Below, piece by piece: positions 1 through 42,802 of a DNA stretch of 42,802 nucleotides. A model generated the notes under the pieces. That model was not told the origin of the DNA. It searched no databases and worked only from the letters and a program-made list of their open reading frames with translations. Numbering within the stretch: position 1 is the first letter of the stretch; every line of letters begins with the position of its first letter. Origin of the DNA: a virus; IMG/VR virus record IMGVR_UViG_3300042892_002365, positions 1 through 42,802 of that record. One strand, given 5' to 3'. The translations under genes and the position numbers were made by a program.

Positions 1-328
1 TATCAAATTCGATGTATTGTGGGTTAATAACTTTACCAGTTACGTTACCTTCCTCATCTTTCAATTCATTATACATTTTAACTAAGACACCACCCTTACC
101 ATCTTCTTCACCATATTTTTTGATTAACTCATCTCTTAATGCTTCAACCTTAGTTCTCTCACCTTTAAGTTCTGTTGAGAAGTCACTCAATTCATATTTC
201 AAAATGATTGATAGGTTTTGTTTACTGAATCCCTCAAACACTTGTTCTCCGGTTTGTGGTTCAATATATCCGTTTATTTCACTTTCTAATTGTAGAACGT
301 CTCCCAATTTTAACGTAATTTTTTCCAT
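1..328 (-). CDS. Unknown acidic protein, 3' end outside window
   Basis: An open frame starts at ATG 326-328 (residues MEKITLKLGD) and runs off the left edge, giving 109 visible residues. The visible part is rich in Glu, Lys and Asp, with a likely helical stretch (RDELIKKYGEED) around residues 60-75, and it has no signal peptide, membrane segment or recognisable catalytic motif. A promoter-like sequence lies 21 bases upstream of the start, and the gene follows the permease gene on the same strand. I do not recognise the family; the partial view and lack of motifs prevent any functional call. It is likely real because the frame is long, shows normal codon use and has its own promoter-like site. 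Confidence 0.7.
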   Translation of the reverse strand, partial: MEKITLKLGDVLQLESEINGYIEPQTGEQVFEGFSKQNLSIILKYELSDFSTELKGERTKVEALRDELIKKYGEEDGKGGVLVKMYNELKDEEGNVTGKVINPQYIEFD

Positions 329-348
329 ATTTTTTAATTATCTTTTAT

Positions 349-377
349 AATATATATCTTAATTTTAAAAATGTAAA
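349..377 (-). promoter_or_regulatory. Candidate promoter for the leftmost gene
   Basis: Reading the minus strand, TTTACA (372-377), a 17-base spacer and TATATT (349-354) precede the start codon at 328 by about 20 bases. The site lies in the short gap after the permease stop codon. Spacing and hexamers resemble a sigma-70-type promoter and match four similar sites in this window. In such AT-rich DNA a chance match is possible. Confidence 0.35.
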
Positions 378-379
378 GA

Positions 380-1387
380 TTAAATTATTGTCAATAGTGC
401 ATAAGTAATCATAAGAGATATCCACACAATTAAAGCCTTCAAGTAGGTCATAAATCCAGTATGGAAATACTTTTGACCGATTGGTAGACATTTATGTGAT
501 GGGGATATCAAATATGCTGAATATTCTAATGTAAAGAATAATACGAAATAATGCATCCCAAAGACACTTGTTAATAAACTAACGATACTTGCATATTTTG
601 CGGATGACCCCAACATAAATGATGAAAGAAATGATATCATTGCAACAACTAAAATGTGTTCGGGTTTACTATATTGTTTAATGTACCCTTCAATCACATT
701 ATAATATGAACCAACCAAGTTACCTAAAATAATAACTAAAGCAACGATCCATATTAGTTCCCAATCGATATACCCCAATATTTTACTCCAACTTTTAGAG
801 TAATAAACTAACCATATTGTGAATCCTGTGAAGAAACCAAAATAGTATTTAGTAAAAAACACACACATTAATATGGTTACTAAAAATGGTATAACCACCA
901 TCGTTATGTTTTGCATATTAATTGGTCCATCTTTAACTTCAATATCAATCTCATCGTCATTTAATGATAAGATATAATATGTAACATACAATACCGATAT
1001 TAAAAGTAATGGCCAAATATATGACATGAATTGCATATAAGTTAAACTTAACACAGCCATTGGAATGATAACCGTTTTCTCTAATGGAGACCATAGATAG
1101 TAATGATGTGTTGCTAAGTAATCGATGATACCAAACTTCTTACGTTTCTTATTATCAACAGGAGCAATGCTGTTTAACATTGATGCCGATAATGCAACAC
1201 GTCCAGGAATAGGTAGGATACCACCAAAGAGTGATACTAAAAACACTACCATCCTCTTAGACTTAACTTTTTGTTCAAGTAGTCTGAATATGTCCATAAG
1301 GTATCCTCTTTCTTTGAGGATACCTGTTACGAACATAATGAATATTAAGTAGACAAGAAACTCTTGTCCTTTGATTAAAATCTCCAT
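380..1387 (-). CDS. DUF401-like multi-pass membrane permease
   Basis: This 335-residue protein is strongly hydrophobic, with about nine or ten likely membrane segments across its length, so it should sit in the inner membrane. The segment around residues 53-105 (GGILPIPGRV, then SASMLN, then THHYYLWSPLEKT) resembles the conserved block of DUF401 proteins, a group of putative transporters of unknown substrate. The start ATG at 1385-1387 overlaps the 3' end of the outer-membrane protein gene by 13 bases, so the two are probably co-translated. A membrane transporter is unusual phage cargo. It may change uptake in the infected cell or block superinfection, but neither is shown. The family assignment is from memory of motifs and moderately sure; the membrane nature is clear. 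Confidence 0.7.
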   Translation of the reverse strand: MEILIKGQEFLVYLIFIMFVTGILKERGYLMDIFRLLEQKVKSKRMVVFLVSLFGGILPIPGRVALSASMLNSIAPVDNKKRKKFGIIDYLATHHYYLWSPLEKTVIIPMAVLSLTYMQFMSYIWPLLLISVLYVTYYILSLNDDEIDIEVKDGPINMQNITMVVIPFLVTILMCVFFTKYYFGFFTGFTIWLVYYSKSWSKILGYIDWELIWIVALVIILGNLVGSYYNVIEGYIKQYSKPEHILVVAMISFLSSFMLGSSAKYASIVSLLTSVFGMHYFVLFFTLEYSAYLISPSHKCLPIGQKYFHTGFMTYLKALIVWISLMITYALLTII

Positions 1388-2259
1388 GCAAATATAATTG
1401 TGGTTCTTGATTGTTTTGCGTCTTGATTAAGACCTGGCATGTGCTCAACATTCAAATAAGCCTTGTTATTAAATCGATATTGAAGTAGTGGCCCAAGATA
1501 CCACTCTTGTGAACCTCCATCAAAATCGTTGTATCTAAACATATGTGACACACCTAAAGTTAAATCATTATTGATGATGTTAGCGTACGATGCAGTGTAA
1601 GCGTATTCGTCTTCACGAAGTTCTTTGACTCTTGATAAATTACCTTCATAAATTGCGTTGAATCCCCAAATACCTCTTTCTCCGATTCTGTCACCCAATA
1701 ATAATTTTGGTTCGATACCCCAACGACCATCTAACATTTTTGTTTCCCAATAAAGAGTTGGGTTACCCCATAACTTACCCCAATCGGCAAGAGCATAACG
1801 AAATTCCCAAGAGAACCCTCTCCATTTGAATTCTTTGTCTCCATTGTATCCATCATAAACCGTATGTGAATATAAGTCTAACTGAAGTCTTTTACCCAAA
1901 CCGAATGTGAACTCATCCCTCATTCTGATTTGTGCCGGTCCGTTTCTTCTTTGTCTGATATCAAACCACTTCTCGTACATTGCGGTACCTGGTGGGTTCA
2001 TCACATAAACTCTAGTGGATGCAAACATTCTCATTGTTGTCCAAAGTGGTTGACCGTAAGGACCTACCTTGGTCATTAAAGGTACCTTCTTTGCTGTAAC
2101 AACAATTTCTTGTAATTGATTAGGGACTGTGTCCGTTTGAACTTTTAAGGATTGTTCTGAACCTTTCTGAATTGCACTACTACTGTATTGTCCAAATGAC
2201 ATAGTGGTAGTAAACAATAGTGCTAACATTAGCGATAGCATTGTGATTGTTTTTCTCAT
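1375..2259 (-). CDS. Small outer-membrane beta-barrel protein, secreted
   Basis: The 294-residue protein starts at ATG 2257-2259 with a clear signal peptide: RKT, a hydrophobic core, then MSFGQ, a typical Bacteroidota cleavage region. The mature N-terminus carries LQEIVVTAKK, which resembles the TonB-box/plug-start sequence of TonB-dependent receptors, but the protein is far too short to hold a full receptor. The remainder alternates polar and aromatic residues in beta-strand style (for example RLQLDLYSHTVYDGYNG) and ends in FAWRF, whose C-terminal Phe is typical of outer-membrane barrels. The open frame extends upstream to 2376, but that part only reads through the tRNA gene. It overlaps the permease gene by 13 bases, suggesting a paired outer- and inner-membrane unit. 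Origin from a host is plausible. The precise family is unknown. Confidence 0.75.
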   Translation of the reverse strand: MRKTITMLSLMLALLFTTTMSFGQYSSSAIQKGSEQSLKVQTDTVPNQLQEIVVTAKKVPLMTKVGPYGQPLWTTMRMFASTRVYVMNPPGTAMYEKWFDIRQRRNGPAQIRMRDEFTFGLGKRLQLDLYSHTVYDGYNGDKEFKWRGFSWEFRYALADWGKLWGNPTLYWETKMLDGRWGIEPKLLLGDRIGERGIWGFNAIYEGNLSRVKELREDEYAYTASYANIINNDLTLGVSHMFRYNDFDGGSQEWYLGPLLQYRFNNKAYLNVEHMPGLNQDAKQSRTTIIFAWRF

Positions 2260-2292
2260 TTTGTTTTTGTTTAAGAAAAGTTTATAAAATTG

Positions 2293-2382
2293 CGGGGAGG
2301 AAGAGATTCGGACTCTCGATTGAATGTTAAGTCCAATAGCAGCTTCGGAGGCTGTCGGTTTAAACCACTCACCCACCTCCCC
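2293..2382 (-). tRNA. Class II tRNA, apparent anticodon CCG
   Basis: A 90-base cloverleaf folds by hand on the minus strand. The 7-bp acceptor stem is GGGGAGG/CCTCCCC, and the D arm has loop AGTGGTTTAA closed by GGT/ACC. The anticodon loop is CTCCGAA on stem CAGC/GCTG. The variable region is 21 bases with ATTG/CAAT pairing. The T arm is GAGAG-TCCGAAT-CTCTT, the discriminator base is G, and CCA is not encoded. The long variable arm and overall form are those of tRNA-Ser (or Leu/Tyr). With U33 and A37 in place, however, the anticodon reads CCG, an arginine anticodon. Base pair 27-43 is A-C. It may be a tRNA-Ser whose anticodon has changed, a degenerate tRNA, or a misread by hand folding. Confidence 0.8.
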
Positions 2383-2396
2383 TTACAATATATTAT

Positions 2397-2425
2397 AATA
2401 TAAACAAAAAATATCAGATAATCAA
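2397..2425 (-). promoter_or_regulatory. Candidate promoter for the tRNA
   Basis: On the minus strand TTGATT (2420-2425), a 17-base spacer and TATATT (2397-2402) lie about 15 bases before the tRNA 5' end at 2382. The upstream hexamer directly follows the stop codon of the methyltransferase gene. It has the same arrangement as the other candidate promoters in this window. It could also drive the outer-membrane protein and permease genes downstream. Confidence 0.4.
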
Positions 2426-3088
2426 TTACCTTTCAATTAAAAATATTCCAAGACCATTCCAAAAGTCTTTAGAATCTTCTCCACTTGTATGTATATTTTT
2501 TTGATATGTGATAATAGAATTACTTTCTTCTAATGCTTTAATTGCACCCTCTTTTTGCCAATTCCAATCATCTACAATGAGAATACATTTATCTGACATA
2601 TGTGGAATTAATTTCTTAATTGTTGTGTATTGGTCATAGTATTTTGTTTCCCCATCATAGAATATAATATCTAATGGTTCTATGGTTGAATAATCAAACT
2701 CTAAATAATTTGCACGATACACATTCATGTTTTCCACGTTACCAAATTTCTTTACGTTCGATAAGAACTCTTCTTTCGGGTCGTTGGGTTGACTTCTTAA
2801 ATAAGATGTCATCTTTTGACTAATTCCGTTTGGCATTAAAAATGGTGAACTCCAATTATCAATACCAGTTGCTTTAATATCATTACCATAAATTGCAGAA
2901 CAAAATGTGGAACCCCTGAATACACCAATTTCTAAATAATGTGCACCATCAATATTACATATGTTATTGAGTAAACACTTCACTTTATTACTTGTGATTC
3001 CTTGGATGTTTATAATATCTAAGGTTAATTTAGATACTTCTAATTCTGCCCAATGTATTGAGTCTTCAATATGTTTAATATAATCCAT
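2426..3088 (-). CDS. Class I SAM-dependent methyltransferase-like protein
   Basis: The 220-residue protein (start ATG 3086-3088, overlapping the preceding stop by one base; an in-frame GTG lies just upstream) shows a Rossmann methyltransferase layout. HYLEIGVFRGSTF around residues 50-62 is the glycine-containing SAM-binding motif I. IIFYDGE and CILIVDDWNW further on match the strand and acidic motifs of the Methyltransf_24 / macrocin O-methyltransferase (TylF-like) group. Such enzymes methylate sugar or small-molecule hydroxyls in the cytoplasm. It is the last gene of a tight block with a U32-like Fe-S protein, a radical SAM enzyme and a 2OG oxygenase, so it probably shares a substrate with them. 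The substrate is unknown. Confidence 0.75.
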   Translation of the reverse strand: MDYIKHIEDSIHWAELEVSKLTLDIINIQGITSNKVKCLLNNICNIDGAHYLEIGVFRGSTFCSAIYGNDIKATGIDNWSSPFLMPNGISQKMTSYLRSQPNDPKEEFLSNVKKFGNVENMNVYRANYLEFDYSTIEPLDIIFYDGETKYYDQYTTIKKLIPHMSDKCILIVDDWNWQKEGAIKALEESNSIITYQKNIHTSGEDSKDFWNGLGIFLIER

Positions 3089-4113
3089 CACTTTCCTTTT
3101 TTATGGTCCGCAACAATGTCGCAGTAATTACAATCCCAACATTGAAATTTACATTTTTTAATTTTATTTCTCCAACCATCTAATTCATCTGATGGTACAC
3201 CATCTAAATATATTTCAGATGTTGGTCCTAATATTTCATTTCCCTTTGCATATGCTTTAATTACACTCATAGTATCATCTAACTTATTGAAACTATCTCT
3301 TCCGTGCATTTTGAATACATCAACATAGTTAAGAAATTCATCATAGTCTTTCTTAAATGGTGGTATGGTTGCAGCTTTAAAAAAGAACGCATTAATTTCT
3401 TTTTCCCATTTATATTCACAAGTTACTTTTGATATCTCGTGTCTAAAATATGGTAACTCATTATCAGTCTTTAAGTTATTGTATGAATAGTGTTCATCCA
3501 TCATTGGACATCTACCTAAACAACCTTCATTCGTTAATAATGCAATGTTTACATACCTACCATATTTCTGTTGGAATTGTAATTGAGCTCGTCTAATGTT
3601 TTTTAATTCTTCAACATCTCTCATTAAAATTCTATCGATGTTGATGTAATCAAATCCTTGCTCCGCATTGTACCAGAAGTCTTGTGCTGTTGCTACCTTC
3701 CTAAGAATAGTATTCTTAATTTCCATATCAGGAAAGTGTTTCTTAAGACCCATAGCAACCCAATGTGCGTGTGGTATGGTTATACATCTTAATCCCTTTT
3801 CATATAATGGTTTAAGGTTCTCAATAAACATTTGATAGTTATTGAAATTAGGGGATATGTTAATATTATTAAATGTTGCGCTAACTCTAATACCCAACAC
3901 ATCCTGTATTTGAAGCGCGTTCTCTATTACAACGTTTCTATCTTCCGGTGTAAATACAGAACCCATTGCATCTTGGGTGAATGGTGGGATTCTACATGTA
4001 AAGTAAACATCATATATCCAATCTTTATGTTCTTGTAAGAATGGTACGAATCTACCAATGAAATCTTCCTCAGATAACATTGGATTTAATGGTATTGAAA
4101 ATATTTTACTCAT
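3088..4113 (-). CDS. Peptidase U32-like Fe-S TIM-barrel protein
   Basis: This 341-residue protein resembles the U32 group (UbiU/UbiV, RlhA/YegQ-like), which are iron-sulfur TIM-barrel proteins acting in hydroxylation and RNA modification rather than proteolysis. LLTNEGCLGRCPMMDEH near residues 193-208 (Cys198, Cys202) matches the family's NEGC..C signature, and the C-terminal CKFQCWDCNYC (Cys321, 325, 328, 331) could complete one or more clusters. Repeated strand-turn segments such as CITIPHAHWVAM fit a barrel. It overlaps the radical SAM gene upstream by 8 bases and the methyltransferase downstream by 3 bases, so the three are surely co-expressed. A divergent radical SAM-like role cannot be excluded. 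Confidence 0.6.
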   Translation of the reverse strand: MSKIFSIPLNPMLSEEDFIGRFVPFLQEHKDWIYDVYFTCRIPPFTQDAMGSVFTPEDRNVVIENALQIQDVLGIRVSATFNNINISPNFNNYQMFIENLKPLYEKGLRCITIPHAHWVAMGLKKHFPDMEIKNTILRKVATAQDFWYNAEQGFDYINIDRILMRDVEELKNIRRAQLQFQQKYGRYVNIALLTNEGCLGRCPMMDEHYSYNNLKTDNELPYFRHEISKVTCEYKWEKEINAFFFKAATIPPFKKDYDEFLNYVDVFKMHGRDSFNKLDDTMSVIKAYAKGNEILGPTSEIYLDGVPSDELDGWRNKIKKCKFQCWDCNYCDIVADHKKGK

Positions 4114-5113
4114 GTTGGTTTCCTTCTAAACATCCACCACAAATTCCGTTACATAACGTGTCATAGAAATGACAATCTAAACAGTCTTTTGGTAATGTAT
4201 AATTTTTATGATTTTCTGTGTATAATTTATCGAACTCTTCTCTTAATGATAATATATTACTTTCTCCCGTAATATTCAATACATTATCGATTTTAACTTT
4301 ATCTTCCAATGGATAACAATGTATTGAACTTCCGTCAGGGAAAACATCTAAGGGCATAAATCCACATATTGTTTTATACTCCGGTATTTTAAATGTGGCA
4401 AACCCTAATGAATTTTCCATTACAGATTCTTTTGATTTACCTTCCCATAAACATGGTGGTACTTGGCAATCGGAAGTAATTCTAATATCATTATACTTAC
4501 CAAATTTAAGTATCTTAGTAATCTCCGAACCCATTTCTTTGTTGTTAACAAGATATATGTTTGTTAAATCTAACCCAACTCTAATGGCATTAATCTTACC
4601 ATCCAATTGATGGTACAACCATTTAATGTACTCATAGAAATTCTTTTCTTTCCAATTACTTGACATTGTAATTGCCAAATATAATCTTGGGTGATTATCA
4701 AACCCCCATGTGTTAAGATAAGCGTTGTAAATTTCAGTGTAATTCTTTTTGAATATAACCATTCTATTCTTCTCATCTAACTCAGCAGCGTTTGGGAATA
4801 CCCATCGAATGTGTCTAATGTTTTTAATGATGAATTCTCTTGTGGTTTTACTAAACAGAAAGTTACTTACAAGATTGATTTTTAATCCTTTAGATATGAT
4901 ATGTTCAACAATTCCTGTGAAGTTCGAATGTTGTGTTGGTTCACCACCTAATATGGTAATCTCTTCTTTACTATTGTTAAGTTGGTAGTGGTCAATTAAC
5001 TCATCTACTTTAGATAAAGTCATTTCACCTAAAGTATGTTGTACTCTAGCTTCTTCCTTTGTGAAACAAAAAGAACATCCTTTAGCACATGTACCATTAA
5101 TTACAAAGTTCAT
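4106..5113 (-). CDS. Radical SAM enzyme with SPASM-like C-terminal cysteines
   Basis: The 335-residue protein begins directly with the [4Fe-4S] cluster motif CAKGCSFC (Cys9, Cys13, Cys16), followed by the SAM-binding ITILGGEP sequence, so it is a radical SAM enzyme able to start radical chemistry from S-adenosylmethionine. The C-terminal 25 residues hold six cysteines (311, 314, 321, 325, 328 and nearby spacing CxxC, CxxxC, CxxC), consistent with SPASM or Twitch auxiliary clusters as found in peptide- and sugar-modifying members. Its stop overlaps the U32-like gene by 8 bases, and its start directly follows the 2OG oxygenase stop. Substrate unknown. Confidence 0.88.
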   Translation of the reverse strand: MNFVINGTCAKGCSFCFTKEEARVQHTLGEMTLSKVDELIDHYQLNNSKEEITILGGEPTQHSNFTGIVEHIISKGLKINLVSNFLFSKTTREFIIKNIRHIRWVFPNAAELDEKNRMVIFKKNYTEIYNAYLNTWGFDNHPRLYLAITMSSNWKEKNFYEYIKWLYHQLDGKINAIRVGLDLTNIYLVNNKEMGSEITKILKFGKYNDIRITSDCQVPPCLWEGKSKESVMENSLGFATFKIPEYKTICGFMPLDVFPDGSSIHCYPLEDKVKIDNVLNITGESNILSLREEFDKLYTENHKNYTLPKDCLDCHFYDTLCNGICGGCLEGNQHE

Positions 5114-5758
5114 TTAAACGTATCTAAATTGTTTAGTCTTGAGCCAATTTGGATTGGCGTCAGGTTCGTTATTAATATCAAATGCGATTCCCACTCTTAA
5201 ATCACCATTCCATTGTTTAAATTCATGTTCAATATATGATGAAAATATTGAAACTTCTCCAGGAATGTTTGGGAGGTCGACTACATTGATACTACTATCA
5301 AATATACCAATTTTTTTTTGTTTAAACAAATATGTTGTATGTGTTTTTTCTGATGAGTAAAGAAAGCAATGACCGCTAAGTGCATATGGAAATTTCTTTT
5401 TACTCATATTATCCATATGTTTGTGTAGTCCAAGATAATCACCTTGTCTAAAAATGTTTGCCCACATTTTAATATAGAAATTTTCCCATCCTAATGTATT
5501 GAAAATCAATTCTTTAATCTTAGATATTAAAATGTCAGTTTCAGGGATTTCTAAATCAATTAAATTATAATATGTGTGATAATTTGTTATATTACTATGG
5601 TTTACAATGTTCATGTGTAACTTTGTTCCATCGTTAAGTCCCTTAATGTAAGATTCCCTTTCCAATATTTTATCAGAAAGGGAATTAGTTGTTGTAGAAT
5701 CTATGAAGTCTGATGTTATGATACCATATTCATAAGTTTCTAAATAATTTTCAATCAT
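5114..5758 (-). CDS. 2-oxoglutarate/Fe(II)-dependent oxygenase
   Basis: The 214-residue protein shows the double-stranded beta-helix oxygenase signature. The iron ligands are His114-x-Asp116 (in GLHKHMDNM) and a distal His178 (YIEHEF). Arg188 ten residues later (DLRVGIAFD) would bind 2-oxoglutarate. This layout fits the 2OG-FeII_Oxy_5-type group common in marine phages. These enzymes hydroxylate proteins, nucleic acids or small molecules. It is the upstream gene of the radical SAM / U32 / methyltransferase block and starts at ATG 5756-5758, right after the next gene's stop. Confidence 0.85.
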   Translation of the reverse strand: MIENYLETYEYGIITSDFIDSTTTNSLSDKILERESYIKGLNDGTKLHMNIVNHSNITNYHTYYNLIDLEIPETDILISKIKELIFNTLGWENFYIKMWANIFRQGDYLGLHKHMDNMSKKKFPYALSGHCFLYSSEKTHTTYLFKQKKIGIFDSSINVVDLPNIPGEVSIFSSYIEHEFKQWNGDLRVGIAFDINNEPDANPNWLKTKQFRYV

Positions 5759-5759
5759 A

Positions 5760-6500
5760 TTAAAAATCCATTGCTAATGTTAAAGGTGAAGTCTCAACAT
5801 TCTCATCTAATTGTTGTTGGTAACTCATACTAACACCAAATTTCTCATGTTTCAATCTATGACAATCAGGAACGTTTTGACATGCTTTAACTCTTTGTTC
5901 TAATTGTTGTTGTTCAACAAGTAAATTAGCTAATTTTATTTTATATGACTCAACATTTGTTAAAATTTTAGTAACTAACTCTTGTTTAGTTACACCTCTA
6001 CCTGTTGCCAATATATCAATCAATGGCGTACTGGCGGTATTATCTGATTGGTAAAGTAACGCCTCTCTTTTTTGTTCTTCCCAAGTTGCAACCTCTAAGT
6101 TAGAAGCATCAACAATTAGATTTTTCATTCTTTCAGAAAATCTATCGGCGATGACTTTTAACATTACGAACTTATTAAACTTAACTGCCAATTCTCTATC
6201 CTCATCTGTTAAAAAATATTTTACTTTTTCAGTTTCAAGTTCTCCCGAGTTTGCAAATTGTGGGAACTCATCTATAACGTTAGAATTAGTTCTAATTGAA
6301 ACATATTCCTTATAGATATCTGCGAAGATATATCCTCTAGCAAATTCCTCGGGAACAACAACTGCATTCATTTTTATTAATTCAACTCTGTTATCGTCAT
6401 AGTCAGCATGTATTCTACCAACGGTGTAGTTTAAATAACTACTTAACTTAGTTACATACCCAGGAGACTCTACCCCCATTTTAAAAATAATGTGTTTCAT
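5760..6500 (-). CDS. Tail-fibre assembly-like protein (DUF4376-like)
   Basis: The 246-residue protein has a central-to-C-terminal segment around residues 138-200 (ATWEEQKREALLYQ, then TPLIDILATGRGVTKQELVTKI) that matches the pattern of DUF4376 found in phage tail-fibre assembly proteins: paired aromatic/acidic helix, then a P-L-x-A-x-RG-x-xxxEL motif. A coiled-coil-like stretch with LLVEQQQLEQRV follows. It starts at ATG 6498-6500 in a TAATG overlap with the gene upstream and lies just downstream of the fibre genes, the usual place for fibre chaperones. It probably helps fold or attach the fibres. The assignment rests on motif memory, not a search. Confidence 0.55.
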   Translation of the reverse strand: MKHIIFKMGVESPGYVTKLSSYLNYTVGRIHADYDDNRVELIKMNAVVVPEEFARGYIFADIYKEYVSIRTNSNVIDEFPQFANSGELETEKVKYFLTDEDRELAVKFNKFVMLKVIADRFSERMKNLIVDASNLEVATWEEQKREALLYQSDNTASTPLIDILATGRGVTKQELVTKILTNVESYKIKLANLLVEQQQLEQRVKACQNVPDCHRLKHEKFGVSMSYQQQLDENVETSPLTLAMDF

Positions 6501-7264
6501 TATAATAATTTTTCGTTTATAGTTTCATTAGATGTTCCAATTTTAAATTGGTCCTTTAATTCATTTGAAATCATATCTTGATTAGTTGCTGCCATACCCA
6601 TTAATGTGTTAATGTTTCTATCTATGGTAACAGTATATGTTGACGCTAACGCCATAACTTCTTTTTGTTGTTCGGGTGACATCATTAAAATTGAATCTAA
6701 ATTACCTGTACCGACTCTACCGTAAGATATCATATCCAACATCGCCTGTTTAGCCATACGAACACTCCAATAATCTTTCTCATATTTATCCTCAAGTAGT
6801 TGGTTATTAAAAACTTCCATAAGAGACCTACCATCTGGCATTTTACTATCGTCACTTTCTAAAAAATCTTTAATCAAGTCAATAAAAATTTGTCTTTCTC
6901 TATATGCATCCTTTAAATTTCTTTGGTATTTTCTTAAGTCGATGTGCATATCTTTAATACCCAATTCAACTAATTCCTTTCTTAATGGTTCAGTTAAGAA
7001 TTCCATTTTCTCGTGTTCTAATTGAATTTCAATTTCTTTTTTTCTAAGAAGATATTCCATGTGTTCTGCAGCATCCTCTCTTGATCTTAACTCCATTAAC
7101 CATTGTCTTAATTTAGCATATGGAGTTATTTGTGCTCCACCAACAAAGTTTTCCGCTTTATACTTTGGTAATGCAAAACTTAATCCTTCAGCAACGTCCA
7201 ATAGTTTTCTATCTTCTTCGTTTAACGTATCTGATGCTCTTTTGTATTCAAATTTTTTGTCCAT
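6500..7264 (-). CDS. Unknown helical, charged protein in the tail-fibre region
   Basis: This 254-residue protein is rich in Glu, Lys, Leu and Met and is predicted by eye to be largely helical. Likely coiled coil spans residues 65-110 (AAEHMEYLLRKKEIEIQ and following), and a methionine-rich part follows from residue 170. It has no signal peptide, membrane segment or enzyme motif. It ends in a TAATG overlap with the assembly-like gene and is preceded by the window's best promoter-like sequence, so it may open a short transcription unit. Similar charged helical proteins occur beside fibre genes in marine T4-like phages, so a structural or chaperone role is likely but unproven. Confidence 0.7.
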   Translation of the reverse strand: MDKKFEYKRASDTLNEEDRKLLDVAEGLSFALPKYKAENFVGGAQITPYAKLRQWLMELRSREDAAEHMEYLLRKKEIEIQLEHEKMEFLTEPLRKELVELGIKDMHIDLRKYQRNLKDAYRERQIFIDLIKDFLESDDSKMPDGRSLMEVFNNQLLEDKYEKDYWSVRMAKQAMLDMISYGRVGTGNLDSILMMSPEQQKEVMALASTYTVTIDRNINTLMGMAATNQDMISNELKDQFKIGTSNETINEKLL

Positions 7265-7283
7265 AATATTTTCAATTTATTAA

Positions 7284-7312
7284 AATATAAATAAAATTTT
7301 TGATAATGTCAA
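7284..7312 (-). promoter_or_regulatory. Candidate sigma-70-like promoter
   Basis: The minus strand carries a consensus TTGACA (7307-7312) directly after the upstream gene's stop codon. A 17-base spacer and TATATT (7284-7289) follow, 20 bases before the start codon at 7264. This is the strongest of the five sites of this form in the window. It could drive the helical protein, the assembly-like protein and the modification genes downstream. Confidence 0.45.
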
Positions 7313-8422
7313 CTACCCCCTCCAACCATTTGCACCTGAAGATGTTCCCGCATTAACACCAGGATTTAATCCCGATACACTATTGGAACCACTATCAGTT
7401 GCATAATAGAATTTCCAACTGTTATTTGTTTGACCCGTGCCATCATAAACTCCTAACATATATTGCCAATCTTGCCCCATGGTAAAGTTTTCTTCTCCAC
7501 AATTAGGGTGTGGTTTAGCAACCGTACCAATATTAGTGTCGTTTGATGTTGTCCATCTTCTTAAGTTATAACCACCATTGTACGAACCTTCATTGCCCGC
7601 ATATCCTTTACCTACCTTAGAACTAATACCCTTTTGTTGTCCGTGTGCGCTCCATAATGAACCATTTGTAAATGTTTCGGTTGAAAAATTAAATTTAACA
7701 CCATTACCCGAATTAAAAGCATATCCGTAATTTTCATCACAGAACGCCCCAGCACCTTCAGAAGAATTAAAACTAGATAAATTATAACCAGTAACTATAG
7801 CCTCATTAGATAAATTAAATTTATCAACACTTGTTTGTCCACCAGCAACAATCCAAGCGGCCTCTGTTTCTTTAAACATAACAGCCAAATCAGATCTTGC
7901 ACTCGTAATATCAAATTTAGATTGATGTGCATAGTTAGTTTCATTTGACATATTAACCGCAGTTGTATATGTTCCCTGTACATCGGAGGGACCTTTATGA
8001 GCATTGTCAGTATTTGCTGAAAAAACAAATAAGATAGTTTTACTACATGCCGCTTTTGTGTAGTTTGCCGGATAGTCCAATAATGCACCCATGTGGGTTG
8101 TTTGGTCTGTGGATACCACCGTTCTATGAACATTCTTCCATGGTGATGAGTCTTTATAACCACCAGCCAAATATGCATAATTAATTATTGTGCGATACTT
8201 GAACGCTGTATTCGCACTTTGTTGTGATGAAATTCTTTCCCATCCGTCATCGTTATTTGAAATTGCGGTATATACCATCATATAACTACCACTTGACGCT
8301 GTCTCTAAAAATAGTGACCCGATTGCTGGACTCGTTGGTCTATTAGCTCTTGTGTTCTTTGGTCCGGCAATAATTTGTGCAGCCCTCAAAGAACCACTTA
8401 CTTCCATATTTTCGTATATCAT
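7313..8422 (-). CDS. Virion structural / tail-fibre-associated protein, copy A
   Basis: The 369-residue protein resembles virion proteins of marine T4-like phages. A short N-terminal fibre-like stretch (MEVSGSLRAAQII, then PTSPAIGSLFLETASSGSYMMVY) leads into a domain rich in Gly, Asn, Tyr and Ser. That domain has recurring signatures GGYKDSSPWKNV, GKGYAGNEG, GEENFTMGQD and WKFYYATDSG. The N-terminal pattern is the same collar seen in the next gene, which is clearly a paralogue (see that entry). The domain probably forms a surface-exposed, possibly receptor-binding knob. It starts at ATG 8420-8422, and its stop TAG at 7313-7315 directly precedes a promoter-like site. Confidence 0.8.
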   Translation of the reverse strand: MIYENMEVSGSLRAAQIIAGPKNTRANRPTSPAIGSLFLETASSGSYMMVYTAISNNDDGWERISSQQSANTAFKYRTIINYAYLAGGYKDSSPWKNVHRTVVSTDQTTHMGALLDYPANYTKAACSKTILFVFSANTDNAHKGPSDVQGTYTTAVNMSNETNYAHQSKFDITSARSDLAVMFKETEAAWIVAGGQTSVDKFNLSNEAIVTGYNLSSFNSSEGAGAFCDENYGYAFNSGNGVKFNFSTETFTNGSLWSAHGQQKGISSKVGKGYAGNEGSYNGGYNLRRWTTSNDTNIGTVAKPHPNCGEENFTMGQDWQYMLGVYDGTGQTNNSWKFYYATDSGSNSVSGLNPGVNAGTSSGANGWRG

Positions 8423-8441
8423 ATCTTATAAATATTTTCTT

Positions 8442-9584
8442 TTATGCTCTCCATCCGCAGTGACCAGACGACATTCCACCATGGGTTGTTGGGTTTAATC
8501 CCGACACACTTGATGACCCTGTATCCGTTCCATAATAGAATTTCCAACTACCATTATTTTGTAAACCATCATAATTTCCAATCATATACTGATGGTCTTG
8601 CCCCATCGTAAAATTCTCTTCTCCACAATTTGGATAAGGTTTAGCTACGTTACCTATATTGGTTTCAGTCGCATAATCCCATCTTCTTAAATTATAACCC
8701 CCATTATATGTTCCTTCATTACCGGCGTAACCTTTACCTACTTTGGAACTGATACCTTTTTGTTGACCACTAGCACCCCATTGTTGTTTAACGTTCATTG
8801 TATCTGTGGCAAAGAATAATTTCATTCCACTTTCAGAACCATATCCATATCCATAATTTTCATCTGAGAATCCTGCGGCACCTAAACTACTTGTAATAGA
8901 TGAATTCTGTACATTGGTACTTGTATATGCATTATATAAATTGAGATACATAGTTTCATTAGTGAAATTAAACTTCTCAACTGCTGCAACCGCCCCTCCA
9001 AATATCCACGCAAATAATGTTTCTTGGAATAAAGTACCTGGTTGGTCTCTTGCGTTTGTTAAGTCCCATTTTGTTTGATGAGCGTACCCTGTTTCATTAA
9101 CCATATTAATACCTGTGGTGTATGTACTATTAACATCTGTTGCTGAGTGCCACGCGTTATCTGTATTAACTGACCACATGAATAATATTGTTTGACTACA
9201 TCCGCCTGAAGAATATGATGATGGATAATCCATTATATCACCAACACTAACCGTTTGGTCGGTTGAATTGATTGTTCTTTGTACTGTTTTCCAAGGTGAA
9301 GCATCTTTGTATCCACCCGCAGTATATGATGTTGTAATGATTGTTCTATATTTGAAAGCAATTCTTGAATCATCTTGTGAACCGATTGGTTCCCATCCCG
9401 CATCAATGTTATTGATACCATTATAAACCATAATGATACTACCACTTGATGAAGTTTCTAAATATAATGAACCCGTATCGGGTGTTGCGGGTCTATTACT
9501 TCTATCACCAGCAGGAACAATTAATTGTCCTGTTGAACCTCCAGTCGTTAATGAACCACTTACTATTACATTCTCTCTTAACAT
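8442..9584 (-). CDS. Virion structural / tail-fibre-associated protein, copy B
   Basis: This 380-residue protein is a paralogue of the next gene downstream. Both share the N-terminal layout (V-SGSL, RPxxPxxGSLxLE, SSGS-MVY), the FKYRTII segment, GGYKDxSPWKxVxRT, the long GQQKGISSKVGKGYAGNEG block and the GEENFTMGQD, WKFYY-TD and GLNP endings. The middle parts differ, as expected when exposed loops diversify. It ends HGGMSSGHCGWRA. Two tandem copies suggest either a hetero-oligomeric knob or alternative receptor-binding proteins. It starts at ATG 9582-9584 with a promoter-like site overlapping the 3' end of the giant fibre gene. Confidence 0.8.
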   Translation of the reverse strand: MLRENVIVSGSLTTGGSTGQLIVPAGDRSNRPATPDTGSLYLETSSSGSIIMVYNGINNIDAGWEPIGSQDDSRIAFKYRTIITTSYTAGGYKDASPWKTVQRTINSTDQTVSVGDIMDYPSSYSSGGCSQTILFMWSVNTDNAWHSATDVNSTYTTGINMVNETGYAHQTKWDLTNARDQPGTLFQETLFAWIFGGAVAAVEKFNFTNETMYLNLYNAYTSTNVQNSSITSSLGAAGFSDENYGYGYGSESGMKLFFATDTMNVKQQWGASGQQKGISSKVGKGYAGNEGTYNGGYNLRRWDYATETNIGNVAKPYPNCGEENFTMGQDHQYMIGNYDGLQNNGSWKFYYGTDTGSSSVSGLNPTTHGGMSSGHCGWRA

Positions 9585-9591
9585 ATTCTAT

Positions 9592-9620
9592 AATATACGT
9601 ATTTTATCTTACAACTACAA
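9592..9620 (-). promoter_or_regulatory. Candidate promoter for structural copy B
   Basis: On the minus strand TTGTAG (9615-9620), a 17-base spacer and TATATT (9592-9597) lie 8 bases before the start codon at 9584. The upstream half sits inside the last codons of the giant fibre gene. The form is the same as the other candidates, but the TTGTAG hexamer is a weaker match and the leader would be very short. Confidence 0.28.
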
Positions 9621-12600
9621 CCCTACCTGACCTAGAAGATGCAAAAGTTATTGTAACAACACTTGTACTTGTTGTAACAATTGATGATGGCCAGAACATA
9701 TTATCTGAACTGTCATAAACAAATACCGCCACGTCTTTTGTTCCTAAACTATGTGTAACTGTTACTGATGATACACTACTAAATGATGTTGAATATGATG
9801 AGTTTGAAATTGATTTAGCGGTACTTCCACCGATAGTTAATGCGGTGTGGAAATTTGGTATACCACCTCCACTAATTGAAAATATATACCCGGTATTTGT
9901 TCCATCATTTTTATAAATGTAAAATGGCGTTGTATCTGTATTAGATCTACCAACTATTTCCCATTTGTTATTTCCTGCAGAGTCTTGAAATTGAATAATG
10001 TTACCACTAGTTGAGGTCAACTCTCTTAATTTTAAAACCCGACTATCGGTATCACTGGTAAATATCGCAGCCTTAAATGTAGGTACTGCCGATGTTGCAA
10101 CTGATTGTCCTATGGATACGGTAACCGAACCTGTTGTTGTGTCAACACCAACACCCGTTCCCGCATTAACCGCAGTTACTTTAGCCGCGGTATATGTTGT
10201 TGATATTGAACTACCATTCCAAGTACCACTTGTAATTGTACCAACCGTTGCTAAATTCGATAATGACGTTAATGATGTATTTGAACTTGCTGTAATGTTT
10301 GTTGCATTTCCAGTTAATGTACCGATAAAATTACCAGAGTTCATTGTTACTCCCGAATTGTCAACAGTCATTATTTTAGTCCAAGTACCACCACCGGTTC
10401 CCGCTGAGTTATACCAGTGGGTTAAACCACCGGTGCTAAGACTATCAATTGCACCATGTGGAACGTTATCTCCATTTGCATCTGGTGCTCCCCACCAAAC
10501 TGATGCGGTTGATGTACCTCTAAAATATACTGTTCTACTTGTGTCTGTTGCATTTCCACCAAATGAATTACCAAATGTTACACTACTCGCGCCAGATGAA
10601 AATTTAACAAGGTTTGATGTCGCGGTGCCACTTCTTAAATAAGTTGCAGTTACTCCGGCAAATGTTGGTGTTGATGTTGTTGCAATACTTTGTGGTAAAC
10701 TTAATGTAACTCCACCTGTACTTGCACTAACCGTTACTTGATTACTTGTTCCTGTTAAAGATGTCACACCACTATTTGTGACTGTAACGGCACCTGTTGT
10801 TGTATCAACACTAATACCAGTTCCTGAACTTACACTTGTAACTTTAGCTGCGGTGTATGTTGTACTAATCGATGAACCATTCCAAACACCCGTACCAATT
10901 GTACCAACAGTTGTGATAGCCAATGCATTTATTCTTGTTAATGTTTCATCTCCTGTATTTGTTCCTGATGATGTTCCGCTAAAGTTTGCTGCCGTCATGT
11001 TATAACCAAAGGTTGCTACACCGGTTGTTTGGTTTAACGTTAAGACATCCACTGCAAGTGTTTCACTATAACATATATAATTGTTAGATGTTAAATTTTC
11101 TCTTAAACCTATAAACCATTTAGAACTACCCGCGGTTTGATAATATAAACCAACGTAATTTGATGTTGCAGGTCTGTTTAAATTCAACCCTCCTGTTGAG
11201 TAGTTAATTGTTATTGCATTACTTGTTGAGGCTCCTCTACCTGTAACTGTTGACAATGTTTCACTTGTTGCCAATCCCTGTAAAGAACCTGTAAATGCTG
11301 TTGATGTAACCGAAATTAATCCAGCCAAGGATGTTGAAGTTGCCCCTAAAGATGTTGACGTGGAACCTATTGTTATTGATGAATTCGTTAATTGTGAATT
11401 ACTTAATCCCGTAACTTGTGAAGAACCAGATACTACACCTTCAGCGTTAAGTTTTGTTTTTACTCTTGCATCGGTATAATACAAATATGATGCGTTCTCA
11501 CTTAAATTTGCAGTAGTTGCGGTTCCTAAATAAGAACCACTCATTACTGTGTCGGTGTTCATTTTTGTTTTAACACCTGTGGTAAATGTCGCCGACGCCG
11601 TGTCAATTGCAATATCATCAGCGTTTACTGTTATACCATTACCCGCACCTACATTAATTGTCCGTGTTGTTGATATATCACCACCGCCCGTTAAACCACT
11701 ACCCGCAGTAATTGAAACTGCCGTGTGGTCAATATGTTGATTCGCAACGTAATTTGTAGTTGCATTATGATTAACTTGAATAGAACCACTTAAAACACCT
11801 TCAGTATTTAATTTTGTTTTAATGGTTGTATTAATTGAACTAGTGAAAGAATTTAATGAACCTGTTGAAGTTTCGACATTACCTATTCTTGTAACGGCAT
11901 TGTTAAACTCAGTTTCTCTTACTAATCTTTGTTCTGAACCTATCTGACCCGCAACCCAATAGTCATTTGCTGCGTCCCATAGTAATGATCCTGAAATTTG
12001 ATTAGGGGCTGTGGTGTCTTTAACTCTTAAACCCGCAAAGGATGCACCACTACCATTTAAATTAATAAGATTATTATCAACATCTAATGTTGTTGTATTA
12101 ACATTTGTTGTTGTACCTTTAACTAAGAAGTTACCTCTAACGGTTAAATTCGAACCTGTTAATTCTATTGCGGTTAATAATGATGACGTAAAAGTATTTA
12201 AACTTCCTGTTGCCGACTCAATTGCAGTTATATTAGGATTAGTAATAACCCCGGTTACTTTTAAAGTACCCGTTACTTCTGTATTTGAATTAATGGATAC
12301 CTTAGAACCATTATCGAATATACTTGAAGTTGTTAAATGGTGACCGTGTCCGTTATTTTCTACCTTTGTTAGGTAATTCCCATCTAATAGTGGTGCGTTG
12401 TCAATATCATTACCTAAAGGACCAAATAACATGATGCTAGCATCATTGGTACCCGTATCCGCATGTTTAAATTTCCATTGATTTGTTAATGAATCATAAA
12501 ATAATGAAGCGGTAATGTTTGTTGAACCAGAATCAAAAACGGAAATACCCGCATATCTAAATGCTGGACTATCTGTGTTTAATACAATTGTATTGGTTCC

Positions 12601-14898
12601 AATTGACACTGCAGATGCAGTAATATTTTCTAAAGATGATGAACCCTGTACAATTAAATTTTGACTAATGTAAAGTGAACCTGTTATTGTTTGTGTTCCT
12701 TGAAAATTATTACTACCTGTTGTTGCATAACTTCCAGTTTTTGCTTCAATTGAATCTACCCGATTTTTTGTACCTAATGTTGTGGTTGCAACACTAGAAC
12801 TTAAACTTCCAATACTAGATGATAATCCACTTGTTGTTGTTGCAAAACTAGAACTTAATCCAGATGTAGTTGTTGCAATTGATGAACTTAATGAACCGAC
12901 ACTAGAACTTAATCCAGATGTGGTTGTTGCAACTGAGGATGATAAACTTCCAATACTAGAACTTAATTCAGATGTGGTTGTTGCTACACTAGAACTTAAT
13001 GAACCGATACTAGAACTTAAACCAGATGTGGTTGTTGCTACACTAGAACTTAATGAACCGATACTAGAACTTAATCCAGATGTTGTAGTTGCAATTGATG
13101 AACTAAACGTACTATAACCCGTTGTGCCCGTTATAGTGACTTGTATTGAGCCAGATAAGACACCATCTAAGTTCATCTTATCTTTTATAGTTGTATTAAT
13201 AGAACTAGTAAATAAATTTAATGAACCGGTACTTGTTTCAATAGAGTCAACTCTATTTTTAGTATCTAATGTTGTTGTTGCAACAGAAGATGATAAATTT
13301 CCGATTGAGCTAGAAACTGAAGAACTTAAACCACTTGTTGTAGCCGCAACAGAAGATGATAAATTTCCGATTGAGCTAGAAACTGAAGAACTTAAACCAC
13401 TTGTTGTAGCCTCAACAGAAGAAGATAAACTACCAATACTAGAACTTAAACCAGATGTGGTTGTAGCTACTGAACTTGATAAACTACCAATACTAGAACT
13501 TAAACCAGATGTGGTTGTAGCTACTGAACTTGATAATCCACTTGTTGTAGTTGCAACGGAACTTGATAATGAACCTATACTTGTAGATATACTTGAGCTG
13601 AATGTTGAATATCCCGTTGTTCCCGTTATTATAACTTGAACGCTTCCAGTTATAACAGCTTCTGTATTAAGTTTATTTTTAATTGTATTATCGATGGAAC
13701 TAGTAAATGAATTCAAACTACTCGTTGCAGACTCGATTGATGTTAACCGACTATTTTGTGTTGAGTTGGTTGAATCGTTTGAACTTGTATATGATTGAAA
13801 TGTTGTTTCATCCAATTTTCCTGTTCCAATTGCTTGACCATTCAATGTAATTGAACCTGTGATATCAACGGAACCGGTCACCACTAAGGACCCACTTGTT
13901 CTTTGAATATTTGTAAAGTTATTTGACCCGGTTGTGGCAAGTGCAGTTGTATCTACGTTAATGAGACCAATACTAGATTGACCATGTAGAAAATCCGAAT
14001 ACACTGTTATAGAATTACCCATACCAACATGAAAGTCGCAGTAATAATAGAGTGTTGCTGCGGTAGCATCGGTAACCTCAACTTCAATATAAAAAGGGTC
14101 GGCATTAGTTGTTACTCCGGTGGTATATTCCGTACCTCCATTGTGTCTCCCGTTGTCAATTAAAGAGAAACGTAATGGATGCTGCCCTATGTTATTATAA
14201 TAAAATCTATATTTGAATCCCCTAATGAAGGATAACCTTGGGTTCTTAACTCCGTTGATGAAATATTTTCCACCTCCATCTGTTAGGGTCATATCAACAA
14301 TGTTGTTACCACCCAATTCGACTTTATTAAGTTTTAATGTTCCTGTAATTTCGGTATTTGAATTAACTCTTAAACCATTTGCTGAGGAGATTGATGCTGT
14401 TGCACTACCATCTGCAATCCGTGTTAAATTAAGACCCGTAACTCCACTTGCAGGAATATTGTATAGATTTGTACCATCTCCCTTAAATGAACCCGATATC
14501 TGTCCTGTGGCCGTTAATGTCCCTGTAATTTCGGTATTTGTATTAACTCTTAAACCATCCGTACTTGAAATTGATGCGGTAGATGAACCTTCAGCGATTT
14601 GAGATAGGTTTAACCCTGTAATTCCACTTGCGGGAATACCATACAAACCAGTACCACTACCCATAAAAGAACCCGTAAATGAACCTGTGTTATAAGAGGA
14701 GGTAAATGTGTTGAAGCTAGAGGTTAAAGTGTATTTTGGAGCAAAGGAAGCGGTATCTGCACTGGTAATATTACCAGAAACACTACCATTAATGGTGCCG
14801 AGTACGTTTAAGTTACCCGAAACGAGTAAATCATTGGAAATTTCGGCTGATGAGGATACTGATAAACTCCCCGATATGTGTGCGTCAAATATTTTCAT
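9604..14898 (-). CDS. Giant repeat-rich tail fibre / adhesin (1764 aa)
   Basis: The 1764-residue protein is dominated by Ser, Thr, Gly and Asn and starts MKIFDAHISGSLSVSSSAEI, typical of marine-phage fibre proteins. Residues about 60-200 carry two GDGTNLYNIPASG-type beta repeats (GSGTGLYGIPASGITGLNL and its partner). Residues about 430-705 hold coiled-coil-like SSSVATTTSGLSSSIGSL repeats, interrupted by a TKNRVDSIETSTGSLN element that also recurs. Later repeats include GTGVWNGSSISTTYTAAKV, present twice with a following GTG-VDTTTG-VTV. The last 60 residues (VTHSLGTKDVAVFVYDS, then VVTITFASSRSG) form a tip domain common in such fibres. It is the longest gene here and should be the trimeric host-contact fibre. 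Start is ATG 14896-14898. Confidence 0.88.
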   Translation of the reverse strand: MKIFDAHISGSLSVSSSAEISNDLLVSGNLNVLGTINGSVSGNITSADTASFAPKYTLTSSFNTFTSSYNTGSFTGSFMGSGTGLYGIPASGITGLNLSQIAEGSSTASISSTDGLRVNTNTEITGTLTATGQISGSFKGDGTNLYNIPASGVTGLNLTRIADGSATASISSANGLRVNSNTEITGTLKLNKVELGGNNIVDMTLTDGGGKYFINGVKNPRLSFIRGFKYRFYYNNIGQHPLRFSLIDNGRHNGGTEYTTGVTTNADPFYIEVEVTDATAATLYYYCDFHVGMGNSITVYSDFLHGQSSIGLINVDTTALATTGSNNFTNIQRTSGSLVVTGSVDITGSITLNGQAIGTGKLDETTFQSYTSSNDSTNSTQNSRLTSIESATSSLNSFTSSIDNTIKNKLNTEAVITGSVQVIITGTTGYSTFSSSISTSIGSLSSSVATTTSGLSSSVATTTSGLSSSIGSLSSSVATTTSGLSSSIGSLSSSVEATTSGLSSSVSSSIGNLSSSVAATTSGLSSSVSSSIGNLSSSVATTTLDTKNRVDSIETSTGSLNLFTSSINTTIKDKMNLDGVLSGSIQVTITGTTGYSTFSSSIATTTSGLSSSIGSLSSSVATTTSGLSSSIGSLSSSVATTTSELSSSIGSLSSSVATTTSGLSSSVGSLSSSIATTTSGLSSSFATTTSGLSSSIGSLSSSVATTTLGTKNRVDSIEAKTGSYATTGSNNFQGTQTITGSLYISQNLIVQGSSSLENITASAVSIGTNTIVLNTDSPAFRYAGISVFDSGSTNITASLFYDSLTNQWKFKHADTGTNDASIMLFGPLGNDIDNAPLLDGNYLTKVENNGHGHHLTTSSIFDNGSKVSINSNTEVTGTLKVTGVITNPNITAIESATGSLNTFTSSLLTAIELTGSNLTVRGNFLVKGTTTNVNTTTLDVDNNLINLNGSGASFAGLRVKDTTAPNQISGSLLWDAANDYWVAGQIGSEQRLVRETEFNNAVTRIGNVETSTGSLNSFTSSINTTIKTKLNTEGVLSGSIQVNHNATTNYVANQHIDHTAVSITAGSGLTGGGDISTTRTINVGAGNGITVNADDIAIDTASATFTTGVKTKMNTDTVMSGSYLGTATTANLSENASYLYYTDARVKTKLNAEGVVSGSSQVTGLSNSQLTNSSITIGSTSTSLGATSTSLAGLISVTSTAFTGSLQGLATSETLSTVTGRGASTSNAITINYSTGGLNLNRPATSNYVGLYYQTAGSSKWFIGLRENLTSNNYICYSETLAVDVLTLNQTTGVATFGYNMTAANFSGTSSGTNTGDETLTRINALAITTVGTIGTGVWNGSSISTTYTAAKVTSVSSGTGISVDTTTGAVTVTNSGVTSLTGTSNQVTVSASTGGVTLSLPQSIATTSTPTFAGVTATYLRSGTATSNLVKFSSGASSVTFGNSFGGNATDTSRTVYFRGTSTASVWWGAPDANGDNVPHGAIDSLSTGGLTHWYNSAGTGGGTWTKIMTVDNSGVTMNSGNFIGTLTGNATNITASSNTSLTSLSNLATVGTITSGTWNGSSISTTYTAAKVTAVNAGTGVGVDTTTGSVTVSIGQSVATSAVPTFKAAIFTSDTDSRVLKLRELTSTSGNIIQFQDSAGNNKWEIVGRSNTDTTPFYIYKNDGTNTGYIFSISGGGIPNFHTALTIGGSTAKSISNSSYSTSFSSVSSVTVTHSLGTKDVAVFVYDSSDNMFWPSSIVTTSTSVVTITFASSRSGRVVVVR
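12785..13110 (-). repeat. In-gene tandem repeats of the fibre, block 1
   Basis: About six imperfect copies of a 54-base unit encode SSSVATTTSGLSSSIGSL-like 18-residue repeats near fibre residues 597-705. Neighbouring copies at 12970-13090 are almost identical at the DNA level, a sign of recent slippage or unequal recombination. The block lengthens a probable coiled-coil shaft. The mirrored valine/leucine-rich frames on the plus strand are shadows of this repeat. Confidence 0.8.
13268..13605 (-). repeat. In-gene tandem repeats of the fibre, block 2
   Basis: A second run of the same SSS-ATTTSGLSSS repeat family encodes fibre residues about 432-544. It includes two near-identical copies of a variant unit with SSSVSSSIGNL (around 13279-13400) and two near-identical units around 13430-13520. 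Both blocks end in the shared DTKNRVDSIE / GTKNRVDSIE element, so the whole module may itself have been duplicated. Confidence 0.78.
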
Positions 14899-14972
14899 CT
14901 AAATATGGTATTATACTTAGATAAATACTCAAATTATTGAACCGGAATCCTATTATTTTTAAAAGGGGTATA

Positions 14973-15590
14973 TTATAATTGGGGTAGAAGTAAAATGTCT
15001 CTTCCAAGGTGTGTTATATTGTAAGAATACCTATTTTTCATCATGTTTGAGGTGGTAACCTCCAAATCTTCATACCAATCTCCCTCAAATAAAATATATG
15101 GTTTTTTTTCTATCACATCTAACCATTCAACCATGCCATTAATGATGTTGGTGTCGTGTCCCTCGGCATCTATCTTAATGAAATCAATCTTTCTATCTTT
15201 GACCCAATCACTAAATTTTATACAATATATGTCTTCCACAAAATGTGGGTGAATTTCCATACCTTCTGTATAAATCTTATTGTAACCAAAATTTTGTTCA
15301 GAACATAAAAACCTTTTAAATCCGTTTTCATTACTAAACCCGATATTTTCAAACTCCACTATTGGGTTACCTTCAAATTTCCTTAGACATTCCTCATAGT
15401 ATGGTTTTATCGGTTCAATTAGAATAACTTTACTTAGGTTAACTTTCTCCATAATTCGTTTTGATATTAATCCAGTATTTGCACCAATATCAACCAATAC
15501 GTCACCCTCATTTAAACAATCAACAATGGCATTAATATTACCACACATAAATTGTTCATATATCCCCTCAAATTCTTCTATTGTAAACAT
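14973..15590 (-). CDS. FkbM-family SAM-dependent methyltransferase
   Basis: The 205-residue protein has the FkbM-type methyltransferase core. VLVDIGANTGLIS at residues 31-43 is the SAM-binding motif I, KVILIEPI is motif II, and the family's IDFIKIDAEGHDTNIINGM is the acidic catalytic-region signature. FkbM enzymes O-methylate sugars or polyketide hydroxyls. It starts at ATG 15588-15590 in a TAATG overlap with the SGNH gene upstream, so the two are translationally coupled. It is the last gene of the modification island before the fibre gene. The acceptor is probably a sugar on a phage or host surface, which is inference from the neighbouring glycosyltransferases. Confidence 0.88.
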   Translation of the reverse strand: MFTIEEFEGIYEQFMCGNINAIVDCLNEGDVLVDIGANTGLISKRIMEKVNLSKVILIEPIKPYYEECLRKFEGNPIVEFENIGFSNENGFKRFLCSEQNFGYNKIYTEGMEIHPHFVEDIYCIKFSDWVKDRKIDFIKIDAEGHDTNIINGMVEWLDVIEKKPYILFEGDWYEDLEVTTSNMMKNRYSYNITHLGRDILLLPQL

Positions 15591-16390
15591 TATATTAATT
15601 TTGATTTAAAATTATCAAATGGTATGTAATTTGGGAAATTTAATAAAATATAATCGTGTAATTTATTGGCGTAACTTTTATTTTGTTTGGGTCCTGGATG
15701 ACCACCATCAACACCCTTATCAATAAAAAATAGGTATTCCCCATCAAATCTATTATATTCACTATATTCGATTGGTATACCGAATGACCCATTCCAAATC
15801 CAATTACAATTTTTAGATTCTAAAAATAATTTTATTAGTTGGTGATTTTTATACCAATTAATAAAATCTTCATTATCGTTTTGTAACTCGGTTAAATAAT
15901 TTTGTGTTTGTTTACCGTCTTCGGTTCCATTCATATATCCCCATGAATGAGTTGGCACAAATGGTTCCACTCCTCCATCTTTTGTATACACTTCCCTTCT
16001 TAATGGTGATGGGTACATTACTAACACTAAATCCGGTTTTATCACATCATAATATGACATCAAACATCTAACAATAAAATCATTACTTCTACCACCCACA
16101 CCAAAATTCATATTAACACCGTTTGGTATAAGATTTGTAAATTGCGTTGGCCACGTATTATTGTAATCAACACCAACACCTTCGGTATGTGAACAACCTA
16201 ATGACATTACTTTAAACCCCTCTTTTTTTACACTATCACCTCTAAATCCTAATTCATTATATGTATATGTACACAACCTCGTATTATCGGAACCCGATGT
16301 TTTATGTGTTTTTCCCTTTCTTTCATTTAAATTAAATTGAAATGAAGATATTTCAAATCCCTCCAATGTCCAATATTTTAATGGATTCAT
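15590..16390 (-). CDS. SGNH/GDSL-type hydrolase-like protein
   Basis: The 266-residue protein shows the SGNH block I as SLGCSHTEGVGVDYNNTWP, with the candidate nucleophile Ser67. A later GVGGRSND fits the Gly/Asn blocks, and DGGHPGPKQN near residues 228-238 fits the Asp/His catalytic block. Such proteins are esterases or acyltransferases that add or remove acetyl or other acyl groups on glycans. There is no signal peptide, so it should act in the cytoplasm. It ends KSKLI in the recurrent junction motif and overlaps the FkbM start by one base. Confidence 0.75.
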   Translation of the reverse strand: MNPLKYWTLEGFEISSFQFNLNERKGKTHKTSGSDNTRLCTYTYNELGFRGDSVKKEGFKVMSLGCSHTEGVGVDYNNTWPTQFTNLIPNGVNMNFGVGGRSNDFIVRCLMSYYDVIKPDLVLVMYPSPLRREVYTKDGGVEPFVPTHSWGYMNGTEDGKQTQNYLTELQNDNEDFINWYKNHQLIKLFLESKNCNWIWNGSFGIPIEYSEYNRFDGEYLFFIDKGVDGGHPGPKQNKSYANKLHDYILLNFPNYIPFDNFKSKLI

Positions 16391-16399
16391 ATTTTATAA

Positions 16400-17053
16400 T
16401 TATATTAATTTGTTTTTTTTATAATATGGAGGTTTTGTTTTTATCATTTTAACATACTCCGAATATGGGTTCCAATTAGTTCCATTTTGTATGTATTGTG
16501 ACTCCGCATTCCATCTATTCTTTTCAACATCTTCAATATTAATTGTTTTAATATATTTTCCTTTAACCCACCAAAAATTTCCTGAATAAATTAAATTGTT
16601 TACATTTTCTAATAATAAACCATATGTGTTAAAATCGGTACTATTAAACAAATTAAAAACATGATTGTGGTTTTTTATGTTAACATCTTGCATTCTGTTT
16701 CTCCAAATTACATTTTCTTTATAATCATCACTTTTTTGTTTAGATGCTCCCTTAGTGTGTAGGTAAAAAATTAAATCGTTATCATCAAATGTTGATTTAT
16801 GTGTTTCTATTAAGTCTAAAGTTACAAACTCATTGCATTCATTTTTAATATCACAAACAACTATATGATTTGATTTATTGTACTTGTCGATTAATTTAAT
16901 AATATTATCTATTGGTATGTTTTCTTCCGATAAACATATTCCAATGTTTATTATATGTTTAAAATTAAAATGGGTTTCCATTAAAGAAAGTTGTTCTTCT
17001 ATAATCGACTCAACCCCATCAATTGCGTAAATATGGTAATATATTCTTATCAT
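16400..17053 (-). CDS. Glycosyltransferase-like protein with HTKG motif
   Basis: The 217-residue protein starts RIYYHIYAIDG and contains DLIFYLHTKGASKQ (His99-Thr-Lys-Gly102) followed later by IYSGNFWWVKGKYI. Both patterns are typical of small glycosyltransferase-like proteins in polysaccharide clusters, where a [KH]-T-K-G loop follows the nucleotide-sugar strand. No classic DxD is obvious, so donor and activity are open. It overlaps the sulfotransferase gene by 4 bases (ATGA) and ends KKNKLI in the shared junction motif, with a 9-base gap before the SGNH gene. Confidence 0.6.
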   Translation of the reverse strand: MIRIYYHIYAIDGVESIIEEQLSLMETHFNFKHIINIGICLSEENIPIDNIIKLIDKYNKSNHIVVCDIKNECNEFVTLDLIETHKSTFDDNDLIFYLHTKGASKQKSDDYKENVIWRNRMQDVNIKNHNHVFNLFNSTDFNTYGLLLENVNNLIYSGNFWWVKGKYIKTINIEDVEKNRWNAESQYIQNGTNWNPYSEYVKMIKTKPPYYKKNKLI

Positions 17054-17604
17054 ATAATTCCAATATGTTTTTTAATAAAAACATTATTATCTTTTCTATA
17101 TTTTTTATCATAATTTAACATATCTAAATATTTTGGTGAATCAATATCCATATAGTTTAAAATTTTATTAATATCAGATTTACTAACATAGATACTTTCA
17201 TATGTTGTTTGAAAAACCTTATATTCTTTTAACCTTAATTTCATCTCGTCATATTTGTATATTTGTTTCAATATTTCATTTTTATTTTCACCAATCCATT
17301 CCGTTGTTATTTCATATTGATCGTGCCATTTATCAATATTTTTGGATTGTGTAAAACTAATCGACGCTTCTGTACTATTTTCCCTTGTTAAGCACACAAC
17401 TTTATCAAATTTAATAATGTCCTCTTTTGTTGGGTAATATTCCTCAACAACAATTTTTTTTATAACATTATTAGATTTAGTTATCGAATTAAATGTTTTA
17501 AAATCGTATGGTCTTTCGTCCAAAACAATATCTAACTCTTTACTTAACCATTTACATAACGTGGTAGATCCACATCTCGTATGGGATAAAACCAGAACTC
17601 GCAT
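17050..17604 (-). CDS. Sulfotransferase-like protein (PAPS-loop), 184 aa
   Basis: The N-terminus LVLSHTRCGSTTLCKWLS is the 5'-phosphosulfate-binding loop of sulfotransferases, R-x-GST-L, with Arg10, Gly12, Ser13 and Thr14-15. KVVCLTRENSTEASISF around residues 98-114 resembles the 3'-phosphate-binding strand and helix, here with LTREN in place of the usual xxRDP. These enzymes move sulfate from PAPS to a hydroxyl on a sugar, lipid or tyrosine. At 184 residues it is at the short end. It overlaps the glycosyltransferase gene upstream by one base (TAATG) and the HTKG protein by 4. It is one of three such proteins here. Confidence 0.75.
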   Translation of the reverse strand: MRVLVLSHTRCGSTTLCKWLSKELDIVLDERPYDFKTFNSITKSNNVIKKIVVEEYYPTKEDIIKFDKVVCLTRENSTEASISFTQSKNIDKWHDQYEITTEWIGENKNEILKQIYKYDEMKLRLKEYKVFQTTYESIYVSKSDINKILNYMDIDSPKYLDMLNYDKKYRKDNNVFIKKHIGII

Positions 17605-18773
17605 TATATTAATGTTTTAGGGTTTGTTAAATTTTGAGCATCGTGAATTTTATTTAAAAAAACTTCTTCATATATTCTTTTTCGATGCTCAAAATTAAAA
17701 TATAATTCTTGGTTAAATTTACATATATCCAACACTTCCGGTGTGTTATAAATGGTAACTAATTCCTCCGCACTATTTATAATTTGAGTTATCTTATCAT
17801 TACCTATAATACTGTCATAATCCTCATTTATCACCGAATTAAACGTCTTAAACCCCATATCTCTCAAGGTGTTAAGATAATTTCGTGATGGAGAATATAT
17901 AACAAATGGAACACCTAGATATATGGCTTTCCATGTTTTTTCTGTAAGATGTATTGAATTTTTATATAACGTTGTTTCGGTTATAATATTAACTTTACTT
18001 TTATAGTACCAATTAGGGTTTATTGTGAATAGAAACTCATCGTGACGCGATAAATCACTTCCGTACATTACATCACCCTCCAATTGAATTGATTTGAAGT
18101 TATTTACATCTATATTGTATTCTAGTATTAATTCTTTACTTATCTTATTGTTGGGTACCGAGTTGCGTACCCATGTAAATCGAGTATCTTTTAATAACCC
18201 TTTATTAAATAATTCTTCAATAATTTGATATTTTTGAAAATTCATTCTTCTATTCAAACATAAAAACTTTTTATCTGGTTTAATTCCCTCATTAATAGTA
18301 ACATACTCATTCATTTGATTATAGGTCGATAAGAAAAAATTAGGGAAGAAACACGTATTTAATATAAAATTACCATACCTTGTTTTATTCAACCCAATTT
18401 TAGATGAGTCATTATTAATTACGATTAATCTGTTGAAATCAATTTTATTTTTATTTAATAAATCAAAGAATTTTGAGGATAGTCCATCAACCCAAAGTTC
18501 GGCTTCTCCTGAATTATCCAACATAAAATAAAAATTATTACTCTGTAATTTAATTATCAATTCCATAAATTTGTTAGTGTGTGTATGTACCACACCATAA
18601 TTTGAAGAATTAGTCCATTCTGTTTCTAACAATAAAACTAAAAAATTTAATTTTGTGAGGTCTATTTCATCAATATAAATGTTTTTGAATAAAATGGTAT
18701 TATCTATTTTTTCAATTGAGTTTTTAATATTCGTGTTTGGTAGATTACCACAATACCAAAATTGTATTTCCAT
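17604..18773 (-). CDS. Glycosyltransferase, GT10/exostosin-like fold
   Basis: The 389-residue protein looks like a GT-B glycosyltransferase of the fucosyltransferase/exostosin-like type. KFLCLNRRMNFQK (about 169-181) begins the C-terminal nucleotide-binding half, and ITETTLYKNSIHLTEKTWKA then GVPFVIYSP (about 264-295) is the donor-binding TEK-x-x-KA--GxPF motif of that group. The C-terminus ends NPKTLI in the recurrent junction motif. It would transfer a sugar to a surface glycan in the cytoplasm. The donor is unknown. Confidence 0.72.
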   Translation of the reverse strand: MEIQFWYCGNLPNTNIKNSIEKIDNTILFKNIYIDEIDLTKLNFLVLLLETEWTNSSNYGVVHTHTNKFMELIIKLQSNNFYFMLDNSGEAELWVDGLSSKFFDLLNKNKIDFNRLIVINNDSSKIGLNKTRYGNFILNTCFFPNFFLSTYNQMNEYVTINEGIKPDKKFLCLNRRMNFQKYQIIEELFNKGLLKDTRFTWVRNSVPNNKISKELILEYNIDVNNFKSIQLEGDVMYGSDLSRHDEFLFTINPNWYYKSKVNIITETTLYKNSIHLTEKTWKAIYLGVPFVIYSPSRNYLNTLRDMGFKTFNSVINEDYDSIIGNDKITQIINSAEELVTIYNTPEVLDICKFNQELYFNFEHRKRIYEEVFLNKIHDAQNLTNPKTLI

Positions 18774-19331
18774 TTATATTAATTTATCTATTTTGAATTC
18801 TTTCTCCACTGTTGTACAGTATATACTCATTTCCCTAATTTCAACTTCCTGTGGTTGTTTTATTAACCAATTTATCATTTTTGCAAGATTTTCAGTATCT
18901 AATTTATTTAAACTTTCAAACCCCATATGAGTTGATAAGGTGGATGGATATAAATTTATGACTCTAACTTTTTTATTTTTATTATTTCTAATTGCATTTA
19001 AAGATACTTCTTTTAACTCTTTTTTATTATTTGCATATTCTGGTGACCAATCGGATGAATGATAAACACAACTACTATTCATATTAATAATTGTTTTTGG
19101 TAAAAACTTCCATTTATCAAAAATTAATTCAAATAATATTGTTTGGTGATTTTTTTCGTATACATTGTTTATAAAAACATCACAATTTTCTAATTGCTCA
19201 ATAATTTCATCTGTATTTTTTATATCAAATCCATTACTTCTACTAAATCCTGTGACATCATATTCTTTTATTAAATTCAAATAGATATCGTTTCCAATTC
19301 CTTCTGAATGACCTGTTATACCAATTTTCAT
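18774..19331 (-). CDS. Short-chain dehydrogenase/reductase
   Basis: The 185-residue protein is a compact Rossmann-fold SDR. GITGHSEGIG (Thr6 to Gly13) is the TGxxxGIG cofactor loop, NMNSSCVYH holds the catalytic Ser86/Ser87, and Tyr99-x-x-x-Lys103 (EYANNKK) is the active-site pair. The Ser30-Arg31 after the second strand suggests NADP(H). It is shorter than the usual 250 residues, mostly at the C-terminus, which ends IDKLI in the junction motif. It may oxidise or reduce a sugar nucleotide or glycan group handled by its neighbours. Four bases overlap the oxygenase gene upstream (ATGA). Confidence 0.82.
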   Translation of the reverse strand: MKIGITGHSEGIGNDIYLNLIKEYDVTGFSRSNGFDIKNTDEIIEQLENCDVFINNVYEKNHQTILFELIFDKWKFLPKTIINMNSSCVYHSSDWSPEYANNKKELKEVSLNAIRNNKNKKVRVINLYPSTLSTHMGFESLNKLDTENLAKMINWLIKQPQEVEIREMSIYCTTVEKEFKIDKLI

Positions 19332-19849
19332 ATTAGTGATTTTTTTTGAAGATCTAAATTGTCAATATGTAAAAATCCAATTATACTCCATCTTTCACCT
19401 TTTATTATTTTTTTTACTTCATGTATTCTTTGACTAGGGAAAGTATATATAATACCCGTCTCTTTTGGTAACGGTTCTTCTGGATTATAAAGAACAAATT
19501 CACCTCCATCATAATCATTATTTAAACAAACACCCACATTGTGTATTTGTGTTTTATAATATGTGTCAGCGTGTTTTGAAAATTGTTGTCCTTCAATATA
19601 TTTGTGTATGTATATTTTATCTAATTCTTTTTTTATTTTTAAATCAGTTTTATTCGTAAAATACATGTGAATTTTATCAAATATCCATTGAGTTTTTTCG
19701 TTTCTATTAATTAACCACACATCATAGTTTACCTTAAAAGTTTTATCTTTACTCATATGGTCAGGTTTATCAAACGGATTTATTTTATCTAATTCTTTGG
19801 ATAAATTGATTATATAATCACATTCTTCTTTACTAAATGAGATTTTCAT
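19328..19849 (-). CDS. 2OG-Fe(II) oxygenase, prolyl-4-hydroxylase-like
   Basis: The 173-residue protein carries the full prolyl-4-hydroxylase-type signature. KYIEGQQFSKHADTYY has iron ligands His93-x-Asp95. DYDGGEFVLY is the conserved GGE turn. RIHEVKKIIKGERWSIIGFL has the third ligand His143 and the 2-oxoglutarate-binding Arg153. It would hydroxylate a protein or small molecule using O2. It overlaps the radical SAM gene upstream by one base and the SDR by four. The end KKSLI again matches the junction motif. Confidence 0.87.
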   Translation of the reverse strand: MKISFSKEECDYIINLSKELDKINPFDKPDHMSKDKTFKVNYDVWLINRNEKTQWIFDKIHMYFTNKTDLKIKKELDKIYIHKYIEGQQFSKHADTYYKTQIHNVGVCLNNDYDGGEFVLYNPEEPLPKETGIIYTFPSQRIHEVKKIIKGERWSIIGFLHIDNLDLQKKSLI

Positions 19850-20898
19850 TAAATTAAAGTTTTATTTGTGGTGTCAATAAACTCATATAAATTATGAAAT
19901 AGATTTTGATTTTTCCATATTTTATTAAATTCATTTTTAAATAGTTGATGCTCGGGATGGTCCGTGTCCCATACTTGTTTTAATTTAAATTCTCCTTCAG
20001 AAAATGTCCCCCAATTAGTTATCTTACCAAAGAACACGTTTACTTTTTTACCAAAAATAGAATACATCAGGTTATAAAATTCTCCCATTTCCATATAGTT
20101 AGAATCTTGTACAACAAAGGATGTTTTCACATTTATTGGTAACGTACTTATGAATTTAAGATTACTTAATAAGTTCTTCCAATTACCTCCTAATCTTGTT
20201 TTATTTTCATACGTATCTTTGGTACCGGCGTCTATACTGATTTCACAGGTATGAACGTATTTGTGTATGTTAGGCATACTATCCCACATTTCTTTATTCC
20301 ACATCGATGCGTTAGTATGTAAGTGTATTGATTTTAAGTTTGGATATTTTTTGGGGTTAAAGTTTCTAAGATAGTTTCTAAACCCAACGGAAACAAATGG
20401 GTCTCCCGATCCTGTAATGTATAAAGTCTTAACGTGTTGTGAAAAGTAATTATCAATCTCCTCAATTGTTTTTTCAACTCGTTTTATACCTTCACTATTT
20501 TCAACAATTAAATCAACTCTACATGAAGGACATTTGTAATTACAAGTCCTATCAAAGTTCATCACAATATTATCTGGAGTACCATTCTTTACAATTGGGT
20601 CATTGATGGTTGAATTGGATTTTAAAGTAACTGGACCAGATGTTACCCCATAGTTTACTAATTTACTTAAATAAGGACAAAGTTCTTTATTACAATACTT
20701 AAACGAACCATCTAATATTGAATTTCTAATATCAACTACAGGTTCACTATTATAAACATCTTTTAGTGGTATTTCACTAAGTTCTATTTTATTTGGTACC
20801 CATGATGGGCAACAAACAAAACAAACATTATTATGTATTTCTAATGAATTAAAGGGAACACCACAAAAATAATTCTTTAAATCTATTTTAGATTTCAT
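19849..20898 (-). CDS. Radical SAM protein with N-terminal auxiliary cysteines (paralogue of 31222-32289)
   Basis: The 349-residue protein has the radical SAM motif CNYKCPSC (Cys119, 123, 126) and a later TGSGDPF in place of GGEP. An N-terminal cysteine region (Cys12, 26, 29, 30, 69, 74) may bind an auxiliary cluster, placed before rather than after the core. The HTNASMW, EISIDAGTKDTYENKTRLGGNWKNLL and SFVVQ segments are shared nearly word for word with 31222-32289. It overlaps the oxygenase gene by one base, ends TNKTLI, and follows a 49-residue unknown gene. The substrate is unknown. Pairing with a 2OG oxygenase recurs in this window. Confidence 0.86.
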   Translation of the reverse strand: MKSKIDLKNYFCGVPFNSLEIHNNVCFVCCPSWVPNKIELSEIPLKDVYNSEPVVDIRNSILDGSFKYCNKELCPYLSKLVNYGVTSGPVTLKSNSTINDPIVKNGTPDNIVMNFDRTCNYKCPSCRVDLIVENSEGIKRVEKTIEEIDNYFSQHVKTLYITGSGDPFVSVGFRNYLRNFNPKKYPNLKSIHLHTNASMWNKEMWDSMPNIHKYVHTCEISIDAGTKDTYENKTRLGGNWKNLLSNLKFISTLPINVKTSFVVQDSNYMEMGEFYNLMYSIFGKKVNVFFGKITNWGTFSEGEFKLKQVWDTDHPEHQLFKNEFNKIWKNQNLFHNLYEFIDTTNKTLI

Positions 20899-20940
20899 CT
20901 TATAACAATTTAACTAATGAAATCAAATACTTAGTAGATA

Positions 20941-21090
20941 TTATTCTCCTAAATGTTTAACTTTAATTGCAGATACGACAGATTCAAATGCAGTTGCTAC
21001 TTTTGTTTTTAAATCATTAGATAATGGACCAGTAATTACTTTAACTACCTGTGCGGGTCTTGATACTCTTATTTTTTCTACCTTTGCCAT
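20941..21090 (-). CDS. Small unknown basic protein, 49 aa
   Basis: A short frame from ATG 21088-21090 to TAA 20941-20943 encodes 49 residues beginning MAKVEKIRVSRPAQVV and ending KVKHLGE. It has no cysteine, signal peptide or membrane segment, and is about 20% basic. It fills most of the gap between the ATP-grasp/Hint gene and the radical SAM gene, has an A-rich leader like its neighbours and ordinary codon use, so it is probably real. Its place just upstream of a radical SAM gene could suggest a substrate peptide, but its sequence lacks the usual precursor features. The family is not recognised. Confidence 0.6.
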   Translation of the reverse strand: MAKVEKIRVSRPAQVVKVITGPLSNDLKTKVATAFESVVSAIKVKHLGE

Positions 21091-21131
21091 AATTTTATTT
21101 TTTATTTGAATTATTAATACTTTGAGATTAG

Positions 21132-21154
21132 AACTATATATTACTTATATAGTT
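21132..21154 (-). other. Perfect hairpin after the ATP-grasp/Hint gene
   Basis: The 23-base palindrome has 9-base arms (AACTATATA / TATATAGTT) and a 5-base loop. Its last base overlaps the stop codon of the ATP-grasp/Hint gene, and it lies 42 bases upstream of the 49-residue gene. On the minus strand no T-run follows, so it is not a standard intrinsic terminator; it could slow ribosomes, stabilise mRNA ends or act as a processing site. In AT-rich DNA a 9-bp arm can also arise by chance. Confidence 0.45.
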
Positions 21155-22629
21155 TATTTTTCGGAGAAACAAGTTGGGCAATATTGTTGATAACAATAGT
21201 TACCACAATACCAATAACTACACCAACAACCATTGTGCATTACAGCAAAATCACTATCTCCAACATCCACTAAGAATAAATCGGATGGTGCAAAATCTAA
21301 AGTATATATTGTTTTAGTTTCGTATACCATCTCTAAATTAGAAATCGCTACCGCCGTTAATTCGGTTGTATTAGAATCTGTAACAACTATTTTATCACCA
21401 ATATAACAATTATTTATTACCTCCCATCTGGTTTCGGTAGAGTCTTTTTCTTCAATAAAAAAAGTAGAATTTGGAGCTTCTGTCCAAGTTCGTCCATCCG
21501 ATAAAGTTACCTTTATCATTACCATTTCTAGTGATGTTGATACCATACCCACTAATTCAGATTGCATTGGTGTTAACGTATTGTTTAATTGTGATAGTGT
21601 ACCAGTCCATCCATATGTGGCTATATTATTTGTAAATGAAGCCGCTTCATTTTCATTAGTATCGGTAAAATTAATAGAACGAATAAAGTCACCTAATTGA
21701 ATAGTGTCAACATCCACTAAAGTACCATCATATTTTAAAATATTTGAATCGTCATCTGTATGGTATTCGTTTCCTTCTACTCGATTCCTAATAGATTTTG
21801 TAATATACTTATGTCTAGTTTTTTGATTAAACTTTCTAGTATCGGAAATAAGTTCATCCTCACTAAATGTGAGTGGTAATCTACTCGAGTGAGTATATCC
21901 ACCCATATTAATGATATCTAAATTAGGACCATATATAATATCAATACTTCTTATTGTTGAATATCTTCCATCCACCACATTATCCTCAGAAAATATGAAT
22001 TCTTGAACTAAATGACCACTTTCAACGGAACCAATAACTTCAGATAGTTGGTTTGAATCGGTAACATTATATATTGCCGGATATGCCATAACATCATACG
22101 AAACCTGTTTTGATTTTATCAAAAGATTTGGTTTGGTTGTGTCGTAATCTACTTCATCTAAAGTATTTAAATTTAATTCTTCAGATGTAAAATATGTTTT
22201 TGGAATATATGTGGATCCACTCATTAAATTAAAAAACTCAAATTTGTCGGCACAATATAAATCATCCACTAATGCCGTGGTATCAAATGCTTGTCTTAAA
22301 ATAAATTTATGAGATGCATCTTCTATATATGGCACCGTAACTGAATTAGCGGGTACAACGTGTTCGTTAAAAGATATGTCGTTTTCTAAACATTTAGTTT
22401 GTAATATATTACGAAACTTATGTGGTTCATCTAAAGGGGAATACGCTTTTCCTTCAGTCAATATATAATGAAATTCTGTAATATTATTATCCGTTAACAT
22501 GCTGAATAACGCTGTATAATCTAATAAGTTTGCACCATCGTTGGTGATACAGGTATTAGTGTTTATTTCTATAATTTTAACTGATCCGTCTTTTTGTAGT
22601 AAATCACTACCAATTATCGTTGCTTTCAT
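21154..22629 (-). CDS. ATP-grasp-like protein with Hint-like domain and Cys-rich tail
   Basis: The 491-residue protein combines three parts. Residues about 1-255 resemble an ATP-grasp-like phage protein (DGSVKIIEINTNT, then FILRQAFDTTALVDD, and HLVQEFIF), a weak match. Residues about 285-466 resemble a Hint (hedgehog/intein) domain: LVDVDTIQLGDFI, LSDGRTWTEAPNSTF and IYTLDFAPSDLFLVDV, ending in the MHNG block (His465-Asn466). No N-terminal Cys/Ser of a splicing element is obvious, so only cleavage after Asn466 would be expected. The last 25 residues hold six cysteines (468, 470, 475, 479, 484, 487) among aromatic residues. A promoter-like site precedes it, a small hairpin follows. Function is unknown; a self-cleaving structural or precursor-like protein is possible. 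Confidence 0.7.
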   Translation of the reverse strand: MKATIIGSDLLQKDGSVKIIEINTNTCITNDGANLLDYTALFSMLTDNNITEFHYILTEGKAYSPLDEPHKFRNILQTKCLENDISFNEHVVPANSVTVPYIEDASHKFILRQAFDTTALVDDLYCADKFEFFNLMSGSTYIPKTYFTSEELNLNTLDEVDYDTTKPNLLIKSKQVSYDVMAYPAIYNVTDSNQLSEVIGSVESGHLVQEFIFSEDNVVDGRYSTIRSIDIIYGPNLDIINMGGYTHSSRLPLTFSEDELISDTRKFNQKTRHKYITKSIRNRVEGNEYHTDDDSNILKYDGTLVDVDTIQLGDFIRSINFTDTNENEAASFTNNIATYGWTGTLSQLNNTLTPMQSELVGMVSTSLEMVMIKVTLSDGRTWTEAPNSTFFIEEKDSTETRWEVINNCYIGDKIVVTDSNTTELTAVAISNLEMVYETKTIYTLDFAPSDLFLVDVGDSDFAVMHNGCWCSYWYCGNYCYQQYCPTCFSEK

Positions 22630-22650
22630 AAATTTTATTCCGTTTATATA

Positions 22651-22679
22651 TAAATAGGTGAATTAATGATTTTAATCAA
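22651..22679 (-). promoter_or_regulatory. Candidate promoter for the ATP-grasp/Hint gene
   Basis: On the minus strand TTGATT (22674-22679), a 17-base spacer and TATTTA (22651-22656) lie about 22 bases before the start codon. A small GATTTT/AAAATC inverted repeat overlaps the upstream half. The site falls in the 54-base gap after the zinc-ribbon gene and matches the form of the other candidates. Confidence 0.35.
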
Positions 22680-22683
22680 AATC

Positions 22684-22986
22684 TCAGATTAATGTCTTAT
22701 TTTTTTTATCTTCCTTTGGTTCTATATACCCAAAATCGGTATTTTCCCATTTTTTTGCTGGACAAGCGTTGTAGTTTGTTGAGAACACTTTCTTATTCAG
22801 AGGACACCCACATTTTCCACAAAGAGCACTCCATTTTAACCCTTTTATTGTTTCTTTTCTAAATTCACACCCCAAACATACTTCGAGTCTTAATTTAGCT
22901 AACTCCTCTTGTTTTGGTGTCGGATTACGTGAAATTTTCCAAGCTTCAAATATTTCTTTATAATTAATTGCGGGTATTTTAAACAT
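22684..22986 (-). CDS. Small zinc-ribbon-like protein, 100 aa
   Basis: The 100-residue protein has a CLGC pair at residues 37-40 and a second CGKCGCPL (CxxCxC) followed by a later Cys in ACPAKKW, a pattern of small phage zinc-ribbon or rubredoxin-like proteins. It probably binds one zinc or iron ion and may bind nucleic acid or a partner. The upstream region is the remnant of a sulfotransferase gene, whose last codons abut this start. Its own C-terminus is again NKTLI, the same last five residues as that remnant and the sulfotransferase at 23691-24452. Exact function is unknown. Confidence 0.7.
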   Translation of the reverse strand: MFKIPAINYKEIFEAWKISRNPTPKQEELAKLRLEVCLGCEFRKETIKGLKWSALCGKCGCPLNKKVFSTNYNACPAKKWENTDFGYIEPKEDKKNKTLI

Positions 22987-22987
22987 C

Positions 22988-23074
22988 TTATATTAGTGTC
23001 TTATTAGTTTTTTGATTATCGTAATAATCATAAATATTATAATATCTTTTTATGAATTTTTCATCTACTAATAT
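22988..23074 (-). pseudogene. In-frame deleted remnant of a sulfotransferase gene
   Basis: This 87-base stretch holds an uninterrupted 28-codon frame that starts with ATA rather than ATG and ends at TAA. Its first codons (ILVDEKFI) match the first codons of the sulfotransferase at 23691-24452 (MLVDNNFI). The rest matches that gene's last codons (ERYNSIYDFYDTPKTNKTLI against KRYYNIYDYYDNQKTNKTLI). By hand, about 56 of the last 67 bases are identical, including 23 in a row at the end. A whole internal region is missing without a frame break. It is the scar of a former paralogue and not expected to be translated. Confidence 0.75.
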
Positions 23075-23694
23075 TATATCAATGAGTTTCGTGAGTTTTT
23101 TAATTTTGCTACAAAATTAAAATTTATAATAAACCTATCTCCATTTGATGGATAATTTCCAAGATGTGCTAATTTTCCATCAAATACAAGACATCTACCC
23201 ATTTTAGGAGATACACTACCCAATAGAGAGTATGAGTCATAATCTACATTATTAAAATTTTTTTGAAATGTTTCGGCGTTATTTCCATTAGTATTATTAT
23301 AAATGCAGGTATCTCCGGTTGAATTGTTAATATAATAAACCATAGCAATGTGTTCGGTAGCATCATCGTAATGTAGTAAATCCATAGGATTATACTCACC
23401 AATTGGTGAAGTCCAATTAATTTTCCATCTATAATTTTTAATAAATTCTAAATTTAGTTTTTTTGTAACAACCAATTCTATACCATCAATTATACGATTA
23501 ATTTCTTTGTCTTTACATTTGAGTTTTGGATGAACTTTTGCTGGAAATTTGCGTGTTTCTTTTTTTCCTCCGTATTCACCAGTGACATTTTTGATTGATA
23601 CCCATTCTATATTAGAACGATTTACATAATCGTTTATAATTTTTTGTTCTTCAGTTGATATTATATCATCAAATATATAGTAATTTTTTATCAT
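23074..23694 (-). CDS. 2OG-Fe(II) oxygenase, prolyl-4-hydroxylase-like
   Basis: The 206-residue protein has the jelly-roll oxygenase motifs: LLHYDDATEHIAMVYYI holds His108-x-Asp110, CLVFDGKLAHLGNYPS holds the third ligand His177, and GDRFIINFNF holds Arg187 for 2-oxoglutarate. Its stop is followed at once by the sulfotransferase remnant, and its start overlaps the sulfotransferase gene upstream by four bases, so hydroxylation and sulfation genes are coupled. A hydroxyl group made by this enzyme could be the acceptor for sulfate, which is inference. It ends RNSLI. Confidence 0.87.
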   Translation of the reverse strand: MIKNYYIFDDIISTEEQKIINDYVNRSNIEWVSIKNVTGEYGGKKETRKFPAKVHPKLKCKDKEINRIIDGIELVVTKKLNLEFIKNYRWKINWTSPIGEYNPMDLLHYDDATEHIAMVYYINNSTGDTCIYNNTNGNNAETFQKNFNNVDYDSYSLLGSVSPKMGRCLVFDGKLAHLGNYPSNGDRFIINFNFVAKLKNSRNSLI

Positions 23695-24452
23695 ATTAGT
23701 GTCTTATTAGTTTTTGGTGTATCGTAGAAATCATATATACTATTGTATCTTTCTTTGAAATTTTGGTTTAATTTTAAAGAGCACTCCATATGTTGACTAG
23801 AATTAACTTGTTTTAACTTAAATTCTTTTCCAATTTTATCTGAAACCCATTTTTCCATAAGATTTAATTCTTTAATGTCAAACCAAATAATGTCCTTATT
23901 GTGATTGTGCCAATATGATGATGGGGTTATTAATATATTAATTACGTTTACTATATATTCTTCGGAATATAAGTCTATAAGTTTAGATGGCCTAGCAGGA
24001 TTTTTAATAAATTCGTTTTTTAATAAAAAATCGTTTATTATGTTAAGTCTATTCTCATTAGAGTATAAATCTTTTGTTTTAAAAAAAAATAATTCATCTA
24101 AACTTATATTTTTAAAAAAATCATAAACCTTGTGTGCGTTAGCCCTTTTCAAATCAAAAAGAATATGTTTATATAATGAATAAAAAGTATCGTGTCTATC
24201 CCTTTTAACAGCAATTACGGGATATTGAAATCCAAACTTTTCTCTAAGCAATTGTAACTCCTCATGTCCATGTGTAATTAAATGCATTATATGTTTTTCA
24301 TCTATATTTTTAAAATTAATTTTAGAGTTTATTTTTCCCCATTCCGGATTTAGACTTTTTATTTCTAAATCGTGTAATATACATGAATAGTGAAATGAGG
24401 TTGATCCACATCTTGGTAAATTCACATATATAAAATTATTATCCACTAACAT
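23691..24452 (-). CDS. Sulfotransferase, 253 aa
   Basis: The 253-residue protein has the PAPS-binding loop YVNLPRCGSTSFHY (Arg14 to Ser18) and a 3'-phosphate motif VIAVKRDRHDTFYSLYKH around residues 80-97, with the Arg-Asp pair and the later Ser. Both are diagnostic of the sulfotransferase fold. It is of normal length. It lies between two 2OG oxygenase genes, overlapping them by one (TAATG) and four bases. The last residues TNKTLI match the junction motif, and a deleted copy of this gene sits 600 bases downstream. It probably moves sulfate from PAPS made by the nearby APS kinase to an unknown hydroxyl. Confidence 0.84.
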   Translation of the reverse strand: MLVDNNFIYVNLPRCGSTSFHYSCILHDLEIKSLNPEWGKINSKINFKNIDEKHIMHLITHGHEELQLLREKFGFQYPVIAVKRDRHDTFYSLYKHILFDLKRANAHKVYDFFKNISLDELFFFKTKDLYSNENRLNIINDFLLKNEFIKNPARPSKLIDLYSEEYIVNVINILITPSSYWHNHNKDIIWFDIKELNLMEKWVSDKIGKEFKLKQVNSSQHMECSLKLNQNFKERYNSIYDFYDTPKTNKTLI

Positions 24453-25090
24453 TATATTAACGATTTTTCCTTCTTAATAAAATCAAACCCAACATTTCCC
24501 GCCATAACGATTCTATCGATAGTTGAATTAGGGGCACTATTTGGTGAGTGTGGTATATCTCCTTCCATTATTATCAAATCATCTTCTTCCGGCCTTATCC
24601 AATATTCCTTACTATTTTGTCCTTTAAAATATAATACACCATCATCACCATTCATTACATCTGGCATTTGAATATAATAAACATATGTATAGTGCGGAAT
24701 AAATTGTTCGTTTCCTTTATTAATTTCGGTATGTGTATGATATTTTTTACCATTGTAAAAATTGTCTTGTACTGGATTTTTTGATCGAACAACATTAATC
24801 CAAGATTCTGCATTAATTTTATTGTAATTTATATTTTTTTCATTATAAATTTCTTTACATTTATTAATACCGATTTGAAAAATCTGGTCTAATTTTGTTT
24901 CAACCTTAATATTACCAATAAAATTTAAATGTTCGTTCCATACTCTTTTATATCCAAATCCATCTGATTTAACTTTAGGTTGGGATTCTATAAGAGAGTA
25001 TGCTTCTTTTAAAAACGATTGTTTATCACTTATACGATTTAGTTTAGTTTTCCAAACGTATGTGGTTTCATCAAAATATATTTTTTCCAT
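24452..25090 (-). CDS. 2OG-Fe(II) oxygenase with HxE/HxH variant
   Basis: The 212-residue protein looks like a 2OG-FeII_Oxy_5-type oxygenase. YHTHTEINKG holds the candidate ligands His118, His120 and Glu122. PHYTYVYYIQMP and GVLYFKG form core strands. IMEGDIPHSPNSAPNSTIDRIVMAGN holds the third ligand His181 and the 2-oxoglutarate Arg193. The first motif is HxHxE rather than the standard HxD, which may affect iron binding. It starts at ATG 25088-25090 after a short gap, overlaps the sulfotransferase start by one base and ends EKSLI. Confidence 0.78.
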   Translation of the reverse strand: MEKIYFDETTYVWKTKLNRISDKQSFLKEAYSLIESQPKVKSDGFGYKRVWNEHLNFIGNIKVETKLDQIFQIGINKCKEIYNEKNINYNKINAESWINVVRSKNPVQDNFYNGKKYHTHTEINKGNEQFIPHYTYVYYIQMPDVMNGDDGVLYFKGQNSKEYWIRPEEDDLIIMEGDIPHSPNSAPNSTIDRIVMAGNVGFDFIKKEKSLI

Positions 25091-25093
25091 ACT

Positions 25094-25609
25094 TTAAATT
25101 ATACTTTTAGTTTGTTTATCTATAAAACCAAAAAAAGCCACCAAACTATATCTTACTCCACTAGTAATGGGTAGTACTCTATGTTTTAACTGATTATCCA
25201 TAATAACCGCTAAATTTTTTTCTGGAATAATTTTAATTCTATTATTAGTATCATTAATGTATTCTAACTCTCCTCCTATATAATCATCATTTAAATATAA
25301 TATTAATGAATACGGCGAGATATCTTTATGAAAATTATCATCTTTATTAGAGTTAATATCAATTTTATTAATCCACATTGATTTTAATTCTAAATTAGTA
25401 TATAATTTAGTTTTCATGTAAGATTCCAATCCCATAACAATATTATGTATTAAGGAGTCTTTTATATCTATATATTGTCTAAAATAAAAATTTATGTTAT
25501 CTTTCTCTAATGTTGGTGATTGGGATGAAATAAAATTATTACATTTTTTTTGTAAAAATTCCATATCATCATCATTTAAGATTTTACTATTATTATCGAT
25601 TGAAATCAT
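25094..25609 (-). CDS. 2OG-Fe(II) oxygenase, prolyl-4-hydroxylase-like
   Basis: The 171-residue protein carries NFHKDISPYSLILYLN with ligands His94-x-Asp96. GGELEYIN follows as the conserved Gly-Gly-Glu turn. AVIMDNQLKHRVLPITSGVRYSLVAFF then has His143 and Arg153. It shares the HRVxPIxxGxRYSLV segment with the next gene upstream, so the two are likely paralogues. It is the middle of three adjacent oxygenase genes, starts at ATG 25607-25609 and is separated by 3 bases from the downstream gene. Confidence 0.87.
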   Translation of the reverse strand: MISIDNNSKILNDDDMEFLQKKCNNFISSQSPTLEKDNINFYFRQYIDIKDSLIHNIVMGLESYMKTKLYTNLELKSMWINKIDINSNKDDNFHKDISPYSLILYLNDDYIGGELEYINDTNNRIKIIPEKNLAVIMDNQLKHRVLPITSGVRYSLVAFFGFIDKQTKSII

Positions 25610-25610
25610 A

Positions 25611-26174
25611 CTATATTAAATTTTGTTTACCTAAATTTGTTTTAACTAATGAAACCCAATTTACTAATGAATACCTAATCCCTTTCACTATTGGGGTTAC
25701 TCTATGAAGTAATCTTGAATTAAAAATATACAATGTTCCAATTTTATTTTCTATTAGCGCTAATTCATTTTTAATATTTTTAATTTCTAATATGCCGCCT
25801 TCGTATGTGTCGTTTAATTGAATTACTATTGATGTAAACCTGTCTCTATATATGGTATCGGTACTATCGGTGTGCCAATCAAAATATTCACCTTCTTTAT
25901 ATTCAGTAAATTGAAAATCCCCAAGACCAGTAACTTCCATACCATTTATATTGAAGGTTTCTATTAATTTATTTGTTAATCTTTCATTTAAAAACCCTAA
26001 ATCGGATATCCAACCGATTGATGATTTTCTAGTTTTCTTAGTGGGTGTATTATTAGAATCGTCGTGATATACTTTAGCATCTGATAATGTTAATTCTTCT
26101 TTACATTTATTTAAAATAGAATCACACTCTTCAGGTGATAAGAAATTTTCAAATATGTCTATGTTGTCAATCAT
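25611..26174 (-). CDS. 2OG-Fe(II) oxygenase, prolyl-4-hydroxylase-like
   Basis: The 187-residue protein has YFDWHTDSTDT with His101-x-Asp103, YEGGILEI, then LYIFNSRLLHRVTPIVKGIRYSLVNW with His157 and Arg167. This is the complete set of iron and 2-oxoglutarate residues. It is closely similar to the next gene downstream in its C-terminal half, suggesting duplication. It follows the DUF2061 gene by 6 bases and ends KQNLI in the junction motif. Like its siblings it may prepare a hydroxyl group for sulfation or glycosylation; the substrate is not visible. Confidence 0.87.
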   Translation of the reverse strand: MIDNIDIFENFLSPEECDSILNKCKEELTLSDAKVYHDDSNNTPTKKTRKSSIGWISDLGFLNERLTNKLIETFNINGMEVTGLGDFQFTEYKEGEYFDWHTDSTDTIYRDRFTSIVIQLNDTYEGGILEIKNIKNELALIENKIGTLYIFNSRLLHRVTPIVKGIRYSLVNWVSLVKTNLGKQNLI

Positions 26175-26180
26175 ACTATC

Positions 26181-26390
26181 TTATTTTTTTAATCCATACT
26201 TAATCCATCTATACCACACTCTTTCGTGGATGTAATATTGAATGGGTTTATATACTAACTCAGCAACACCAAAAGCCACTCCAACTTTAATTGAGCCACT
26301 TATCCACCACATTATTATGAAACCAACCAAGGTACTCACAATTCGATATGATATGGTTTTAGCGATGTGTCTTTTTCTTTCTACAATCAT
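26181..26390 (-). CDS. DUF2061 small membrane protein
   Basis: The 69-residue protein has the DUF2061 pattern: KTISYRIVSTLVGF, a membrane segment with WWISGSIKVGVAFGVAELVYK, and the closing YYIHERVWYRW. Two short hydrophobic stretches suggest one or two membrane spans. It starts at ATG 26388-26390 with a 4-base overlap with the sulfotransferase upstream. From memory, DUF2061 genes often neighbour sulfate-activation genes in bacteria, which fits the sulfation block here. Its molecular function is not known. Confidence 0.85.
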   Translation of the reverse strand: MIVERKRHIAKTISYRIVSTLVGFIIMWWISGSIKVGVAFGVAELVYKPIQYYIHERVWYRWIKYGLKK

Positions 26391-27046
26391 AGTATTTTAT
26401 TACGTCTTTTATCTAACCTAACTTTAAATTCTTCCGATAAAATATAGGTTTCAATAACCTCTTTGTTTGGTACAATTCCAATGTAATCAAAAATCTCATT
26501 AATGATATCCATATTTTTATCAATGAAAATATCTTCGTAATAATATGTTTTTATATTGTGTTTTAAACCAAAATTTTTCAAATCATTTTTAGTGTACTCT
26601 AATGTTTTTTTAGTGTGTTCTAATAATGTTGGTGGTATTTTATTTATTTCGTAATATTTTTTTTTGCTCCAAACAAGGTCATTATTTAAATAATCATGAT
26701 ATGCCATACTTTCAATTTGCAATCTCTCTTCTCTTCTATCCAATAGAATTATTTTATCAAAAGTGTTATAAAACCAATTGTTAAATTCTATCTTTTCATT
26801 AATATCAGTTTGTATAAGTTCACTATCCTTTATGGTGAATCTTTCGGTTCCTTGTCCAATTAATGTTTTGATAAACACATTTTTCTTTTTATTTAATTCT
26901 AAAAAGATACCATTTACATCTATCATTTTGTTTAATTTATGAAATGGTTCATTCATAGAATAATAAAACTTAGGTAAATGTTTGTCTATACAATTAAAAA
27001 GTGATCCGGATCCACACCTACCAGTGGCCATTATACAAATTTTCAT
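26387..27046 (-). CDS. Sulfotransferase-like protein, 219 aa
   Basis: The 219-residue protein starts with CIMATGRCGSGSLFNCI, a PAPS-loop-like sequence with Arg10-Cys-Gly-Ser13, and has FDKIILLDRREERLQIESMAYH around residues 96-117 as the 3'-phosphate strand (LDRR then Ser). It lies directly after the nucleotidyltransferase and APS kinase genes, in the order in which sulfate would be activated and used. Residues around 150-160 (KIPPTLLEH) are encoded by a 28-base stretch identical to part of the glycosyltransferase gene at 29701-30501. Donor use is inferred from fold and context. Confidence 0.75.
   Translation of the reverse strand: MKICIMATGRCGSGSLFNCIDKHLPKFYYSMNEPFHKLNKMIDVNGIFLELNKKKNVFIKTLIGQGTERFTIKDSELIQTDINEKIEFNNWFYNTFDKIILLDRREERLQIESMAYHDYLNNDLVWSKKKYYEINKIPPTLLEHTKKTLEYTKNDLKNFGLKHNIKTYYYEDIFIDKNMDIINEIFDYIGIVPNKEVIETYILSEEFKVRLDKRRNKIL
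26616..26643 (-). repeat. 28-base exact repeat shared with the glycosyltransferase gene (copy 1)
   Basis: These 28 bases are identical to 29885-29912 and lie in the same reading frame, encoding KIPPTLLE in two otherwise unlike proteins. The flanking bases differ at once on both sides. It may be a gene-conversion patch, a horizontal mosaic block or a coincidental shared motif. Confidence 0.7.
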
Positions 27047-27426
27047 TATCCTTTAGTTTGGTCATATGTTATTGTACCATCTGGCGTCATATGTCCGGTT
27101 CTAATAGCCGTTCCACTAATAACCGCCACATCAGCGGGAGGTTCATGATATATAACATCGTACCCAACACCTCTACCATAATTAACAGATTCAATATCAG
27201 GAATAATAGATATTTGAATCTTATGTGAATTATCTTTAAAAAATTGGGTGTCAACTAATTCCATCATAACCTCTTGTGCACTTTTTGGGTTATTTTCATC
27301 AATTGGGACATTCCTGATTGCCAACCAAATGTCCTTACCCTTATCAAGTTGTTGATTGATTAACCATTCATGCCCCTTATGCCAGTTCTGCCATCTTCCG
27401 ATGTACATTGCGTATTTTTTACTCAT
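27046..27426 (-). CDS. HIGH-type nucleotidyltransferase (cytidylyl/adenylyltransferase fold)
   Basis: The 126-residue protein has the nucleotidyltransferase signature GRWQNWHKGHEWL with His16-x-Gly-His19, and a closing ISGTAIRTG (residues 103-111). This is the pattern of the HIGH superfamily, which includes NMN adenylyltransferase, cytidylyltransferases and, more distantly, ATP sulfurylase. The middle VNYGRGVGYDV is shared with phage homologues beside APS kinase genes. It overlaps the APS kinase gene by 4 bases and the sulfotransferase by one. An ATP-sulfurylase-like role making APS is attractive in context but not supported by length or motif; an adenylyl- or cytidylyltransferase of unknown substrate is the safe call. 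Confidence 0.78.
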   Translation of the reverse strand: MSKKYAMYIGRWQNWHKGHEWLINQQLDKGKDIWLAIRNVPIDENNPKSAQEVMMELVDTQFFKDNSHKIQISIIPDIESVNYGRGVGYDVIYHEPPADVAVISGTAIRTGHMTPDGTITYDQTKG

Positions 27427-27863
27427 AATGATAATTTTTTTAACAGTTCATAATATGAATCTGTTTCGTTTTTTATTGTTGTGTCTATATCTATAAAATT
27501 TTCTAATGGTGGTTCATATTCCTCAACGTGGAATTGATTCCTACCTCTATCCTCTGTAGTGTGTACATAAATCTCAACAACCGATGTGCTGAATTTAAAA
27601 GCCTCTCTTTGGTCTCTATATGGTGAAACTAGGGATACAATAACATTATGTCCTTTACTATGCATGAATTGTGCAATGTATTGTGCTCTTTGGATGTTTA
27701 ATCTTCTTCCTGTAATGGAATAGTCCTTGTTTTTAAAGATGTCCCTTAGGTCATCTCCATCGATGTGGGTAACCTCATCTTTCGGAAAGTATTCCACTAA
27801 GTATTTTGCCAAGGTTGTTTTTCCGGCACCAGGCTGACCAGTTAACCAATATATCATTACCAT
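27423..27863 (-). CDS. cysC: Adenylylsulfate (APS) kinase
   Basis: The protein has the P-loop WLTGQPGAGKTTLAKYL and then HIDGDDLRDIF, the APS kinase nucleotide-binding DGD-LR motif. The sequence SITGRRLNIQRAQYIAQFM matches the family's R-x-x-N-I-x-R helix, and VSLVSPYRDQREAF matches its SPFRxxRE motif. It should phosphorylate adenosine 5'-phosphosulfate at the 3' position to make PAPS. I choose ATG 27861-27863 (146 residues); ATG 27855-27857 is the alternative. The longer frame starting at a TTG at 27893 reads through the hairpin and is rejected. It overlaps the nucleotidyltransferase start by 4 bases. It supplies the donor for the sulfotransferases nearby. Confidence 0.88.
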   Translation of the reverse strand: MVMIYWLTGQPGAGKTTLAKYLVEYFPKDEVTHIDGDDLRDIFKNKDYSITGRRLNIQRAQYIAQFMHSKGHNVIVSLVSPYRDQREAFKFSTSVVEIYVHTTEDRGRNQFHVEEYEPPLENFIDIDTTIKNETDSYYELLKKLSL

Positions 27864-27873
27864 TAATATAATC

Positions 27874-27900
27874 AATATATTTGAAAATATCAAATATATT
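27874..27900 (-). other. Hairpin with 11-base arms upstream of the APS kinase
   Basis: The arms AATATATTTGA and TCAAATATATT pair perfectly around a 5-base loop, in the gap between the small gene at 27919-28035 and the APS kinase start. No T-run follows on the minus strand, so it is not a classic terminator. It could set relative expression of the sulfation genes by mRNA processing or by stalling. Confidence 0.5.
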
Positions 27901-27918
27901 TAAATGATTTTTATCATA

Positions 27919-28035
27919 TTAATGATTGTAAATAAATGGGTCTTTTTTACGTAATTCTTCTAATTTCTTCTTAAAACGTTTTTTACGTTTATAATCCTCA
28001 ATTTTTGATTTAATCCAATTCAATAGTTTTTTCAT
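27919..28035 (-). CDS. Small basic protein, 38 aa, ending DPFIYNH
   Basis: The frame from ATG 28033-28035 to TAA 27919-27921 encodes 38 residues rich in Lys and Arg (about 45% basic), with an amphipathic helix-like start (KKLLNWIKSKIEDY) and the terminal DPFIYNH. A closely similar small 'RKKRFKKKLEEL...DPFIY' protein is, from memory, often placed beside phage carbamoyltransferase genes, and here too it follows one after a single base. It is a real but unassigned gene, probably a partner or helper of the carbamoyltransferase. Confidence 0.7.
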   Translation of the reverse strand: MKKLLNWIKSKIEDYKRKKRFKKKLEELRKKDPFIYNH

Positions 28036-28036
28036 A

Positions 28037-29704
28037 TTATTTATATATTAAATAATTACCCATAACAAGTAAATCCATGTCTGTTTTAAAAAACGTATCA
28101 ACCGCATCTTTTGGTGTTAGGACCATAGTTTTATCTTTAACATTAAATGACGTATTAAGTAAAATAGGGTATCCCGATAGTTCTTCAAATTTAACTAATA
28201 GTTTATATATTAACGTGTGTTTGTAAACGGTTTGTATTCTAGCACTACCGTCGACGTGTGTAACTGCGGGTAATTTATCCCTATATTCAGGTTTAACCTG
28301 TACAACTTGATTCATATATGGTACATCATCTGTAACGTCAAAAAATAGATGTTGTTTATCTTTTATTACCATTGGGGCAAATGGTCTAAAACCCTCTCTT
28401 TTTTTGATTAATTTATTAATCCTATCTTTCATACCATCTATAGTGGGATCAGCTAAAATTGACCTGTTTCCTAAAGCCCTGGACCCAAATTCACAATAAC
28501 CGTTGTACCATCCTATTACTTTACCCTCTTTTAATTTTTTAGCCACATTACGTAATAAGGAATCCTCCAAATTAAATTTAATATATCGTTTACCTTTAAT
28601 CGCCTCTAAAATATCGTTATGAAGAAAATGTGGACCTATAAATGGTGATTTATTTACTCGACCAATTAATTTACGATTTTTAACTAAGTAGTGTATACAT
28701 GCACCAATTGCCGATCCGGCATCTGATGGTGCGGGAGGTATCCATAAATTATTAAAATGTGAATTTCTTACAATCTTACCGTTTGCCGTTCCATTGTACG
28801 CACATCCTCCACCTAAACAAAGATTCCTATTATCGTTTATTAACGATATTGATTTTATCACTTCAAATAATATCTCTTCATATCTTTTTTGAACTGCAGC
28901 CGCTAAATCTTTGTGGTGAGGTTCCAATCCACCATCCATTGCTCGAGGTTCCATCTCAAGTAGTTCACATAGTTGGTCATTAAACATTGTTTTGTTGGAT
29001 TTATCCCAACAAAATACATCCATATTACATGTTAATTTACTATTTTTAAACGAAATGAGTTTCCTAACTTTATCGATATAGATATCGGGGTTTCCGTATG
29101 GTGCTAAACCCATTACCTTATATTCTCCTTCATTGGGTCTAAACCCTAAAAACGATGTCATTGCGGAATAGAATAACCCAACTGAATGTGGGTATTTTGC
29201 CATTGATATATAATCAATACCCACTCTATCACCTAACCCTAAAGACATTGTGTCAACCTCACCAACACCATCGATAGAAAGACATATTGCGTTTTCAAAA
29301 TTTGATGTATAGAAGGAATAATAAAGATGTGATTCGTGATGTGTTGAATAAAAAACATTATCCGAATATTGAGACAATAGTTTCTTTAATTTATATGTAT
29401 TTCTTTTAATCTTAATGAAAGATGATAAAGAATAAATGGTATTTTTAAAAATTTGTGGTTTTATGTTATTAATGACCCTCTCTAATTTTAATTTAGGGTC
29501 TTCATAATAACAAACCGCCTCAATGTTGTCTTTTGATAGTTTATATTTTTTTACGATATATCCAATACTATTAAAGGGAAATTCACTATCATGTTTTATG
29601 CCTGTGAATTTTTCTTCTTCGCAAGCATATATTAATTGTCCGTCTTTGAATAGACAGGCCGATGAATCATGATAAAATGCCGATATCCCTAATATATATT
29701 TCAT
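28037..29704 (-). CDS. Carbamoyltransferase (NodU/CmcH/TobZ family)
   Basis: The 555-residue protein has both halves of this family. The N-terminal Kae1-like half starts ILGISAFYHDSSACLF and includes the metal-binding THHESHLYYSFY. The C-terminal YrdC-like half has GWYNGYCEFGSRALGNRSIL, then PFAPMV. Such enzymes use carbamoyl phosphate and ATP to carbamoylate a hydroxyl on a sugar or nucleoside, as in Nod factor and tobramycin synthesis. The length is normal. It overlaps the glycosyltransferase gene upstream by 4 bases. It probably decorates a glycan or nucleotide made by the neighbours. Confidence 0.92.
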   Translation of the reverse strand: MKYILGISAFYHDSSACLFKDGQLIYACEEEKFTGIKHDSEFPFNSIGYIVKKYKLSKDNIEAVCYYEDPKLKLERVINNIKPQIFKNTIYSLSSFIKIKRNTYKLKKLLSQYSDNVFYSTHHESHLYYSFYTSNFENAICLSIDGVGEVDTMSLGLGDRVGIDYISMAKYPHSVGLFYSAMTSFLGFRPNEGEYKVMGLAPYGNPDIYIDKVRKLISFKNSKLTCNMDVFCWDKSNKTMFNDQLCELLEMEPRAMDGGLEPHHKDLAAAVQKRYEEILFEVIKSISLINDNRNLCLGGGCAYNGTANGKIVRNSHFNNLWIPPAPSDAGSAIGACIHYLVKNRKLIGRVNKSPFIGPHFLHNDILEAIKGKRYIKFNLEDSLLRNVAKKLKEGKVIGWYNGYCEFGSRALGNRSILADPTIDGMKDRINKLIKKREGFRPFAPMVIKDKQHLFFDVTDDVPYMNQVVQVKPEYRDKLPAVTHVDGSARIQTVYKHTLIYKLLVKFEELSGYPILLNTSFNVKDKTMVLTPKDAVDTFFKTDMDLLVMGNYLIYK

Positions 29705-30501
29705 ACAATATTTTCTAAATAGCCTATGTTTTTTCTACTGTCTCTTTTATTCGTATTTATGTGTAAAAATTTTTGTGATATCAAATCTAATGATTCAAAA
29801 TTTGTACTATAATCTTTATAAATATGTGGGATAAAAAACCCAAAATCAACATTATGTTTTAACACATATTGGTGAAATATGAATTGTTCTAATAATGTTG
29901 GTGGTATTTTATATACTTCTTCTCTTGGTACTATATCCATTATTTCCTTAAAAATTGTACTTACAAAATATGGTAATTTAACCATTATCACACAAAAAGA
30001 TGGAAACGTTGTCCAATTGAAATTCTTAATATCCTCATCATTAAAGTATTTCTTCATATGGGTATTGAATGGGTTTATATAAGCATCGTACGCCCACAAC
30101 AATTGATTTAAAGTTATACGATCTCCATCAAACTTCTCTTCTGGTTGTCCATAAGTAATTGAGTGGGTAGATTCCAATTTTTCCATCAATATCACGTCAA
30201 AATCCATCAAAATATATGGTTCTGTTTCATTCATCATAGCATATATTTTAGATATTGAATATTGATTACTATTATACTCATAGTTATCCGTATATTTTAA
30301 TATAAACTCATCAATTATAATAACCTCATCAAATGTAATTCCCTTTTCCTTAAAAAGATTTAAGGATATGTTATCGCAATATATTTTAGTTTTATAAAAC
30401 TTCTTCGCCGATTTAACGGACAATTTAGCCAACCTAAAAAAATTGTCGTTTATTGGTTTGTAGTGGTTAACAACATGGGTAAATCCAAAAACTACTTTCA
30501 T
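29701..30501 (-). CDS. Glycosyltransferase-like protein with DxD motif
   Basis: The 266-residue protein starts at ATG 30499-30501, which follows the SGNH stop with one base between; an earlier in-frame ATG at 30570 would overlap that gene. YILMDFDVILM (Asp-Phe-Asp) is a DxD-type nucleotide-sugar and metal motif. VYKIPPTLLEQFIFHQY near residue 200 matches the LLEQ helix of DUF6734-like glycosyltransferases. It probably adds a sugar in the cytoplasm. Part of its coding sequence is identical over 28 bases to the sulfotransferase at 26387-27046. Confidence 0.7.
   Translation of the reverse strand: MKVVFGFTHVVNHYKPINDNFFRLAKLSVKSAKKFYKTKIYCDNISLNLFKEKGITFDEVIIIDEFILKYTDNYEYNSNQYSISKIYAMMNETEPYILMDFDVILMEKLESTHSITYGQPEEKFDGDRITLNQLLWAYDAYINPFNTHMKKYFNDEDIKNFNWTTFPSFCVIMVKLPYFVSTIFKEIMDIVPREEVYKIPPTLLEQFIFHQYVLKHNVDFGFFIPHIYKDYSTNFESLDLISQKFLHINTNKRDSRKNIGYLENIV
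29885..29912 (-). repeat. 28-base exact repeat shared with the sulfotransferase gene (copy 2)
   Basis: This block is identical to 26616-26643 and encodes the same KIPPTLLE in the same frame. In this gene the peptide fits the expected family motif (PPTLLEQ), so this may be the source copy. Confidence 0.7.
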
Positions 30502-30502
30502 A

Positions 30503-31222
30503 TTAATATTGATTTGAGTTAAGAAGAGTTGGTAGATATTCTTCAGCGAAAAGTTTATGTCCTGCCTCATTTAAATGAAATCCTTTATCCATGTAATAAT
30601 CATCTGGATTATAGTTATCTCGTAACCATTTCATAAATGGATATTTTATGTAATTAGTTTTATCAATTTTTTTAGATTGTTCAAATTTCCATATACTCAT
30701 GTTACTTTCCTCACCCCAAAAATAATCGTCATATGGGATTAAGATTAAATAAATTCCTTTATGTTTTAATAATTGTTGTAACAAATAGATTTCATTCATA
30801 ATGGTGTTTAGGTAAAATGTTGAGAGCATTACTTTTTCATTAAAGAATCTAATTGCGTCGTTATCTAACGGCATTTTATCTCCATTTACCGCCTCTAAAT
30901 AATTGGCGGGTACTAAATGAAAAATATCCGCAACTGAAGTGTCAACATCGGTTATGTTATTGTTTAGAAATCTATTTTCACCATTATATGTTATTGGATA
31001 TCTGTCAAATGTGGTTAATTGTAGAATTATCGTCGTATATTCTTCTTTTGATATCTCATCAACAATTTTTTGAATTGCATATTGTAATGAACTTGCAGGT
31101 TGGGATACATTAACTAACGTGTGGTTGTTATTTTTAGCAAATATATTACCCCAAGATTTATTAATGTCATCTAAACCAAAACCCGCAGAATGACTACATC
31201 CCGCTAATAACATTTTTTTCAT
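30503..31222 (-). CDS. SGNH/GDSL-type hydrolase-like protein
   Basis: The 239-residue protein begins MLLAGCSHSAGFGLDD with the block-I nucleophile candidate Ser10, has a QPASSLQYAI segment for the next block, and ends with DKGFHLNEAGHKLFAEEY holding the Asp212 and His216 catalytic pair. No signal peptide is seen. It could deacylate or acylate a glycan. Its start overlaps the radical SAM gene stop by one base (TAATG), and it lies directly upstream of the glycosyltransferase and carbamoyltransferase genes. It is a distant relative of the SGNH protein at 15590-16390. Confidence 0.8.
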   Translation of the reverse strand: MKKMLLAGCSHSAGFGLDDINKSWGNIFAKNNNHTLVNVSQPASSLQYAIQKIVDEISKEEYTTIILQLTTFDRYPITYNGENRFLNNNITDVDTSVADIFHLVPANYLEAVNGDKMPLDNDAIRFFNEKVMLSTFYLNTIMNEIYLLQQLLKHKGIYLILIPYDDYFWGEESNMSIWKFEQSKKIDKTNYIKYPFMKWLRDNYNPDDYYMDKGFHLNEAGHKLFAEEYLPTLLNSNQY

Positions 31223-32289
31223 TATATCAAATTTTGTTCGTCGTGTTCGTTTAGATTATGTAATATGTTTTTGTATTTTTTAATTTTTACCAATTCTTTT
31301 ACAAAATCACTATACTCTGGATTGGTTGGTTCCCATATTTTCATTTGCACATATCTCTCATCCGATATACTCGGCCATTGAACCACTTTTTGGAGTTGAA
31401 TGACAGTTTTAATTTTTGAATCCTTAAATAAATCGTCTATCATTAAAACAAACGCCTCCATTTCTCTAAAGTTATTCTGTTGAACAACAAATGAGAAAAT
31501 AATTGTTTCTATAGTATCGATTGTTCGAATGAATTCGAGATTCTCCATCAATACTTCCCACTTACCTCCAAGTCTTGTTTTATTCTCATACGTGTCTTTT
31601 GTCGCCGCATCAATAGATATCTCCGCCATTCTAACGTATGGATGAATACCAATCATTTGACTCCACACTTTGTCAGTCCATAACGATGCATTTGTATGAA
31701 GAATAACACTTTCAATTGCCGGAAAATCTTTATCATTAAGATTGGTTAGGAAGTTTCTCATTGGTATACTATAGAAAGGATCACCTCCACCGCTTACATA
31801 AATTTCTTTTAATGTTGGTCCATAATATTCCGCAATACTATCAAGTAATTTGTTAGTTCTTTCGGTTTTTTCAGGTGTGTTAGGATATAAATCAATTCGA
31901 CAAGTTGGACAACGGAAATTACAAGCATCGTCAGAACATATTTTAATTCTTCTTGGTCCTTTATGATTGTATCTTTCAGCATCAAATTCACTAATTGGTC
32001 TAATGTTACCGGCTGGTTTACCTGTGTTTAATAATGTATTATACGCAGGACAATTTATCGGATTACATCCCACAAAATTACCACTAAGATGTCCTTCTCT
32101 AACTCTTTTAGCCGGTTCAGACTCCCAGTTATCCATTAGGTTATCTGAAACATGAATATCTACGTCATTCCAATCGGGACAACATAAAAATTGTGTTTCT
32201 TTTATTCCTTCATGTGTGAATTTTCTGTGAAATTCCGTGTAAACAAATGGATGTTCACAATAATATTTTGTTAAATCAACTTTCGCCAT
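31222..32289 (-). CDS. Radical SAM protein with N-terminal auxiliary cysteines (paralogue of 19849-20898)
   Basis: The 355-residue protein has an N-terminal cysteine set (Cys11, 36, 37, 75, 80) followed by the radical SAM motif CNFRCPTC (Cys123, 127, 130) and YVSGGGDPF. HTNASLW, AEISIDAATKDTYENKTRLGGKWEVLMENLEF and SFVVQQNN are near copies of segments in 19849-20898. It overlaps the SGNH start by one base and ends EQNLI. Its own start lies inside the 3' end of the next radical SAM gene. The order radical SAM, then SGNH, then glycosyltransferase suggests action on a glycan, but peptide substrates cannot be ruled out. Confidence 0.86.
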   Translation of the reverse strand: MAKVDLTKYYCEHPFVYTEFHRKFTHEGIKETQFLCCPDWNDVDIHVSDNLMDNWESEPAKRVREGHLSGNFVGCNPINCPAYNTLLNTGKPAGNIRPISEFDAERYNHKGPRRIKICSDDACNFRCPTCRIDLYPNTPEKTERTNKLLDSIAEYYGPTLKEIYVSGGGDPFYSIPMRNFLTNLNDKDFPAIESVILHTNASLWTDKVWSQMIGIHPYVRMAEISIDAATKDTYENKTRLGGKWEVLMENLEFIRTIDTIETIIFSFVVQQNNFREMEAFVLMIDDLFKDSKIKTVIQLQKVVQWPSISDERYVQMKIWEPTNPEYSDFVKELVKIKKYKNILHNLNEHDEQNLI

Positions 32290-33677
32290 GGTTTTTTGTT
32301 TTCTTGTATTAAATTTATTTCTTTAAGTTCTGGAGTTGGTGTCGGTGTTGGATCTGGTGGTTTAATAAATTCAACATAATTTGGGAACGTTTCATTTAAT
32401 GATTTTATTTCCTTAGATTCATACCATTCTTTATAATATGGAAATACATTCACGAACGTTTCATTTCTCCATTTATCCTTAATCTCAGTAAATTTTATAA
32501 GATCTTTATTAATTTCTTCTTTTGATTTATGGGGTTCCATGTAAAGATATTTTTTAATTACATCATAATAATTTTTAATGTGTATTGATTCTTCGTTACC
32601 CTCTATAGATTTAATGTGGTTATCTAATATTGTGATTGCATATTCTTTTAATTTGTCTGGTAAAATATTGATACAATAATAGTCTGGAAATGTCAACACA
32701 TTATTCATCTGCATTTTACTCATTGGGATTCCTAACTCAGACATTCTTTCAACAAATTTGGGTAATTCAAATAAATTAAAAATACTAACGGTGGTACTTG
32801 TCCACACATTCATATTATTTTCATGTAATCTTTTAATGTTACCTTCGACTGCAGACCACTTAGTATTTTTTCTAGCATATTCCGCAACTTCTCCAATTGC
32901 ATCCAAAGAAGCAAAAACTCTAACATTATCTTTATTAAATTTAACAAATGGTTTCCATAATTTAATTAAATCCCATTTTTTAAATTTAAGAGATGTAAAG
33001 TTTGTATTATATCTTATTCTACACTTCGTGTTCCCCGCTTTAATTAATTTCTCCAATATTATGTAATGTTCTTCCATGATGAATGGTTCTCCACCTGCAA
33101 AATATATCTCCTCAACGTCATTAATGAACCTATCAACATATATCATAATGTCTTCATGTGCTAAATCATTACAATGTATTAGTGCTTTTGGTGTTGATGA
33201 TTCTCCAAACATATTAATTTGGTCATCGTACCAACTTGAACTTAATTCGGGACCACACATTCTACATTTTAAATTACAAACATTTGAAAATCTAAAATCC
33301 CAATAATTTAATTTAAAATTACTGCTGGTCCCATCTTCCGATGTTGTTTCAATTGCATTATCAATGTGATGTCGCCATTGATCATTTGAACTAACTCTAA
33401 ATGATGGTGTACCCATATCTTCTTGCATATAACATCTATGACAAACATTGGGTTTTTCTCCATTTAATAGTTCAGTTCTAATTTTCTTTAAATCTTTGGA
33501 ATTCCATATCTCCTCCAATGTGTTCTTCTTTAAATTACCCACTGGATGGTCTGAATCCGCCAAACAACATGGATATACGTTTCCGTTTGGCCACGTGTGT
33601 AAATGTGTCCAAGGCATAATACAAAACGTATCACTTACCTTATCTCCAGCACTATTAAATTTTTTATCCTTACTCAT
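32271..33677 (-). CDS. Radical SAM protein, Twitch/SPASM-type
   Basis: The 468-residue protein resembles Twitch-domain radical SAM proteins. N-terminal DTFCIMPWTHLHTWPNG (Cys19), YPCCLAD (Cys37-38) and VCHRCYMQED (Cys79, 82) give the auxiliary cysteine set. The core CNLKCRMC is at Cys134, 138 and 141, and AGGEPFIMEEH is the SAM-binding site. The C-terminus ends PWRKLI and overlaps the next radical SAM gene by 19 bases. Unlike the next three, it has no LamG gene downstream. It shares the N-terminal plan with the other Twitch-type genes and may act on the same class of substrate. Confidence 0.86.
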   Translation of the reverse strand: MSKDKKFNSAGDKVSDTFCIMPWTHLHTWPNGNVYPCCLADSDHPVGNLKKNTLEEIWNSKDLKKIRTELLNGEKPNVCHRCYMQEDMGTPSFRVSSNDQWRHHIDNAIETTSEDGTSSNFKLNYWDFRFSNVCNLKCRMCGPELSSSWYDDQINMFGESSTPKALIHCNDLAHEDIMIYVDRFINDVEEIYFAGGEPFIMEEHYIILEKLIKAGNTKCRIRYNTNFTSLKFKKWDLIKLWKPFVKFNKDNVRVFASLDAIGEVAEYARKNTKWSAVEGNIKRLHENNMNVWTSTTVSIFNLFELPKFVERMSELGIPMSKMQMNNVLTFPDYYCINILPDKLKEYAITILDNHIKSIEGNEESIHIKNYYDVIKKYLYMEPHKSKEEINKDLIKFTEIKDKWRNETFVNVFPYYKEWYESKEIKSLNETFPNYVEFIKPPDPTPTPTPELKEINLIQENKKPWRKLI

Positions 33678-35131
33678 TATATTAATTTACCATTTCCATT
33701 ATTAGTACCTTTATATTCACCCAATTCGTAATTGGTAATTCTACCATCACTAATCGGTACGTTTGGTATACTATAATCAACTACGATACTATCATACCAT
33801 TCAACCAACTCAGGAAAAGTTTTACGGAAGTCTTTATTTCTTCTAATGTCATATTGTTCATAGAAACTTTTAAAATCGTGAAAATGTTTATCTAAATCAT
33901 TTTCAGTTGCAATATGTCCCTTCTCAACTACCTCAACATAATCAATCAGACGTAATATTTGTGCAATCTCACCTTCATGTAATAAAGACAAGTTATCTTT
34001 ATTTTGATACCATGTTTTTAATTTATCATGAGCTAATTTTTTTAAATCATTCGGTAAAGATACTGGCGACATAAATGCTGGCCATCTTAATATGTTTAAA
34101 TCAACCACCAATTTGTATTGACCATACTTTTTCTTTAATAATATCATATCATCCAAGAATTCGGTGATACTAAATAAACATAAACTATTGATGGTCATCA
34201 TAATGATTAATTGTCTACACTTAGCCTCTTCAATAATACGAACCACATTTTTTCTCCACACATCGTACTTTAATCCGTCTCTGATATATTCAGCTTGGTC
34301 CCCATACGCCTCACAACTTGTGTATAAATCAAAATTCTTAACATCAATTTCGTGTGATGTTTGAATTAGTTTATCAATTAGTTTATCTTCAACTCCTAAG
34401 TTAGAGTTAATTGCTAGGTTTAAGTTTGGTGATGAATTCATCTTCATTACATCCATAAAGTTCCAAAAGTTAAACGACGTTGATGGTTCTCCGCCAGTAA
34501 TTCTAACCTCTTGTAATGTTTGTGATAATTCGGGCCACCACTCCATAAATGCTTGAACGTATGGATTATCATCACCATTTTTACCATAAACTTCGGACCA
34601 AGAACCATCGGAATGATATGCTCCTGCAGATGATGATTTAAATTTTTGATAGGGTCCGTTCTTTCTAATGTCCTGACCCCACGTAGTGGAATATCCCGAA
34701 TTACAATATGAACAAGCAAAATTACAAGTCCTATCAAAAGAAACCTCTACCGTCTTTAAATTAATATCCTGGTCCCATGGTCTATCTTTAAGTGCCAATA
34801 AATCTTCATCAGAATATATTTTACTTTTAAAAACTCTATCTGAAATGTTATTTCTACCAACATCTTCTACTTTCCAACAATAAGAACATTCGGCAGGTCT
34901 AATACCTTCTTGCATCATTTTACGTGCCTCTTTTTTTATCTTTGTATTGTGTAATGCTGATGGATTTGTTTTAATCTCTTCTAAATCAATAGGATGTGGT
35001 AATGGTAAATGACATGAATTAGTATAACCATGACCTAAATGTAAACTTGCGTTATACCATTTAGCGGCACAGAAACTCTTACTAATGCTATTAAGCCTAC
35101 TATCTCTCCAAATTTTTAAGTCTTCTGACAT
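33677..35131 (-). CDS. Radical SAM protein, Twitch/SPASM-type
   Basis: The 484-residue protein has the shared N-terminal cysteine plan SFCAAKW (Cys21), NSCHLPLPH (Cys40) and ECSYCWKVED (Cys82, 85). The core is CNFACSYC (Cys136, 140, 143) and the SAM-binding site RITGGEPSTS. It is close to the genes at 35709 and 37731, sharing ALHNTK-KK, ISDRVFKS and the C-terminal FRKTFPELVEWY layout. It ends NGKLI in the junction motif, with a TAATG overlap. The adjacent LamG-like gene upstream, four bases away, is probably a functional partner. Confidence 0.87.
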   Translation of the reverse strand: MSEDLKIWRDSRLNSISKSFCAAKWYNASLHLGHGYTNSCHLPLPHPIDLEEIKTNPSALHNTKIKKEARKMMQEGIRPAECSYCWKVEDVGRNNISDRVFKSKIYSDEDLLALKDRPWDQDINLKTVEVSFDRTCNFACSYCNSGYSTTWGQDIRKNGPYQKFKSSSAGAYHSDGSWSEVYGKNGDDNPYVQAFMEWWPELSQTLQEVRITGGEPSTSFNFWNFMDVMKMNSSPNLNLAINSNLGVEDKLIDKLIQTSHEIDVKNFDLYTSCEAYGDQAEYIRDGLKYDVWRKNVVRIIEEAKCRQLIIMMTINSLCLFSITEFLDDMILLKKKYGQYKLVVDLNILRWPAFMSPVSLPNDLKKLAHDKLKTWYQNKDNLSLLHEGEIAQILRLIDYVEVVEKGHIATENDLDKHFHDFKSFYEQYDIRRNKDFRKTFPELVEWYDSIVVDYSIPNVPISDGRITNYELGEYKGTNNGNGKLI

Positions 35132-35134
35132 TTT

Positions 35135-35728
35135 CTATAGTTTGTGTATAAAGTTACAATTATTTGTTAAATCAACAAATTTATTATGTATTATGTTATT
35201 AAAATCGTGATGTGATATTAAAGTATCCTCATGATATAATTTAAAATTAATTAAATCCATGTCACACGAATTTAAATCAGGTGAATTCCAAGGAAACGTC
35301 TCCGAACCAAAGAATATTTGTGGGTCATTAGTGTGATTAAAATTATGTGTTGACAATACCATTTTATCGTCAATATAAACATTAAATTTAGTAAAATCAA
35401 CATTCTCAACCTTTAGTTTATGAACTTTACCAATTTTAATTATGTCTCGAATATCTTTATGTACGTTATGTGTTTCACTACCTTCGGTGCTCATATGTAT
35501 GGCACTTAGATTTTCATTATAATAGTGAAGTACAAAGTAATTTGGGTTAATAGATAGTATTGTTCCTCTCTCTCCACTATTCTTACTGATTTCATTAATT
35601 TTGAAATCAAACTCAAAACTAAAATTATACTTTCCCGATATAACTTGGTTTCCACCTAAGTCGAAAAACGATGGACATATTTTGGTTGGCCATAATACCC
35701 ATGTGTCGCTAGTCTTTATATTTTTCAT
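35135..35728 (-). CDS. LamG/concanavalin-like beta-sandwich protein
   Basis: The 197-residue protein has the strand pattern of a LamG/concanavalin-A-like jelly roll: YNFSFEFDFKINE, VHKLKVENVD, FNVYIDDKMVL and a closing FKLYHEDTLI strand. No enzyme motif, signal peptide or membrane segment is seen. It overlaps the radical SAM gene upstream by 20 bases and sits between two radical SAM genes. LamG domains bind carbohydrates or act as spacers, so it may present or recognise a sugar-bearing substrate, which is inference. Confidence 0.72.
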   Translation of the reverse strand: MKNIKTSDTWVLWPTKICPSFFDLGGNQVISGKYNFSFEFDFKINEISKNSGERGTILSINPNYFVLHYYNENLSAIHMSTEGSETHNVHKDIRDIIKIGKVHKLKVENVDFTKFNVYIDDKMVLSTHNFNHTNDPQIFFGSETFPWNSPDLNSCDMDLINFKLYHEDTLISHHDFNNIIHNKFVDLTNNCNFIHKL

Positions 35729-37076
35729 AGAATTCTTTTAATTGTGGGAATGTTTTGATGAAATTAGTTTCTCTTCTTCTATCATATTCAGTTATATATT
35801 TTGCAAACTGTTGTCTTACGTATGTCATATCAACATTATTAGTTGTAAGTGCATAATCATATGTCCTTTTAATTTTTTGAATTTGACTATCAGAGAATCC
35901 ATACCCATTTTCAAACTTACCATAATATAATGCCTTCTTTGCCGATTCCAAAATCAATTCTTTATGTTCTGACTCAAGAATGTTAACTGAAAGAAATGAT
36001 GGGTATCTTAAATAAGATGTATCTAACAATAAAGCTCCTTCCCAATAACGAATGTCATTATGAAATTTCTTTTTATATTCAAAAACCCTCTCAATTAAAT
36101 CACCATATGAAAATACGGACAACGCATTAAATGTTGCCATAATATTAACGACGACCTTTGGTAGTTGTTCTAATATATCGTGTATATTAACCCAAAGTTG
36201 ATTGTAATCTAAACCAAATCTTGTATATTCAGCCTGTTCTTTAGCGGCCTCTACCGATGTGAATATAATTAATTCCCTAACTTTATTGTTGTTGGTTAAA
36301 TCTTTACAAATTGTAATCAACTTATCAATTAATTGTCTTGGTACGGATAGGTTCGTATTAATTGCCAATGATAAATTTGGATTCTCTCTCCAATGTTCTT
36401 GAATGTATTCTAAAACTTTAAACGTATCATTCATTAATAGAGGTTCTCCTCCTGTTATTCTAAACGTATGTAAATCCTTATATAAATCAGGCCACCATTT
36501 CCAAAATGCTTCGGTATAAGGATTTTCATCGGTAAGTTTATATGTTGTATCAATTCTATTATCTACAAAATCTAATGAATTAAAATTATGATTTTCCGTA
36601 TATGGTCCAAACTTCTTAATCTCCTCAACCCATTTTGATGAATATGGTGGACTACAATAAGCACATTTTAAATTACAAGTATTTCCAAAAGAAATTTCCA
36701 AATACCTTGGGTTATAATCTTCTCTCCAATCTAAATTTTTAATGGTGTCGTATTGGTCGATTGACCATTGTTCCGCCGATTTAAAAACTCTATCGGAAAA
36801 TGAATTAGAGTTATCCTCAACATTCCAACAATAATCACATTCTCCAGGTCTACCACCCTCTAGCATAGTTTTTCTTTGCTGTTTCTTAAAATTAGTATTG
36901 TGTAACGCCTTTGGGTTGTTTTTTATTTCTTCTAAAGGTATTTTATGGGGTATAGGGTGGTGACAAGAATGTGTTGTACCATTCAATAGATGTATAGTTA
37001 CTTGTGTCCACTTTGCTAAACAAAATCCACATCCAACACCATTCAATTGTTTTTTTACTTCATTAAAATCACTCAT
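35709..37076 (-). CDS. Radical SAM protein, Twitch/SPASM-type
   Basis: The 455-residue protein has GCGFCLAKWTQVTIHL (Cys16, 19), HSCHHPIPH (Cys38), ECDYCWNVED (Cys80, 83), the core CNLKCAYC (Cys134, 138, 141) and RITGGEPLLMND. It is very similar to the gene at 37731 along most of its length, including GGRPxECxYCWNVEDNSNSFSDRVFKS and WKWWPDLYKDLHTFRITGGEPLL (the latter given in parts). It is flanked by two LamG-like genes and overlaps the downstream one by 20 bases. Confidence 0.88.
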   Translation of the reverse strand: MSDFNEVKKQLNGVGCGFCLAKWTQVTIHLLNGTTHSCHHPIPHKIPLEEIKNNPKALHNTNFKKQQRKTMLEGGRPGECDYCWNVEDNSNSFSDRVFKSAEQWSIDQYDTIKNLDWREDYNPRYLEISFGNTCNLKCAYCSPPYSSKWVEEIKKFGPYTENHNFNSLDFVDNRIDTTYKLTDENPYTEAFWKWWPDLYKDLHTFRITGGEPLLMNDTFKVLEYIQEHWRENPNLSLAINTNLSVPRQLIDKLITICKDLTNNNKVRELIIFTSVEAAKEQAEYTRFGLDYNQLWVNIHDILEQLPKVVVNIMATFNALSVFSYGDLIERVFEYKKKFHNDIRYWEGALLLDTSYLRYPSFLSVNILESEHKELILESAKKALYYGKFENGYGFSDSQIQKIKRTYDYALTTNNVDMTYVRQQFAKYITEYDRRRETNFIKTFPQLKEFYEKYKD

Positions 37077-37077
37077 A

Positions 37078-37728
37078 TTAAACTATTTTTTGTTTAGGTC
37101 CCATTTTAGTGTATTCGTTTATCTTTTCATTTCTATAAACCGGATCTTCGTAATATATACCATGATTACCGTTACCGCTAGAATCTAATGTCTTAAATCT
37201 AGATATATCTTCAAATGTTAAGTGTGAGTATAGATTATCCGTACCATTTGGGTTTGTAATAATTTCATCAAAAATTTTCACTTCGTTAATTGCACCATCA
37301 AATGCACATTCCCATTGTTCAAAATGTGGATTAATTGATCCAATAAGAATGTTCTTATCGTGGTAATTTAATATATCGTTACATTTTTTAGAACCTAAGA
37401 AAAAACCATCTTTATAAATTCTAATTTCATCCGATATTGTAACCAATATTTTCATTTGGTCATATATGTTATCTAATTCAATAAAAATATCATTATATAC
37501 ATTCTTATCATTGTGCCAACAAAACTTAATTGCGTTTGGTTTTTGTAAAAATAATCCCATATAATGTTCATCTTGTCTACCGATAACACACGCCTCGTTA
37601 TCGATGAAATTATCTAATTTAAAATCAACATAAAACGTGTAACCACTTTTTAAGTTTTCAAAACTTTTAGTATTAGTTTTATATGTGGTAAAATTGGGGA
37701 TGTAGTATGTTGTTTTATTAAACTTCAT
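37078..37728 (-). CDS. LamG/concanavalin-like beta-sandwich protein
   Basis: The 216-residue protein shows the LamG pattern: YTFYVDFKLDNF, then the ligand-face strand KILVTISDEIRIYKDGFFLGS, NILIGSINPH, AFDGAINEVKIFDEI and the family-typical closing segment LDSSGNGNHGIYY. It resembles the LamG part of the two GT7-type proteins more than the 35135-35728 protein in its strand wording (DGFFLGS, VKIFDE, SSGNGNHG). It lies between two radical SAM genes with one- and two-base gaps. Confidence 0.8.
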   Translation of the reverse strand: MKFNKTTYYIPNFTTYKTNTKSFENLKSGYTFYVDFKLDNFIDNEACVIGRQDEHYMGLFLQKPNAIKFCWHNDKNVYNDIFIELDNIYDQMKILVTISDEIRIYKDGFFLGSKKCNDILNYHDKNILIGSINPHFEQWECAFDGAINEVKIFDEIITNPNGTDNLYSHLTFEDISRFKTLDSSGNGNHGIYYEDPVYRNEKINEYTKMGPKQKIV

Positions 37729-37730
37729 TA

Positions 37731-39116
37731 TTATATATTTTTATAAAATTCAGCTAACTCTGGAAATGTTTTAACAAAATCTTTACTTCTTCTTAAATCA
37801 TATTCGGTTATGAATTTTTTAAAGTCCCATTTATTGGTTGTTAAATCTTCTTCTGTTTTTTCAACCGACATCCAATCATAAATTCTATTCAATTTATTAA
37901 TTTCAATTTCGGTAAAACCATATCCATCTAACCCAACTCTTGTTTGCTCATAGAAGTCCATTAATTGCATCTGTTCTTTAACCACACCTTTCCACTCATC
38001 TCCTAAAATTTTAACTGACTGATGTTTTGGCCACCTTAAATAAGATGAATCTAACATAACAGATGAACCATAGTATCGATATGGATTGTGGTATTCTTCT
38101 TTCAACTTATAAACATTCTTTATTAGTTCTTTATAATTTGGAACTGATAGTGCATTATATGTTGACATAATGATAACCGTTAATTGTGGTATTTCGTTTA
38201 ACAAAATATTAATCCTATCCCACCATAAATTAAAAACCATACCATCTCTAATGTATTCCGCTTGTGGACCCCACGTATCGGCACTTGTAAAAACAATAAG
38301 TTCATTTACCCTATTCTCATCAATCAATCTTTTTATTTTGATAACAAAATCATCGAATAATTTATTTGGTGTACCTAAGTTAGTGTTTATGGATAAATTC
38401 AAATTCCTATTAGGTTCTTTAGAATCTAAAATATAATCAAACACTTTAAAGGTGTCTTTTGATAATAGAGGTTCTCCTCCCGTGATTCTAAATGTGTGTA
38501 AATCCTTATATAAATCGGGCCACCATTCCCAAAATCCATTTACATATGGATTAACTTCAGAATGTAAATATGGTAAAGGGTTTTGTCTTTTACCAAATGC
38601 CAAATCTAAATTATTAAAATTAGTTGATGTTGGATAACCTCCATGTTGTTCAATTTCTTGAACCCATTGAGATGAAAAGGTTGGTCCACAATATGAACAT
38701 TTAAAATTACATTGATTACTAAAAGACACTTCAACATATCTTGGGTTGAAGTTATCTCTCCAATGTAAATCCTTTATTTCATCAAGATGTTTTATTGACC
38801 ATGGTTCTGATGATTTAAAAACTCTATCTGAGAATGAATTTGAATTATCTTCGACGTTCCAACAATAGTTACATTCATCTGGTCTTCCTCCCTCCATCAT
38901 AGTTTTTCTCTGTCTCTTTTTAAAGACACTATTATGTAGTGCAGATGGATTTAAAGCCAATTCATTTAAAGACACATCATGTGGTGCGGGGTGATGGCAT
39001 GAGTGTGTTTGACCCACTTGTAGATGTAGAGTAACCTGTGTCCACTTTGCCAAACAAAATCCACACCCAACGGAGTTTAACTTTTCTTTTGTTTTATCGA
39101 ATATATCGTCAAACAT
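37731..39116 (-). CDS. Radical SAM protein, Twitch/SPASM-type
   Basis: The 461-residue protein has GCGFCLAKWTQVTLHL (Cys18, 21), HSCHHPAPH (Cys40), ECNYCWNVED (Cys82, 85), the core CNFKCSYC (Cys136, 140, 143) and RITGGEPLLSKD. Residues about 15-105 are almost the same as those of 35709-37076, showing recent duplication. It lies between the LamG-like gene and the first GT7-LamG gene. The neighbours suggest that its products or partners carry sugars. No substrate is visible. Confidence 0.88.
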   Translation of the reverse strand: MFDDIFDKTKEKLNSVGCGFCLAKWTQVTLHLQVGQTHSCHHPAPHDVSLNELALNPSALHNSVFKKRQRKTMMEGGRPDECNYCWNVEDNSNSFSDRVFKSSEPWSIKHLDEIKDLHWRDNFNPRYVEVSFSNQCNFKCSYCGPTFSSQWVQEIEQHGGYPTSTNFNNLDLAFGKRQNPLPYLHSEVNPYVNGFWEWWPDLYKDLHTFRITGGEPLLSKDTFKVFDYILDSKEPNRNLNLSINTNLGTPNKLFDDFVIKIKRLIDENRVNELIVFTSADTWGPQAEYIRDGMVFNLWWDRINILLNEIPQLTVIIMSTYNALSVPNYKELIKNVYKLKEEYHNPYRYYGSSVMLDSSYLRWPKHQSVKILGDEWKGVVKEQMQLMDFYEQTRVGLDGYGFTEIEINKLNRIYDWMSVEKTEEDLTTNKWDFKKFITEYDLRRSKDFVKTFPELAEFYKNI

Positions 39117-39117
39117 A

Positions 39118-40524
39118 TTATTTCATTTTTACATTAATAAACTTAGTATTTGAATATAAAGATACATCAATATTATCAATATCCATTACGTTTAGAATGT
39201 TATTTAATCCATCAACCTTATAATCTATCTTTCTTTGTTGCATTTCGGTAACAAATCTTTTCTCGTTTCTTGCAGTTGTTTCACCTTTTGCCCATGTACC
39301 ATTCATAAATCCTTCATCAATGTGTGGTAAACAATAAAAACTACCTTCTCTTCTATATGGTAATATATTTTCAACAACCTCAATGTTTTCTTCTTCAATA
39401 CTTATGTTCGATATATCAGTATGTGTTTTAAAATCATATCTTAATACTAAATCTTCATCACCATCAATGGCATCCATTACATTTTCTTTGAATGTATTAA
39501 AAACTTTAAAATCTGCTATTTTTCCTTTGTATCTTGTGTTTGTTTGTCCACAAAATCCAAGTAAAAATGGTCTAACCGCATCGTGCAATCTCAATGGATT
39601 AACAATAAACGAAGAATTGTTCTTAATGCCATTCATTTGTGTTGTCAAAGTATCGTTAATATAGAAGAACACTTCGTTTGTTTCACTTTTAAAAGCCATT
39701 GTTGCCCATGTCCATAAACCCTCAAACCTCTTCCCCCAATTATAATGTCTCATGTTGTCCCTATCGAACAATTGCATTGTGACCGCTCTTGAATTATTAA
39801 ACGATAATCCCCATGTCCAAGACCCATCTTTTCTGATTAATGGATATTCAATAAAACGTTTTTCGGTATCCCCAACTAACCAAATCGGAACTTTTTCTGG
39901 TTGTTGCTCCGCATTAAAAAGTATTGATATTGTATGGTCATTATGTAAACAAGAACTAATTTCTCTATTTGTTGGTAAGGCAACCAATGTGTTCTCCCCA
40001 TTGAATATTCCCACATTTTTATTTTCATATTTCTTAAAGAGTTTACCGGTGGTATAATTTTCAAAGTAACATCTCCAAAACAAATCATCGTCTTCTTGAC
40101 CCCAATCCCAATATTCATTTGAGTATCCGTTAGTTTTATACGCCTGTTCTTTAGTGAATAAAACAACTCCACCAAAGTATTGATCATATCCTAATCCATA
40201 TTGGTATTTTGATAATTTAGTTGCAATATGTATCGGTGTTTCTTCTGGATATGAGTAGTCTCCAATTATTTGACCACCTTCATCTGTTGTTAACATATCA
40301 ACGTCATGCCAAGCAATATAATCACAACCATCTTCAAACGCATAGTGAGCCGCAATATTTTTCATTGCACCTCTATTGAATAACTTATCGTCTACTTGAT
40401 GACCGACATAAAATGTATGTTCAATTCCTTGATTTGTTAAATGTTTTGAAAGGTGAGGTATTAATCTTTCTACGTGTTCCTTTCTATTTCTATATGGTAT
40501 ACATATACCTAATTTATGACTCAT
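39118..40524 (-). CDS. GT7-type glycosyltransferase with inserted LamG-like domain
   Basis: The 468-residue protein has the beta-1,4-galactosyltransferase-like (GT7) signature set. IPYRNRKEHVERLIPHL lies near residues 9-25, FNRG is at 49-52, the DVD motif at Asp74-Asp76, FGGVVLFT at 117-124, and WDWGQEDDD at 139-147. The segment after about residue 185 is a LamG-like beta-sandwich (WTWATMAFKSETNEVFFYIND, AVRPFLLGFCGQ, ADFKVFNTF). From residue 388 comes LPYRREGSFYCLPH, then RNEKRF and KVDGLNNILNV, matching the closing GT7 segment. So the LamG module seems inserted within the transferase. It probably acts on a cell or virion glycan; donor unknown. Confidence 0.85.
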   Translation of the reverse strand: MSHKLGICIPYRNRKEHVERLIPHLSKHLTNQGIEHTFYVGHQVDDKLFNRGAMKNIAAHYAFEDGCDYIAWHDVDMLTTDEGGQIIGDYSYPEETPIHIATKLSKYQYGLGYDQYFGGVVLFTKEQAYKTNGYSNEYWDWGQEDDDLFWRCYFENYTTGKLFKKYENKNVGIFNGENTLVALPTNREISSCLHNDHTISILFNAEQQPEKVPIWLVGDTEKRFIEYPLIRKDGSWTWGLSFNNSRAVTMQLFDRDNMRHYNWGKRFEGLWTWATMAFKSETNEVFFYINDTLTTQMNGIKNNSSFIVNPLRLHDAVRPFLLGFCGQTNTRYKGKIADFKVFNTFKENVMDAIDGDEDLVLRYDFKTHTDISNISIEEENIEVVENILPYRREGSFYCLPHIDEGFMNGTWAKGETTARNEKRFVTEMQQRKIDYKVDGLNNILNVMDIDNIDVSLYSNTKFINVKMK

Positions 40525-41945
40525 ATTCCTACGTTAATTTGTGTTATTTTATTTTCTTTATTTTTACCATGGACATGAAACGTTAGTGTTGATAACCCAT
40601 CATTATCTAATAGTTCTTTGTTTAAGGAAACTTCGTTATGAAACCTTAATTGGTTCCATCTAGTTGCTTGGTCCTTCCATTTATTACCTAAAAACCCATT
40701 TTCTTCATGTGAAAGTGATTTAAATATTGATTTTCTTCTATATGGTATTTTAACTTCAGTAATATCTTTGTAATCTGTGTTTACAACTTCACAATTTTTT
40801 ATTTTACCATTATTCCCACCAACTAAATCAACTAAATTATAATCTTTAATAAAATTAGCATCGTAATAAGTTATTAGTGAGTTAGATGATTTATAATGAC
40901 CAAAATCTTTAGTTAGTAATTCCGTTTCGTTATGTGAGATTTCTATGATTTCATTTTCACTAAGAATTTCATTATAATATGCAAAACTATCTATGGTTCC
41001 TCTAAAATAATTTGGTATGATTTCTCTATCAGGTCTACCCGCCCCTAAATAAAAATTCTTCTCTTTTTTATAGAAATATAATTTTCTAAATGTAGGTGTT
41101 TCCCCAATAAAATAACCATCTTGGTAAACCTTGATGTTGTTATTCATTCTGTCTAAAACCACAACCATATTTGTTTTATAATTTGGTTTGATATTAGAGT
41201 TAACATATAGTGAATTGTGTAAGGTGTCGAACGCACAAAAATTATATCTCGAGAATGAATTGTAACATATAGCAAAATCCCAACCAGGAATACTAAAAGA
41301 TGTAAACTCGTCGGATTCCTTTTTGTGATTTAAAAATAATTTATCAGGACAAAATGAAATAAAGAAAGTTGCGTTTTGATTTAAATCAATAACGTTCTCA
41401 CATTCAACATAAGCATCTACACCATTAAATTTTAATGTCTTTCCCTTTCTACCATGATTTTTTAAACGTAACGTATCTAATTCGATTCCTTTACGTTCAC
41501 ATCTTAATAATAAATCAGTATCTTCGTAACCCCATGCCCAATATTTGTTAGAGTATCCATCGACTTTAATAAAAGACCCAACAGGAAACATTGTAACTCC
41601 ACCAAAATATTGGTCAAACACTTCTCTTTTTTTTTCGTTCTCTTGTAATTGAAAATTGGTCGCTAAATGTAGTGGGATATCTGAGTACGAATAATCAACA
41701 TTAACTGGTAACATATCTACATCGTGAAAAACAACATAGTCACAATTTAATTTGATGGATTCTTTAAATCCAATGTTTAACAACATACCTCTATTAAATT
41801 GTTTTGCACCATCTTGATTAACCACAATTATTTCATAGTTAATATTTTTTTCAGTTAGATATTCCTCAATATCAAATAAAAATTTTTTTAAATGATGAGG
41901 TCTATCTCGATAAGGTACAATAACACCTAATTTATGGCTATCCAT
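40521..41945 (-). CDS. GT7-type glycosyltransferase with inserted LamG-like domain
   Basis: The 474-residue protein is a paralogue of the next gene. VPYRDRPHHLKKFL at residues 10-23, FNRG at 50-53, HDVDML with Asp75 and Asp77, FGGVTMFP, and WAWGYEDTDLLLRC at 136-149 are the GT7 motifs, here with EDTD in place of EDDD. Residues about 168-350 are LamG-like (NATFFISFCPD, IKVYQDGYFIGE, FYLGAGRPDRE, DSFAYYNE). From there the IPYRRKSIFKSL, GFLGNKW, RWNQLRF and DNDGLSTLTF segments close the GT7 part. It overlaps the small gene upstream by 8 bases. A tandem pair suggests two linkages or substrates. Confidence 0.85.
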   Translation of the reverse strand: MDSHKLGVIVPYRDRPHHLKKFLFDIEEYLTEKNINYEIIVVNQDGAKQFNRGMLLNIGFKESIKLNCDYVVFHDVDMLPVNVDYSYSDIPLHLATNFQLQENEKKREVFDQYFGGVTMFPVGSFIKVDGYSNKYWAWGYEDTDLLLRCERKGIELDTLRLKNHGRKGKTLKFNGVDAYVECENVIDLNQNATFFISFCPDKLFLNHKKESDEFTSFSIPGWDFAICYNSFSRYNFCAFDTLHNSLYVNSNIKPNYKTNMVVVLDRMNNNIKVYQDGYFIGETPTFRKLYFYKKEKNFYLGAGRPDREIIPNYFRGTIDSFAYYNEILSENEIIEISHNETELLTKDFGHYKSSNSLITYYDANFIKDYNLVDLVGGNNGKIKNCEVVNTDYKDITEVKIPYRRKSIFKSLSHEENGFLGNKWKDQATRWNQLRFHNEVSLNKELLDNDGLSTLTFHVHGKNKENKITQINVGI

Positions 41946-42141
41946 TTATAGTTGGGTCTTTTGGTTTTGCAATGGTATGGAATTCGGCCAAGTAATATTG
42001 TGCTCTCTGACTCCATTCTTCTTTATCGATGTCTTCAAACCATGTGGTTAAAGCATCCATTGAATTAGCAATTTTTTCTAATGCCTTTACTTTGCGTTGT
42101 TCTAAAAGTAATTGTTCGTTTTTTTCTTCTTTTGCTGTCAT
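41938..42141 (-). CDS. Small coiled-coil-like protein, 67 aa
   Basis: The 67-residue protein is acidic and basic by turns and helical (KEEKNEQLLLEQRKVKALEKI, then LTTWFEDIDKEEW), with no enzyme motif. It starts at ATG 42139-42141 with a 4-base overlap with the glycosyltransferase gene, and its last codons overlap the GT7 gene start. Translational coupling on both sides and normal codon use make it real. It may help its glycosyltransferase neighbours oligomerise, which is speculation. Confidence 0.65.
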   Translation of the reverse strand: MTAKEEKNEQLLLEQRKVKALEKIANSMDALTTWFEDIDKEEWSQRAQYYLAEFHTIAKPKDPTING

Positions 42142-42802
42142 ATTGATATGATTTTTTTAATTAATTTATTCCATTGTTTATATCTTTTAAATTCAGGCTC
42201 CCCGTATGAATGTTCAATCATAAAATCTTTATGACTAACATCGATTTTAAATTTACTTTTTCTTAGATTAAGAAACATCGTTGCATATTCATTTGAGTGT
42301 GCGTATTCTTGTTTTATATCTGCAACTTGTTTAATCCTATCAATGCAAGTCTTATCCCACTTGAAGTGGTGTACTTGCACATATTCATTTGGATTAATTA
42401 GTGGGTGGTTCCATCCTTGCCATTTCCAAGTTGTTTGTCCATCAATTTTAGCATAATGTTGGCCGGATGTAATTTCAATATGTCCTTTCATTACACATAT
42501 CTTATTAGGACATGCCTTACTCATCGGGTATCTAAAAAATCCCATAACAGGAAACTGCTCAAATATCGGTTTGTCTTCTTTTATTTCAGAGAACTTTCCA
42601 TCTTCACCTATTCTATCAATGAATCCACCTCTCACAACGTCCCATCCATTCTCATCACAATTACTAATTAATTTCCTTAAATCATCTTCAGGATATAAAT
42701 GGAATTCATCAATGTCGGCAACTACCCACCAATCATTTGGTTGTGTGTTCTTAACAAAATTATATAATTGTGTAACCTTCTCCCAATCGAAAACTCTATT
42801 CT
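42138..42802 (-). CDS. Glycosyltransferase-like protein, 5' end outside window
   Basis: A frame open from the right edge to TGA/TAA at 42138 gives about 220 residues; an in-frame GTG at 42635 would be an internal false start. The visible N-terminal part (QLYNFVKNTQPNDWWVVADIDEF) has the DIDEF motif, an Asp-x-Asp-type metal and sugar-nucleotide site seen in GT92/Glyco_tranf_2_4-type enzymes. WQGWNHPLINP and the later HHFKW pattern fit the same group. It ends KKIISI. It would transfer a sugar. The family is likely, the substrate unknown. Confidence 0.72.
   Translation of the reverse strand, partial: NRVFDWEKVTQLYNFVKNTQPNDWWVVADIDEFHLYPEDDLRKLISNCDENGWDVVRGGFIDRIGEDGKFSEIKEDKPIFEQFPVMGFFRYPMSKACPNKICVMKGHIEITSGQHYAKIDGQTTWKWQGWNHPLINPNEYVQVHHFKWDKTCIDRIKQVADIKQEYAHSNEYATMFLNLRKSKFKIDVSHKDFMIEHSYGEPEFKRYKQWNKLIKKIISI

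Follow-up and report, generated by a model that had tools for sequence, protein, structure and literature searches.

LamG-like domains accompany twitch-type radical SAM enzymes and GT7 glycosyltransferases in a conserved phage gene cassette, a candidate modification pathway of the tail-fibre region

A fixed order of genes, comprising a GT2-like glycosyltransferase, a small protein, two GT7 enzymes with a LamG insert (GT7-LamG), a radical SAM (rSAM) enzyme and a LamG protein, recurs in 65 non-redundant loci of uncultivated phages taken from the best 80 of 449 related stretches. The gene set was characterized in the window, the whole 42,802-nucleotide stretch of IMG/VR virus record IMGVR_UViG_3300042892_002365, and in its relatives. 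We interpret it, with about even confidence, as a phage-encoded pathway of soluble modifying enzymes, located in the tail-fibre region, in which LamG parts choose the substrate, most likely the phage's own tail fibres or adhesins. The lectin-like domains probably steer sugar-attaching and radical enzymes onto a particular surface molecule. Multi-gene glycosyltransferase islands often adjoin tail-fibre genes in marine phages; the island described here combines a fixed core with a physical rSAM-to-lectin link that recurs between loci and with a discrete clade to test, and it provides named proteins (rSAM with LamG, and GT7-LamG) and a named molecule (the fibres) for experiment.

All open reading frames listed for the array lie on the minus strand of the window. 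Transcription runs from a GT2-like glycosyltransferase gene (42138-42800) through the gene of a 67-aa helical helper (41938-42141) and two GT7-LamG genes (enzyme 1, 40521-41945; enzyme 2, 39118-40524) to three rSAM genes (37731-39116, 35709-37076 and 33677-35131) separated by two standalone LamG-type genes (37078-37728 and 35135-35728). The preliminary description of this DNA had the array leading into the GT7-LamG genes; the direction is reversed, since transcription puts these genes first. The tight spacing that it reported was borne out, with intergenic gaps of 1-3 bases and overlaps of 4 bases (between the GT7 genes) and 20 bases (35709/35728). The gene run continues with a further N-terminal-twitch rSAM gene (32271-33677, minus strand), whose product has an N-terminal SPASM-type half domain (PF13186, E 1e-15), and a more distant rSAM gene (31222-32289, minus strand; PF04055, E 9e-10). 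Scans for promoters and terminators yielded no signal exceeding that of shuffled sequences. The GT2-like gene, of PF13704 type, is truncated by the window end (relatives are about 283 aa); its fragment matched Pfam at E 0.004, and a full-length relative, from L007, matched Pfam at E 9e-5. The helper has a conserved core, KVKALEKIANSLDALTxWFEEIDKxEWSxRIQYYLxEFH, and contains Cys in only 2 of 60 members. Its conserved helical middle, near lack of Cys and position away from the rSAM genes led us to reject it as a RiPP precursor.

Single-protein searches recovered 25 loci. A search of viral contigs with the GT7-LamG profile gave 449 related stretches; the best 80 were retained, and removal of near copies at 95% identity left the 65 non-redundant loci. 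Among the loci from these best 80 of 449, the GT2 gene lies two genes before the first GT7-LamG gene in 54 of 62 non-redundant loci, the helper gene directly before it in 60 of 64, and a second GT7-LamG gene after it in 59 of 64. Of 63 loci from the same best 80 of 449, 43 have an rSAM as the next gene and 10 have an rSAM fused to one or two LamGs in that place; a LamG gene then follows in 48 of the 63. A methyltransferase family, one member of which was typed as Methyltransf_24, occurs in 60 loci from the best 80 of 449, mostly three genes before the first GT7-LamG gene. The nearest relatives (L016 and L017) keep the full order of the window at identities of mostly 72-90%, and gene content downstream of the core differs between phages. 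In one variant (L075, 9796-21289) the GT2 gene is found behind the GT7 pair, with five twitch-type rSAM genes detected and no LamG partner. A T4-type major capsid protein scored above cut-off in 7 of the 12 large records searched. Cassette-bearing contigs from metagenome bins (MAGs) were binned as Pelagibacterales and Flavobacteriales, which is weak evidence on the host.

The GT7-LamG proteins, described previously as GT7 enzymes with an inserted LamG domain, both match the N- and C-terminal GT7 Pfam domains far above cut-off. Their inserts scored 29.0 bits (enzyme 1) and, weakly, 16.5 bits (enzyme 2) against the LamG family PF13385, for which the cut-off is 27.6. Enzyme 1 matched bovine b4GalT1 in the PDB at E 2e-29; residues 3-156 align to b4GalT1, and residues 425-471 align weakly to the C-terminal part of the galactosyltransferase. 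Because the alignment is split in this way, the LamG insert (about aa 163-400, window 40746-41459) is placed before the segment with the metal-binding His and the acceptor loop. The insert of enzyme 2 spans about aa 169-378. The AF2 model of enzyme 1 (pLDDT 92.6) combines a GT7 fold of the beta-1,4-galactosyltransferase type with a lectin-type jelly roll, and a Foldseek search with it returned b4GalT1 (E 6e-14), followed by pentraxin and other lectin-type jelly rolls. The GT7 motifs DxD, YFGG, WGxED and the C-terminal His are present in an alignment of 41 sequences, in which D75, Y113, G115, G116, W136, G139 and E141 are invariant and D77 and H413 are conserved in at least 90%. GT7 chemistry predicts that galactose, or a comparable UDP-sugar, is transferred in beta linkage; a UDP-Gal donor is suggested only by the Tyr of YFGG, which is invariant and has its parallel in b4GalT1.

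The catalytic part of these enzymes is better conserved than the LamG part, with LamG and GT identities of 47% vs. 56% in one GT7 and 39% vs. 64% in the other. GT-part identity exceeded LamG-part identity in 1711 of 1770 and 1530 of 1540 locus pairs for the two GT7s, pairs that share ancestry and are thus non-independent trials. Among 50,697 isolate phage records no relative of GT7-LamG was found (best match E 2), and a first scan of bacterial genomes detected none. A profile scan of cellular genomes (GTDB) recovered full-length GT7-LamG only in five MAG contigs (L102-L106); the remaining cellular GT7s match mainly the GT7 part and mostly lack the LamG insert. In one of the five, an apparently bacterial contig (L105, 6516-15685), GT7-LamG lies beside a GT2 gene, two ABC transporter-like genes and an HlyD-like gene, which suggests a cellular GT7-LamG tied to export; given this contig, GT7-LamG is apparently not exclusively viral.

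The twitch-type rSAM genes named in the preliminary description were confirmed with the N-terminal-twitch rSAM family NF033640 (cut-off 170 bits), which the products of 33677, 35709 and 37731 match at 300, 335 and 322 bits and that of 32271 at 400 bits. In an alignment of 33 sequences the CxxxCxxC motif (C136, C140 and C143) and the GGE motif (G213, G214 and E215) are invariant, as are C21, G35, C40, C82 and C85. The latter residues form CX9-15GX4C plus CX2C, the pattern of an auxiliary-cluster half domain. Radical SAM activity is predicted for these proteins.

A tree of 130 rSAM domains separated one clade of 66, in which 52 members have a LamG gene directly downstream, 11 are fused to LamG and three (L014, L079 and L084, a single subgroup) have neither. 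Of the other 64 rSAMs in the tree, none has a downstream LamG neighbour or a fusion; the tree was a quick one, and long branches outside the LamG-partner clade make its deep branching order unsure. The rSAMs 37731 and 35709 fall inside the clade, and 33677 and 32271 fall outside. The array therefore consists of two rSAM-to-LamG pairs, which derive from a duplicated ancestor, plus an rSAM of another clade without a LamG partner. The alternation of rSAM and LamG genes reported earlier thus holds for 37731 and 35709, each followed by its own LamG gene, but does not extend to 33677, and a three-fold repeat of one rSAM-LamG unit was ruled out. The rSAM 37731 had no relative in isolate phages at E 1e-5. 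That of 32271 had only distant ones, nearly all in Vibrio phages, and the Vibrio phage regions inspected around them contained no annotated LamG or GT partner.

The two standalone genes between the rSAM genes encode LamG-like proteins, as had been proposed. The 37078 product matches Laminin_G_3 at E 7e-6 and 26.7 bits, just under the Pfam cut-off of 27.6. The 35135 product had no Pfam match and was linked to the 37078 family by profile-profile alignment (hhalign; 95% probability, E 2.6e-8, 151 columns); its match to the GT7-insert profile was weaker (49%) and that to an unrelated rSAM profile was 1%. This link ruled out an unrelated fold for 35135, the outcome that would have undone the earlier description; the jelly-roll fold is assigned by the AF2 model and its pentraxin and lectin matches in Foldseek for GT7-LamG, and for 35135 only through its alignment to 37078. 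Partner LamGs have a median identity of 19% between loci, and their rSAMs 58%. Fast divergence of LamG alongside conserved catalysis is expected of a recognition module, although fast-changing LamGs could also reflect adhesins or relaxed constraint.

LamG is also joined physically to rSAM. In 10 of 63 non-redundant loci from the best 80 of 449, the rSAM is fused at its N-terminus to one or two LamGs; five rSAMs (L036, L038, L039, L058 and L069) have two tandem LamGs and are 931-940 aa long where complete. In L044 (4175-6919) GT7, LamG and rSAM occupy a single 914-aa reading frame, which may be a true fusion; since the genes around it are almost contiguous, loss of one stop codon or an error in assembly could also explain the frame. 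The model of the L013 LamG-rSAM fusion is confident in the rSAM part and poor in the LamG part; it matched LamG-type jelly rolls, viperin, the peptide maturase SuiB and BlsE, at the level of fold and not as functional assignments.

Genes downstream of the core share an unusual C-terminus. The ending [KTSN]-L-I-stop was found in 40 of 409 genes downstream of the core vs. 3 of 720 core and upstream genes (Fisher p 2e-15), and in the window it occurs in 14 of 44 genes (the 14 lying within 15590-33677) vs. the 0.3% expected from internal frequency. These endings sit on unrelated accessory enzymes, also in L006, L016, L018, L019, L034, L049, L084 and others, and in a 310-kb relative all three genes with the ending fall close to the cassette, at 120-140 kb. 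The codons vary synonymously, which favours a peptide-level signal, and Ile is encoded by ATA in 32 of 43 cases vs. 42% elsewhere, so translation coupling or another effect at the DNA level may account for part of the pattern. The ending is possibly a docking tag or a translation-coupling effect.

In the pathway that we propose, the GT2-like enzyme and the two GT7 enzymes would assemble a short glycan, which the PF13578-type methyltransferase encoded upstream may methylate. The N-terminal-twitch rSAMs would alter the same molecule, sugar or peptide, by radical chemistry. LamG would serve as a recognition module, built into the GT7s beside the acceptor side and provided to the rSAM by a separate, co-expressed subunit or, in a subset of phages, by fusion at the N-terminus. 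The preliminary description had LamG holding a substrate for rSAMs and glycosyltransferases; the holding role is strengthened by the LamG-rSAM fusions, the clade-specific pairing and the faster divergence of LamG. Three links of this pathway are inferred, namely binding of the substrate by LamG, a common substrate for GT and rSAM, and a fibre as that substrate; the bound ligand and the choice of a fibre or glycan target belong to the same interpretation. The three clade rSAMs without LamG and the low confidence of the LamG part of the fusion model weaken the fibre pathway. A more specific version is doubtful but possible: an rSAM holoenzyme with a lectin-type subunit that chooses the substrate would act with lectin-guided GT7s on one virion glycoprotein, forming a tail-fibre glycosylation and radical-chemistry assembly to which accessory enzymes are perhaps recruited via the C-terminal [KTSN]-L-I tag.

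A fibre target is supported by the relatives in which upstream proteins could be typed: fibre-type proteins are encoded on that side of the cassette. These include collagen repeats (L006, L013 and L038), endosialidase-chaperone S74 domains (L013, L015 and L048) and virion-type LamG proteins (L006 and L084); other loci have large untyped proteins upstream. The window ends inside its GT2 gene, and its own fibre-like gene (9604-14898, minus strand; a repeat-rich protein of 1764 aa) sits at the opposite end of the island and resembles the large upstream proteins of L007, L010 and L011.

The location of the island fits host-surface modification as well. A serious rival, if on balance a rather unlikely one, is that the infecting phage modifies LPS or capsule on the host surface, for instance to block superinfection, with LamG binding the glycan concerned. 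Authors of a pelagimyophage survey prefer host O-chain modification as the role of glycosyltransferases in the same hypervariable region (PMC7029224). Window 14973-31222 is rich in tailoring genes typical of surface sugars, encoding a NodU/CmcH-type carbamoyltransferase (28037-29704, minus strand; Carbam_trans N, E 7e-61, and C, E 4e-63, in Pfam), an APS kinase-like protein, several 2OG-Fe(II) oxygenases and an FkbM-type methyltransferase; several relatives carry nucleotide-sugar enzymes. Against a host glycan, the gene set adjoins fibre genes, no Wzx/Wzy-type flippase or polymerase was seen in the window or core, and no core protein has two or more predicted membrane spans, which supports a soluble pathway. 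The only multi-span protein of the window (380-1387) lies outside the island. Its region (380-2382) is unlike the rest of the window and also encodes a protein with a Bacteroidota-like signal peptide, whose listed start is overlapped by a tRNA-Arg.

A decidedly less probable explanation is that the standalone LamGs, as small adhesins or virion decorations, are themselves substrates of the adjacent rSAM, like maturase-substrate pairs. The LamG gene follows the rSAM gene immediately, with overlap, and evolves fast, and virion-type LamG proteins of similar size are encoded upstream in several relatives. The fusions speak against this explanation, since those loci carry LamG of the same type within the rSAM and yet retain the standalone gene. 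Outside their own kind, fused LamGs are closest to the standalone partner LamGs (83-119 bits), vs. 43 bits or less to the GT7 inserts, and have no match to the upstream virion-type LamGs. The latter are a separate group and were ruled out as the source of the fused LamGs. Among the core genes, no small RiPP precursor with a conserved leader and variable core was found beside an rSAM gene.

Hypermodification of phage DNA, with sugars and radical chemistry on bases, is very improbable; we know of no GT7 fold or lectin module acting as a DNA-modification enzyme, and the cassette is located in the fibre region, not among replication genes. DNA-modifying glycosyltransferases of phages are known, as cited in PMC12619734. 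The probability that unrelated genes gathered by chance in a hypervariable region is negligible, and this explanation is refuted for the core by an order kept in dozens of relatives (65 non-redundant loci from the best 80 of 449), clade-specific pairing and fusions, although the region downstream varies between phages and chance may hold for some genes there.

The fibre-directed pathway that we favour builds on known parts, namely the GT7 and N-terminal-twitch rSAM families and phage islands that carry both glycosyltransferase genes and radical SAM cassettes. As the preliminary description had supposed, no paper naming the system was found in the open-licence literature searched, nor were GT7-LamG, the LamG-partner rSAM clade or the conserved core. 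The host recognition cluster of pelagimyophages and cyanomyophages, a hypervariable island in the structural region, resembles this locus in having tail fibres, glycosyltransferases, concanavalin-type domains and, in some phages, radical SAM cassettes, but the available part of its description contains no GT7-LamG, LamG-rSAM pairing or fixed core order (PMC7029224). In a T4-like marine phage known from an environmental viral genome, as many as 12 radical SAM genes were read as Fe-S metabolism, and the text mentions neither LamG nor glycosyltransferase (PMC5332604). Moraphages, large aquatic phages with Bacteroidota as predicted hosts, have four groups of glycosyltransferases in their core genome, but radical SAM and LamG are not mentioned (PMC12619734). 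Animal beta-1,4-galactosyltransferases (GT7) have the same catalytic fold and motifs as the phage GT7-LamG, but no lectin domain inserted before the C-terminal part. The SPASM/twitch rSAM peptide maturases have an RRE recognition domain, either fused or encoded by a separate partner gene. The phage rSAMs are alike in that their recognition domain is fused or separate, but here it is LamG rather than RRE, and no precursor peptide was identified among the core genes. In polypeptide GalNAc-transferases an attached lectin biases the choice of acceptor; these enzymes differ from GT7-LamG in GT family, lectin fold and lectin position, the phage LamG being inserted within the GT domain.
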